From: Ilex aquifolium
Taxonomy: Eukaryota > Streptophyta > Magnoliopsida > Aquifoliales > Aquifoliaceae
Assembly: GCA_951799425.1 (NCBI GenBank)
Contig: OX637405.1
Location: 17,705,089-17,769,088, forward strand
Length of the DNA: 64,000 nt
Direction of reading: 5' to 3'
A model generated the notes under the pieces. The model was not told the origin of the DNA and did not search any database. It was given only the letters and a program-made list of their open reading frames with translations. Shown piece by piece: positions 1 to 64,000 of this stretch (position 1 is the stretch's first letter; each line of letters opens with the position of its first letter). Position numbers and translations under genes: made by a program.

Positions 1-640
1 ATACTGACGCATATGGGTAGAAAGAGAATCATTGAAAAAATCTACAAGGGTCCAACTTTCAAACCCATGGTGTGGACATGCATGGAGGAGATCTTTGAAT
101 TGTTCCAAACACTGATAAAATGTTTCATTGTCCTTCACCGTAAATTTCATTATGTGGTGTTTTGAAGTATTTGTGTGGTGAATAGGGATTTTTTTTTTGA
201 AAAACTCTTTCTGCAATGTAGACCAATCTAGGATAGAGTATGGTTTCAGAATATTGAGCCATTACTTGGCTTTATCATTCAGTGAAAAGGGAAAAAAGTT
301 TCAGCTTAGCCCGCTCAGAATTATCTTGGAGGGTCCCACATACCTCATTGAATTCCTTCATGTGAAGATAAGGATTTTTGGAATCGAGCCCACGGAATTG
401 TGGCAAATGCTGGATAGTGCCAGGTTTCATCGTGAACCTTTGTGCATTCTATGGGAAGATTAAACAAGACGGGACACTACTTATTGTGGGGTGCAGATAA
501 TCCCTAAGAGTTTTGACCTGTTGGTCAACCTCTTGAACACAGTTAGGGTTGTTTGCGTTATCTCCCATATCACTGCCTGTTCGACTAAGATCAAATGTGG
601 GGGCAATAATTGACTGATTCAACTCTAAAGATGCAAATGA
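1..640 (-). pseudogene. gag: Athila-type gag fragment, N-terminal half
   Basis: Read on the minus strand, this encodes the start of an Athila-type capsid polyprotein: MGDNANNPN near 568, the conserved stretch LRDYLHP just after it, and the core motifs FKDLLHACPHHGFESW near the left edge. The same blocks occur in order in gag of J (45960-47614) and N, so the identification is by internal comparison. The frame shifts around 450 and the piece runs off the left window edge. The right boundary with element T is estimated from loss of gag similarity near 620-640. It is a broken relic with no expected product. Confidence 0.75.
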
Positions 641-1231
641 AACAACAGATCCTGATGAGCCTAGGTCGAGCTGGGTCCAAGCCCAATTTATGGGTAAGCC
701 CAAATCAGTTAAAAGACAAGTCAAGTCCAGCTCATGGATTCAGCCTAGACCAAGATTCAAGGGATCTAGGGATATTAACACACATGGGGAGTAATTACTG
801 GGATAGCCACTCTCAGAGATCAAGACCATCTCTAATTATACCTATCCTTAGCTATAGCTATCTTCTCGGAAGGATTAGTCACCTATCACATCATGCCATC
901 GCCTCAACTAAGACTCTGTGCCTATAAATTGTAAGCTCTCTCCATTGAGAGAGATCTCTCTACAGACCCCTTACACAAGCTATCTATCTCATAGCTACCT
1001 CACCACACCTCGAGCTTACTCGAGCTCTCCCCTCAACTACTTTATCAATAAAGTCCTCCTACCACCGTTGCTGCCTTCAAAGTGGAGTAGGTCATCCTGA
1101 CCTAACCACTATACATATGTGTGTTGACCCAATCTTCGTCTCCTTTATTAATTTCTTTATTGATTGTTTCATTAATTTCCCTAAATCTTATTCTTGACTG
1201 TTGATTGTGCATAAGCCTGTTTTGTGCATCA
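640..1231 (+). repeat. 5' LTR of element T
   Basis: A TATA box (CTATAAATT at 922-930), a poly(A) signal (AATAAA at 1047-1052) and a primer-binding-like sequence just downstream mark this as an LTR. The left edge is uncertain because the partner LTR is missing; 640 is where the preceding gag similarity fades. Confidence 0.6.
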
Positions 1232-1237
1232 TTAGCT

Positions 1238-1252
1238 TGACGCCATCTGTGG
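1238..1252 (+). promoter_or_regulatory. Primer binding site of element T
   Basis: TGACGCCATCTGTGG lies just after the LTR. It resembles the primer site common in Tat elements, with G-to-A changes. It differs from the tRNA-Asp site of the Athila elements in this window. Confidence 0.55.
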
Positions 1253-1318
1253 AAAACGATTGAGTTTTCTACCACCTTGCTACTTTCTTTCGAATCAATG
1301 ACAATTACAACTAGATCG

Positions 1319-2900
1319 ATGAACCAATAACCTGAAGACAATAACCCAACTCGTCGGGAGGAGGCCCCGCTTCCGCCTCCGCCTCCACCCGCGGAATCGT
1401 CTATTGCGGCGAATCCTGTGGTCGGGCAACAGTTGTTGGAGACTATGCAATTGTTGGTGAGTCAAAATCAACAAATTCTTCAACTGATGCTTGCCTCAGG
1501 AGGCGTTGCCCCTCAACCCACAAGAGGAGCACCACTCCCTCCTATAGGAGAGGTACCACAGCCTCCCCACTCCAGGTGCCAAGGCGTCCCCCAGCGTGGC
1601 ACCTAGTGCTAGGGCGCTCCCATGGAGCGCTAGGGCACCCCTAACTAGGGAATCCCCCCGCAGCGTACAGGCCTCTCACATGTTTCCCTTCTTCATGTAC
1701 CTATTCCACACGTTGCCGACCATCTTGAGTAGGAAGATGAGGGGGAGAACCAGTATGAGGACCACGAGAGCTATTATAATGATCCAACAGAGGTTGTCCT
1801 TAACCAATGAGATGAGAAGATTAGGAAGGTGCAAAACCAACTTGGCAATGCCCTCAACGCCATCAAAGCATAGGCGTCAGATACGATGAATTATTTGGTA
1901 AGGTGTACTGACACTTCGTTTGTAGCGGATATTGTCAACTACCCTCTACCCTCAAAGTTCAAGATGTCTGCCATCGAGATCTTTGATGGCACCAAGGACC
2001 CCCTTGATCATCTCGACACATACAAATCTCTCTTGCAGCTCTACAACGTGCCTGACGAGATTATGTGTAGAACCTTCCCTACCACCCTTAAAGGATCCGC
2101 ACAACAATAGTTTACGAAGCTCAAGCCTTCTTCCATCCATTCCTTTGTAGAGTTGAGCAAATCCTTCGTCTCCCACTTCATTGGGGGATGCCGACATCAG
2201 AAACCGATTACCCACCTGCTCATCATCAAGTAGGACCGGGATGAAAGCCTTAGGAGCTACCTAACTTGTTTTAACGAGGAGGCTCTCCAAATCGAGTCAA
2301 GGTAACCATGATCGCCTCTATTGCAGGTCTGCACTCCTTCAATTTTATGTTCTCTGTCCTGAAGAAGTCGCTCTCCAGCATGCCCAAGCTGTTGTCAAGG
2401 GCACAGAAGTACATGAATGCCGAGAATGTCACCAAGGCTAGATGAGGTGAGTCATCTCGAGGAGGTGAGAAAAGGAAGGACACCCGTGAGGACAAGTGGG
2501 AGGCAAATAAAAAGAGGAAGAGGACGGAAAAGGGTCTTTATTAAAGACCATCTTGGTCCCGCACCTTAGAGAGAGCGACAAGATTTTACGCCACTCAATG
2601 CCTCGGTGGAGCACATCCTGTTCCAGATACAGGATGATCCAACACTACGATGGCTAGGAAAGATGAAATCCACCCCAAACCGTAGGAATCCCAATAAATA
2701 CTGCCCCTTCCACCGTGACCATGACCACGACACTGATTACTGCTTCGAGCTTAAGAGGCAAATCGAGGAGCTTATTCAGCGTGGTTAGTTACGGTAGTAT
2801 GCTACTGGTAGAGGATAGGCTCCGCCGCCTGATAGGAATAAGGAGGGCAGAGAGCACCAACCCCTCGGAGAAATCCAGACGATCTCCGGAGGGTTAGGAG
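1319..2900 (+). pseudogene. gag: Tat-type gag of element T
   Basis: The frame opens with ATG at 1319 but has a stop at the fourth codon. It continues through a proline-rich N-terminus to the capsid core (1886-2290: FDGTKDPLDHLDTYKSLL) and a Cys/His-rich motif near 2698-2790 (CPFHRDHDHDTDYCFELK). The latter matches the usual Tat gag C-terminus. Stops at about 2108, 2233 and 2788, plus frame changes, break it. The product would have been the capsid/nucleocapsid protein that packages element RNA. Confidence 0.75.
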
Positions 2901-3079
2901 GAGGGAGTTGCTCCAACTCTGCTAGGAAAGCCCACACCAAGAAAGCCAGACAGGCAGAGTCGCATGACTCTCGCCCGACGAAGACACCCCGACAAGGGAA
3001 AGAAGAGGTCAACACCTTCTCAAATAGGGACCTCGAGGGAATCCAAGTCCCTCATGATGATCCTCTAGTTTTAACCATG

Positions 3080-4863
3080 ATGGTAGCCAACTACTAGGTT
3101 AAGAGAATTCTGGTCGACAGCGGCAGTTCAACTGATATCCTATTTGCACCAGCCTTTGACTGCCTCCACCTTGGCAGGGAGAGATTGCAACCCGTCAGGA
3201 CACCTCTTGTTGGCTTCTCGAGGGAGAGGGTTTATCCCTTGGGTTCCATCACCCCGCCGATCACTGTAGGGGCAACACCAAGAAGCTCCACCATCATGGT
3301 AAACTTCATAGTACTAGACTATCCCTCTACCTACAACATCATTCTTGGACGCCTTGCACTCAACACCCTAAGGGCAGTGCCATCCACCTACCACGTATTC
3401 CTCTGTTTCCCAACCCCCAGTGGGATCGGAGAAGTCAGATGAGACTAGGTCTTCGCCTGGGAATGCTACGTGGCCTCTATGAGGGCCAGAAGGCCACAAG
3501 AGACTCTCCATGTTGAAATACTTGACCCTCGAGATCACAGAACCTTGGAAAGAGTGGAACCAACAGAAGAGCTTCAGCCAGTGGAGTTAGACGAGAGCCT
3601 TTCAGAGAGGAGAATTTATATTGGCTCCTCACTATCTTAGGAACAGGCATTCTGCTTGGTAGATTTTCTCAGACGGAACATGGATGTCTTCGCTTGGTCC
3701 CACGAAGACCTGGAGGGCATCGATCCTAAGGTGGCCACCCACCGGCTCAATGTGGATCCTAGGTACAAACCTGTCTGTCAAAAGTTGAGGAATATAAGTA
3801 CCGAGAAAGGCCAAGCCATGGAGAAAGAAGTGGAGAAGTTGCTGACAAAGATGTCAGTAAGGGAGGTAGCTTATCCGAATTGGCTATCAAATGTAGTGAT
3901 GGTGACAAAAGCCAATGGGAAGTGGCACCTTTATGTGGATTTCACGAAGCTCAACAAGGCCTGTCCCAAAGACAACTATCCCCTGCCATGCATCAACATC
4001 ATTATTGATGCCACCGCGGGACACGAGCTCCTGAGCTTTCTAGATGCTTACTTTGGGTACAACCAGATTAGCATGTTCCCTCCAGACTAGGAGAAAACAT
4101 CCTTCATCACCCTGAAGGGCACCTACTGCTATAGGGTGATGCTTTTCGGACTCAAGAATGCTGGAGCCATATACTAGCGCCTCGTGAACAAGATGTTTGA
4201 GGCACAGATTGGGAAGACCATGGAAGTCTACGTGGATGACATGTTGGTGAAGAGCATGCTTGCAGCAGACCACGTGACAGATCTCCAGGAGACCTTTGAC
4301 ATCCTGAGAGCCTACAAGATGAAGCTAAATTCTGAAAAGTGCGCATTTGGCGCGAGCTCAGGAAAATTCCTAGGCTTCATGGTGAACAAAAAGGGTATTG
4401 AGGACAACCCAGACAAGATCAGAGCTATCCTACAGATGAAGTCCCCAACTTCTGTGAAGGAGGTTCAGCGCCTTAACGGGAGGATAGCAGCCCTCAGCAG
4501 GTTTGTCTCAAAATCAGCAGACAAATGTCTGCCTTTCTTTAAAATCCTCCATAAATCCTTTGAGTGGGGACCAGATGCAGAGGAGGTCTTCCAGACGTTA
4601 AAGACCTACCTCGTCACACCTCCTTTGCTTTCCCATGCTGTACCAAGAGAGATCTTGTACCTCTACCTCTCATCCTCGTTCTCTGCGGTGAGCTCCGTCC
4701 TTGTTAGAGAGGATGAAAGAGTCCAAACGCATGTGTACTATGTAAGCAGGGCATACCGAGGAGCGGAGGTAAGATACTCAGAGCTTGAGAAGTTGGCTCT
4801 CGCACTTGTCACAGCCGCCAGGCGCCTACACCACTATTTTCAGAGCCACACTATCGTGGTTGT
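3080..4863 (+). pseudogene. pol: Tat-type pol of element T (protease, RT, partial RNase H)
   Basis: The aspartic protease active site VDSGSSTDIL lies near 3112, and the flap/end motif NIILGRLALN near 3340. RT follows from 3656: FAWSHEDLEGID, then LDAYFGYNQI, then the catalytic YVDD at 4229-4240. RNase H is cut off after SHTIVVV at 4863. In-frame TAG codons at 3097, 4088 and 4175 sit where CAG (Gln) is expected, consistent with C-to-T decay. Integrase is absent because element A interrupts the gene. Confidence 0.85.
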
Positions 4864-6784
4864 TGATTAGCACTTAAAATTAGCATATTACTATGCCGTT
4901 TTAAGACTAATTGTACTTTGATGGAGTTTAAGTGATGTCATTTCAGGCCCTAAACTGAACAAGGACTCAAGAACAACAAGTATCACACTTGAATGCAACA
5001 CCAGCACATTAGAGCCCAAAATTGGAGAAGCTTGGAGCACAGCCAGAACGTTCGAACGCCAACTCATGTTCGAACGGCCACATTGAACTGTAGCAGACCC
5101 AACTGCTAAGAGAAGGCGTGTTGCAGCTAGGAAAGAAGACTGAAGCTTTGAGGCACTTAAGTATCACGTTCGAACGCCAACTCACGTTCGAACGTGCACT
5201 TGAGTTGATTGAAGACCAGACTACTGCATAGAGTGTGGAACTGAACTTCATAGAAGACCAACAGATCACTCGAGTGAGAGGATCAGAGCACATCTGGCGT
5301 TCGAACGCCCATAGTGCAAAGACAGCAGACAACGTTTGAACGTTCATAAAGCAAAAATAGAAACAATGTTCGAACGCCAACTCATGTTCGAACGTTCTCC
5401 ATAGACTGACAGCAGAGTAGTTGATTTTTCACTTGGACTTGGGCGGCATACACTATTCCTTCACCCCCTCTTGTCTCCTCCTCTTGCCTATAAATACTCC
5501 AATTGTTGGAGAGCTTGAGGAGCCAAGTAGAGAGGTTGATGGAGGCTTAGACTCCCACTCACATTGTAGATTTAGCTTACATTTTCCTTGTATGAAGTCT
5601 TTATTTTAGAGATTAGTTTGGCTTTAGTCCAACATCTCCTTGCTTGTTATAAAAGTAGTTTTATGCTTATGCTTTTATTTACATGCATAGAAGGGAGTTA
5701 GTTCATCTTTTGGTTGAGGAAGCAACCCTCCATTCCTTGGTTGAGGAAGCCACCCTCCAAATGTGACTGGCTTTCTTCTACTTTTATTGTTTATGTACTT
5801 CATTTCCATTGCTTGAGCTTCTTTCTTTCTTAGAGGAGTGAAACTCTTCCACTTTTCTAGAGCTTTACCAAAGCCGTGAAGGGTGGAACGTGATTCACTC
5901 AATCTTTTTTAAAGATTGGTTCCTTGTTCATTGTTATTTCATCTTTTAAGTCCTCTACTTGGAGGGATGAGCATCACCCACTTTTCTAACTTTACCAAAG
6001 CCATGAAGAGTGAGTAGTTTCTCATTCACTCTTTAGTAAGAGGAGAAGGGCATGCATAAGTTATCCGGGAATTATATTTGTGCACTGTTCTTATGCTTAA
6101 CGTTTATTTCTTCTTGCTTATTGGATGATTGATTACATCTAGCAAAGTTAAGGTACTTTGTATAACCGTGGGCTCTTTCTATGACACGGATGACTCTTGC
6201 ATAGAAAGACTCATCGGATCAAGGCAAGTACCCCGGCTAGATCTTCATGACTACCCTTCAATCCTCCCCCTTATTGTGCTTCATTTAAAGAATGTAATAT
6301 TAATGTCATGATTGGATGTCTTGTAGAAACACTTGCTTGTTTGTAGACGGGTTAAGTCTCGGCACAGACAATTCTTGTAAACTTCTAGAAAGACATCGGA
6401 ATCATGTTCTTAATTCTCATAGTCAATCTTTATCTTCCGATTAACTTGCTGTTAACACGAGAGTTAATTGAGTTATCAAGCATAAGTATAATAAACCGAA
6501 TAATTAATTACATGTCCAAATTCTTGAACTAAAGAGTGACTTTTTTTTATTAGAGTTTATCTCATATTTTGTTAAGACAATTCTCTTGGAAAGAATCTTA
6601 TATTCTGTCCAGGAAATCTCACACATCACAACAAATCTCAAAGGTTATAATCAATAGGTCTCCACCACTGCTTATCTCAAAAATACCAACAAAAGTTCCC
6701 TGTGGATTCGACTCTGGACTCAAACCGGATTATTACTACAGCTTGACCGCCTACACTTGGGTGTACACATTTCGGATCAAGTCA
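4864..6784 (+). repeat. 5' LTR of element A (about 1.92 kb)
   Basis: It starts TGATTAGCAC and ends GATCAAGTCA, a few bases before the primer site. U3 holds the CGTTCGAACG array (5049-5394), then a TATA box CTATAAATA at 5488-5496. The R/U5 part is AT-rich with repeated CTTTACCAAAGCC blocks near 5866 and 5990. The only ORFs in it are short and without family similarity. Confidence 0.9.
5049..5394. promoter_or_regulatory. CGTTCGAACG palindrome array in LTR A
   Basis: Seven TTCGAA-centred palindromes start at about 5049, 5067, 5167, 5185, 5298, 5367 and 5385. They often come in pairs 18 bases apart separated by CCAACTCA-like spacers. A degenerate copy lies near 5333. The array sits about 95 bases upstream of the TATA box, where upstream promoter elements belong. 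A binding role is inference. Confidence 0.8.
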
Positions 6785-6790
6785 AGTTTT

Positions 6791-6808
6791 TGGCGCCGTT
6801 GCCGGGGA
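6791..6808 (+). promoter_or_regulatory. Primer binding site of element A (tRNA-Asp)
   Basis: TGGCGCCGTTGCCGGGGA is an unbroken 18-base match to the complement of the plant tRNA-Asp 3' end, the usual Athila primer. Confidence 0.9.
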
Positions 6809-6902
6809 ACTTTGAAAGGTGTTTTAAGGTAAAAGGTAAAAAGACCTTCATCTTTGTATATATTCTTTGGTTTACTGTGAATAACTTTGTTTTATTTTCT
6901 TT

Positions 6903-8480
6903 ATGATTGAGGGCACTCCTCACTATCAAAATTTTTCGGCAGAATCTTGTGAGTCTGTGAATCAGCCTGAACCAAATTCACCTAGTTCAGTAGCAGACTC
7001 TTGTGAGGGTAATATGACAAATAATGAGAGAAACGAAGAAGTCCCTATGAGAGAGGAGGAAGTGCCTAACAATCGAACTTTCCCACAAGAAACAGTGTCC
7101 CGTCCTGTTTTATATTTCCTGAAAATGCTCCCCCCTTTACTGTAAAGCCGGGAACAGTGCAGTTATACCCGTGTTTCATGGATTAGATGCAGAAAATCCA
7201 TATCTGCATATAAGAGATTTTGAGGAAGTGTGTGGAACATTTCAAGACAATTCCGAACTAGCCAAGATGAAACTGTTTTCTTTCTCTTTAAGGGATAGAG
7301 CTAAACAATGACTAAATTCTTTAAAAGCTTTTTCAATACCTAATTGGCAGGCATTGCAAAATAAATTTTTTAGAAAGTTTTTTCCTCTACACCGTACGAA
7401 TGCATTAAAAAGGCAAATCATGAATTTTGCGGTTAAAGAATGAGAAATTTTTTACCAAAGCTGGGAGAGATTCAAAGATCTGCTCCAATCCTGCCCACAT
7501 CACGCTTTTGAGAATTGGACTTTGGTAGGATTTTTCTATGACTCTTTACCCTCTAGACTACGTCAGTTTGTCGAAATAATGGCCCAAGGAGAATTTATGG
7601 GAAAAAGTCCGGAGGAGACATTCAATTTTTTTGACACCATATCTGACAGTTCTCAGATGTGGGACTCAGCCTCTCCTACCTCTGTAGGAGCCAGACCATC
7701 TACTTCCCAAGGAGGTAAATATGTATTGAGAGAGGATGATGACTTGAGAGCAAAAATGTCTACGTTGTCTCGAAAGCTTGAAGCTTTAGAGATGAAGAAA
7801 ATCCATCAAGTTGATGTTAGCTCTTCCACAGAACAAGTGTGTGGAATCTGTGTGCTAACATGACACCTTACTGGGGAGTGTCCCACCATCCCAGCGTTCA
7901 AAGAGGTCTTGTTGGAACAAACACATGCAGTTTCCAACTTCAACAAGCCTTACTCCAACCCATACTCTGAAACATAAAATCCAGGGTGGCGAAACCACCC
8001 TAACTTCAGTTGGAAGAACACACAACCAATGCCCATGAACCAACAACAAGGCTCATACCCACCACCTCAAGGACCTCTCGCATATCAACCATACCAACCA
8101 CCACAAAAGAGGAGCCTTGAGGACACACTGAATCAGTTCATGCAAAGCCAAATGAACTATAACAATAATTCCACACAGGCTTTCACTGATTTCAAAACCC
8201 AGACCACTCAATCTTTTGAGGATCTTAAAAGCCATATCCAAAAATTGACCCAATTCATGGTCACACACGAAAAGGGCAAGTTTCCTGCCCATACAAAGCA
8301 ACCCCAAGGCCAATTCCATGTGGGGAACCCTTCAACAACAAGAAACACACAAGACCAAGCCAAGTTGTCACTACACTAAGAAGTGGCAAGGTGATTGACA
8401 AGACCATCAGAGACATACTCATTCCAAAGCCAAGACCTGAGTCAATCCCAATCAACCCATCATCTGAGCCTGAACCAATT
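6903..8480 (+). pseudogene. gag: Athila gag of element A
   Basis: Starts at ATG 6903 (MIEGTPHYQNF). A frameshift near 7110-7140 separates the N-terminus from the capsid core (FHGLDAENPYLHIRDFEE, then FKDLLQSCPHHAFENW). TGA stops at about 7309, 7441 and 7861 interrupt it. The knuckle CGICVLT*HLTGEC keeps the C-x2-C-x4-H-x4-C spacing but contains a stop where J has Gly. The Gln/Pro-rich linker follows to about 8379, then another frameshift. The intact protein would coat element RNA in the cytoplasmic particle. Confidence 0.85.
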
Positions 8481-8510
8481 TAGACTGAACTTGAAGAAGA
8501 ACCTGAGCCT

Positions 8511-10293
8511 ATGATTGAACAAGAGCTAGAACATTTTGAGGAAAAAGAACCTTCATGTTCCATTCCTGCTCCTTTTCCTCATAGACTCAAAACCAAACAG
8601 AAGTTGAAAAATCAGCCTAAAATTTACGAGCTTTTTAAGCAAGTAAATATCAACATCCCACTTCTGGACGCAATCAAACAAGTCCCGTCTTATGCCAAGT
8701 TTCTAAAAGACTTGTGCACAATCAAGAGAAGCCAGAATGTCCAAAAAAGAGCCTTCTTAACAGAACAAACCAGTGCCCTTTTTCAACACAAAACCCTTCC
8801 AAAATACAAAGACCCAGGGTGTCCGACTGTGTCATGTATCATTGAAAACTTCAGAATTGAACAAGCACTGTTAGACCTTGGAGCCAGTGTTAATTTTGTA
8901 CCCTACTCTGTCTACCAGCAGTTGGGTCTGGGTAAACTTAAACCCACTTGTGTCACACTCCAGTTGGCTGACAGATCTGTCAAAACCCCCAGAGGGATTG
9001 TTGAAGATGTGCTTGTCCAAGTGGACAACTTTGTCTTCCCTGTTGACTTCATTGTTCTGGATACTCAGCCAGCAATACATTCGGAGAACCAAATTCCCGT
9101 CATTCTTGGTCGACCTTTCCTAGCAATTTCCAATGCACTAATCAATTGCAGGAATGGAGTCATGAAATTAACTTTTGGGAATATGACTCTCGAATTGAAC
9201 ATTTTCAATATTGCTAAGCATCCAGAAGAAGAAAAGGAAGAAAGGGAAATAAACTCCATTGAATCGTTGATACAGGAACATCTGAATGACACATTCTGTG
9301 AGGACACAACAGATGATGACCCAAATCCACCAAGTTTCCCTACTCATGCTGTTGAGACATGGGCCCCCAAATTCGAAGAGATTTCACCAAGTGGCACAAA
9401 GCCAATCTCATCAAGTGATAGGCCACCAAAGCCTGAATTGAAACCTCTTCTATCTGACCTCAAATATGCATTCTTAGGAGAGGATGAGTCATACTCAGTG
9501 GTAATTTCATCTAAGCTCACAGACTTGCATGAGTCTAAATTGATTGAAGTTCTTCAAAGCCATAAAAACACCATTGGATGGACCATCGTTTACTTGAAAG
9601 ATATAAGCCCGTTAATCTGCAATCATGCTATATACCTTGAAGAGGATTCAAAACCCTCTCGTCAAATGCAGCGATGACTAAACCCTCACATGAAGGAAGT
9701 AGTGAGAACTGAGGTACTCAAGCTTTTAGATGCAGGGATAATCTTCCCCATCTTTGATAGCAAGTGGTTTAGTCCAACCCAAGTTGTGCCCAAAAAGTCT
9801 GGGGTCACAGTGGTAAAAAATGATGCAAATGAACTAGTACCAACTCGAGTCATCATAGGATGGCGAATGTGCATTGATTATCGAAAACTCAATTTGGTCA
9901 CTAGAAAAGATCATTTTCATCTTCCATTTCTTGACCAAGTCCTAGAGAGAATTGCAAGCCATGCATTTTACTGTTTCCTAGATGGGTATTCTGCGTATAA
10001 CCAAATTGAGATAGCACTAGATGATCAGGAGAAAATAACCTTCACATGACCATTTGGCATCTTTGCATTCAAAAGGATGCCATTTGGACTTTGTAACGCT
10101 CCTGCAACATTCCAAAGATGTATGCTAAGCTTGTTCAGTGATATGGTTGAAATTTTTTTGGAAGTATTTATGGATGATTTCTCTGTATATGGTGATTCCT
10201 TTGATTTGTGTTTAACCAATCTGGAGAAAGTGCTAATCAGATGTAAGGAAGCCAATCTAGTGCTCAATTGGGAAAAATGCCATTTTATGGTAA
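8511..10293 (+). pseudogene. pol: Athila protease-RT of element A, truncated
   Basis: The frame is open from 8511 to 9677 (388 codons). It covers the conserved IPLLDAIKQVPSYAKFL region, the protease active site LLDLGASVN (near 8872) and ILGRPFL (near 9102). A TGA at 9675 and a second TGA near 10046, inside FTCPFG, break RT. RT motifs include [31 protein letters not shown] and the catalytic FMDDFSVYGDS (near 10170). The gene ends abruptly at HFMV where element B inserted. RNase H and integrase are missing. Confidence 0.9.
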
Positions 10294-11982
10294 TGATTAG
10301 CATAAAACTTTGTATATTTTTATGTGCTAATCATCTTATTTTAATTACTTTTGGAGATTAAATGATGGGAGTTGGGTTAATTGAGTTCTTAACGATGATA
10401 TTTGGTGTTTGCAGTTAAAAGGTGCTAAATGAGGCTTCTTAAGGCCTTCCCAAACCATTTGAGACAAGTGAGGCTGAAAAGATAGCTTGGGGATAGCTCA
10501 GGAGAGGAGGAAATCAGAAAATCAGGAAGTCAGCCAAAATCGTACCGGTACGCTAAGGCTACTGGAATTCAGTGTACCGGTATGCGTACCGGTACGCTGA
10601 AGCCACTGGAGTTCGACGTACCGGTACGCGTACCGGTACGATTTGCCTGATCTGCCCAAATGCTCTGTAACTCATGTCTGCTGATTTGAGGGTCCCACCA
10701 ACAGACCTCCCATGCTCCCCTGACACGCCCACAACACTATTAACCCTTTTCACATCCTTGATTGCAAGTTTGGAGCCTGGGTAATCAATGAGGAGAGAGA
10801 AAAGAAGAGAAGCGGAGCTGGGTGTGCAGACAAGCTCTGCAACCCCTCTGTCCAGCCCATTCCTCTTGCACCCCTACAGATGGAGGTCACTTCTGAAGTC
10901 TAGGGCATCTCTCCAAGCACGTTTTTGGAGGGAAAGGGATCTCCAGCATTGGCATTCAGCATATTGGACAGACATAGATAGATATAGAGAGAGAGAGTCT
11001 GGAGAAGATGATAAATAGTGTTCTAGAGAGATAAACTTGAGATTTTTATATTTTCTTCATGACATTGTCTTGTAATTTGCTATAAGAACCTTTCAAGCTT
11101 CATTTAATGTTATTAATGCTAGTTGCTAGAAGTTGATTGCAAGTTTATTTTTCTCTTTAAGCTTTCACCATTAATGCATCAAAGGTTTCCTTTTCTTACT
11201 TTTAAAATGGGTATTTATTGCTTTCATTTATAATTTATGTTTATGTGCATTTAGTTACTCAAGAGCTTTATTCCTTTGGAATGCATCCTCACTACATTAT
11301 TAATTTCATCCCAAGCATGAGTAGCTAAAATCTTTTAGTTGGCAATACCAAGGGGAACCTCCACTTGGGTATGCCATTTCAACTAATTCTCCTCCCTTTT
11401 TCAGAGATCAATGGTTCGGTTTGACTGGGTTGAGGGTGGATAAATTGGTGAGTCTTTGATATTCCGTAGGCCTAGTCACGGTTTATGCTTAGATACTCAC
11501 CCTTCTTATCCCCAGCTTCTCACGAATCAATCGTTCCTTCATGCTCTATTTGAGGAGGGATTCGAGTTGAGATGACATTCCTATTGGAGTAACCTCTTGG
11601 GTTTGCCAACACTTGTTTCTCACTTCATTTTCATCAACACACACTCACCAAACAACTTTCAACCACAAAGATTTTACACTTTCTTTTACTAAAAATCACC
11701 TTCCCATTTGGTTTACTTCCTTCCCCGTGGAAACGACCTTGGAATACCACCAAGTAAAACACGACCCGCGAAAGTCTCCTTGCGCTTGGGGGGCACTTTT
11801 GTACACACACACACATTTTTGTGCATTCACATTTCACATTTCCATCATCTCATTTTCCTTTCTCCTTGCCCTTTCTTTTGAAACTATCCTAAGGGAGAGT
11901 GACACTCCCCTTTATCCATACACTACACATTCTAAGGGATGGTTTTTAGAGGTTAGGAAACAACAACGTTTTTCTTCAAGCA
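10294..11982 (+). repeat. 5' LTR of element B (about 1.69 kb)
   Basis: Starts TGATTAGCATAAAAC and ends TTCTTCAAGCA. The U3 carries the CGTACCGGTACG array, then a GGGTCCCACC block also found in LTRs D and M. No clear TATA box was found. The 3' part contains TCCTTGCGCTTGGGG, shared with LTRs D and M. Confidence 0.92.
10541..10640. promoter_or_regulatory. CGTACCGGTACG palindrome array in LTR B
   Basis: Four perfect 12-base palindromes start at 10541, 10585, 10617 and 10629, with a degenerate copy at about 10573. Spacers contain CCACTGGAGTTCGA. A slightly longer version is in the 3' LTR (22086-22197), and a third copy lies inside the element upstream of ORF3. Confidence 0.85.
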
Positions 11983-11986
11983 TTTT

Positions 11987-12004
11987 TGGCGCCGTTGCCG
12001 GGGA
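11987..12004 (+). promoter_or_regulatory. Primer binding site of element B (tRNA-Asp)
   Basis: TGGCGCCGTTGCCGGGGA is an intact match to the tRNA-Asp 3' complement, four bases after the LTR end. Confidence 0.92.
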
Positions 12005-12139
12005 AGACAAGTGTCAAACCAAGAAGGTGATTTTCGGACGACGGAGGTAAGTCCCGTGATCTTCATCACGGGCTTAGGTACGTTGTCTCGTGTATATATT
12101 TTTGTTTGTGTATAATTTCATTTATAGATATTTTGTTGC

Positions 12140-14040
12140 ATGTGGGGAAGGGACGACCAAAATTGGTTAGTTAGGCAACCCATTGGCCCCAACATGAATC
12201 TTGATCAAGACCCACCCGAGGATGCGGGTGATAATTTTGAAAATGTGGATGCCAACCCGAACGTGCAAAGGGGTGGGGGAGGACCAGAACATAGAGTACC
12301 CAATCCACGAATGCATTTTCCCCCACCTAGGAATGAAGGGAACAATATCCCATTTGATCCTCCGGCGAGGTCAATGCGGTAATTCCTTCAACCAACTCGC
12401 ACCACCACACCTTCATGCATCCACCTTCCGGTCCAGGCTCATCTCTTCATAGTTAAACCAGGGATGTTGCAATTACTTCCCACTTTTCATGGAATTGAGA
12501 ATGAGAGCCCCTATTCTCATATAAGAGACTTTGAGGAAATAGTTGCAACCTTTCTCCCCAATCACAATATGGTAGAGACAGCAAGAATGAAATTGTTCCC
12601 TTTTTCCCTGATTGATAAGGCAAAAACTTGGCTTCATTCCTTGAGATCCCGGACCGTGACATCTTGGGGACAAATAATTTTCGTGTATTTGAACAAGTTT
12701 TTTTCGGTGCATAAAACCACCACCTTAAAGAAGCAAATTCAAAATTTTTCTGAGCTGCCCAATGAACAATTTTATCACTGCTGGGAACGATACAAGGGTT
12801 TGCTACAATCCATCCCACACCATGGCTTTGAACCATGACAAATGGTGAGTTTCTTCTATGAAGGAATCACACCAGGCCATTGACAGTTCATCGATATGAT
12901 GTGCAATGAGGAGTTCTTGAGCAAAGACCCTGATGAGGCCTTAGATTATTTTGATGTATTGGCGGAAAATGCACAGTCATGGGACATCACTAATCCCACC
13001 GATGTACCAAGGTCTTTCCCTCAAGGGAGTAGCCAAACTCATAGGGGAGGGATTTATGACCTAAGTGACCGGGAGGACCTACTTTCAAAAATTGCCAAAT
13101 TATCTAGGAAGGTTGAGAGCCTTGAGATCAATAGGAGGCAAGAGGTGTCACAAGTGTCAAAGGCCGAGGAATTCTGCTCAATATGTGAGAATGTGGAGCA
13201 TTCCACATCGGAGTGCCCCAACATTCCGGCGCTTAAGGAAGCATATCATGAGCAAGTCCATGCATTTAACCAACCAAGGCAATCATTCTCTCCTCACTCA
13301 AACACGTATAATCCGGGTTGGAGTAATCACCCAAATTTTAGTTGGAGGAATGAGAATCCCACGCCACATAGTTCAATTGCACATACACCTCCCGTGCCTC
13401 CTGAGCAAGGTCAATACCAAAACCAATACCAAGGCCAAGGGCAAACGTCTAGCTCCCAATACCCCCGGAGTAATCCGCAAGGGTATTCTTCGTACCTATC
13501 ACCACATAATTTTTCTACTCAAGGACCGTCCAATCCTTCCACCTACCAACCTCCCCATAAGAGGAATTTGGAGGATGTGCTTTACAACTTAATCCAAAGT
13601 CAAACCACCTTTAACAACAACATCTCGACTCAACTCACAAAAATTACCAATGCCATAGGGGTGTCACAACAAGAGAAGGGGAAATTCCCCGCTCAACCCC
13701 AAGAAAACCCTAAGGGGCAACATGCCATTGAGTCATCCGACCCCACCAAAGAGAGTTGTGAGCAACTCAAAGCTGTCACCACCCTCCGTAGTGGCAAAGA
13801 AATTGACAAAACCATTTTGTCTACTGTCTCACCCAAGACCACATTGCCAAAAGGAAAAGATATCTTGGGTGACGCCGAAGAGGGTGAGTTGAGTGAAGAG
13901 AAAGAAATGGAGGTTGATGAGAAAGAACAATTGACTGATGATTGTGTGTTTATTCCTCTCGTGCATGCCCCTTTCCCACATCGGTTGAAGCCACCTGTAA
14001 AGGTGGCTAATTATGTTGATATCTTGGAAATGTTTAAGTA
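12140..14040 (+). pseudogene. gag: Athila gag of element B
   Basis: ATG at 12140 (MWGRDDQNW) matches the start of gag in M. A frameshift near 12380 precedes the capsid core (LLPTFHGIENESPYSHIRDF, 12464 on). TGA stops at 12836 (Trp in M) and about 12881 break it. From 12896 the frame is open for 381 codons. It covers the knuckle CSICENVEHSTSEC (C-x2-C-x4-H-x4-C, near 13170), a Gln/Pro-rich spacer, and the linker that normally leads straight into protease. A TAG at 14039, where CAG/CAA is expected, ends it. Gag and pol appear to be one frame in this family. Confidence 0.88.
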
Positions 14041-14041
14041 G

Positions 14042-15013
14042 GTGAAGATTAACATTCCACTCCTCGACGCCATCAAGCAAATCCCATCTTGTGCTAAAAT
14101 TTTGAAGGATCTATGCACAGTGAAAAGGAGATTGAATGTCCACAAGAAGGCGTTCATCACGGAACAAGTCAGCTCAATATTGAGGACCAATACTCCTCCA
14201 AAATTCAAAGACCCCGGCTGTCCAACAATTGCCATCACCATAGGGAATTGCCGGGTGGAACAATCATTGCTTGACTTGGGGGCGAGTGTCAATCTCCTTC
14301 CCTACTCAGTGTATCAACAACTCAAGCTTGAGGAGTTGAAGCCCACCTCAATTACGCTTCAATTAGCGGATCGTAGCATCCGCACACCAAGGGGAGTAGT
14401 GGAAGATGTCTTGGTTCAAATTGATAAATTTTACTTTCCCGTCGATTTTATTGTGCTAGATACACGTCCTGTTGCTAACCTTAGTTCCCAGATCCCCGTT
14501 ATACTTGGACGACCCTTTCTTGCTACGTCTAATGCTGTGATAAATTGTAAGAACGGTCTAATGAAGTTGGCATTTGGAAACATGACAATGGAGCTCAATG
14601 TATTCAACTTGGCAAAGCAACCGGGTGATGATGAGGAAGTAAGTGAGGTCAATAGAATCGACACCTTGGTTGAGGAGCACTTGGAGTTGAAGAGGATGTT
14701 GAAATTCAAGGAAGAAGGAGTTGTGGATCTTGAGGAGTTGGATGAGCAAGAGGAGGTAGGAGAATTGAAAGGGATGGGAAGTTGGATCCCTACATTCGAG
14801 GAGTTACCCCAACAAGAAAAGAAATTTTTTTCGTCAGATGAACAAAAGCCAAACCTGGAGTTGAAACCATTACCCTCCCATTTGAAGTACACCTATCTTG
14901 GCGATGGAGAAACATTCCCGGTGGTCATTAGCTCTACATTGAATATGGAACAAGAAAAAGAACTCTTGGAGGTATTGAGAAAGCATAAAGGAGCAATTGG
15001 ATCAAGGGTATAA
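14042..15013 (+). pseudogene. pol: Athila protease and protease-RT linker of element B
   Basis: A 323-codon open stretch carries IPLLDAIKQIPSCAKIL, the protease active site LLDLGASVNLLPYS (near 14270) and VILGRPFLATSNAVINC (near 14500). An acidic linker follows. It ends in a small deletion: after HKGAIG the expected WTIADIK is missing and the frame runs into TAA at 15011. Protease would mature the gag-pol polyprotein. The DLGAS active site, where many elements have DT/SGA, is usual in this group. Confidence 0.88.
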
Positions 15014-17753
15014 GCCCTCTCATTTGCACACACCGCATATATCTTGAGGAGGATTCCAAACCTTCCCGACAACCACAAAGACGGTTGAATCCCATCATAA
15101 AAGAGGTGGTGAGGGATGAGATTCTGAAACTACTAGATGTGGGGATCATTTTTCTAATCGCTGATAGTAAGTGGGTTAGCCCCACACAAGTAGTGCCGAA
15201 GAAATCCGGAGTTACGGTGGTTGCGAATGATGAGAATGAACTTATACCTACAAGAGTGATCACCGGATGGAGGGTGTGTATCGATTACCGAAAGCTGAAC
15301 GCTTGCACAAGAAAAGACCACTGCTCATAGCCATTCCTCAATCAAGTCCTAGAATGAGTAGCGGGTCATCTATTCTACTGTTTTTTAGATGGATACTCCG
15401 GCTACAATCAGATCGAGATTGCTATGGAGGATCAAGAGAAGACCACCTTCACGTGCCCCTATGGTACCTTTGCCTACCGCCACATGCATTTGGACTGTGC
15501 AATGCCCCGGGGACCTTTCAACGCTGTATGATGGGGATTTTCAGTGATATGGTGGAAAAGATAGTGGAGGTCTTTACGGACGACTTTTCTGTGTTTGGGG
15601 ATTCATTCGACGGATGTTTGACAAACTTGGAGAAAGTTCTAACAAGATGTGAGGAGAAAAATCTAGTGTTGAATTGGGAAAAGTGTCACTTTATGGTGAC
15701 GGAAGGAATTGTGCTTGGCCATATAGTCTCGGCAAGGGGTATTGAAGTTGACAAATCCAAGGTGGAGGCCATCTCCAACCTCCCCACGCCGAGAGCCATT
15801 AAGGGAATCTGGTCGTTTTTAGGCCATGCAGGTTTTTATCGCAGGTTTATAAAAAATTTCAGTGCATTGGCCCGACCCTTGACCAACCTACTGTCTAAGG
15901 AGATTCCCTTTGAGTGGTCGGATGACTGTGAGACATCCTTTAAAAAACTTAAGAGTATGCTAGTCACGCCTCCTATCATACGACCACCCAGGTGGGATCT
16001 ACCTTTTGAGCTCATATGCGACGCGAGTGATTACGCGGTCGGCGCAGTGCTCGGTCAAAGGGAGGAAAATAGGTCGTATGTGATACACTATGCTAGCAAA
16101 ACACTCAATGATGCTCAGATGAATTACACTACCACCGAGAAAGAGTTGCTAGCAGTAGTGTTTGCCTTAGATAAATTCCGCTCATACATCATTGGTTCGC
16201 CTATTGTTGTCTTTACTGAACATTCTGCCTTGAAGTACTTGTTGTCTAAGCAGGATGCGAAACCAAGACTCATTAGGTGGATACTCCTCCTACAAGAATT
16301 TGACTTGACGATCAAGGACAAGAAAGGAGTTGAGAACGTGGTGGCGGATTATTTATCCCGGCTTGTGGTGCAAGAGGCTGATGAGCACATTCCGATCCCT
16401 GAATTTTTCCCTGATGAACATTTGCTTTCAATTCATTCAGTATGTCCTTGGTATGCTGATATATGTAACTTTCTTGCAACAGGACAGATACCACCGCACT
16501 GGAGCCCAGAAGATCGAAGACGATTTATGGCGGATGTGAAGTACTTCTACTTCGACAATCCATACTTGTTCAAGTATTGTCCCGACCAAGTCATGAGAAG
16601 ATGTGTACTTGAGAATGAACAACGAGACGTACTTGCATTTTGCCATTCACAAGCGTGCGGTGGACATTTTTCAGCGAAAAAGACTTCGGCTAAAATTCTT
16701 CAATCAGGTTTCTACTGGCCCTCTCTTATCAAAGATTGTGTTTCGTTCTGTAAGGAGTGCGACAGATGCCAACGATTGGGTAGTGTGACCCGGAGAAGCA
16801 TGATGCACCTCTCCCCTGTGCTTGTCATAGAAATATTCGACTGTTGGGGCATCGACTTCATGGACCCATTCCCTATGTCATTCGGTTATCTATACATCAT
16901 TCTGACAGTGGACTTTGTGTCCAAGTGGGTGGAGGCCATCCCGACCAAGACTAATGACCACCGGGTCGTAGTCAAGTTTCTCAAAGAGAATATCTTTTCG
17001 AGGTTTGGGATGCCTCGAGCAATGATCAGTGATGGTGGATCCCACTTCAGTAATAGGCCATTTGCATCTCTAATGTTCAAATATGGCGACACTCACAAAG
17101 TATCCACCGCTTATCACCCACAAACAAATGGCCACGCCGAGCTAGCCAATAGGGAGATCAAGACCATCCTAGAAAAAACTGTTAACCCAAGTAGGAAGGA
17201 TTGGTCCAATAGATTGATCGATGCCCTATGGGCATACCGCATTGCCTATAAGACTGTTTTGGGCATGTCTCCCTACCGGCTTGTCTATGGAAAGGCTTGC
17301 CATCTGCCTGTCGAAATGGAACACAAGGCCTATTGGGCCATTAAGACTTTAAACTTTAATTTGAGGTTGGCCGGTGCACATAGGAAGTTAGAGCTGAATG
17401 AGTTGGAAGAGATTCGACGAGATGCGTACGAGAGCTCAAAAATTTTAAAGGAACGGGCTAAAATTTTTCATGATAATTCCATCATACGAAAATCATTTGA
17501 GCCCGGGCAAAAAGTGCTCTTATACAATTCTCGCCTCTCAATTTTTCAAGGAAAACTCCGATCCCGTTGGGATGGCCCCTATCTTGTCAAGGTGGCCTAC
17601 CCCAACGGAGTTGTTGAGGTGACAAATCCTGAGAATGGCCAGACATTCAAAGTAAATGGTCATAGACTCAAGCCATTTTTCGAGGGTTCGGAAGAGCAAG
17701 AAGTTGAGGAGGAGTTGACGGATCCCGTGTATCTGGATTTGGTGGAGGAGTAG
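15014..17753 (+). pseudogene. pol: Athila RT-RNase H-integrase of element B
   Basis: RT begins in one frame (MNPIIKEVVRDEILKLL, 15085) with stops at 15328 and 15355. A one-base deletion at about 15487 (MHFGL for MPFGL) shifts it into a long frame open to 17753. That frame holds the catalytic [12 protein letters not shown] (near 15578). RNase H follows ([14 protein letters not shown] near 16020, TEKELLAVV), with TEHSALKYL where L has TDHSALKYL, so a catalytic Asp is Glu. Integrase follows with the H2C2 finger (HSQACGGHF...CKECDRC), core residues in [17 protein letters not shown] and [10 protein letters not shown], and a GPY-like module ([10 protein letters not shown]). This is the best preserved integrase in the window. 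Confidence 0.92.
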
Positions 17754-17953
17754 ATTATGTCTATGCTTTTTAGTGTACAGTTGCTTTCTTTTACTTATGT
17801 TATTTTTATTTCATGTCACTTACCTTCTTTGGTTGTATAGTATTGGTCTTCTTAGTTTCAGATATTGGTGCTTTTGTTGAAACTCAATTGCGAGGTGTTC
17901 TCTAACCCTACCTATCTTTTTACTGTCCTTCAGTGCATTTCATATCTTTTTGT

Positions 17954-17993
17954 TGCATTAGGGACAATGCATGAATCTAGTTGGGGGGTGAGG
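17954..17993 (+). promoter_or_regulatory. Hairpin followed by a second, internal polypurine tract (B)
   Basis: TGCATT-AGGGAC-AATGCA can pair as a six-base stem. It is followed at 17979-17993 by AGTTGGGGGGTGAGG, nearly the same sequence as the 3' PPT at 21826-21838. Element D has the same pair at 55864-55903. A second plus-strand priming site is possible; this is inference. Confidence 0.5.
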
Positions 17994-18716
17994 TGCATGC
18001 TACACCAATGTTTGTGGAATTTTTGTGGATAATACCAAATACCAATTTTTGGGGTGAAAAATTCACCTTTCACATTTCATATAAATCTTTGAGTTTTGCT
18101 TGCATTAGTTCGATGAAAAATATCTGATTGTTGACCTCTATTCCTTCATGAAGAGTGTCTGAGTTGGATGACATGTTGATCTTTGTTGTGAACTTTGTGC
18201 ACATGAGCATTCTATGGAAGTTGATCCTATGCATAAGTATCACATATGTATTGATTTTTGAATTCAACTGTATGTGATCTTTGAATGTGTAATATCGGCA
18301 ATTTACGGATTGGATTCATGTTTTAAGCTTGACATAAGTAGTGGAGATGAGTAAGGACCCATGAGAGCTTTAGTGCCAAATCCTTTTGGAGGGAACTTAC
18401 AATTACTCAAAGAACGATTTTTCAATGTCAAATTTGTTCAATAATCTCATTATGCTTGTTTTGGTTAGTTGCATTTGGGTAGTAGACTGATTTTTCTTGA
18501 ACGTATAATGCCATCCCATGCGGACCTGGAAGTGATCTTAGGCCATCATTGAATATTTTGAGCCTTTTCCTTTTTCTTGTGCAAATTTTATCTCTAGTGC
18601 CGTGATTGAGCCTTAATTGAAACTCGTTTCTATGCCACACATTTGACCAAGCCAATGAAAATGATGAATATCTACCTTACCTTGGTTGTTCCTAGAGCTG
18701 GATATGATTTGATCGT

Positions 18717-18960
18717 AAAAGAAAAAGGAAATAGGGTTTGGAAATTCAAGCAAAAGGGATGAATGATGTTGGAATTCAAAGAGTTGACTACCAAAAGAAT
18801 GAAAACCCAAGAAAAGGAGAAAAAGGGAGTGCAAAGAAGAAAAGAATGATCAAAAGAAAAGGAAAATGTTAAGGAAAAGAAAGAAAAGAAACAAAGAGTG
18901 TGGTAATGATGTTAGCCTAGAAATCCCATAAAAGGGAGATCTTTTTGAAATAAAGGTCAT
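18717..18960 (+). repeat. Long purine-rich tract (B)
   Basis: About 240 bases dominated by A and G (GAAAAGGAAAATGTTAAGG and similar). Equivalent tracts occupy the same position in N (29770-29990), P (35890-36070), J (minus strand, about 40600-40800) and D (56570-56760). Confidence 0.7.
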
Positions 18961-19848
18961 ACACTCGGAACAATCCTCTTTGTTATCCTATACCCTTCAT
19001 TTCATTTACCTAGATATCACCCCAAGGCCCCATTATAACCCTTAAAGTCCCAAGTGATCTAGAGAAGCATGGGAGGTGCATAATTTCAAAGGAAATGATG
19101 AGTTAAGTCTTACTACCTAATGCCCTAGCATTCTGTTCATGGGACTATGCCAAGGTCGCTTCATTTTCATATATGAACTTCATTTTTGGATTACATGTGA
19201 GCACTTTGTTTTAAACACAAGATTCTATATCACATGTATACATGGAGTGCATACCAGGATAACTTGAGTGTATTTCATTGCTTAAGAGTGACCCTTGGTG
19301 AGTTTTGCATTGAAACTGAATTTGTGTAGCTATTCGAATGTGAATTCTGTTGCGTAAGTGCTCAAATTACTTGTTAAACTTCACACACACTCGAGTTGAA
19401 AATAAATTTGTAGGTGCAAACTTTAGACTAGTGTCTAAGACTATGGTGTTGCTCATGTATACTTAGTTCAATCATTTGAGAAATTTGTTAAATAGCTCCA
19501 TGCTTGCAAGAATGAGGGAATATTTCTCAAGTTTTGGATATTTGAAAAGGGCTAGGAATGCTGCTTTGAACTGAATTCATATTTTACATTTTGGTGTGCA
19601 TTTTGATATCTAAAAGTAGGAGGCTATGTTTTGTGTATTTAGTACATCAAAATTTTAAATCACATTGCAATTTCAGTAATGAATTGGGCATGATGGTTCG
19701 AATGGTGATTTACAAGTGGAGTATGGAGTATATGTTTAGAGTAGAGTAGAGGTCATAAAGAGAGTGGTAGAATGTATAGGAGAGGTCCTAAAATGAGAAG
19801 GAGTAGTGAAAGATTGCTCAGCAGGAATATTCAGAAAGTCAGCCAAAC

Positions 19849-19957
19849 CGTACCAGTACGCATACCGGTACGCTAAGGCTACTGGAGTCAGCGTACTGGT
19901 ATGCGTACCGGTACGCTGAAGCCACTGGAGTTCGACGTACCGGTACGCGTACCGGTA
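19849..19957. promoter_or_regulatory. Internal copy of the LTR B palindrome array, upstream of ORF3
   Basis: Palindromes CGTACCGGTACG at 19904 and 19936, with near copies at 19849, 19861, 19890 and 19948. Spacers match LTR B (CTAAGGCTACTGGA, GAAGCCACTGGAGTTCGA). The similarity to the LTR starts near AGTCAGCCAAA and stops at the last palindrome, so only this module is shared. A degenerate TATA-like CCTAAAATACA lies at 19993-20003. The ORF3 ATG is 240 bases from the array. The likely role is an internal promoter for ORF3 (inference). Confidence 0.7.
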
Positions 19958-20196
19958 AACTCAATTTTTTTCGGAACACCTTTTATTTCCCTCCTAAAAT
20001 ACAACCCCCCTTTTCACTCCTCTCTCACCCGAATCACCCCTTAGGCTTCCAAATCACACCAATCTTCTTTCAATCTCTCAAATCCTCTCCCTTGTGCTGT
20101 GATTAAGTGGAAATCAACCTTTTGAAACCCTAAGTGCCGAAAATTCCCCAAACCCTATTCTCTCTTCATTTCTCAAATTCTCCTAAAATCTCTCAA

Positions 20197-21534
20197 ATGG
20201 CTCGTTCTATAGGGATTCTCCAAGAGACCATGGACCCGATTGAGGGTCTCTTCTTGACCCTTTTCGCTTTTCTGATGATGGGGGCACTGTTGCTGTGCAT
20301 GGCCCGCACCAAAACAGTGGGGCCTGAATCTCCTCCACCCGAAGGCTCTAGTGGTCGCAAGAGAAGTGGAAAGGGGTCGAGTGGTGATAGGAGCGAGCAG
20401 AGAAAGAAAGCCAAGAATGAGCCTAGGGATCAACTGATCCGGGAGAAGGGGGTCACTTGCGAACGGTACCTGGACTCCATTTCCCTTACCCCTAGGAATG
20501 AGGCTGTGAAAATTATCGAAGCACATGGTATAAATTTTTGGTTCGAGCCTGTTGATGGGTATAACTTGTCAATGTGTAGGGAATTTTACCAAACACTCCG
20601 GGTGTCAGAGGTGGACGGAGTGGAAGTCTTGAAAACCAATGTTCGGGGCAAAATATTTATGGTGACCCCTGATGTCATTGCCATACTCCTGGGTGGGTAC
20701 AAGAGGCCACCTGGGTCTACACCTGTCTATCCTCATAACGTCACAAAATCCAAGAAGATATCTGAATTGGCAGAATTGATGTATCAGGAGCCTGGAGAAT
20801 TCAAGGGAACAGTGCAAAGTGGGAGGTTGAAGCCCACTTATGGACTGTTGAATAAGCTCCTCCATTGCAATCTTTTGCCAAGGGGTGCGAAAAAGAAACC
20901 AAATTTAGAGAAGCTGACCCTTTTGGATGCAGTCGTGTCTGGGAAGGCAATTGACTTCTCTCTTCTCATTTGGCAAGATATGAAAAACTTTGCTGAGACG
21001 CAGAAGCCTATGATCAGACTACCATTCGGGAACTTGGTAACCCGGATGTGCCAGAAATTCAAAGTTAAGGAATATGCGTTCGACAAGATTACCCCCCCAG
21101 AGACTGGAGCCATCGGCAGAACCAGTAAGAAGAAAAGAAAGGCAATGAGTCGAGGGAAGCGAGCCAAGACCATGGCTGCTGGTTCTGAGGCCCCCGGGGC
21201 ATCTTCATCCGCTGGGCCATCCGCTGCTACACCTGAACGTTCGGTCCCTCAGCGCCTCGATGCACTAGAGACTACGGTGCATGGGATTGAGGCTACTGTG
21301 CTGGGGATGGCGGCAATGATGAAGGAGCTGTTTGTGCATACCTTCCCTGGGAGGCCCATCCCAGAAGTCCCCATTCCACTAGCCACTACTCCCTCTGCTT
21401 CTGCCCCCTCTGCTTCCAAAGCAGTTGAGGAAGAGGAGGAGGATGATGATGATGACACTGAGGAGTCTGGGGAAGGTGAGGAGTATGATGAAGGCGATGA
21501 GTCTGAGGATGATGACACTGAGGAGGATGTGTAG
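20197..21534 (+). CDS. ORF3 of element B: putative plant transposon protein family, env-position ORF
   Basis: Open for 445 codons, unlike the rest of the element. ATG at 20197 is the first in frame; the family-like start MARTKTVGPESPP is at 20299. Residues 17-35 (GLFLTLFAFLMMGALLLCM) form a hydrophobic segment able to span a membrane. A Lys/Arg-rich stretch follows, then a globular part (RYLDSISLTPRNEAVKIIEA ... REFYQTLRV ... LPFGNLVTRMCQKF). After that come a second basic patch (KKKRKAMSRGKRAK), a short heptad-like segment (RLDALETTVHGIEATVLG) and a very acidic tail. It resembles the plant proteins labelled putative plant transposon protein that accompany Athila elements. Its molecular function is unknown. 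It follows an LTR-like palindrome array and precedes the PPT. Confidence 0.8.
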   Translation: MARSIGILQETMDPIEGLFLTLFAFLMMGALLLCMARTKTVGPESPPPEGSSGRKRSGKGSSGDRSEQRKKAKNEPRDQLIREKGVTCERYLDSISLTPRNEAVKIIEAHGINFWFEPVDGYNLSMCREFYQTLRVSEVDGVEVLKTNVRGKIFMVTPDVIAILLGGYKRPPGSTPVYPHNVTKSKKISELAELMYQEPGEFKGTVQSGRLKPTYGLLNKLLHCNLLPRGAKKKPNLEKLTLLDAVVSGKAIDFSLLIWQDMKNFAETQKPMIRLPFGNLVTRMCQKFKVKEYAFDKITPPETGAIGRTSKKKRKAMSRGKRAKTMAAGSEAPGASSSAGPSAATPERSVPQRLDALETTVHGIEATVLGMAAMMKELFVHTFPGRPIPEVPIPLATTPSASAPSASKAVEEEEEDDDDDTEESGEGEEYDEGDESEDDDTEEDV

Positions 21535-21825
21535 TAGGCTTTGTAGTTTTTATCTTTTCTTTTGGGGTTGGGTTGGATATAGATAGAATGGAGTCGTAGG
21601 CTATTTTGTCTCTTTTGATGTCCTACTCTATGTACTCCAAATTCAGAACACATTAATGAAGAAACCACAATTTCGGATTCAATCTTGCCTATGTTATTTT
21701 GGAATTTCATTATGATTTGTGCTTTTTAATTGATTGGATGAATGGTTAATTAAATGGATTGAGTGTGTGTTATAATCATTGTCTTGTGTTGGAAATAACT
21801 TTTTGCTAAGGGACTAGCAAAACCT
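21535..21825 (+). other. ORF3 3' untranslated stretch
   Basis: Non-coding, AT-rich. It ends with GGGACTAGCAAAACCTAAG, the sequence that also leads into the PPT in element D (57553-57570), so the 3' terminus of the element resumes here after the ORF3 module. Confidence 0.6.
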
Positions 21826-21838
21826 AAGTTGGGGGGTG
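21826..21838 (+). promoter_or_regulatory. 3' polypurine tract of element B
   Basis: AAGTTGGGGGGTG directly precedes the 3' LTR start TGATTAGC. This is the plus-strand primer site for reverse transcription. Confidence 0.9.
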
Positions 21839-22527
21839 TGATTAGCATAAAACTTTGTATATTTTTATGTGCTAATCATCTTATTTTAATTACTTTTGGA
21901 GATTAAATGATGGGAGTTGGGTTAATTGAGTTCTTAGCGATGATATTTGGTGTTTGCAGTTAAAAGGTGCTAAATGAGGCTTCTTAAGGCCTTCCCAAAC
22001 CATTTGAGACAAGTGAAGATGAAAAGATAGCTTGGGGATAGCTCAGGAAAGGAGGAAATCAGAAAATCAGGAATTTAGCCAAAACCGTACCGGTACGCTA
22101 AGGCTACAGGAATTCAGCGTACCGGTATGCATACCGGTACGCTTAAGCCACTGGAGGTCGACGTACCGGTACGATTACCGGTACGCGTACCGGTACGATT
22201 TGCCTAATATGCCCAAATGCTCTGTAACTCATGTCTGCTAATTTGAGGGTCCCACCAACAGACCTCCCATGCTCCCCTGACACGCCCACAACACTATTCA
22301 CCCCTTTCACACCCTTGATTGCAAGTTTGGAGCCTGGGTAATCAATGAGGAGAGAGAAGAGAAGAGGAGCTGGGTGTGCAGACAAGCTCTGCAACCCCTC
22401 TGTCCAGCCCATTCCTCCTGCACCCCTACAGATGGAGGTCACTTCTGAAGTCTAGGGCACCTCTCCAAGAACGTTTTTGGAGGCAAAGGGATCTCCAGCA
22501 TTGGCATTCAGCATATTGGACAGACAT
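21839..22527 (+). repeat. 3' LTR of element B, truncated
   Basis: It matches the 5' LTR base for base apart from scattered changes, through the palindrome array (22086-22197, which has one extra partial copy) to GGACAGACAT. There the sequence changes to element C. About 1.0 kb of LTR is missing. Confidence 0.92.
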
Positions 22528-23379
22528 TCATGTATGAAGTTCATAATAGATAGTATATATATAATAGTTAATAACGCTCGATGTTCATAACCATGAGCAC
22601 TATATATATATATATATATTAAAACATTAGCATTTCCATAAGTTAACCAGTATTATACATATGTTTACCCCTCACCGAAGGGTATAAGTAAACTACTCAC
22701 GCTCCATTGCTATAAACAAACAAGAAGTACGGGTAATGTTCATTATAACAGTAAATAAAACACAAACACAAACACTTCTTTCGCAAGGAATGGTTGAAAT
22801 ACAACCACCCTTAATATCAGTTAAGACACAAAGGTGGCGGCAGTTCAATTATCCAAGTAGAAAGACATAACAGAAATGTAGAAATACAGAGTTTGGCTTG
22901 AGAGTAGGACAAACCGGATTTCTTTCTCTCTTTTCTTTCTCTTTTTCTTTTCTTCTTCTTTATTCTCTCCTGGAGCTTCTCTGCACACTAGCCTAGCCAG
23001 TTTCAAATGAAGAGGCCACTCATATATAGGCAGCCAGGAAGCAGGAGGTGGATGGATGAGCTCAAACTGCCTAAAGGGACCGTCCGGACCCCACCACCAC
23101 CGTTTGGACGGTACTCCTTTGCTGGTTTGTGGTGGTGTTCTCCAAAGTGTTCTAGTTGTTTCTTGGTCATATTGCACTTGCTCCCCTTGTTCTTTTAAGC
23201 TTTTACAGATTGCCCCTCGTAAGTTTCCATAGTTCCGCATAAAAACCCTGAAATTTCAGACAATACACAAATAAAACCCTAGCTTACGCACAAACCCTAA
23301 TTCATAGTTTTTAACTGATTTATCATACATAATGTACTTATTTAATTATATTAGTTTACATACTAATTAGGGTTAATCA
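22528..23379 (-). mobile_element. Element C: partial LTR, same group as LTR P
   Basis: On the minus strand it starts TGATTAACCCTAATTAG at 23379, exactly where the RT of M breaks off, so it is the 5' end of an element that entered M. It contains a GTCCGGAC palindrome (23082-23089), a TATA-like ATATATA (about 23022), and a TA microsatellite near 22605-22619. It aligns with LTR P for its whole length and is cut at 22528 by the junction with LTR B. No coding region. Confidence 0.8.
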
Positions 23380-24960
23380 TTCTTCTCCTCACATCTTTCA
23401 AGAACTCTCTCTAAGTTCTCCAAACACCCATCGAATGAATCCCCAATCACCGAGAAGTCATTCATAAACACTTCCACAATCTTCTCCACCATATCACTAA
23501 AAATCCCCATCATGCAACGTTGAAAAGTTCTTAGGGCATTACACAACCCGAAAGGCATGCGTCGGTAAGCAAAGGTACCGTAGGGGCAAGTGAAGGTGGT
23601 CTTCTCTTGATCCTTCAAAGCAATCTCAATCTGGTTGTATCCAGAGTAGCCATCCAAGAAGCAGTAAAATAGATGCCCAGCTACTCTTTCCAACACTTGG
23701 TCGAGGAATGGTAATGGGAAGTGGTATTTTCTCGTGCACAAGTTGAGGTTTCGATAATCAATGCACACCACAGTGACTCCTGACTTCTTGGGTACTACTT
23801 GCGTGGGGCTAACCCACTTACTATCGGCAATCGAAAAGATGATGCCCACGTCAAGTAGCTTTAGCACTTCATCCCTCACCACGTCTTTTATAATTGGGTT
23901 CAATCTTCTTTGTGGTTGTCGGGATGGCTTGGAGTCCTCTTCAAGGTAGATGCGGTGTGTGCAAATGAGGGGGCTTATCCCCTTGATGTCGGCAATTGTC
24001 CAACCAATCGCTCCCTTATGCCTCCTTAACACTCTCAAAAGCTCTTCTTCTTGTTTTGCCTCCAAGGTTGAGCTAATTACCACCGGAAAGGTCTTGTCAT
24101 CCCCAAGGTATTCAACTCCAAGATTGGGTTTTGCTCATTCGATGGAAAGATCTTCTTGTCATGGTGTGGAAGCTTCTCAAATGTAGGGGTCCATTTTTCT
24201 ACCCCTTTCAAGCTCTCAAAATCCTCTTGCTCATCAACCTCCCCTATATCAACCATCTCCTCCTCTTCCTTCATCATACCCAACAGCTCCATGTGACCCT
24301 CCACCAATGTGTCGATCCGGTTGATCTCATGTCCCTCTTCATCATCCCCCGGTTGTTTAGACAAGTTGAAAACATTGAGGTCCATTGTCATGTTCCCAAA
24401 TGCAAGCTTCATAAGATCGTTCCTGCAATTAATCACAACATTAGATGTAGCAAGAAAAAGGTTTACCAAGTATGATAGGGATTTGAGAACTAAGATTTGC
24501 AATCGGGTGAGTGTCAAGCACAATAAAATCAACAGGTAAGTAAAATTTATCGACTTGTACTAAAATATTCTCAATCACTCCCCTTGATGTTCGGACGCTA
24601 CGATCCAACAGTTGAAGAGTGATTGGAGTTGACTTTAGCTCTTCAAGTTGGAGTTGTTGGTACACCGAGTACGGTAGGAGGTTGACACTCGCCCCCAAAT
24701 CAAGGAGAGCTTGCTCCACCCGGTAATTTTCGATTATGATAGCAATGGTAGGGCATCCGGGATCCTTGAACTTTGGTGGGGTGTTTGTCCTCAAGATTGA
24801 GCTCACTTGCTTGGTGAGGAATGTCTTCTTTTGCACATTTAGTCTCCTCTTCACGGTACACAAGTCCTTCAAGATCTTGGCACAAGATGGGATTTGCTTT
24901 ATAGCATCAAGGAGTGGAATGTTGATTTTTACCTGCTTGAACATCTCAATTATATCAGAA
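23380..24960 (-). pseudogene. pol: Athila protease-RT of element M, truncated
   Basis: The protease active site LLDLGASVNLLPYS lies near 24700. A frameshift at about 24465 (IILGKPF then LATSN) and another near 24090 break the linker. RT runs from about 24000: GAIGWTIADIKGISPL, VVPKKSGVTVV directly joined to CIDYRN (about 18 residues lost in frame), [30 protein letters not shown]. The first catalytic Asp of the FMDD box is therefore Asn. The gene ends after RCEEKN at 23380 where element C starts. Confidence 0.88.
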
Positions 24961-26811
24961 TAATTAGCCACCTTGACGGGTGGCTTCAAACGACTAGGAA
25001 AATGGGTAGGAATGGGGGATGCATGCACACTTCCATCAACATTCTTTTCTTTCTCACTCACCTCACCTCCTTCGGTGTCAACCTTAGTCTCTTCCTCTAT
25101 TGGCAATGTGGCATTGGGAGAGACTTTTGGCACGATGGTCTTATCAATTTGTTTGCCACTTCGAAGGGTGGTGACCGCTTTGAGTTGCTCATAACTCTCA
25201 CTATTGGGTTCAGATGACTCAATAACATGTTGGCCTTTAGGGTTTTCTTGGGGTTGAGCGGGGAATTTCTCCTTCTCTTGTTGTGATGCCCCCATGGAAT
25301 TGGTCAACTTAGTGAATTGAGTCCGAATGTCATTAAAAGCTGCAACATTTTGATTGTTGATGGTGGTTTGGCTTTGGATGAAATTATAAAGCTCATCATC
25401 CAAATTCCTCTTATGGGGAGGTTGGTACGTGGGAGGATTGGATGGTGCTTGTTGAGAAAAAATTTGTGGAGGTGGACTTTGGGAAAAATTATGTGGAGGT
25501 GGGTTTGGTGAATACCCTTGCAAATTGGATCGGGGGTATTGAGAGCTAGACGCTTGCCCTTGACCTTGGTATTGACTTTGCTTAGGCATATGAGGTGTAT
25601 ATGCATTAGACCCATGAGGAGTGGGATTCTCATTTCTCCAACTAAAGTTTGGGTGATTGTTACAACCCGGATTGTATGTATTAGAGTGTGGGGAGAATGA
25701 TTGCCTTGTTTGGTTAAAGGCATTGACTTGCTCTTGGTACACTTCCTTAAGTGCTGGAATGTTAGGACAATCCGATATGGAATGCTCCACACTCTCACAA
25801 ATTGAGCAAAACTCCTCTGTCTTTGAAACATTGGACACCTCGTGTCTCTTATTGACTTCTAAATTCTCCACCTTCCGTGACAACCTGGTGATTTTAGAAA
25901 GTAACTCTTCACGGTCTCTCAAATCATACATCCCTCTCCCTTGTGCTTGATTACTACCCTGAGAAAACCTTGGTACATCGGTGGGATCTGTGATATCCCA
26001 AGATTGGGCATTTTGTGCCAATGTACTTAAGTAGTCTAGGGCCTCATCGGGGTCCTTGTTTAAGAACTCGCCATTACACATCATGTTGATGAATTGTCTA
26101 TGGCTCTGTGTAATTCCTTCGTAGAAGAAACTCACCAATTGCCATGATTCAAAACCATGATGTGGTATGGATTGGAGCAATTCCTTGTTGCGATCCCAAC
26201 AGTTATAAAATTCCTCATTGGGCTTTTCCGAAAAGTTTTGAATTTGCTTTTTTTAAAGTGGTGGTTCTATGCACCGGAAAAAAATTATTCAAAAACTCAG
26301 AAAGCATTTGAGCCCAAGAGGTTATGGATCGAGGCCGCAAGGAATTCAACCATGTTTTTGCTTTGTCCTTAAGGGAAAACGGAAACAATTTCAAACGAGC
26401 TATGTCTTCCATAGCATAGTTAGCGATGAAGGTTGTAACTATATTCTCGAATTCCTTAATATGTAAATAAGGATTTTCCTTTTCAATTCCGTGGAATGTA
26501 GGAAGTAGTTGCAACATTCTCGGCTTAACTAGGAAGGCATGAGGGAGTGGTGCTACGTGTGGGTTGGAGAAAATCCCGCATTGACCTCGCCGGAGGATCA
26601 ATGGGGATATTGTTCCCTTCATTCCTAGGGGAGAAATGCATTCTAGGGTTTGGAATTCTAGGTTCTTGCACTCCTCCCCCCTTGGGACATTAACATTGAC
26701 ACCCAACTCCTCGAAGTTGTCATCGGCATCCTCGGGTGGGTCTTGGTCGGGATTCATGTTGGGGCCTAAGGGTTGTCTAATCAATCGATGTTGGTCGTCC
26801 TGTCCCCACAT
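24961..26811 (-). pseudogene. gag: Athila gag of element M
   Basis: ATG at 26811 (MWGQDDQHR; two more in-frame Met-leading codons lie just upstream). The N-terminal arm and capsid core are open to about 26230 (LLPTFHGIEKENPYLHIKEF, KTWLNSLRPRSITSW). A frameshift in LKKQIQNF follows, then 579 codons are open from 26180 into protease. They hold SIPHHGFESWQLVSFFYEG, the knuckle CSICESVEHSISDC (near 25800) and a Gln/Pro/Ser-rich spacer. This is the longest surviving gag frame in the window. Confidence 0.88.
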
Positions 26812-26939
26812 ACAAAACAATATCTATAAATGAAAAACAAATACACAAAAGTCACGGGACTTACCTCAGCCAGTGATGAGAATTCACGGGACTTACCTCT
26901 GTCATCCAAAAATCACCTTCTTGATTCAACGCTTTGCTG

Positions 26940-26957
26940 TCCCCGGAAACGGCGCCA
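26940..26957 (-). promoter_or_regulatory. Primer binding site of element M (tRNA-Asp)
   Basis: On the minus strand it reads TGGCGCCGTTTCCGGGGA, one mismatch to the tRNA-Asp complement, placed between LTR end and gag. Confidence 0.85.
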
Positions 26958-26962
26958 AAAAA

Positions 26963-28046
26963 TGCTTGAAGTCTTCCGTTGTATGCCCTAATCTTCGAAC
27001 AACATCCCATAATAGGTATATGGCTTATACGAATGGGGGAGTGTCACTTTCCCTTGGAATGATGCAAGAAATGGGGTAACCAGATGTGTGGAATTAAATG
27101 TGTGTGTATATGTGAACAAAAGTGCTCCCCAAGCGCAGGGAGACTTTCGAGTGTCATTTTTTACTTGGAAATCGTATTCCAAGTTCGTCTTCTCAAGGAA
27201 GGAGGTGAATCGTGTTGAAGTTGATTTTTGTGAAAAGAGAAAGGTGTAAAAATCTTTGATGTTTGAGTTTGGTGATTTGTGTTTGTGATAGAAAATAAAA
27301 TGGAACAAGTGTTGGCTAATCCGAAGAGGTCTTTCCAATAGGAATGCCAAATCAACTCAAGACCTTCCTCCAATGGTGTCTAGATGTTCGATTGATTCGT
27401 GGGAAGTGAGAGACTAAAATGGAGGTGAGAATCCAAGCATACCCTGTGACAAGTCTACGGGATATCAAAGACTCACAACCACGTCCACACTCAACCCATT
27501 CAAAACCGAATCAACGTACACTACGAGGAGGAAAGAAAACGAGTTGATTTAGCATACCCAAGAAGAGTTCTCCCTTGGATTAGCCAACTATAAGCTTAGC
27601 TACTCATATTTAAAGCAAGAACATAAATGTAAAGAAATGAAGAATTGAATTTAGTTTAATGCAAGAAAACTTAAACTAAGACTAGAGAAATTCAACACCC
27701 ACTTTAAAACTTGAAATGAAGAAAACTTCCTACAACAATGGTGAAATCCAAAATGTAGAACTAAAATTGCAATGTACTTGTAATAAATGACATTAAAGAC
27801 ATTAAAATGAAGTTTACACAAGTCTTACAGGAACTACAAGTGAAATGGATGGAAGAAAATGTAAAAATCTAAGCTTTCTCTCTCTAACTATGTCTTCTAC
27901 CTAGAGCTTCTCTCTCTATATTGCAATGCAGTTGAATAATACATAATGAATTGATACATTTTCGTCCATGAAGAGCTCCTTAGGTGTGTGACAGGCCTTA
28001 CATCAAAAGGGGGCTGATTGGATGCACTGGGCAGGGTAGGACAGGT
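26963..28046 (-). repeat. 5' LTR of element M, 3' portion
   Basis: It ends (minus strand) in CTTCAAGCA before the primer site and shares TCCTGCGCTTGGGG-like and ATCGAACATC-like blocks with LTRs B, D and L. It breaks at 28046 where element N begins; the rest resumes at 34889. Confidence 0.85.
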
Positions 28047-28997
28047 TGATTCGCCACTTTTTTGTGATCTGAATTGTATTAATTATACACCCAAGTAGAA
28101 GTGGTCAAATTGTAGTTTTTTCGGTTTAATGTCCAAGTATCGATCCCACGAAGAGTTTTAGTAACTTAGAATTTAGAATAAAAACAAAATAAAAAGAACA
28201 TTAAAGTTGTTGTTTAAAGCAGCGTAACAATTGATAGCTTGTGATGTGAGCTTAGATTGATAACTAGTCTACTTTAAATTAGATGCGGAAATAAGCTTGT
28301 TAATGACAATAATATAAAAGATACCCTTCAGGTTAGAGGATCCCATATGCTTTATATATGTTAAATACTGGAAATGCTACCTTACAACAATTAACTTCTA
28401 TGTTACTGGCAAGTCAACCGGTAGTTCTGATGTATATAAAATATCACACAACAACTTCTTAGGTTAGCTGGTGATGGTAGTTATAACACATCAACTTCTT
28501 AGGTTAGCTGGTTATATTCACGACAATTGATTAATCCAAGCACACCAGAAGGGCAAACCATTCATGAGGAATACTTGAATTATTCAATTGATCTGTTAAT
28601 AGTAAGTGCGTATATAAATAAACCATAACTCAACAACTTCTTAGGTTAGCTGGTGGTAATAGTCATAACACAGCAACTTCTTAGGCTAGCTGGTTATAGA
28701 TGTGCCAATTGACTAATTCAAGTGAACCAGAAGGCCAAGCCATTCATGAGGAATACTTGAATTACCCAATAGGTCATCTGTGATATATATATACCAGTTA
28801 AACATCCTCAGCATTCCGATGGAGGACTAACCATACTGGTAGGAACACCGTGGTTGTTAGACTGGCAATATAGTTATATATAGTAATTAAACAACCCTAA
28901 TAACCCAGAAGGACAAACCATTCATGAGGATCATTTAGGTTTTGTACCATGCATTAGTAGAACATCCTCAGCATTCCGGTGGAGGACTATTCTACAA
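28047..28997 (-). repeat. 3' LTR of element N, 3' portion, with tandem units
   Basis: Aligns to the last 0.63 kb of LTR 33371-34888 but is longer. The 21-base block CAACTTCTTAGGTTAGCTGG(T) occurs at about 28452, 28492, 28634 and 28674 (pairs 40 bases apart, repeated at 182 bases), against one pair in the other LTR (33776, 33816). A block around CATCCTCAGCATTCCG (near 28804 and 28966) is also repeated. No coding content. Confidence 0.75.
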
Positions 28998-30719
28998 AAC
29001 AATTTGCTCTCTTTCACTCATCTTTTACATTATGCACTTTTACTTTATGCACTTAAATTTTAAGTTACTTTATGTTTTAACCATGCTGTTTGTTTTGAAC
29101 TTCTGTGTGTTTAACTAGTTTTTGATAATTAATATGGAACTCATGTTAATTTTGTTAGGAGGATTATTTCATATAATTTACAGTTGAATTATATTAATAT
29201 TCCTATGTTTTGTGAAAATAACCTTAATCTGATCACGTGAGATTTTCATATTTTAGTTGTATATTATCTTAATATTTTCATTTAAACTTATTCTGTTACA
29301 GCACGAATATATTTTTTTATTTCAGAAACCTTGTGAAATATTAGACTCTTTACATATTTAGTGGAGATGTATAACCAATTGAAGAATTTGAGCCAATCTT
29401 CCTTGGAAAGATATTCTACATCTACTCAAATCAATATCTTCGATTCTACGGTAAACTTTCTTTGAATAATCTCATTAATTTTGTCTTGATTAGCACTTGT
29501 TAGATTATATTATTAGCATGATCCTTGAAATTCTTTTATGTAGGATTCATACAGATGAATAATTTCTGGAAAATGATCTTAGGCCATTTTTTATTAACTT
29601 GAGTCTTGACCATTTCTTTTACAAAATTATATCCTTAGTCAACCATGATTGAGTCTAAAAGAGTATAAATTCTTTTCATGAAACCCGAAAAATACCCGAG
29701 CCACATGAAAATAAATTAAACCTACCTTTTGCTATCTAATTTTCTTACATCCTCTTTCAAATCAGTATGATACAGAAAAAAAAAAAGGAGAAGAAAACAA
29801 AATAGTGAAAAGAAAAGAAAAGAGTATTGGCTACTCAAAGAAAAGAAAAAACAGAAAGAAAATAGCCAAGAAAGTGAAAAATGGAAAAATAAAAAGGATG
29901 AATATGCAAAGTCTTAAAAAGCTAAGAAGAGGTGTGCCACAATACAAAGAAAGGGTAGCTTTTGAATCCCATAGACGTCGTTTCTTAAACCCTAAACCAA
30001 TGGCCATATTACAACCCAAAGAAAGTCCTTTTTGATTCCAGAAATTATATATCTATATTAATCCTATCTATCTAGCCATAACAGGATAATGTTGATAATA
30101 TATCTGATAGAGTGTTAATATCCAGTCATGAGATTATGTCAAAATTCAATTTTATTCAGAATACCCGTTCTTCAGATATACTACATGTGATATTATTTGC
30201 TTTGTTAACAATATTCCAAATCACATGTAACAATTGAGAGAATAGTCACTATAACGTATGTGTATTCTTCGCTGAGTGTATTCTAGGAAAGGATTGAAAT
30301 CAAGACTACTATGAAAGATGGTAATATTTCTTGAGCGATTTTTGAAACAAAAGAAATCAGTACACACACACACAAGTTTTTATAAAAATATATAGATAAT
30401 GTTACAACTAACGTGTGTTCCTCTTGTAGTGATCAAAAAAAGGAAGTATTGTAACAATGCACAGAAATATTGATTTAATTTTAGTTGTGAAAAGTGTGAG
30501 TTATAAACTCCTAACTACTGAAGTTTGTAGCCAGCTTCACTGAAAACCTTCACGAGACAAAACTCGTCCACTAGGGATCACCTAGGGGTTTAACGGCTTG
30601 TTGCATATGCTAAATGCAATCGTGAAAAAATCTACAAAAATGATTTTACTTCAATTATGTTATTTTTAGTTTGTGAAATAAATTTTATAATTTGTGTTTA
30701 CTAGAGACTAGTAAAGTTT
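28998..30719 (+). other. 3' untranslated region of element N (inverted segment)
   Basis: Non-coding. Carries the family blocks TAGTGGAGATG (29360), AATAATCTCATTAATTTTG (29463), GATCTTAGGCCATTTT (29576), the purine tract 29770-29990 and the three-hairpin block 30521-30624. The short ORF at 29805-30035 is purine-tract translation and not a gene. Confidence 0.7.
30521..30624 (+). ncRNA. Conserved three-hairpin block (N copy)
   Basis: Stems ACGAG/CTCGT, CTAGG/CCTAG and TTGCAT/ATGCAA follow each other within about 80 bases. The same block is at 36678-36781, 57397-57500 and (minus) 39886-39985. It lies about 100 bases upstream of the PPT. It is probably an RNA structure within the element transcript and not an independent gene. 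Confidence 0.6.
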
Positions 30720-31261
30720 AAGTTGGGGGGTTAATCATTAGTGTGTAATCGAAAACATTAAGTAATTAACTTTGTAAGATAAAAAAATTAAACATTATGA
30801 ATTAGGGATTGTGCTTAAATTAAAATTTTAAATACTTTATGTTTGAATTTCAGGGTCTAATACAGGAACACATGAGAATATGAGGTAAAATTGCAAAGCT
30901 GGAAACAACGAAGGACCAAAGTGTAAAAGCGACACATGGAAGCTCCGGCCTGCGGCACATGCCCTGTTGCAAGACCTTCCAAACTCCAAGAACATGACAC
31001 ATGGCCCTACTGCACATCTTCACCATCCGGATGGTAGGGGATGGTAGGGGACGGCAAGGCTAGGTGGAAGGCTTTCTAAAATCCACCTCGTGCTTCTAAG
31101 ATCCACCTCGTGCTAGCCTTTGCCTATAAATATGCAACCCCTCCTTCCTTTCAAAAAGTCCGGCCACACCAAAGCCAAAGAGAGAAATAGAAAGAGAAAG
31201 AAAGAAAGAAAGAGAAAGTCTTGGCCGGTCGGTTCTTCACCGATATTCTGTATTTCTACAT
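30720..31261 (+). repeat. PPT and first part of LTR N, inverted relative to the element
   Basis: AAGTTGGGGGG (30720-30730) precedes an LTR start that has lost its TG and about seven bases (TTAATCATTAGTGTG). It follows LTR 34888 downwards (plus-strand sense) through ACCATCCGGATGGT (31022-31035) and a TATA box near 31125 to TTTCTACAT at 31261. There it joins minus-strand protease. Confidence 0.8.
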
Positions 31262-31599
31262 GGAAGGTTTTAGCTCACTTAATCCTAATTGTGTGTATAA
31301 TGAATATGACATTAAATTACAACTGGATTCAAGATCTAGTAGGGCTTGTTTAATTCAAAAATTTCCAATGAAGCATGTGACTGTAGGACTACCCGGATCT
31401 TTGTACTTAAGAAGCGTATCATGTTGTATTATAGTATCAACTTGTTCAGTTAAAAATGCTTTCTTTGGTACATTAGTTCTTCTTTTTATGGTGCAAAGAT
31501 CTTTTAAAAATTTAGCATAAACAGGAACTCGTTTTATTGCATCCAACAAAGGAATATTAATTTTTACCTGTTTAAATAATTCGAGAATATCAGACTAAC
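31262..31599 (-). pseudogene. pol: Protease remnant of element N
   Basis: Minus-strand IPLLDAIKRVPVYAKFL, then KYKDPGSPTVTCFIGNF, a stop, then QALLDLESSCNLMSYS and LGLSELKP at the junction 31262. The active site DLGAS of the relatives reads DLESS here, so the catalytic glycine is lost. It is then truncated by the inversion breakpoint. Confidence 0.8.
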
Positions 31600-33250
31600 C
31601 TTTTTCATATGAGAGTTTCTTGACCCTTTGAGGAAAAGGTAAAGGAATAGGACATGGAGGATCTTTTTCACTTTGTACTTCTTCTTGTTTTTTGACTAAA
31701 GGTTGAAGTTCAAGTGGTTCATTTACAGGAATTGACTTACGTATTTTCTTTGGAATCTTAGGTTTAATAGTTTTATCAATTACCTTACCACTTCTTAGTG
31801 TTATAATTGCTTGTACTTGACTTGGCGAGGCTTCAGATGTCACAAAATTAGCTTGACCCTGACTTTGTGGAGGTTTAGGTTGAGATGGAAACTTTCCTTT
31901 CTCTGACGTACTTAAAGATTGTGTCAACTTAGCTAGATGACTCTTAATGTCTTCAATACTCTATGAAGTTTGAGCTTTAAAATCATTAAAAGCTTGAGTT
32001 GTTTGAGTATTAAAATTCATTTGACTTTGAATGAATTGATTCATATTATCTTCTAGAGTTCTTTTCTGATACGGTTGATATTGTTGTTGATTTTGTAGCT
32101 GTGGTGGACCTTGTGTTTGATTTGTAGGTTGTGTATTTCTCCAACTAAAATTTGGATGATTTCTCCATCCTGGATTGTAAGTCTCAGAATATGGATTTGA
32201 ATATGGTTTAGTATAAGTTGGAATAGCATTAGATTGTTCAATTAAGACTTCTTTAAAAGTAGGTATAGTTGGACATTCCCCAGCAGGATGTCCTGACAAC
32301 ACACAAATTTCACATACTTGATCAGTAGAAGAAACAACAGCTACTTTTTTAACTTTTTTCATTTCCAGGGCTTCTAGCTTTGGAGATAGATTAGCCATTT
32401 TAGCTCTTAAATCATCATCGTCTTTTAAAATATATTTCCCTCTTTCAGATGTAGATGACTTATTTTCCACAATATTTGAAGAAGTCGAGCCCCACATTTG
32501 AGAACTCTCTGAAATTGTATCAAAAAATTGAAATGCTTCTTCAGGGTTTTTATTCATAAATTCTCCTTGGGCCATTATTTCAACAAATTGTCGCATTGCG
32601 GATGGAAAAGCATCATAGAAAAACCCGACTAACGTCCAGTTTTCAAATGTATGATGTGGACAAGCTTGGAGAAGATCCTTAAATCTTTCCCAACATTGAT
32701 AACAAGTTTCTCCTTCTTTTACAAAAAAATTCATTATTTTACGTCTTAATGTATTAGTACAATGTACAGGAAAAAACTTTTTAAAAAACTCAGTTTGTAA
32801 AACTTGCCAACTTGTGATAGAATTTGCTCTTAAGGAGTTAAGCCATAGTTTAGCTTTATCTTTTAATGAGAAAGGAAAGAGTCTTATCCTGACCATTTCA
32901 GAATTATCTTGCAAAGTTCCACAGACTTCTTCAAATTCTTTTATATGAACATAAGGATTTTCAGTTTCTAAACCATGGAACTGTGGTAGTAACTATATTG
33001 TTCCTGGTTTAATATTAATATTTGGAGCGTCTGTTGAAAAAGAAAAACATGACGGGACATTTGTTCTTGTAGGATGTAAATATTCTTTTAACGGTTTTGA
33101 ACTACTTCTTGTTCTCTAGCTTCTTCCTCCCTAGGTACGCTTTGAGTCATACTTAATTCAAAGGATTCTTGTGTAGATTGTGAGGATGAAGATGATGAAG
33201 ACGAAGGAGTTGACTGATTTACTGAACCTACTGATGAATGAACAGACATA
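31600..33250 (-). pseudogene. gag: Athila gag of element N
   Basis: Minus-strand frame of 317 codons from 32914, with a stop at about 31960 and a shorter continuation. It contains FPFSLKDKAKLWLNSLRA, CWERFKDLLQACPHHTFENW, an intact knuckle CEICVLSGHPAGEC (near 32310) and YNPGWRNHPNFSW. An earlier part (LLPQFHGLETENPY near 32960) is preceded by a stop. N may have depended on other elements for pol even before its decay. Confidence 0.85.
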
Positions 33251-33346
33251 GACTATTAAAAATAAACAAACAAACTATAAACATACAAAACAAATAAACA
33301 AATATTTTTTTTATTTTTTTATTTTTTTTTTTCAAATTACCGTAAC

Positions 33347-33364
33347 TCCCTGGCAACGGCGCCA
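33347..33364 (-). promoter_or_regulatory. Primer binding site of element N (tRNA-Asp)
   Basis: Minus-strand TGGCGCCGTTGCCAGGGA, one mismatch to the tRNA-Asp complement. A T-rich stretch (33303-33333) lies between it and gag. Confidence 0.88.
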
Positions 33365-33370
33365 AAAACT

Positions 33371-34888
33371 TGATTCGCCACTTTTTTGTGATCTGAACTA
33401 TATTAATTATACACCCAAGTATAAGTGGTCAAATTGTAGTTTTCTCGGTTTAAAGTCCAAGTATCGATCCCACGAAGAGTTTTAGTAACTTAGAATTTAG
33501 AACAAAAACAAAATAAAAAGAACATTAAAGTTGATGTTTAAAGCAGCGTAACAGTTGATAGCTTGTGATGTGAGCTTAGATTGATAACTAGTCTACTTTA
33601 AATTTGATGCAGAAATAAGCTTGTTAATGACAATAATATAAAAGATACCCTTCAGGTTAGAGGATCCCATATGCTTTATATCGGTTAAATACTGGATATG
33701 CTACCTTACAGCAATTAACTTCCATGTTACTGGCAAGTTAACCGGTAGGTCTGATGTATATAAACTATCACACAACAACTTCTTAGGTTAGCTGGTGATG
33801 GTAGTTATAACACAACAACTTCTTAGGTTAGCTGGTTATATTCACGATAATTGATTAATCCAAGCACACCAGAAGGACAAGCCATTCATGAGGAATACCT
33901 GAATTACCCAATAGGTCATCTATGATATATATATATATACACCAGTTAAACATCCTCAGCATTCCGGTGGAGGACTAGCCATACCGGTAGGAACACCGTG
34001 GTTATTTAACTGGCAGGTCGATGATACACCGATGACATAGTTCCAGGTACAGCACCGAAACTACGTGCATCGTTGTATCATGCATGAAGCGTACAATACA
34101 TATATAGATAAATATAAAACATCAGCATTTCCATAATCTAATCGATAATATACATATGTTCACCCTTCACCGAAGGGTATAAACGACTACTCACACCCCA
34201 TTGCTACTAACAAGCAAGGAGTGCGGGTATTCGTCATTGCAACTGAAATGAAAGCACAAACTGTAAAACTTATTTCACAAGGAACACTTGAAACACAACC
34301 ACTCTTATTATTAATTAAAACAACAAAGTGGCGGTAGTTCAACTATCTGAATAGAAAGACTAAACAGAAATGTAGAAATACAGAATATCGACGAAGAACC
34401 GACCAGCTAAGACTTTCTCTTTCTTTCTTTCTTTCTATTTTTCTTTCTTTCTTTGGCTTTGGTGTGGCCGGCCTTTTTGAAAGGAAGGAGGGGTTGCATA
34501 TTTATAGGCAAAGGCTAGCACGAGGTGGATTTTTTAAAGCCTTCCACCTAGCCTTGCCGTCCCCTACCATCCCCTACCATCCGGATGGTGAAGATGTGTA
34601 GTAGGGCCACGTGTCATGTTCCTGGAGTTTCGAAGGTCTTGCAACAGGGGCATGTGTCACAGGCCGGAGCTTCCATGTGTCGCTTTTACACTTTGGTCCT
34701 TCGTTGTTTCCAGCTTTGCAATTTTACCTCATATTCTCCGGTATTCCTATATTAGACCCTGGAATTCAAACATAAAGTATTTAAAATTTTAATTTAAGCA
34801 CAATCCCTAATTCATAATGTTTAATTATTTTATCTTACAAAGTTAATTACTTAATCATTTTCGATTACACACTAATTAGGGTTAATCA
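33371..34888 (-). repeat. 5' LTR of element N (1518 bp)
   Basis: Minus-strand start TGATTAACCCTAATTAG at 34888, end GTGGCGAATCA at 33371. It holds the palindrome ACCATCCGGATGGT (34576-34589), a TATA box CTATAAATA (34507-34499) and a CT/GA microsatellite (34412-34455). No ORF of note. Confidence 0.9.
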
Positions 34889-35494
34889 CAGGCATAACCT
34901 ACATCTCCCAGCTCTTCCTCTTCTCTCTCCTCCTCATAAATGCCGAAGCCTTCAAAGTCCAAGAATGGGTGATGGGAGGCCTGTAGATGTGTAAGGGATG
35001 TCAGGGGACAAGAGGGAGAAGTGTAGGTGGGACCCCCAAATGGCAGAGCTTGAGTTGCAGGCTGTCTGGGCAATTTGGGCAAAACCTTCTGTAAGGTCGA
35101 CACAAACCTTCCAGAAGGTTTGTGCAGGAACCGTTAAAATGGCACACCAGCAAGGAAAACCTTCCAGAAGGTTCATTCCAGTAGACAAAACCTTTCGGAA
35201 GGTATTGACAGTGAATAGGCAGACCAAGGTAAAACCTTCCGGATGGTTTTCACCCAAACTGCATTTTTCTTGGTTTCTTCACCCTCCAAGCCTTCCTTTA
35301 AGCTATCCCCTCATCTTCATTGACTTCTAACACTTCAATGGGGGCTTAACTTGAATCATTTACACCCTTTTACCTGCATTTACACAAAACTCCGATAAAG
35401 AGAAGATAAAGCGCATTTCTCCCCAAAGTCACAACAAAAGCAAGTATAAAAGGGCATATTAACATACAAAATATGCAATGTTTTGTGCTAATCA
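34889..35494 (-). repeat. 5' LTR of element M, 5' portion
   Basis: Minus-strand start TGATTAGCACAAAAC at 35494. It contains the CCTTCCGGAAGG-type palindromes and the GGGGTCCCACC block near 35028, as in LTRs B and D. It is interrupted at 34889 by element N. Confidence 0.85.
35081..35250. promoter_or_regulatory. AACCTTCCGGAAGGTT palindrome array in LTR M
   Basis: Five copies, most with one centre or arm mismatch, begin near 35083, 35104, 35157, 35187 and 35231. Same U3 position as the ACCGGT array in LTR B, but a different sequence. Confidence 0.75.
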
Positions 35495-36843
35495 CATATA
35501 TAGTGGAGATGTAAACCCTATGCAGATTTTATCCTACTTGGAGAGATATTTCACATTTACTCAAGTAAGAATTTTCAATTCAATGATAATATTTCTTTTA
35601 ATAATCTCATTAGTTTTACTTTGGTTAGCACTCATTGAATAACATGGTTAACATTTTCCTTAAATTTTTAATTGGAAATTATGAAAGTGTATGATTTCTG
35701 GAAAATGATCTTAGGTCATTTGTGATTTAATTTTGAGCGTTAGACATTTCTTTTGCAAAATTATATCCCTAGTAAGCCGTGATTGAGCTTGAAAGTATAA
35801 TTTCTTTTCTTATAACCCATAAGTTAATTAAGCCATAGGAAAATATATAGTTGACCAACCCTTGCTATCTAATTTCTTGCACTCTCTCCTAAAGAAAGTG
35901 TTATACGGAAAGAGAGGAAAAGAAGAAAATGATGACTACAGTTCAAGGAAGAAAATAATCTATGAAAGAGACAAAATGGAAAGGAAAAGAAAAATCAAAG
36001 AAGCAAAAGAAAGAAATTAGCTAAGAGAAAGCAAAAATGGGATTGAAAATGGAGAAATGGGGGAATACCATGTGTGACAGTTTTGGAAGAATAGGGAAGA
36101 GGTGTGCTACACTAATCGGAACGGATAACTTGTTGAATATCTTTGACGTCGTTTCTTAAACCCAATACCCTTGGCCCTGTTATAACCCTAATGAAGTCCT
36201 TTTTGATTCTAGAAGTCATGCATATGTATAATTTTCACCTATTCAGGAAAGGGAGAATGTTAATAATGTGTTTGATGCAGTGTTAACATTTCTTTATGAG
36301 ATTATGCCAATTCCAGTTTTATTCAAATAACCTTTCTTTTGATATATTACATGTGCTATTACCTTGCTTTGATAACAATATTCTTATCACATTTAATTTT
36401 TGAGTGTGTTCTTTGCTGAGTGATTTACAAGGAAAGATTGACATCGAGGCTAATTCTTGTACAACAAAGTGAAGGGTGGTGATATTTCTTAAGTGATTTT
36501 TGGAATAAAGGAATTCTAGCACACACACACGAGTTTTTCTAAAAATATATGGAATAGTGTTACAACTAATATGTGTTACTCCTACAGTGATCAGGGAAGA
36601 GAGGTATCATGGCAATAAAGAGGAATGGTGATTAATTTTATCTGTGAAAATTATGAATTAAGAAATCCTAACTGTTGAAGTTTGTAGGTATCTTCACTGG
36701 AAACCTTCACGAGACAAAACTCGTCCACTAGGGATCACCTAGAGGTTTAACAACTTGTTGCATATGCTAAATGCAATCGTGGAATCTACGAAAGTGATGT
36801 TATTTTGTTATTACTAGGGACTAGTAATGTTTGATTTGAGGTG
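35495..36843 (+). other. 3' untranslated region of element P
   Basis: Non-coding. Same ordered blocks as in N: AGTGGAGATG (35502), AATAATCTCATTAG (35591), GATCTTAGGTCATT (35706), purine tract 35890-36070, three-hairpin block, then CTAGGGACTAGTAATG. The PPT has decayed to TTTGATTTGAGGTG. Confidence 0.7.
36678..36781 (+). ncRNA. Conserved three-hairpin block (P copy)
   Basis: Same stems as the N copy, all complementary: ACGAG/CTCGT, CTAGG/CCTAG, TTGCAT/ATGCAA. Located about 60 bases before the decayed PPT. Confidence 0.6.
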
Positions 36844-38363
36844 TGATTAACCCTAAATAATGTGTTAATGAATTAAGTTTCAAAGTTAATTGTGTGCGTG
36901 AATTAGGTTAAAATAACTAAGTTATGGAAAATTAGGGTTAATGTGGAAGTTGGATATTTTGCAGGGTTTTGGGCGGATTTACTGAAATTCGGGGGGGGGG
37001 GGGGGGGGGATAAAGCATACAAGCTGAATAAGGAAGGGGAGGAAAGTGTAATTATCACATGAATTCATCAAACAAAGGAGCAGCTAGGTGTGCAAAAACC
37101 AGAGGAAAGCCACTGTTTGGACGGTGGAGGTGGCGTCCGGACAGTCCTTAAACCGCCTTAGTTCTCTCTCCTCACCCCATTGGTCCAATGAAGCTGCAAA
37201 TTCATCCTATTGGTCAGCCAAGAGTCTACCGCCTCAACCCTTCTTCCAGTGCCTATAAATAGGCTATTTCAGCTCATTTTTCACGGGATTCGCCCAGAGT
37301 TCAGTCAGAGTTATAGGGAAGGAGAGAAAAAGATAAGCGAGGCCCTGTCAGAATCACTTCCAAAGCTAGAACTGTCTCTACTTCTACTTTTTGTTATCCT
37401 TTCTACTTGGAGGGTTGAACCTCTTCCACTTTTGTGCCTTAGCCGGTAATAAGAGTGGCAGTGTTTCAGCTATTCCTCGGGGAAGGATTTGTTTTGTATT
37501 TTATTTTCGATTGTAATGGGATTATACCACTCCTTTTGCTCATCTGTAGCAATAATGAGTGAGTAGTCTGTTTATACTCTTTGATGAAGGGAAAATACAT
37601 GTGTGATATTGTTTACGTTATGGAAATGCCGATGTTTTACTTATGCTTTAATGTTTATACCTCCCTTAATTGATGGATGGTTATATTTATAATATGCTCA
37701 TGGTTATGAACACCGAGTAGTGCTTAACGATATATATCATACTATCTATACTTATTACATACTTCATGCATAATATAATGATATACATAGTTGGGCTTTA
37801 TGTAACAGTCGGGAGATTGGTTATAGACGGAGTAAATCTTGCCATAGCCAATGCTTTCGATTCAATGCATAAACCGGAACTCCGTCACATTGAATCATCA
37901 ACCTGTCGATTGAATAGCTTAAGTAAACTTTCTAAATGGTTCTCCTTCTGGTTTACTAGGGTTATTTGATTGATGCATGGTAAAAAAACCTTCCGGCTAA
38001 CCTAATCAGTTGATGTGTTATGGTTCAATATACATCAAACCTACCAGTTAACTTTCTAGTAAAATGGGAGTTAATTGTTGTAAGGTGGCATTTCCATAAA
38101 TGAACAATGTAATGCATGTTGGATCCCTGAACTGAAGAGTACTTTTTATCATTGTCTTTCAAAGTTTAGTTAAGTATTTATTTGATTGTTCTAAACTCAC
38201 ACCACAAGCTATTTCATCGCACACTACATCCACGACAATTTCACCGTTTCTGTTTTGAATCCTGACAGTTAGCTCCCTGTGGGTTCGACCTTGGACTTAA
38301 ACCAAGAAATACTACAATTAGACCACTTCTACTTTGGTGTATGACATAAATCAAGTCACATCA
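36844..38363 (+). repeat. 3' LTR of element P (1520 bp)
   Basis: Starts TGATTAACCCTAAATAATG, ends about GTCACATCA. Contains a run of 19 G (36991-37009), one GTCCGGAC palindrome (37135-37142), a TATA box CTATAAATA (37253-37261) and the CATGGTTATGAAC block shared with C. ORFs in it are short and unsupported. Confidence 0.8.
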
Positions 38364-39660
38364 GCCAATAAAAACCACTTTGTAAAATTTTAGCTAAAGT
38401 TTTCTTGTAAGAGAAGTGCCCACCACACGCTTCAGAATGACAGAAGGAGAGGACATCCTGTTGTTCATTTTTTGGCACACACCTCCTCATGACTTGATCA
38501 GGGTAATATTTGAATAGGTACGGGTTGTCGAAGTAGAAGTACTTAACATTCACTATGGATCTTCTCTTGTCTTTTGGGCTCCAATGTGGGGGAATTTGTC
38601 CTATGGCAAGAAAATTGCAAATATCAGCATACCACAGACAAACTAAATGGATAGAAAATAGATGCCATCAAGGAAATAATCAGAGATAGGGATGTGCTCT
38701 TTAGCGTCTTGGACAACAAGCCGTGACAAATGGTTCGCCACCACATTCTCGACTCCTTTTTTGTTCTTGATGATTAGGTTGAATTTTTGAAAGAGGAGAA
38801 TTCACCTAATGAGTCTCGATTTAGCATCCTACTTAGACAACAAATACTTCAAAGCAGAGTGATCAGTGTAGACTATAATAGGTGAACTAATGATGTATGA
38901 GCTAAATTTATCTAATACAAACATTACAGCTAGTAACTCTTTTTTCAGTAGTGGTGTAATTCATTTGTGCTTCATTTAGAGTTTTACTAGCATAGTATTA
39001 TATACGAACTTTTATCTTCCCTTTGACCTAGCCCTGCACCTACTGCATAATCACTCACGTCGCACATGAGCTCAAATGGGAGTTCCCACTTGGGTGGTCG
39101 CATGATTGGAGGTGAGGTAAGCATACTTTTAAGTTTTTTGAAAGATGCCTCACAATCATCTAACCACACGAATGGGACATCCTTTGCTAACAAATTCGTC
39201 AAAGGTCTTGCCAATGCACTGAAATCCTTAATGAAACGGCGATAAAAACCTGCATGGCGAGGAAACGACTTGATGTCCTTGACTACCCTTAGAGTGGGTA
39301 GGTTGAAAATCGCTTCCACTTTAGACTTGTCCACTTCGATTCCCTTTTTGGACACAATGTGTCCGAGCACAATCCCTTGTGTTACCATGAAGTGACACTT
39401 TTCCCAGTTAAGCACCAAATTCTTCTCTTCGTATCTCTCTTACACTTTCTCTATATTCTCCAAACATCCTTCAAGGGAGTCTCCAAACACTAAGAAGTTG
39501 TTCATAAACACCTCCACAATATTTTCCACCATATTGTTGAATATCCCCACCATACATCTTTGAAAAGTTCCTGGGGCATTGTACAAACCAAACGGTATTT
39601 GGCGATAGGCATATGTTCCAAAGGGGCATGTGAATGTGGTCTTCTCTTGATCTTCCAGGG
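38364..39660 (-). pseudogene. pol: RT C-terminus, RNase H and integrase N-terminus of element L
   Basis: Minus-strand [35 protein letters not shown], then VFMNNFLVFGDS, in which both catalytic Asp of FMDD are Asn. Then [20 protein letters not shown] and [18 protein letters not shown]. RNase H has CDVSDYAVGAGLGQ and YTDHSALKYL. The integrase H2C2 region (HSEACGGHF...) ends at SGFYW where P begins. Stops near 39440 and around 38580-38990 break it. Confidence 0.87.
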
Positions 39661-39817
39661 CATGCCAATGTTGCATGGGTGTTTGATATTCATTGCCTTT
39701 GGACCTTGGTTCAATTTATGTCCTGAAATGTCATCATTTAAACTCCATCAAAGTATAATTAGTCTTAGAAAGGCATATTAAAATGTCAATTTTAACTACT
39801 AATCACACCCCCAACCT
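39661..39817 (-). repeat. PPT and 145-bp stub of the 3' LTR of element J
   Basis: The PPT reads AGGTTGGGGGTG on the minus strand (39817-39806), then TGATTAGTAGTTAAAATTG (39805 down). It matches the LTR start at 52670. The stub ends at ATGCCCTGG, which also fits the RT sequence that follows. Confidence 0.85.
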
Positions 39818-41560
39818 AAATATTGCTAGTCTCTAGTAATACAAGAGCAATTAAATGAGATTTATTTACAATGCCATTTTCGTAGGTCATCCGGTTACAT
39901 TTAGCGTATGCAACAAGCCGTTAAACCACCAGGTTTACCCTAGTGGACGAGTGTTGTCTCGTGAGGGTTTTCAATGAAGCTACCCACAAACTTCAGTCGA
40001 ACAGATGTGCATGTGAGATTGCTGGTTAAAGTAAGTTAGCATCATGGTCGTTGGGACACCCAACTCTCAATTTCGACTTATCTCCCGTACACCCCTCTTT
40101 CGTTGGTATTTATTCTATGCACAAATTAGCACCTGTCACATTGGCATTTGAGATTCCCTGTGTAGTCAGAATGATCATTCTAGCAACAAGAATTGTTATA
40201 TAACAAACATTCCTCGTTTCCACCTTCCAGGGATAGCTTTGATTTCACAAACCTCTCGTAGAATACTCTCAGCAATAATTCCCTCTGATTATAGTGACTT
40301 GTCTCTCAAAAGGGCATGTGATTAGAGGATGGCCAATCGAAAAAATCTCATGCACAATTAGTATGGGAGTGGAGTTTTAAAGAAGCAAACTAATCATGTT
40401 TGGCATAATCTCATGGAAGAATATCGATGCAATTAAAGAAATACTATTTACCATACCTCACTTTTGGCTGACAACAAATACATGCATCAGACTTGAGATC
40501 AATTAGGGTTTTTTATAGGTTGTAATGTGGCTAGAGGTCAGTGGCTAACGAAATGACATCAATGGTATTCAAAAGCTATCCTTTCGTTCTATAATGTAGC
40601 ATACCTCTTTCTAGCTTTTCGACATTTTGCCTAGAATAGTTCTTTCTCTCATTTTTTTCTCATTTTTCACTTTCTTGGCAATTTCCTGTATTTCTGTTTC
40701 TTTTTTTTTTTTTTCAATTGTTTCCATCGACTTCTCTTTTCATTAAATAACAGCCACCATAGTCTTTTTCCTTTCTCTTGCATTTCTGTATCATATTGAT
40801 TTATAAGAGGATGTAATAAAATTAGATAGCAAAGGTATGTCAAGTATATTTTCTTGTGGCTTGGTAATCATATGGGTTTCTTTGAAAAAGAAGTCATTCA
40901 TTGAAGGCTCAAGCATGGCTAACTAAGGATAATTTTGTAAAAGAAATGGCTAAGGCTCAAAATCAAATCAAAGATGACCTAAAATCCTTTCTCAAGTATG
41001 TGGATATGTATGTGTCGTATGAACGGATTCCTTGTGGGATATGTCAATAGATCGCTTTAGTTGCGTCAATCAAAGCAAGTTTAATGAGATTATTCAAAAA
41101 TTGAGAGTGAAATACCTTACTTGAGTAAATGTTGATTGTCTCTCAAAAGTATCGCAAGGCTCGAAACTTACCATGGTATTTTTTTTTTTCATCTCCACTG
41201 GCTATGTTAGGTTTCTCAAGGAATGTTGGTTATATATCAATTCCATTTTCGAGTCTGATCTTCTTGTACCTTGAGAATAACAAATATCAATGTACATTTG
41301 ACATTTCAATCATAGAGAAAATACCATTTTTTTCAAGGATCTATGGTGGTAAGTCCAGATTGCTAAGTTAGGTGTCAAACCGATCATGTGATTAATTATT
41401 TTTACAAACAGTCTCAGAATCCATCCTTGTTCCATCATTCATTAACAATCAATATAATGCTAATTCTACACATGCATTTAAAACGATAAAAGTGATAAAA
41501 TTGAACCATTCATTTCACAAAATATGATAGTTGAGCACAAAAATACAAGACTCAAATCAT
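39818..41560 (-). other. 3' untranslated region of element J
   Basis: Non-coding on the minus strand. It has AGTGGAGATGA (near 41205), AATAATCTCATTAAAC (near 41090), the purine tract (about 40600-40800 as pyrimidines on plus) and the three-hairpin block at 39985-39886. Here this module follows ORF3, whereas in B it precedes ORF3. Confidence 0.7.
39886..39985 (-). ncRNA. Conserved three-hairpin block (J copy)
   Basis: On the minus strand ACGAG/CTCGT is kept. The second stem is CTAGG/CCTGG and the third TTGCAT/ATGTAA, each with one change that still allows a G-U pair. This favours a folded RNA. Confidence 0.6.
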
Positions 41561-41599
41561 CCACAAAAGAAGTAATACATACACAACCACACTCAAGAA

Positions 41600-42717
41600 C
41601 ATAAATATCTCTCTCACTCTACGCCAGCTCTACCAGCTCCACCAGCTGAGAATCTCCTCCTACTGTCGGAGAATCTCAGCTTGCTTGGACTCTATGCCAA
41701 GCATAATCTCTCTCAGCGATCGGTGGGTGCTGGTGCTAGGGCCTGCCTCCTCCTGAGTTTGCTCCTAGGCTCTCTCAGCCTCTAGCTCTCTCTCCTCCTC
41801 TTCATCTAACATATCCTGCACCTCATCGGTGCCTCGAGCAGGGGGCACCTCCTATATAGCCGCGGGGGCACCACTATGACCTTGGCTCCTCTGGAAGAAA
41901 GCCTTGTTAAGTGGTCCCATCGGCCTCTGTATCTTCATCTCTGGCCTCACCCTAATCCCGTTATCCTTGCACATCTCTGTGACCAAGGTGCCGAAGGAGA
42001 GTGAGTTTCTTTTTACATTACACCCCTTCATCATCTCGGTCAAAATCAGGGAGGGGAGGTCTACGCTTTGGCCCTTCCCAAGTGCGTATAGCAATCGGGC
42101 TGCCTCGGGGAGGATCTCGTTCTTACGCCCGATGGGGGCGAAGTTCGAGCTCGCAATCAAATTCAACATTTTATATTTATCAGTCAGCTCCCCTTGTCGA
42201 AAAAATCTTCGCCCCAAGAAAAAATAGCTATCCCCGTTAGCTCCGCCCCCACAATATCCATGGCCACCTTTTTTCTCGGGGGGTAGGTAGGACTTGGTAC
42301 TCGAGGTACCTCTTGTCTAAGCTCCCGGATATGGTCCTCGTCTACACCAAAGTGAACCCCCCTCACATAGCTTCATATCTCCCCATTGACTATTTCAGTG
42401 TTGGAGTAAAACTCCCGCACCAAGTCAATCACGGCCTCTCCACCGTTTCTCAAGTACAACGTCCATCCCCTCCTCTCCATGTCCTAAAAAATACCCAACT
42501 CCACAAAATCACTCAATATCACATCCCGCTCACAAACCACAGCTTGGTTTCGGTAAAAATTTTCATACTTGTCTGCCTTGAGCGCGGTGGGAAAGCGAGT
42601 TTTATCATACCTTCGCGTAATGGGTCTCCCTTCTCTCTCCTCAATGACTTCCTCCACCATATTAGGCTCTTGATTTGGTGTGTTGCACCTAGCAGGGAGC
42701 TTGACTCTTGGAGGCAT
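41600..42717 (-). pseudogene. ORF3 of element J (putative plant transposon protein family), degraded
   Basis: Minus-strand ATG at 42717 (MPPRVKLPARCNTPN). The first frame is open to 42484 (KYENFYRNQAVVCERDVILS), then stops and frame changes. Later pieces are VRGVHFGVDEDHIREL (from about 42366) and an open frame 42217-41852 (EAARLLYALGKGQSVDLPSL ... FGTLVTEMCKDNGIRV). The last part corresponds to DFSLLIWQDM...LPFGNLVTRMCQKF in ORF3 of B. A coiled-coil-like tail ending in ESKQAEILRQ lies near 41680. No hydrophobic N-terminal segment is seen, unlike B. Confidence 0.72.
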
Positions 42718-42930
42718 GGTGTTTCAGGTTTGGGGGTGTTAGGGCTTGAAAGTCTTGATTTTCTTGTGAGAATGAGGCCGAATGAGGTGTGAATGACTTT
42801 GGTATGGTCGATTTGGGGTAGAAATTGGGAATGAGAGGTATTTTGAGGGTTGGGTAATGAAGAGGCACTCTAGGTTTTGGCAAATTTTCAAAATTTTGGG
42901 GGTTTTTGAAGTGAAAAAGACTAACCAGGC

Positions 42931-42937
42931 TTTTATA
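42931..42937 (-). promoter_or_regulatory. TATA box upstream of ORF3 in element J
   Basis: GGCTATAAAAGCC on the minus strand, 14 bases below the nearest CGTTCGAA palindrome and 214 bases upstream of the ORF3 ATG. Position and sequence are those of a plant core promoter. Confidence 0.6.
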
Positions 42938-42950
42938 GCCTGAGAGTTGA

Positions 42951-43183
42951 CGTTCGAATGTTAATGACGTTCGAACGTATGTAGTAGAATTTTAAAAAGA
43001 ACGTTCGAACGTGATGAGCTCCCAGTACTTTTGAGTTCTGTCAGAGACCAAAGTACTGTAAGCTCATGGCGTTCGAACGTGGTACTCTCGTTCAAACGTC
43101 AATTGGCGTTCTAACGTGCTGAGCTCCCAGTACTTTTTTTTTCCATCAGAGACTGATTACTGTAAGCACGTGACGTTCGAACG
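42951..43183. promoter_or_regulatory. Internal copy of the LTR A/J palindrome array, upstream of ORF3
   Basis: CGTTCGAACG at 42968, 43002, 43070 and 43174, with near copies at 42951, 43089 and 43107. A 105-base unit containing GAGCTCCCAGTACTTTT is present twice (43016 and 43121). The palindrome is the one used in the LTRs of this family (5049-5394; 49036-49292; 52458-52485). Confidence 0.75.
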
Positions 43184-43783
43184 TCAAAGCAAAAATAAAA
43201 AATTTCTATGTAAATTTATGTAAACATTTAAAGGAAAGGAATACACACAAATTTGATCTAAAAATTTATGGCGTCTCAGGATAAGTCCCTACCCACGCTT
43301 AAGGTTGGTATTCTAGGACACTCCTTACTCGGCCCATATTTTCATTTCAGTCAAAAGAGTTTGTACAAAAAAGATTTTTACACTTTTTACAAAAATTCGG
43401 ACCCTTGGCTCTCATTCCCAAAACACAATTTTTCATAGTTTTGTTAGAAAATAGTCTAATCCGAGTTATCCTTTGTCTCCGTGTCATATGAGCCATCAGT
43501 GAATCTTCTAATTTCCTGTCGCACAAATCGGTTAAGTAAAGTATCCGAATAGGATGGCGTGTCAGGATAATCCTTACTCTGTCCATTCACTATCCACTCT
43601 AATCGATCGAGTGTGCAACCGAAAATTGGTTCAGAATGTTGATTATATTCCTTCATGTGAAAGACCAGGCCACATTGTTTACAGGCACCAAGTCTTTTGG
43701 CACGACGACGTTTAGCAAATGTGTTTCTGCCACATAGTGGTTGATGAGTGGGTTTTATACCTACACAGCACCTACAACGTAAT
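43184..43783 (-). other. Unassigned insert with a cysteine-rich basic reading frame
   Basis: It lies between truncated RNase H (ends near 43784 at CDASDYVVGAV) and the ORF3 promoter, where integrase should be. Minus-strand frame 43782-43456 encodes about 108 residues without an early ATG. It contains CGRNTFAKRRRAKRLG, then ACKQCGLVFHMKEYNQH, then an acidic end. The only internal ATG is at 43656. Paired Cys beside an Arg/Lys cluster suggests a small nucleic-acid-binding module. It faintly recalls cysteine-rich basic proteins of some plant RNA viruses or a captured host exon. I cannot assign it. Below 43450 I see nothing recognisable. Confidence 0.4.
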
Positions 43784-44830
43784 CACTAGCATCACACATT
43801 AATTCAAAACGGTAGAGTCCAATCAGGGGGTTGCATGATTGGGGCAGAAATTAACATACCTTTAAGCTTGTCAAAAGCTTTCTGGCATCCTTCACTCCAC
43901 ACAAATATTACGTCTTGACTCAGGAGATGACACATGGGTTTAGCTATGGTACTAAAGTCTTTTATGAATCTCCTATAGAACCCTGCATGTCCTAGGAATG
44001 ATCGGACATCCTTTACAGTCTTGAGAGCATGCAAGTTTCCAATCAGATCTATTTTTGCCTTGTTAACTTTCATGTGTTCAGATGACACAATGTGACCCAG
44101 AACAATGCCTTGTGTTACCATGAAATGGAATTTCTCCCAATTGAGCACTAGATTGGCTTCCTTGCATCTTATTAACACATTTTCTAGGTTTGTTAGACAC
44201 AAATCAAATGAGTCACCATATACAGAGAAGTCATCCATAAACACTTCCAAATTTTTTTAATCATGTCACTGAACAAGCTTAGCATGCATCTTTGGAATGT
44301 TGCAGGAGCGTTATAAAGTCCAAACGACATCCTTTTGAATGCAAAGGTGCCGAAGGGGCATGTGAACGTTGTCTTCTCTTGGTCATTTAGTGCTATCTAG
44401 ATTTGATTGTACCTAGAATACCCATCTAGGAAACAGTAGAATGCATGTCCTGCAATTCTTTCTAGGACTTGGTCAAGAAATGGAAGAGGAAAATGGTCTA
44501 TTCTAGTTACCAAATTGAGTTTTCGATAGTCTATACACATCCGTCATCCCGTGACGACTCGAGTTGGTACTAGTTCATTGGCATCATTCTTGACCACTGT
44601 GACCCCAGATTTTCGATAGTCTATGCACATCCGCCATCCTGTGACGACTCGAGTTAGTACTAGTTCATTGGTATCATTCTTGACCACTATGACCCCAGAT
44701 TTTTTTGGCTCAACTTGGGTTGGGCTCACCCATTTGCTATTAGAGATGGAGAAGATTATTCCTGCATCTAATTGCTTAAGCACCTCAGTTCTCACAACTT
44801 CCTTCATGTGAGGATTCAGTCGTCACTGCA
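43784..44830 (-). pseudogene. pol: RT and RNase H start of element J
   Basis: Minus-strand MKEVVRTEVLKQLDAGIIF (44807), SKWVSPTQVEPKKSG, then a 90-base in-frame tandem duplication around GVTVVKND-NELV-TRVVTG. Then the palm with FMDDFSVYGDSF intact (about 44235), [36 protein letters not shown] and ELMCDASDYVVGAV, where it ends. A TGA replaces Trp in GWRMCIDYRK in one copy. RNase H remainder and integrase are missing. Confidence 0.87.
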
Positions 44831-45960
44831 TTTGACGAGAGGGTTTTGAATCCTCTTCAAGGTATATAACATGATTGCAGATTAACGGGCTTATACCCTT
44901 CAAGTCAGCGATGGTCCACCCAATGATGCTTTTATAGAGTTTGAGAACTTCAATCAGCTTAGACTCTTGCAAGTCCGTAAGCTTAGATGAAATTACCACT
45001 GGGTATGACTCGTCCTCTCCTAAGAATGCATATTTGAGGTCAGATGGGAGCGACTTTAGTTCAAGCTTTGGTGGCTTTACACTTGATGAGAGTGGCTTTG
45101 TACCACTTGATGAGAGTTCCTCAAATTTGGGTGCCCATGTCTCAACAGCATAAACAGGGCAACTTTGTGGATTTGGGTCATCATCTGTTGACTCAGATGC
45201 ACTAGGTTCAAAGAAGTATGATTTAGCAGAGGTTTCACAAAAGGTATCATTCACATGTTTGTGAACCAATGACTCAATGAAATTTATTTCTCTTACTTCC
45301 TTGTCCTCTCAAGGGTGCTTGGCAATATTGAAAATGTTCAGCTCAAGAGTCATATTCCCAAAAGGTAATTTCATGACTACATTCCTGCAATTAATTAGTG
45401 CATTCGAAGTTGCAAGGAAGGGTCGACCAAGAATAACGGGAATTTAGTTCTCCGAATGTATTGCTGGCTGAGTGTCTAGAACAATGAAGTCAACAGGGAA
45501 GAAAAAGCTGTCCACTTGGACAAGTACATCTTCAACAATGGCCCTAGGGATTTTGACAGATCTGTCTGCCAACTGGAGTGTGACACAAGTGGGTTTGAGT
45601 TCACCCAGACCCAATTGTTGGTAAACAGAGAGTGGGATTAAATTGACACTTGCCCCAAGATCGAGCAAAGCTTGTTCTATTCCGAAGTTTCCAATGACAC
45701 ACGACTCGGTTGGACACCCAGGGTCCTTGTATTTTGGAGGGGTTTTGTGTTGAAGTAAAGCACTGGCTTGTTCCGTCAAGAAAGCTCTTTTTTGAGCATT
45801 TTGGCTTCTCTTGATTGTGCAGAAGTCTTTCAGAAACTTGGCATAAGACGAAACCTGTTTGATTGCATCCAGAAGTGGGATATTGATCTTTACTTGCTTA
45901 AAAAGCTCGTAAATTTATGGCTGGTTATTCAACTTCTGTACAACTTTTAGTCTTTAGGGG
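44831..45960 (-). pseudogene. pol: Athila protease and linker of element J
   Basis: Minus-strand TEQASALLQHKTPPKYKDPG, active site LLDLGASVNLIPLS (about 45650), ADRSVKIPRAIVEDVLVQVD, a stop within SEN*IPVILGRPFL, and the linker MVHKHVNDTFCE to LICNHVIYLEEDSKPSRQMQ. Closest to element A at the residue level. Confidence 0.85.
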
Positions 45961-47614
45961 ACAGGAGCAAGAATAGGGCATGAAGGTTCTTTTTCCTTTG
46001 GTAATTCTAGGTCCTTTTCAATCATAGGCTCATGCTCAACTGGTTTAGTGCATGGAATTGACTTAGGTCTTGGCCTTGGAATCAACATGTTTCTTATTGT
46101 TTTTCAATCACCTTGCCACTTCTCAGTGTAGTGATGACTTGAGCTTGGTCTTGTGGGGTTTCTATGATTGAAGGATTTCCCACATGAAATTGGCCTTGTG
46201 AAGGTTTTGGTTGGCCAGAAAACTTGCCCTTCTCGTGTGTGCTCTTAGATTGGGTCAATTTTTGGATGTGAATTTTGATATCATTGAAAGACTGGGTGGT
46301 CTGTGCTTTGAAATCGGTGAAAGCCTGTGTGGAATGGGTGTTGTAGTTCATTTGGGTTTTCATGAACTAGTTTAGTGTCTCTTCAAGGCTCCTCTTGTGT
46401 GGTGGTTGGTATGGTTGATATGCGGGAGGTCCTTGAGGTGGTGGTTGTGAATTTTGTGGATTCATGGGAGTTGGTTGTGTGTTCCTCCAACTGAAGTTTG
46501 GGTGATTCCGCCACCCTAGATTGTATGTTTCAGAATATGGGTTCGAGTAAGGCTTGTTAAAGTTATAAATTGAATTCGTTTGTTCCAACAAGACCTCCTT
46601 GAATGCATGAATGGTAGGACACTCCCCAGTAGGGTGTCCTGTCAGTGCACAAATCCCACACACTTGTTATGTGGGAGGGCCAACATCAACTTGATGCACC
46701 TTTTTCATCTCTAAAGCTTCAAGCTTTCGAGATAGGGTGGACATTTTTGCTCTTAGGTCATCATCCTCTCTCAAGACATACTTACCCCCTTGGGAAGTGA
46801 TGGTTTGGCTTCAACAATGGTAGGAGAGGCTGAGTCCCACATCTAAGAACTATTAGATATGATGTTAAAAAAAATGAATGCCTCCTCTGTACTTTTTCCC
46901 ATAAATTCTCCTTGAGCCATCATTTCGACAAACTGACGTAGTCTAGTGGGTAAGGATACATAGAAAAATCCTACCAAAGTCCAATTCTCAAAAAGCATGG
47001 TGTGGGCAGGATTGGAGCAGATCTTTGAATCTCTCCCTACTTTGGTAAAAGGTTTCTCCTTCTTTGACCGAAAAATTCATGATTTGTCTTTTGAGTGCAT
47101 TAGTACGGTGTAGAGGAAAAAACTTTCTAAAAAATTCATTATGTAATGCCTACCAGTCAGGTATTGAAAGAGATTTTAAAGATTTTAACCATTGTTTAGC
47201 TTTGTCCTTTACAAAGAAAGGAAAAAGTTTCATCTTGACCAGTTCAAAATTGTCTTGAAATGTTCCACATACTTCCTCAAAATCTTTTATGTGCAGATAC
47301 GAATTTTCATATTCGAGTCCATGAAATTGAGGTAGTAGTTGCACTATCCCTGCCTTTACACTAAAGATGGGTGCATTTGCAGGAAAGATAAAGTAAGAGG
47401 GGACACTATTTCTTGTGGGATGTAAGTAATCCCGCAAAGTTCGAATGTTAGGCACTTCCCCCTCTCTCACAGGGACTTCTCATTGTCTCTCATTATTTGC
47501 CATACTATTTTCACAAGAGTCTGCTACTGATCTAGGTGAAGATGGTTCAGGCTGATTCACAGACCCAAAAGATTATGCCCGCAAATTTTGATAGTGAGGA
47601 GCGTCCTCAGACAT
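45961..47614 (-). pseudogene. gag: Athila gag of element J
   Basis: Start ATG at 47614 (MSEDAPHYQNL), soon followed by a stop. Capsid core from 47470: LRDYLHPTRNSVPSYFIFP, LLPQFHGLEYENSYLHIKDF. Stops near 47150 and 46985 and a frame change break it. The knuckle CGICALTGHPTGEC (about 46660) is intact, then YNLGWRNHPNFSW and the Gln/Pro-rich tail to 46094. Confidence 0.85.
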
Positions 47615-47710
47615 AAAAAAAAAAGTAAAATAAAATTATCCACAGTAAAACAAAAATATATACAAAAAGGAAGGTCTTTTTAACTTTTACCTTAAAACAC
47701 CTTTTATGGC

Positions 47711-47728
47711 TCTCCGGCAACGACGCCA
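47711..47728 (-). promoter_or_regulatory. Primer binding site of element J, mutated
   Basis: Minus-strand TGGCGTCGTTGCCGGAGA, two changes from the tRNA-Asp complement, both C/G to T/A type. Confidence 0.85.
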
Positions 47729-47734
47729 AAAACT

Positions 47735-49353
47735 TGACTTGATCCGATATGTGTACACCCAAGTGCAGGCGGTCAAGCTGTAGTAATAATCCGGTTTAAG
47801 TCCGGAGTCGAATCCACATGGAACTATTGTTGGTGTTTCGAGGTAAGCAGTGGTGGAGACCAAATGATTGTAACCCTTGAGATTTGAAGTGGTGTATGAG
47901 ATTTCCTGGACAGAATATATGATTCTTTCCAAGAGGGTTTTCTAGATAAAATATAAGATAAGCTCAAATATAAAAGGTCACTCTTTAGTTCGAGGATCTA
48001 GACATGTAGTTAATCATCCGATTTATTATACTTGTACTTGATAACTCAATTAACTCCTGTGTCAATAGCAAGTTAATCGGAAGATAAAGGTGGATTATGA
48101 GAATTAAGATCATGGTTCCAATGTCTTTCTAGAAGTTTACAAGAATTGTCTGTGCCGAGACTCAACCCGTCTACAAACAAGTAAGTGTTTCTACAAGGCA
48201 TCCAACCATGACATTAATATTCCATTTCCATTCCTTAAGTGAAGCATGATAATGGTGAAGATTGAAGGGTAGTCATGAAGATCTAGTCGGGGTACTTGCC
48301 TTGAACCGATGAGACTTTCTATGCAAGAGTTATCTACGTTATAGAAAGTACTCACGGTTATACAAAGTACCTTAGCTTTGCTAGATGTAGTCAATCATTC
48401 AATAAACAAGTAAAACATAAAGCATTTAAGTATAAACGAAATGCATAGATATAACTTTCAGATGATTTATGCATGTCTTTTACCTCTTACTAAAGAGTGA
48501 ATGAGAAACTACTCACTCTTCATGGCTTTGGTAAAGCTAGAAAAGTGAGTGATGCTCATCCCTCCAAATAGAGGAGTTACAAAGTAAAACACAATAAGCG
48601 AGGAGCCGATCTTCGACGAAGAATAAGTGAATCACGTTCCACCCTTCACGGCTTTGGCAAAGCTCTAGAAAAATGGAAGAGTTTCACTCCTCTAAGGGAA
48701 GAAGGAAGCTCAAGCAATGGAAGCAAATGAAACTAATAATGAAAGTAGAAGAAAACTAGTCACTTTTGGAGGGTTGATCCGGAACCAAAAGATGAACTAT
48801 CTTACTTTATGCAAGTAAATAAGCCTAAGTCTAAGACTAAGACAAGTTAAGAAATGTTGATCTAAAACTACCAAAACCAAGTCCCCCCTTTTGAAGCTCC
48901 CACAATGGGAGTATTTATAGGCAGAAAGGAGGGGGCAAGTTAGTGTGGAGGAATAGTGCAAGGCCTTCAAAGTCCAAGTGAAAGTCCTAATGTTTGGAGA
49001 GAAAATCAACCACTCTACAGCCTCTCTGGGGAATCCGTTCGAACGTTGTCTGACGTTCAAACATTGTGTCTGTCTTTGCTTGATGAGCGTTCGAACGTTG
49101 GATGGTGTTCAAAAGCTCCTTCTGTCTTTGCTTGATGAGCGTTCGAACGCCAGATGGGGTCTGATCTTCCCACTCAAGTGGCCTGTGGTCTTCTGTAAGA
49201 GCCATTTCCACACTCCATGTTCAACTTGACGTTGCACTCAGCAGCCTTCAATAATTCAGCAGAACGTTCAAACATTATTTGGCGTTCGAACGTGGTACTC
49301 AAGTACCTCAGTGTTTTCCTTCTTTTCTGCAACACGCCATGTCTCAGTAGCCT
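47735..49353 (-). repeat. 5' LTR of element J, 3' portion
   Basis: Minus-strand LTR end GGATCAAGTCA at 47735. TATA box CTATAAATA near 48919-48911. CGTTCGAACG palindromes at 49036, 49088, 49140 and 49283. Aligns with LTR A from about 5110 to 6784. Interrupted at 49353/49354 by solo LTR F. Confidence 0.88.
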
Positions 49354-52300
49354 TGTGACGCCCCAAATCCGGGGGTCCTTTATTAACCGTTGACAACCCG
49401 TCAACCCGCGGAAACATCCGTGGATATCGCTCAACCCGACACCACATCAAGAATATCTTTAAGTCGGGATTATAACCCATAAAGAAAATTCGGTTTAACA
49501 TTCATTTGATTCAATTAAAGTCCCATACACCGTGGTTTGTACCCCATTAGGGTCCACTTTGATCATTTAAAGGAAGGAAATTCAAAGCCCAAAGAATTGG
49601 CAAAACATTTAAAAAATTTCAGATTTTTGGAATGACTACCTGTCGGCTACCGGTAGCTGTTTCCCTCTGGAAAACAACTACCTGTTGGCTACCGGTAGCT
49701 GTTTCCTTCTGGAAAACAACTACCTGTTGGCTACCGGTAGCCGAAACATTTTGGAGCTACGACTACCTGTTGGCTACCGGTAGCTGTTTCCTTCTGGAAA
49801 ACAACTACCTGTCGGCTACCGGTAGCTGTTTCCTTCTGGAAAACAACTACCTGTTAGCTACCGGTAGCTAAAGGCAGATTTTGCCCATTTCATTAGTTTT
49901 TCATTTCCAACTCATTTCAAACTCTTCCAAACTCATACCAAACATATATAATGAGAATTCCCACATCATACATAGTCCATGGAAGTCCATTTCATACAAT
50001 TCCAGATATGTACACATCCAAATGGAATTTATATAAAAGTTATACAATTTAACCATAAAAGCCACATTCTGGCTTCTTCAACTTTGAGGCCCCAAATGAG
50101 AACCTCCCTCCCGCGAATGATGCGCACCTGAAATGTTTCCCTTATAGGGTGAGCCAACGCCTAGTAGAGTGTTTCCTACGGAGGCTACTCCTTAACCTAT
50201 ATGCATATGAAATGTTCACATGCACAACCACAATTCCCATAACCATTCCATCAAGTAATATGATTAAATGATGTAATGCTAGAATGTCATGCCATGAATG
50301 AGGTGAGACCCACCCATGTGCACCCAACCCGAGTCCACTCCGACTCCCTTTACATGTCAATGCCATGTATGTTAAACCCGGGCTACCCAAGCCCCATAAA
50401 ATGAGATGAGACTCATGTACTCAACCCGAGTCCGCCCCGGCTCAACATGAAATGAGATGTGACTTATTTATGCACTCACCCCAAGCCCTTCCCAGCTCGA
50501 CAACACAATGCAAATGTCAATGTGTAATGACCCGTCTTCGACGGAAATACATCCAATGATCACTTTGAATAAAAATCATGCGTTTTATAAATAAGATCAT
50601 TATTGGATGGTACTCATTGAATGAGTATTTTATAAATCAAAATCTTGTGTCTTCCTGGGCAACGGATTTTGGAATCGCACCGCCGGCTCCGTGGGCCTAA
50701 CTACACTTTTCTGGAATTTCACCGCCGGAAAGTGCATAAACCAAGTGGTTTAGGGTTTTTCACCCAAGGAAGTCGCCATGCCCCTTCTTGCTATACCCGA
50801 CACAAGTTTTTCCATGCATGTAATCGTGCGACTCAGTCGGATTTTCAATCCAACTTTCCCGAGCCCACCCTTCAACCACCAAGAATGATGTTTGAATGAA
50901 CCATGCACCCACACTAATGAATGACTCCCATGAATGTGACACAACCTTATGCCCAATATGCTATGACCGCCAATGAGCAACTCTTTTCATGTCCACATGC
51001 ATTTAATACCACATAGATTGTGGTACAATACCCATGCACAAACACACCCACACCCATGCTAACATCCCATGAATGTGATGCCACACCATGTCCCATATGC
51101 AATGTATGCAACTTGGACTACTCCTTGCGTCAATTACCATGCCGGGTATCGACGTCAACCATGCACTCACCCATGAAATAAATGATTCCATGCCAATGCA
51201 ATGTAATGCACCATTGCATATCCATGCCATGTGCTATATGATATGAATGCCATATGGACAATTAATTCATAATTTCACATGTTCACATTCATGACAATTA
51301 TATCAATAACATATAACTACCAAATTCCTTAACCATGTCAATACATCAAGGAACATATATTGGCATCTTAGTGCATAATTTCACATAGCTCTACTCATCT
51401 AAACATGTTATCACAATTTCGTTGGAATAACAACCAATTCCACAACCAAGGCATTTAAACAAACACCTTCAAGACAAACAACATGTTATCACATAAGTTG
51501 TTCAATTTCTCTCAAGAAATTCCTATAGGCAATTTCTATTAAACAATTTAGGATAAAATTAGTTTACCCCAATTGCATCAATAGGTAAGTGTACTTTCTT
51601 AACAACCTATCCATTCTTTTACCAATTAAATCAAAATAGGCAAGGGTCATTGGCCTCTAACACCCTACCCATTTCCAATACACATTCTAGGTTCGGGATA
51701 AACCAAAGTAGGAAACCCCTACCTCTTGTAGCGTGAGGAACGACGTAGGAAGCTCCCAAGACCCGAAAACCAACTCGAAGCTTGATTTTCGTACACTTCC
51801 ATCTTTTCACCTTCGGCGAAAACCATTGTTTTTGGTACCCACGCGTAGCCCTTGTCGCGTAGATCACTTCTCCCTTCTAGCTCAACGGAGTCCGAGCGAC
51901 GGAGGCCGGAGAAATCGCCGGAGAAAGGGTTAAGAAACCCTTTTCTCTCTCTTCTCCCTCTCTCTCTCTTTGAATGGCTGAACCAAGGGAGCAAATGTGA
52001 TATTTTCTTCCAAAATATCAAAAATAAACCCCTATTTATAGTCCTGGAATGTGCGGCCCTAATCGCTCCACACGTTTATTACTTTCGGGTCCGTTTTTCG
52101 TCCCGAAACGACTCATTAAGTCCCGGATTAAGTCCAAATAAATTTTATTGGCACATTAATCCAATTATAAGGAATTTTAATATTTCTCGTTTTTGGGGAC
52201 CTTTAAAAGGTCAATCGCCACGCAGTCGTCTCGATCTACGTGCAAAATCCGACTCTCTCGAAATTCAACGAATTTTCTGGTGGTTACTAGATTTCGCGTT

Positions 52301-52429
52301 GCGAATCCAATGGCGCACTCCGTTCCCTCCTCCGAGGTCTAGAACATATGTATTTTAAATACGTGCAGTAGTGGCAAATTACCATTTTGCCCTTTTTCAG
52401 AAAAAGTTCAAATTTTCATGGGTTTCACA
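49354..52429 (-). mobile_element. Element F: solo LTR of about 3.08 kb, TSD AGCCT
   Basis: Ends are inverted repeats TGTGA...TCACA. The flanks are AGCCT at 49349-49353 and 52430-52434, and removing F restores a continuous LTR J. A TATA box CTATAAATAG lies at 52040-52031 on the minus strand, about 0.39 kb from its 5' end, which sets the orientation. The middle (50280-51230) has degenerate repeats around CAACCCGAGTCC and CATGAATGTGA. ORFs inside (for example 51852-52358) have no recognisable domain. It is probably a Ty3/gypsy LTR of the Tekay/Del kind, but that family call is tentative. Confidence 0.75.
49634..49870. repeat. 42-bp tandem repeat with CTACCGGTAG core in F
   Basis: Six copies of CTACCGGTAG start at 49647, 49689, 49731, 49774, 49816 and 49858. 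Spacing is 42 or 43 bases, with TTTCCTTCTGGAAAACAAC in most spacers. It lies downstream of the F TATA box in F orientation, unlike the U3 arrays of the Athila LTRs. Confidence 0.85.
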
Positions 52430-52670
52430 AGCCTGGTCCTCAAATAATTCAAGGGGACGTTCGAACATTATTTGGCGTTCGAACGTTCTTTCTTTGTTCC
52501 AAGTTTCTCCAATTTTTCTCCAGGGCATGTCAATGTTACATGGGTGTTTGATATTCATTGCCTTTGGACCTTGGTTCAATTTATGTCCTGAAATTTCATC
52601 ATTTAAACTCCATCAAAGTATAATTAGTCTTAGAAAGGCATATTAAAATGTCAATTTTAACTACTAATCA
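52430..52670 (-). repeat. 5' LTR of element J, 5' portion
   Basis: Minus-strand start TGATTAGTAGTTAAAATTG at 52670. CGTTCGAAC palindromes at 52476 and 52458. Together with 47735-49353 it gives about 1.86 kb, close to LTR A. The first five bases (52430-52434) are the F target duplication. Confidence 0.87.
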
Positions 52671-52774
52671 GTGTCTTCTTCAATATAGATTCTATGAGTG
52701 CAAATGGGAGGGCAGATTCCCTTGATGTTGGATATGGTCCAACCGATGGCTCCTTTATGCTTTCCCAAGACTCG
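52671..52774 (-). pseudogene. pol: Middle fragment of element L pol
   Basis: Minus-strand LGKHKGAIGWTISNIKGI, then CPPICTHRIYIEEDT, the segment just before RT in the relatives. Left end cut by J, right end by D; 52770-52774 (ACTCG) is the D target duplication. Confidence 0.85.
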
Positions 52775-54608
52775 TGATGAGAACGAAATATTGCATATTT
52801 GAAGGCCTCATTACATGCATTTTAACTCAACTTTTGCATTTAAGTACTTAGAGTTAGCCAAAGTTGTCAATAATGTTGAATTTTCGATGTTGCAGGTAAT
52901 TATAGCATAAATGATGGATTTTAGAACCTTGCAACTATGTGTGGATGTGTGGTGAAGAGATGGACACATTAAATGAGGATTTGGAGGCTTAAAAGTGAAA
53001 GAAATCAAGGAGGTATTGGTGTTTGGTAACATAGGCATCAGCACCTACACCATTTTGTAGTAGTACCTCAGTTTTCCTCCTTTTTGACCATGATACACTT
53101 CGAATCTAAAAAAGTGCAAAACATAAAAGTTGTAGATCTGGATGTCTTCTGTATTGTTTCAAAATTTCAGCTAAATAGGACGGTTGGATCAAACGTTATG
53201 ATGATTCTACGAAAAATGGTCTGCAACAGAAACTGAACCGGTACGCAGTACCGGTACGGTTCTGCCTCTGGAGTTCGGGGTACCGGTACACAGTACCGGT
53301 ACGCTATACTGAACAGCCAAGATCGCCTACATCTCATGCTCCACTTGCTTGGGGGTCCCACCTATGATTCTCCCACTTGCCCCCTGACATTTTCTGCATA
53401 TTTACATGCCTTCTACACTCTTGTTGAAGACTTTGGAGGCCATTGCATTAATGAGGATGGGAGAGAAGGGGGCTTCCAGGGGAGTTGCAGGCTAAGCTTC
53501 TCCTAGCCTTTCCAAGGCCATCTACTCACCTCCCATTAATGGGAGGCCTGCACACACCTAGGGGGACCCTCATGGACGAAAAGGCAGAGCTCTCACACTC
53601 CATATATTCAACATTCACACAAGATTTTGGGGGTGACTACCTAAGCTTAGGAGTAGTTTTGGTGAAGAAGATGATGAATAGTTAGATTTTTGCATTGTCT
53701 TCACCCATTTTCACTTGTAATCTTTTGTAAGGATCTTGTAACTTCATTTATTGTCTTTAATGTCATTTATTTCAAGTTCATTTCAAGTTTAGTTCTACAT
53801 TTTACATTTCACCATTGTTATGTCAAGCTTTCTTCATTTTAAGTTTTAAATTGTGTATTGTATATTTTTCTTCATAGTTTAAGATTTCTTGCTTTAAGTT
53901 AAGTTCAATGCTTCCTTTCTTCATTATGTCCCTTTTACATTATGCATGTCTTTTCTTGCTAGCATTAGTAGCTAGAGTTTTAATTGGTTAATCCAAGGGA
54001 GACCTCCCCGTGAGGATTCCATTTCAACTCTTCTTTTTTCCTCCACTCAATGTACTATGGTTCGGTTTGCCTGGGTTGAGAGTGGATACAGTTGTGAGTC
54101 TTTGATATCCCGTAGTCCTAATCACGGGTTATGCTTGGATCCTCACCTCCATTTCGTCCCTATCTTCCCACGAATCAATCGTTCATCTATGCATCATTGG
54201 AGGAAGGCTTTGAGTTGGATTGACATCCTCATTGGAGTGAACTCTTTGGATTAGCCAACACTTGTTTTTATTGTATTTTTATTCACAAACTTCAAACACC
54301 AAAACTCAAATACAAGATTTTACACTTTTCTTTTCACAAAATCACCTTCACACAATTCCCTTCCTTCCCTGAGGAGACGATCTTGGAATACTCATTCCAA
54401 TTAAAACACGACAAGCAAAAGACTCCTTGCGCTTGAGAAGCACTTTTGTTCATTTCGCATTTCATATATTTCATTTCCACCACCATTCCGTTGCCCTATT
54501 TCCGACATCATTCCGAGGGAGAGTGACACTCCCCTACACACTATAATTCATATACACATTAAGGGATGATTTTAGAAGGTTAGGAACAACAACAGTTTTC
54601 ACCAAGCA
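52775..54608 (+). repeat. 5' LTR of element D (1834 bp)
   Basis: Starts TGATGAGAAC, ends TTTTCACCAAGCA. GTACCGGTAC palindromes at 53248, 53280 and 53293, with GCCTCTGGAGTTCG between them and GGGTCCCACC downstream, as in LTR B. A weak TATA candidate GCATATTTACAT lies near 53396. Confidence 0.92.
53236..53302. promoter_or_regulatory. GTACCGGTAC palindromes in the 5' LTR of D
   Basis: Three perfect copies (53248, 53280, 53293) and one partial (53236). The 3' LTR has them at 58041, 58054 and, with one mismatch, 58086. Confidence 0.85.
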
Positions 54609-54612
54609 TTTT

Positions 54613-54630
54613 TGGCGCCGTTGCTGGAGA
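54613..54630 (+). promoter_or_regulatory. Primer binding site of element D, two mismatches
   Basis: TGGCGCCGTTGCTGGAGA differs from the tRNA-Asp complement at two positions. A recently mobile element with these changes suggests they are tolerated. Confidence 0.85.
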
Positions 54631-54752
54631 AGGTTAAGCGTTGAGTTCTAAAGGTGATTTTGGGCGGCATAGGTAAGTCTCGTGATTTTCATCACGGGCC
54701 AAGGTATGTCGTCTCATTTGTAAATAGTTTGTTTTAGTTTGTGTTTTTTGTT

Positions 54753-55421
54753 ATGTTTTCTAATTTTTATGAAAATGTGTATTATGCCCCTTATTTTGAA
54801 AATGTGTGTGAGAATTGTGATGAATATGGGCACATCACTAGTGAGTGCCTAATAAATTATCCGGTTCAAGACTTTGCATGCGAAGGTTCAAATTCAATTT
54901 TGGCCTCCGAAAATTTTTACCCCGACCATTATGTTACACCGAGTTATCCGAGTTATGGTTGGGAGAATGAACCTTATAATTTTTCATCCAATCTCACACC
55001 ACCAAATGAATTTTGCCACTATCCAACATTTGGGGACTCAACCGAAGAAGAATTGGAAAATATTTTGTGCGATTTTATGCAATACCAAATGGAATTCAAT
55101 GCCCAAATAACCCAACAACTTAATACATTGACTAATGTTATAATTGCTATGCGTGAGGAACAACATCTTGAGCATAGTCAATGTATTGAGGATGATCATC
55201 CCAATGGAATGCATATTGATGTTGAATCACCCACCACTCTAGATTGTGAAACATTTAATGAGGATATCATCTCACATGAGGCTAATGAGCCCAAGGTCAT
55301 TTTTCCATCTATGAGTGGTGTTGAGAATTCACACTTTTCAACTTGGGAATGGCATTGCAATGGAGTTAAGTGTAGAAACTTTTACAGAAAAATTGTATGC
55401 TCCATTGTTGGTATTGCATAA
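54753..55421 (+). CDS. Mini-gag of element D: zinc-knuckle protein without capsid domain
   Basis: Open for 222 codons from ATG 54753 (MFSNFYENVYY). A CCHC knuckle lies at residues 19-32 (CENCDEYGHITSEC: Cys19, Cys22, His27, Cys32), with the spacing found in gag of B, M, L, N and J. A Tyr/Pro/Asn-rich spacer follows, then CDFMQYQMEFNAQITQQLNT, which corresponds to the segment LIQSQTTFNNNISTQLTKI in gag of B. An acidic C-terminus follows. The whole Retrotrans_gag capsid core and all of pol are missing. It may be an RNA-binding remnant that helps packaging by a helper element (inference). Intact in a young element, so possibly still expressed. Confidence 0.75.
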   Translation: MFSNFYENVYYAPYFENVCENCDEYGHITSECLINYPVQDFACEGSNSILASENFYPDHYVTPSYPSYGWENEPYNFSSNLTPPNEFCHYPTFGDSTEEELENILCDFMQYQMEFNAQITQQLNTLTNVIIAMREEQHLEHSQCIEDDHPNGMHIDVESPTTLDCETFNEDIISHEANEPKVIFPSMSGVENSHFSTWEWHCNGVKCRNFYRKIVCSIVGIA

Positions 55422-55863
55422 ACTTGCCTATACCTCTATTTGGTTGAGATTTTTGAATCATTATCCTTTATATTGTTGGATAGAAAGGGCATTTATACAA
55501 CAAAAAAATTTTAAAATAAAAAAAATCAATGGGCGCAAGCTCATATCCGAATTGAAGCCGGATTGACATGAGCCCTCTTTGTTTTACTTTCATGTACATA
55601 GTAGTTAGATTTCTTTTATTGTTATATCTTTATTTTTATTTTGTTGTAGTGTAGAAGTTGTTTACATCTCCCTAATTTGGATTCATTTCATTTTGAGCAT
55701 CATCGTAGAAAATCTCATTCAATATCATGTGCAAGTTTAAGTTGGGGGGTGTAAACAAACTTTTTTGTTTTCCCTTTAATGTGTATAGTAAAGAAAAAAA
55801 AAACAAAAAGGGAGTATCTCATTTCCCATGTTACTTTCATTTTTCTCATTGCATGATTCCTTG

Positions 55864-55903
55864 TGCATTAAGGACAATGCATGGTTCAAGTTGGGGGGTG
55901 AGG
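55864..55903 (+). promoter_or_regulatory. Hairpin followed by a second, internal polypurine tract (D)
   Basis: TGCATT-AAGGAC-AATGCA (55864-55881) then AAGTTGGGGGGTGAGG. Matches the B copy at 17954-17993. A further PPT-like copy is at 55739-55751. Confidence 0.5.
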
Positions 55904-57396
55904 TGCACCATTTACATTTTCCACCACTTTTTGTATAGAATAATGGAAAATGTAAAAATTTTGGTTCCAATATTGAACTATATTCCCCTATCCTAATGGT
56001 TATGGGATTTGTGATTGCTTGATCTTCATTTTGAACTTTGAATACATGAGCACATTATAGAAGTTTATCCTATTGTTAAGAGTATCACATACTTGTTTGC
56101 TTTTGAACTCAACCATAAGTGCACCATGAACTGGTAATTTTGGCAATTTACGGATTGAGTTCACATTTTAGTGCTTGACATGAATAGTGGAGATGAGTAA
56201 GAACCCATGTGAGCTTTAATGCCAATCCTTGTTTGGAGAGAACTTACATTTACTCAAGGAACAATTTTTCAAATTTCAAATTTGTTCAATAATCTCATTA
56301 TGCTTGTTTTGGTTAGGTGCATTTTGGTAGTTGATTGACTTTGTCTTGAAATGCATAATGCTCCCACATGCTTATTTAGAAATGATCTTCGGCCATCTTT
56401 GTTTTGCTTTGAGCCTTAGCCTTTTTCTTGTGAAAAATTTATCCCTAGTGCCGTGATTGAGCCTTAATTGTAAATTCGTTTCCATGCCACACATTTGACC
56501 AAGCCAATGAAAATGATAAATATCTACCTCACCTTGGTTGTTCCTAGTGCTGAGTATGAGTGATCATAAAAGAGAAGGAAGTATGGCGGAAAGTCAACAA
56601 AAGGGATGAATGATGTTGAATTCAAAGAGTTGAATTCAAAAAAGAATGAAATCCAACAAAATGAGAAAAAGGAGTGGAAGAAGAAAAAGAAAGAAAAAGA
56701 AAAGGAAAATGTTAAGGAAAAGAAAGAAATGAAACAAAGAGTGAAGTGATGGTGTTAGTCTAGAAATCCCATAAAAGGGAGATCTTTTTGAAATAAAGGT
56801 CATTCACTCGGAACAACTCTCTTTGTTATCCTATATCCTTCATTTCATTTGCTTCAATATCACCCCAAGGCCCCATTATAACCCGTGAAAGTCCTAAATG
56901 ATCTAGAGAAGCATGGGGACACATACTTTGTAAAGAAAAAGAGAAGTTGGTTTGTTATCTAATGCCCTAGCATTCCTTTCATGAGATTATGCCAAGGTTG
57001 TTTCATTTTTATGCATGTGCTTCATTTTTGGATTATATGTGATTATATTTCATTTTGAGCACAAGATTCTATCTCACATATACACATGGAGAGCATGCCA
57101 AGATAATCATAGTGTGATTCATTGTTGAGAGAAACCCTTGGTGAGTTTTGCATCAAAGCTGAATTTGGATGGCTAAATGATTGTGAATTCCGTTGAGTAA
57201 ATGTTTAAATTACATGTCCATTTCACACACACACGAGTTTGAAAATGAATGTGTATGTGGATACTCTAGAATAGCATTTAAGGCTATGATGTGTCTCATG
57301 TGTTATTGGTTCTGGTGTTTGGAGTAAGTTGTTTTTGACATCCCAGTGCTAGTTAAGATAAGGGAATATGCTTTAAATATTGGACACAAGGAAAAG

Positions 57397-57500
57397 AAGT
57401 TTGTAGGTACCTTCACTGGAAACCTTCACGAGACAAAACTCGTCCACTAGAGATCACCTAGGGGTTTAAAGGCTTATTGCATATGCTAAATACAATTGCG
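57397..57500 (+). ncRNA. Conserved three-hairpin block (D copy)
   Basis: ACGAG/CTCGT intact. CTAGA/CCTAG has one loop-closing mismatch. TTGCAT/ATACAA has one mismatch. About 70 bases upstream of the PPT. Confidence 0.6.
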
Positions 57501-57567
57501 GAATTAATATATGTTTATTTTGTTTCCTTGCTTTTTACATTTTGTTTGCTAGGGACTAGCAAAACTT

Positions 57568-57580
57568 AAGTTGGGGGGTG
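57568..57580 (+). promoter_or_regulatory. 3' polypurine tract of element D
   Basis: AAGTTGGGGGGTG immediately before the 3' LTR start TGATGAGAAC. Confidence 0.9.
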
Positions 57581-59413
57581 TGATGAGAACATAATATTGC
57601 ATATTTGAAGGCCTCATTACATGCATTTTAACTCAACTTTTGCATTTAAGTACTTATAGTTAGCCAAAGTTGTCAATAATGTTGAATTTTCGATGTTGCA
57701 GGCAATTATAGCATAAATGATGGATTTTAGAACCTTGCAACTATGTGTGGATGTGTGGTGAAGATACGTACACATTACATGAGGATTTGGAGGCTTAAAA
57801 GTGAAATAAATCAAGGAGGTATTGGTGTTTGGTAACATAGGCATCGGCACCTACACCATTTTGTAGTAGTACCTTAGTTTTCCTCCTTTTTGACCATGAT
57901 CCACTTCGAATCTGAAAAAGTGAAAAACATGAAAGTTATAGACCTGGATCTCTTATATATTGTGTCAAAATTTAATCTCAATCGGACGGTCGGATCAAAA
58001 GTTATGATGATTCTATGAAAACTGGTCCGCAGCAAAAACTGTACCGGTACGTAGTACCGGTACGGTTTTGCCTCTGGAGTTCGGGGTACCGGTATACAGT
58101 ACCGGTATGCTCTACTAAACAGCCCAGATCACCTACATCTCATTCTCCACTTGCTTGAGGGTCCCACCTATGATTCTCCCACTTGCCCCCTGACATTTTC
58201 TGCATATTTACATGCCTCCTACACTCTGCTTAAAGACATTGGAGGCCATTGCATTAATGAGGATGGGAGAGAAGGGGGCTGCCAGGGGAGTTGCAGACTA
58301 AGCTTCTCCTAGCCTGTCCAAGGCCACCTACTCACCTCCCATTGATGGGAGGCCTGCACACACCTAGGGGGACCCTCATGGACGAAAAGGCAGAGCTCTC
58401 ACACTCCATATATTCAGCATTCACACAAGATTTTGGGGGTGGCTACGTAAGCTTAGGAGTAGTTTTGGTGAAGAAGATGATGAATAGTTAGATTTTTGCA
58501 TTGTCTTCACCCATTTTCACTTGTAATCTTTTGTAAGGATCTTGTAACTTCATTTATTGTCTTTAATGTCATTTATTTCAAGTCTATTTCAAGTTTAGTT
58601 CTACATTTTACATTTCACCATTGTTATGTCAAGCTTTCTTCATTTTAAGTTTTAAATTGTGTATTGTATATTTTTCTTCATAGTTTAAGATTTCTTGCTT
58701 TAAGTTAAGTTCAATGCTTCCTTTCTTCATTATGTCCCTTTACATTATGCATGTCTTTTCTTGCTAGCATTAGTAGCTAGAGTTTTAATTGGTTAATCCA
58801 AGGGAGACCTCCCCATGAGGATTCCATTTCAACTCTTCTTTTTTCCTCCACTCAGTGTACTATGGTTCGGTTTGCCTGGGTTGAGAGTGGATACAGTTGT
58901 GAGTCTTTGATATCCCGTCGGCCTAGTCACGGGTTATGCTTGGATCCTCACCTCCATTTCGTCCCTAGCTTCCCACGAATCAATCGTTCATCTATGCATC
59001 ATTGGAGGAAGGCTTTGAGTTGGATTGACATCCTCATTGGAGTGAACTTTTTGGATTAGCCAACACTTGTTTTTATTGTATTTTCATTCACAAACTTCAA
59101 ACACCAAAACTCAAATACAAGATTTTACACTTTTCTTTTCACAAAATCACCTTCACACAATTCCCTTCCTTCCCTGAGGAGACGACCTTGGAATACTCAT
59201 TCCAAGTAAAACACGACAAGCAAAAGACTCCTTGCGCTTGGGGAGCACTTTTGTTCATTTCGCATTTCATATATTTCATTTCCACCACCATTCCGTTGCC
59301 CTATTTCCGACATCATTCCGAGGGAGAGTGACACTCCCCTACACACTATAAATCATATACACATTAAGGGATGATTTTAGGAGGTTAGGAACAACATTGA
59401 TTTTCACCAACCA
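57581..59413 (+). repeat. 3' LTR of element D (1833 bp)
   Basis: Nearly identical to the 5' LTR. It ends TTTTCACCAACCA, followed by the target duplication ACTCG at 59414-59418. No coding content beyond short shadows. Confidence 0.92.
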
Positions 59414-60369
59414 ACTCGCATTAATGTCTCCTCTTGTTTTGCCTCCAATGAAGAGCTTATCACCACTGGGAATGTTTTCTGTTTCCCCAAGAATGCATAT
59501 TTCAGTGTGGATGGTAATGGCTTCAACTCCAAAGTGGGTGGTTGCACTGTTGATGAAAAAATCTTCTTTTCTTTGGGCGGTAGTCTTTCAAATGTTGGGG
59601 TCCAAGTCCCCACCCCTTTCACAGTCTCCGGTTCCATGTCCTCAAGAAACTCTTCCTCCACCAACTTGATATTGCACAGTAAATCCATGTGGTACTTCAC
59701 CAAAGTGTCAATCCTATTGACTTCATGAACCCCCTCATTATCCCCCGATTGCTTGCAAAGTTGAACACATTAAGAGCTATTGTCATGTTTCCAAATACAA
59801 GATTCATTAGACCATTCCTGCAATTTATCACGACATTAGAAGTAGCAAGGAAATGCCTACCTAATATGACAGGAATCTGTGAATTAGGATTAGCAAAAGG
59901 GTGAGTATCGAGCAAAATGAAATCAACAGAAAAATAAAATTTGTCCACTTGAACCAAAACATCCTCAACTACTCCCCTTGGTGTCCTCACACTTCGATCC
60001 GCTAGTTGAAGAGTGATAGGGGTTGGCTTCAACTCCTCAAGTTGTAGTTGTTCATACACCAAGAAGGGTTAGAGGTTGATACTTACTCCCAAGTCTAGCA
60101 ATGCTTGTTCCACATGATAATTCATAATGGTGATGGTAATGGTAGGGTAACCAGGATCCTTGAACTTGGGTGGAGTGTTTGTCCTCAAGATGAAAATCAC
60201 TTGCTCGATGAGGAAGGCTTTCTTGTGCACATTCAACTTCCTCTTCACTGTACGTAAGTCCTTCAACATTTTTGCACAAGAAGGGATTTGCTTGATAGCA
60301 TCAAGGAGAGGAATGTTGATGTTTACTTGTTTAAACATTTCAAGGATATCAGAATAGTTAGGAATTCGA
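59414..60369 (-). pseudogene. pol: Athila protease and linker of element L
   Basis: Minus-strand MFKQVNINIPLLDAIKQI (60338), then the protease active site LLDLGVSINL with Ala-to-Val, a stop, then VYEQLQLEELKPTPITLQL, VILGRHFLATSNVVINC and a frameshift near 59750. The linker VKYHMDLLCNIKLVEEE runs to EAKQEETLMRV, where D interrupts. The next residues continue at 52774. Confidence 0.87.
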
Positions 60370-62163
60370 GCCAGTTATTTCAAATGTTAGAGAAATGGAG
60401 CCCGAGATAGGACAATCATGCACATTCAAATCAACAATCTTTGGCTTCTCAAGTGTTTCACCCTCTTCAGAGTTACCCTTAGTCTCCTTTTCATTTTTCA
60501 AAGTGCCTTTGGGTGAGACTTTAGGTAAGATGGTTTTATCTATTTCCTTCTCACTCCTAAGGGTGGTGATAGCCTTGAGTTGCTCACAACTCTCTTTGGT
60601 GGTATCGAACGATTCAATCACATGTTGACCCCTTGGGTTTTCTTGGGATTGAGCAAGAAATTTTCCTTTTTCTTGTTGGGAAGACCCTTAGCATTGGTCA
60701 ACTTAGTGATTTGTGCCCGAATGTCATTAAAAGCGGCGACATTTTGATTGCTGATTGAGGTTTGACTCTGAATGAACTGATGCACGACATCCTCCAAATT
60801 TCTATTGTGAGGAGGTTGGTATGTGGGTGGATTAGGTGGTCCTTGTTGACCAAACCCTAGTTGAGGTGGGTTTTGTGAAAACCCTTGTGGACTGGATTGT
60901 GGGTATTGAGAGCTAGATGACGGATTATGACCATAATATGATTGATTTTGCTTGGGTGGAATGGGAGTTGACAATGAGGTGGATCCATGAGGAATAGGCT
61001 TGTCATCCTTCCAACTAAAGTTCAGGTGGGAGCTCCATCCCGGATTGTATGTGTTAGAGTGTGGAAAGTATGACTGCCCACTTTGGTTAAATGAATTTAC
61101 TTGCTCATGGGTATACTTCCTTGAGTACTGGAATGTTTGGACACTCCGTAATAGAGTGCTCAACACTCTCACATATTAAGCAAGATTCCTCGGCCCTTGT
61201 GACATTCGACACCTCATGCCTCCTATTCCCCTCCAAGTTCTCCACCTTACGGGACAATTTTGTTATCTTAGCAAGCAAGTCTTCTTGGTCACGCAAGTTA
61301 TACATCCCTCCTCCACTTGGTTGATTTCCCGGAGAGGAATTTGACACATCAATGGGATCCGTGGTATCCCAAGATTGGGCATTTTTCGTCAATGTGTTAA
61401 AGTACTCGAGGGCCTCATCGGGATCCTTACTTAAAAACTCTCTGTTGCACATCATGTCAATAAATTGCTGGTGGCCCAGTGTAATTCCTTCATAGAAGAA
61501 ACTAACCAATTGTTATGGTTCGAATCCATGATGTGGAATGGAGTGTAACAAGTCCTTGTATCTATCCCAACACTGATAGAATTGTTCATTTGGTTTTTCC
61601 AAAAAGTTTTGAATTTGTTTCTTTAGAGTAGTTGTCTTGGACACCAGAAAAAATTTGTTTAGAAATTTGGATAACATTTGTGCCCAAGAACTTATCGAGC
61701 GGGGTTTCAACAAGTTCAACCAAGTTTTTGCTTTGTCCTTGAGGGAGAAGGGAAATAATTTCATGTGTGCCATGTCTTCTAGGTCATGATTTGTAATGAA
61801 TGTTCCAACTATTTCCTCAAATTCCTTAATGTGTAGGTAAGGATTTTCTCGTTCCACTCCATGGAATTGAGGAAGTAATTGTAACATACCCGATTTAACT
61901 AGGAAGCCATGCACTTGCACAGGTAGAAGTATGCATGAGGGGGTGGTGCTTCGGGTAGGTTGGAGATAAGCTCTCATTGATCTTGCTGGAGGATGAATAG
62001 GGAGATATTTCCTTCATTTCTTGGAGGGGGAAATTGCATTCGGGGGTCTAGCACCATCATCCCCAAAATTGTCTCTGGCATCCTCGGGTGGGTCTTGGTC
62101 TATATTCATATTTGGTCCTATGGCACGTCTTACTAGTCTATTTTGATTATCACGTCCTTATAT
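60370..62163 (-). pseudogene. gag: Athila gag of element L, start codon lost
   Basis: Where M and B start with ATG-TGG-GGA, L reads ATA-TAA-GGA (62163-62155). Three G-to-A changes remove the start codon and add a stop. The core is open 61977-61513 (LLPQFHGVERENPYLHIKEF ... SIPHHGFEP), then a stop and 61509-61105 with the knuckle CLICESVEHSITEC. A frameshift leads to YNPGWSSHLNFSW and the Gln/Pro/Ser spacer (to 60618), and another leads to TTLRSEKEIDKTI. Confidence 0.87.
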
Positions 62164-62296
62164 GCAAAAACATTAATTACAATTGGAAATGTATACACAA
62201 ATATGTACAAAGTACCGACGTCCCTCAGCCCATGATGAGAATCACGGGACTTACCTCCGTTGTCCCCAGTTCACCTTCAAATTCGATGCTTAGCCC

Positions 62297-62314
62297 TCCC
62301 CGACAACAGCGCCA
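62297..62314 (-). promoter_or_regulatory. Primer binding site of element L, two mismatches
   Basis: Minus-strand TGGCGCTGTTGTCGGGGA, two C-to-T changes from the tRNA-Asp complement. Confidence 0.85.
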
Positions 62315-62318
62315 AAAA

Positions 62319-64000
62319 TGCTTTATGGTTTTCCCCCAACCTCCCAACATGAACCCGATTGTTCATATATGGCTTATAGAAATTGGTGAGTGTCACTCTC
62401 CCTCGAGTTCAATGCAAGAAGTGGAGAAATTGTGTGTAGATGAACAAAAATGTGTGTGTGTGTGTAAAAGTGCTCCCCAAGCATAGAGAAACTCGCAATG
62501 TCATGTTTTACTTGGAATGAGTATTCCAAGGTTGTCTCCTCTGGGAAGGCGAGATCGGGTGTTTGAAGAGTGATTTGTGAAAGAATGAAAATTGAAAAAT
62601 CTTGTGATTTGAAGTTTGGTGAGTTGTGAGTTAAGAAAAATGCAAGAAAGCAAGGTTAGTTAATCCATAGAGGTCATTCCAATGGGAATGTCAAATCGAC
62701 TCATTTCATTCAACCAATGGTGTCTCGGTGTTTGATTTATTAATAGGAAGTGAGGGACTAATGTAGTTGTGTTGGGCAAGAGTATACCATATGACAAGTC
62801 TACGCTGTATCAAAAGCCCACAACCACGTCTGCACTCAACCTAGTACAACCAACCACTTTACACTATGAGGACGAATGGAAGAGAGTCGATTTCACATAC
62901 CCAGGAGGAAATCCCTATTGGATTAGCCAACTAAAAGTTTAGCTATGCATGGTAAAAGCAAGAACAAACATGAAGTAGAGAAACATGGTAGTGAAATCAA
63001 GTATGAACTTGTATTAATGTAAGAAGGAGTTTAAACTACAAGAGGGAAGCCATTCATACCCAAAATGTAAAGCTTAAAGGAAATAGAACCCCAAATGTAT
63101 AAATGAACCACAAGAAAACTTAACTTAATTACAACTTGATTAAAAGAGATTAAAGTGCAAAAGGGAAAGATTACATATGAAATGGAGCTTACTACAATGA
63201 CAATAGTGAAGAAAAATGTAAAACTTAGCTTTCTCTCTCTAGAACTTCATTTTCTAACTTGAATCTTCTCTCTCTAAAAGTATGATAATCTACAAATGTG
63301 TGTAGTCCCCCCACTATTTTCGTCCATCCTCCTCTCTCATAGCATGAGTGGCAGACTTGGAGTGATTGGAGAGAGGTCGTCCACAAAAGTAAGCAAAATC
63401 AGTCAAAACATGGTCCTCTCATGCTTTTACAACCACTCCCTCTTTCTCTCTTGGCTCCCCATTCCCTCATGCTTCAAATATGAATGTAGGGGTTAGGAGA
63501 TCATCATGGGGTGTTAGAGATGTCAGAGCATGGGTTAGATGAGAAAAGGTGGGCCCCGTAGTTGGTGGAGTCATTTGGAGAAGGGTCTGGACTTTCTGGG
63601 CATCATCTACCGGTAGCTCGTAGGTGACCTACCGGTAGCTTATTTCCAATAGGGTATGCTACCAGCAGTTCGTAAGGATTCTACCGGTAGGTCATTTCCA
63701 GTAGGGTATGCTACCGGTAGCTCGTAAGGATTCTACCGGTAGGTCTTGTAAGGAGGCACTGAAGCTGCTTTTTAGTAGGCTCTTCTACCTATAGCTCTCA
63801 AGTATTCTACCGGTAGGTCTTGCATGTCTTCTACCGGTAGCTCTTATCCTTGTCTTGGAATTCTTGATTCCTTGAGCTCCCGAGCTATCTGTCATGAGGT
63901 CCTTTCTTCCCCATTGACCTCGATCACTTGATGGGGTGCTTATTGCATGCCCTTTCCATCCTATCACCTGTAATCAAACAATTCTCCATTAATTATCAAT
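62319..64000 (-). repeat. 5' LTR of element L, cut by the window edge
   Basis: Minus-strand LTR end AAAGCA at 62319. Shares TTTTACTTGGAATGAGTATT and ACAAGTCTAC-like blocks with LTRs M and D. U3 holds the CTACCGGTAG array. More than 1.68 kb is visible and the start is not reached. No gene seen. Confidence 0.85.
63607..63840. promoter_or_regulatory. CTACCGGTAG palindrome array in LTR L
   Basis: Seven perfect copies start at 63607, 63629, 63681, 63711, 63733, 63807 and 63831, with degenerate ones at 63659 and 63785. Spacers contain CTCGTAAGGATT and TTTCCAGTAGGGTATG. The core is the same as in F, but the spacers differ. Confidence 0.82.

Follow-up and report, generated by a model that had tools for sequence, protein, structure and literature searches.

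The locus raises the question of whether the third open reading frame (ORF3) of an Athila-like plant retrotransposon is served by a promoter of its own and, if so, how such a promoter relates to the one in the LTR. The expression of plant env-like ORFs is unsettled. A 2020 review describes env-like genes as driven by the 5' LTR promoter (PMC7264820), whereas an internal promoter has been assigned to Athila6A (PMC4977677; the literature is cited here from the portions of text available to us). The first-pass annotation of this DNA held that third-ORF expression is commonly put down to splicing or not accounted for, which overlooks both the Athila6A ENV promoter (PMC4977677) and the palindromes of Sireviruses (PMC2829016). 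In the window (the whole 64-kb stretch of DNA that was analysed), LTR palindromes recur before ORF3, which suggests that this gene may have its own promoter, controlled like the whole element.

Upstream of the ORF3 of an Athila-like element (family 1), seven CGTTCGAACG-type palindromes were found at 42951-43183 (-), starting at 42951, 42968, 43002, 43070, 43089, 43107, and 43174. Four of the seven (42968, 43002, 43070, and 43174) are exact and the other three carry one mismatch. The array covers the interval from 234 to 466 nt upstream of the ATG of ORF3 (42717), which confirms the earlier placement of palindromes 230-470 bases before it. The sequence CTATAAAAG is present downstream of the array at 42938-42930 (-). 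A TATA box had been reported here, and its presence holds; its distance to the ATG had been given as 214 bases, and we measured 220 nt from the TATA T (42937). Across the whole window there are 21 CGTTCGAACG matches with at most one mismatch (mean 0.34 and maximum 3 in 100 shuffles), and all 21 belong to family 1 LTRs or stand before the family 1 ORF3. The two strands of the window contain 13 CTATAAA[AT] sites, the family 1 ORF3 TATA box among them. At least four palindromes within 450 nt upstream occur at 3/13 of these sites, namely the two LTR TATA boxes (CTATAAAT at 5488 (+), eight palindromes, and at 48920 (-), four) and the ORF3 one (seven). This agrees with the claim that the same palindrome precedes the TATA box of the LTR. 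The site at 52041, which is in an insertion, has two palindromes upstream that belong to the interrupted family 1 LTR, and the other nine sites of the window have no palindrome within 450 nt upstream. Within the ORF3-upstream array, two inverted-repeat units of ~80 nt (43184-43106 and 43080-43001) are bounded by palindromes, and a paired module (43116-43089) has the LTR-type linker. A unit of ~105 nt is duplicated, with direct repeats of 47 nt (85%) and 27 nt (89%), and the seven palindromes are thus not independent. We also note that the extra inverted repeats of this array (43001-43184) are absent from the family 1 LTR arrays.

Our comparisons indicated that the array resembles the family 1 LTR beyond the palindromes themselves. 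By BLAST, 21 nt of the array are identical to 49300-49280 in the LTR of the same element (E 6.5e-6), and the other family 1 LTR copy matches at 19/20. Flanking identity outside the palindrome extends to 11 nt at best. With all seven palindromes held fixed and the remainder of the array shuffled, 1/2000 shuffles attained this value in the LTR orientation, while the result for the reverse orientation was unremarkable (195/2000 shuffles). Local alignment of the whole array with three LTR pieces gave scores reached by 24, 10, and 37 of 1000 shuffles in the LTR orientation and by 100, 334, and 325 of 1000 when reversed, with six of the seven internal palindromes treated as such and 42951 counted as flank. 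The local-alignment support over the whole array is only modest. The linker CCAA.T.A is present in 5/6 LTR palindrome pairs at 18-bp spacing, the sixth (49063) deviating. Among the three close pairs of the internal array, the one at 18 bp keeps all six linker bases (chance 3.6e-4, for one pair), and the remaining two are spaced at 17 or 19 bp. Given these flank, alignment, and paired-module matches to the LTR, at least part of the array is likely to share its origin with the LTR U3 array. Copying of a whole module was considered for family 1 and rejected: scores for the TATA region and the downstream sequence against the LTR were reached by 80 and 997 of 1000 shuffles (0/1000 in an LTR-LTR control). 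The last palindrome lies 14 nt from the TATA box before ORF3 versus 95 and 117 nt in the LTRs, and the TATA context also differs. The spacer at 43456-43190 showed no resemblance to the LTR start (470 and 500 of 500 shuffles). The idea of a copied LTR promoter module hence survives for the U3 array, which is related beyond the palindrome, and fails for the core promoter, whose TATA context, spacing, and downstream sequence were not copied.

The family 1 element is a decayed Athila-like LTR retrotransposon on the minus strand, extending from 52670 to about 39654 (Table 1). An insertion (about 49349-52411) splits its 5' LTR and severs palindromes 52458 and 52476 from the rest; the PBS (47728-47711, minus strand) follows directly after this LTR. 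The two LTRs are 98.0% identical over their first 152 nt, after which the 3' LTR is truncated. At 39654, it passes in a mosaic join into another element of the same strand, at reverse transcriptase/RNase H sequence. The gag (E 0.017), protease (E 3.3e-4), and reverse transcriptase (44256-43807, E 4.8e-5) matches of the family 1 element are all below the curated cut-offs of Pfam, and its longest open stretch is at most 161 codons. A tblastn search with the intact pol of another element in the window matched 44574-43764 and ended at query residue 270; from there to the 3' LTR, tblastn found no RNase H tail or integrase, which are therefore gone from this element. The region upstream of the array is no ordinary pol-ORF3 spacer. 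Where the RNase H tail and integrase are expected stands a carlavirus-like fragment, whose PF05515 match is just under the curated cut-off. Five proteins from public contigs (774-1622 nt) match this fragment at 67-75%, all of them above the PF05515 cut-off, and the fragment is without the N-terminal ~40 residues of these relatives. It looks like the product of template switching onto plant virus RNA. In IMG/VR, the 18-base LTR pattern was found in three contigs with a single palindrome each, which we take as chance, and protein-guided scans (viral-protein alignment, ORF3, pol) confirmed no relative. In the broken ORF3, the PF20167 stretch (42316-41855, E 1.7e-12) is in a different frame from the ATG stretch.

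Table 1 Coordinates of the features of both families within the 64-kb window.
Feature	Position	Strand	Details
LTR of another family 1 copy	4864..6790	+	8 palindromes 5049-5394; TATA 5488; PBS 6791
Family 1 5' LTR	47729..52670	-	palindromes 52476, 52458, 49283, 49140, 49088, 49036; TATA 48920
Carlavirus-like nucleic-acid-binding protein, C-terminal fragment	43459..43782	-	open stretch; PF05515, E 4.3e-4
Family 1 ORF3-upstream array	42951..43183	-	seven CGTTCGAACG-type palindromes, two inverted-repeat units, one paired module
Putative TATA box GGCTATAAAAGCC	42928..42940	-	TATA T = 42937, 14 nt below last palindrome
Predicted family 1 ORF3 5' leader	42718..42907	-	190 nt, no ATG, 13 G; start predicted
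Family 1 ORF3, broken	41855..42717	-	ATG 42717; first open stretch 42717-42487; stop 42486
Family 1 3' LTR start	39654..39805	-	polypurine tract precedes; 98.0% identical to 52519-52670
GTACCGGTAC clusters	10542-10639, 19850-19958, 22087-22196, 53235-53302, 58041-58108		LTRs of two elements and one intact ORF3 front
Family 2 5' LTR (part)	10294..10975	+	GTACCGGTAC palindromes 10542-10639
Family 2 ORF3-upstream array	19850..19958	+	near-copy of own U3 array
Family 2 ORF3 leader	19959..20196	+	238 nt, no ATG, 16 G
Family 2 ORF3, intact	20197..21531	+	445 aa; PF20167, E 4.4e-24
Family 2 3' LTR (part)	21839..22527	+	palindromes 22087-22196; polypurine tract before, motif 21828-21842

The same layout was found with a different palindrome in a second family. 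GTACCGGTAC, which has 14 copies among the recurrent palindromic 10-mers of the window, gives 24 matches in five clusters when one mismatch is allowed. The family 2 element (10294-22527, plus strand) has LTR parts that are 94.4% identical and an exact PBS at 11987. Its sequence at 19863-19957 is identical to the 5' LTR (10543-10638) at 92/96 positions and to the 3' LTR (22088-22183) at 87/96, and the two LTRs match each other at 113/123 across the array. This near-copy of the element's own U3 array before an intact ORF3 is the strongest support for reuse. From the end of the array to the ORF3 ATG there are 240 nt in family 2 and 234 nt in family 1. A tblastn search of the 64-kb window with ORF3 found one other copy, that of family 1 (E 1.2e-5); thus both of the ORF3s found in the window are preceded by the array of their own family. 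No canonical TATA was found in family 2 between the array and ORF3 or within 700 nt after the 5' LTR array. A TATA is therefore present at both family 1 sites and at neither family 2 site, so that each putative ORF3 promoter resembles its own LTR. The alignment score of the sequence before the family 2 array was reached by 8/500 shuffles against its own LTR and by 120/500 against the LTR of a third element, a weak indication that a U3 relic may extend further upstream. The LTRs of this third element are a repeat pair (52774-54605 and 57580-59410, 95.8% identical) with two GTACCGGTAC clusters, which we take as LTRs given the PBS after the first copy and the polypurine tract ahead of the second; tblastn found no significant ORF3 in it (best 28-residue match, E 0.42).

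With regard to lineage, the PBS TGGCGCCGTTGCCGGGGA is exact at 6791 (+) and at 11987 (+, family 2) and occurs with two mismatches at 47711-47728 (-) in the family 1 element. We take its letters to pair with tRNA-Asp, so that the PBS is of the tRNA-Asp type, as in Athila. This tRNA is the primer of Diaspora and Calypso (PMC1142308). The pol ORF of family 2 (15267-17750, plus strand) contains RVT_1, one RNase H region, H2C2, and rve, and no second RNase H. Tat is marked by an additional RNase H, which the RT-RH-INT order of Athila lacks (PMC6317226). Family 2 has this order and the family 1 element keeps RT. Both families have a sense ORF with PF20167 between pol and the 3' LTR, and this domain presumably marks the Athila ORF3. 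Judged by these sequence features, both families are Athila-like and, by domain order (seen in family 2), Ty3/gypsy elements. Sirevirus membership was considered and rejected, given the Ty3/gypsy domain order in family 2 and the core of the family 1 palindrome, which is TTCGAA and not CGG-CCG. The family 2 palindrome GTACCGGTAC contains CCGG, yet it is in a gypsy element. The Sirevirus-type layout, with one palindrome in U3 and again before the third ORF, is present in both families, and a TATA after the LTR array in family 1 only.

The sequences between the arrays and ORF3 share an ATG-free and G-poor composition. The family 1 leader is predicted to start at a CA dinucleotide, located 30 nt downstream of the TATA T. 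Windows that are ATG-free and as G-poor or more (leaders included) number 13/12,762 at 190 nt and 2/12,754 at 238 nt, with cut-offs derived from the two leaders themselves. Five places qualify at the 190-nt cut-off, the family 1 leader and four elsewhere; the family 2 leader qualifies solely at its own cut-off. For the idea of an internal promoter, these leaders, the family 1 TATA box, and the lack of a strong splice acceptor provide indirect support. The arrays are also rich in CpG. In family 1, CpG observed/expected is 1.61 in the ORF3-upstream array and 1.10 and 0.99 in the LTR arrays; the family 2 values are 1.54 (ORF3-upstream) and 1.72 and 1.76 (LTR), and values from 0.26 to 0.71 were obtained for the tested regions of other kinds (coding, leader, spacer, and 3'). 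The high values in the arrays are partly due to the palindromes, which themselves contain CpGs.

From the arrays that we observed, the sequence that they share with the LTRs, their position, and the composition of the leaders, we infer factor binding, a transcription start, a separate mRNA, and co-regulation. We consider it probable that the U3 array would be a factor-binding upstream element that has been reused for an ORF3-proximal Pol II promoter co-regulated with the LTR. Each family's CpG-containing 10-bp palindrome, repeated in U3, would offer sites for a dimeric transcription factor, and the copied U3 block, sited a few hundred bases upstream of ORF3, would give rise to an mRNA both separate and shorter. 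This mRNA would begin between the array and the ATG (in family 1 near 42907, 30 nt below the TATA box), and its leader would reach the ORF3 start without an upstream ATG. The LTR and ORF3 promoters would answer to one factor, with a core promoter individual to each place. We note that all evidence for this promoter reading is the sequence of one 64-kb window, in which the family 1 ORF3 is broken. The modest whole-array alignment and the extra inverted repeats of family 1 count against it, as does the lack of a canonical TATA in family 2. It is also possible, and here our confidence stays somewhat on the low side, that families repeatedly overwrite the array before ORF3 with their own LTR array, which would keep the genomic RNA and the ORF3 mRNA under one family-specific regulator. 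If this is true, Sireviruses (Ty1/copia) would have arrived at a two-promoter design independently. Should palindrome identity track between LTR and ORF3 array across families, this would be evidence of selected co-regulation. Two families whose palindromes differ share the signature; any plant genome can be screened for it, and it yields a prediction of the start sites of ORF3 mRNAs.

Concerning the possible regulator, a heat-shock element was rejected for the family 1 palindrome, in which the half-sites TTC and GAA touch. LIN54-type CXC proteins bind TTYRAA, a site that the core TTCGAA fits, and we propose very tentatively that a protein of this type (TSO1/CPP1) could be the family 1 regulator. 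The TTYRAA site is kept in 20/21 CGTTCGAACG-type palindromes and is absent from the family 2 palindrome; its retention is not discriminating, because single CpG-deamination changes preserve TTYRAA anyway. The TTYRAA consensus has been described together with DNA-recognising tyrosines conserved in tesmin-family proteins, including Arabidopsis TSO1 and soybean CPP1 (PMC4974476).

Several other explanations of the arrays need to be weighed. ORF3 could be expressed from a spliced LTR transcript, with the U3-like block a relic of recombination or template switching that has no or only a weak promoter role, and we regard this as rather unlikely. Reverse transcriptase is able to carry U3 sequence inward by template switching, and the window has other mosaic joins (the 3' LTR cut at 39654 and the viral fragment in pol). 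Nonetheless, the arrays stand at near-equal distances from ORF3 (234 and 240 nt) in two families with different palindromes, and a random relic predicts no such match. As for splicing itself, it has been reported for barley Bagy-2 (cited in PMC7264820), donor-like words are present between the family 1 LTR TATA box and gag (five among the matches listed), and ATG-free leaders with weak acceptors would be compatible with a spliced mRNA too. The family 2 leader has one fair acceptor, at 20044, matched by 82.5% of windows. By contrast, no good acceptor was found at 43456-42700 in family 1, where the best site is equalled or beaten in 98.5% of random windows; these figures come from a crude pyrimidine count and not from a splice predictor, and the lost end of the family 1 pol could have held an acceptor.

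Alternatively, the arrays could act in RNA, through dimerisation, export, packaging, or hairpins that feed small RNAs. As RNA, the family 1 array folds far better than shuffles (z -7.6, and z -4.4 with the palindromes kept in place), and both the U3 at the RNA 3' end and the ORF3-upstream block are in the 3' half. We judge this reading improbable, considering that the two family 1 LTR arrays tested have little structure beyond their palindromes (z -1.3 and -0.45, palindromes kept in place), that a perfect 10-mer palindrome is what a DNA site bound by a dimer typically looks like, and that Rfam gave no match at gathering threshold in 39600-52700. The chances seem slimmer still that the array is a functionless chance cluster or a local tandem duplication, its likeness to the LTR stemming from CpG-rich palindromes that are common in the LTRs of this genome. 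Part of the family 1 array is indeed the duplicated ~105-nt unit, and two more CpG-holding palindrome types recur in the window. However, chance is excluded by the shuffles (21 matches against a mean of 0.34), the family 1 flanks also match the LTR, the family 2 array is 92/96 identical to its own LTR, and in both families ORF3 is preceded by the palindrome present in the LTR of the same element. A chance cluster or local duplication is thus already disfavoured.

The promoter reading that we prefer, an LTR-type array reused before ORF3, has parallels in several known systems. Foamy viruses, which are animal retroviruses, have a second promoter inside the retroelement genome, as predicted here; their internal promoter for downstream ORFs lies within env and is not known to be a U3 copy. 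Among the matches listed from the literature, Athila6A and the Sireviruses appear closest. In Athila6A of Arabidopsis, transcription start sites have been characterised and an internal 'ENV ORF promoter' annotated (Panda et al. 2016, PMC4977677). It is likewise an Athila element with an internal promoter assigned to an env-type ORF; for that ENV promoter, the available text states no palindromes or sequence shared with the LTR, whereas for the promoter predicted in our elements it is the shared array, seen in the sequence, that serves as evidence. RDR6-dependent silencing targets nearly all Athila6A elements that keep the ENV promoter (PMC4977677), and our array finding bears on this link between promoter retention and silencing. 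In Sireviruses, palindromes stand in the LTR before the TATA box and again upstream of ENV and were offered as support for an internal ENV promoter (PMC2829016). These palindromes are element-specific and nearly all contain CpG (Bousios et al. 2010, PMC2829016). Of the copies of the Sirevirus linker, 77/79 are before ENV; ENV is present in 9/13 elements, and the four without ENV have none (PMC2829016). The elements described here share with Sireviruses, as far as the available text goes, the element-specific palindrome clusters in the LTR and before the third ORF. They differ in being Ty3/gypsy by domain order and not Ty1/copia and, in family 2, in having a whole U3 block, rather than a motif, near-identical at both places.

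Other plant elements offer looser comparisons. Grande gene23 of maize is an extra ORF in the 3' internal region with its own promoter (Gomez-Orte et al. 2013, as cited in PMC7264820 and PMC11963269). That own promoter is reported for Grande and predicted here; gene23 differs in being antisense, and the texts available describe no LTR-shared palindrome array for Grande. The barley element Bagy-2 has an env-like third ORF and belongs to the Athila clade (PMC6317226), but its env-like mRNA is spliced (Vicient et al. 2001, as cited in PMC7264820), unlike the ORF3 expression proposed here. Among the matches listed from open-licence literature, in the portions of text available, we saw none that describes this arrangement of palindromes for Athila-type elements, and the matches listed for the CGTTCGAACG word are all unrelated by title and the start of the abstract. 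An internal ENV promoter (Athila6A) and LTR/ENV palindromes (Sireviruses) are hence known already, and the palindrome layout in Athila-like elements is a variant thereof.

The window contains further elements and motifs. A third palindrome type, CTACCGGTAG, forms clusters of six and seven at 49647-49867 and 63607-63840. The first of these falls within tandem repeats of the sequence inserted into the family 1 LTR, and the second is at the expected 5' LTR of a minus-strand element (PBS 62314). Seven PBS of one type (at most two mismatches) are present in the 64 kb, at 6791, 11987, 26940, 33347, 47711, 54613, and 62297; judging from its sequence features, the window is a nest of Athila-like elements. 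A polypurine-tract-like sequence, GTTGGGGGGTGAGGT, occurs inside two elements, at 17980-17994 and 55890-55904 (+). The copy at 17980-17994 is about 230 nt past the family 2 pol stop and far from the 3' LTR, and the internal GTTGGGGGGTGAGGT is possibly a second polypurine tract, which would be another parallel with Sireviruses.
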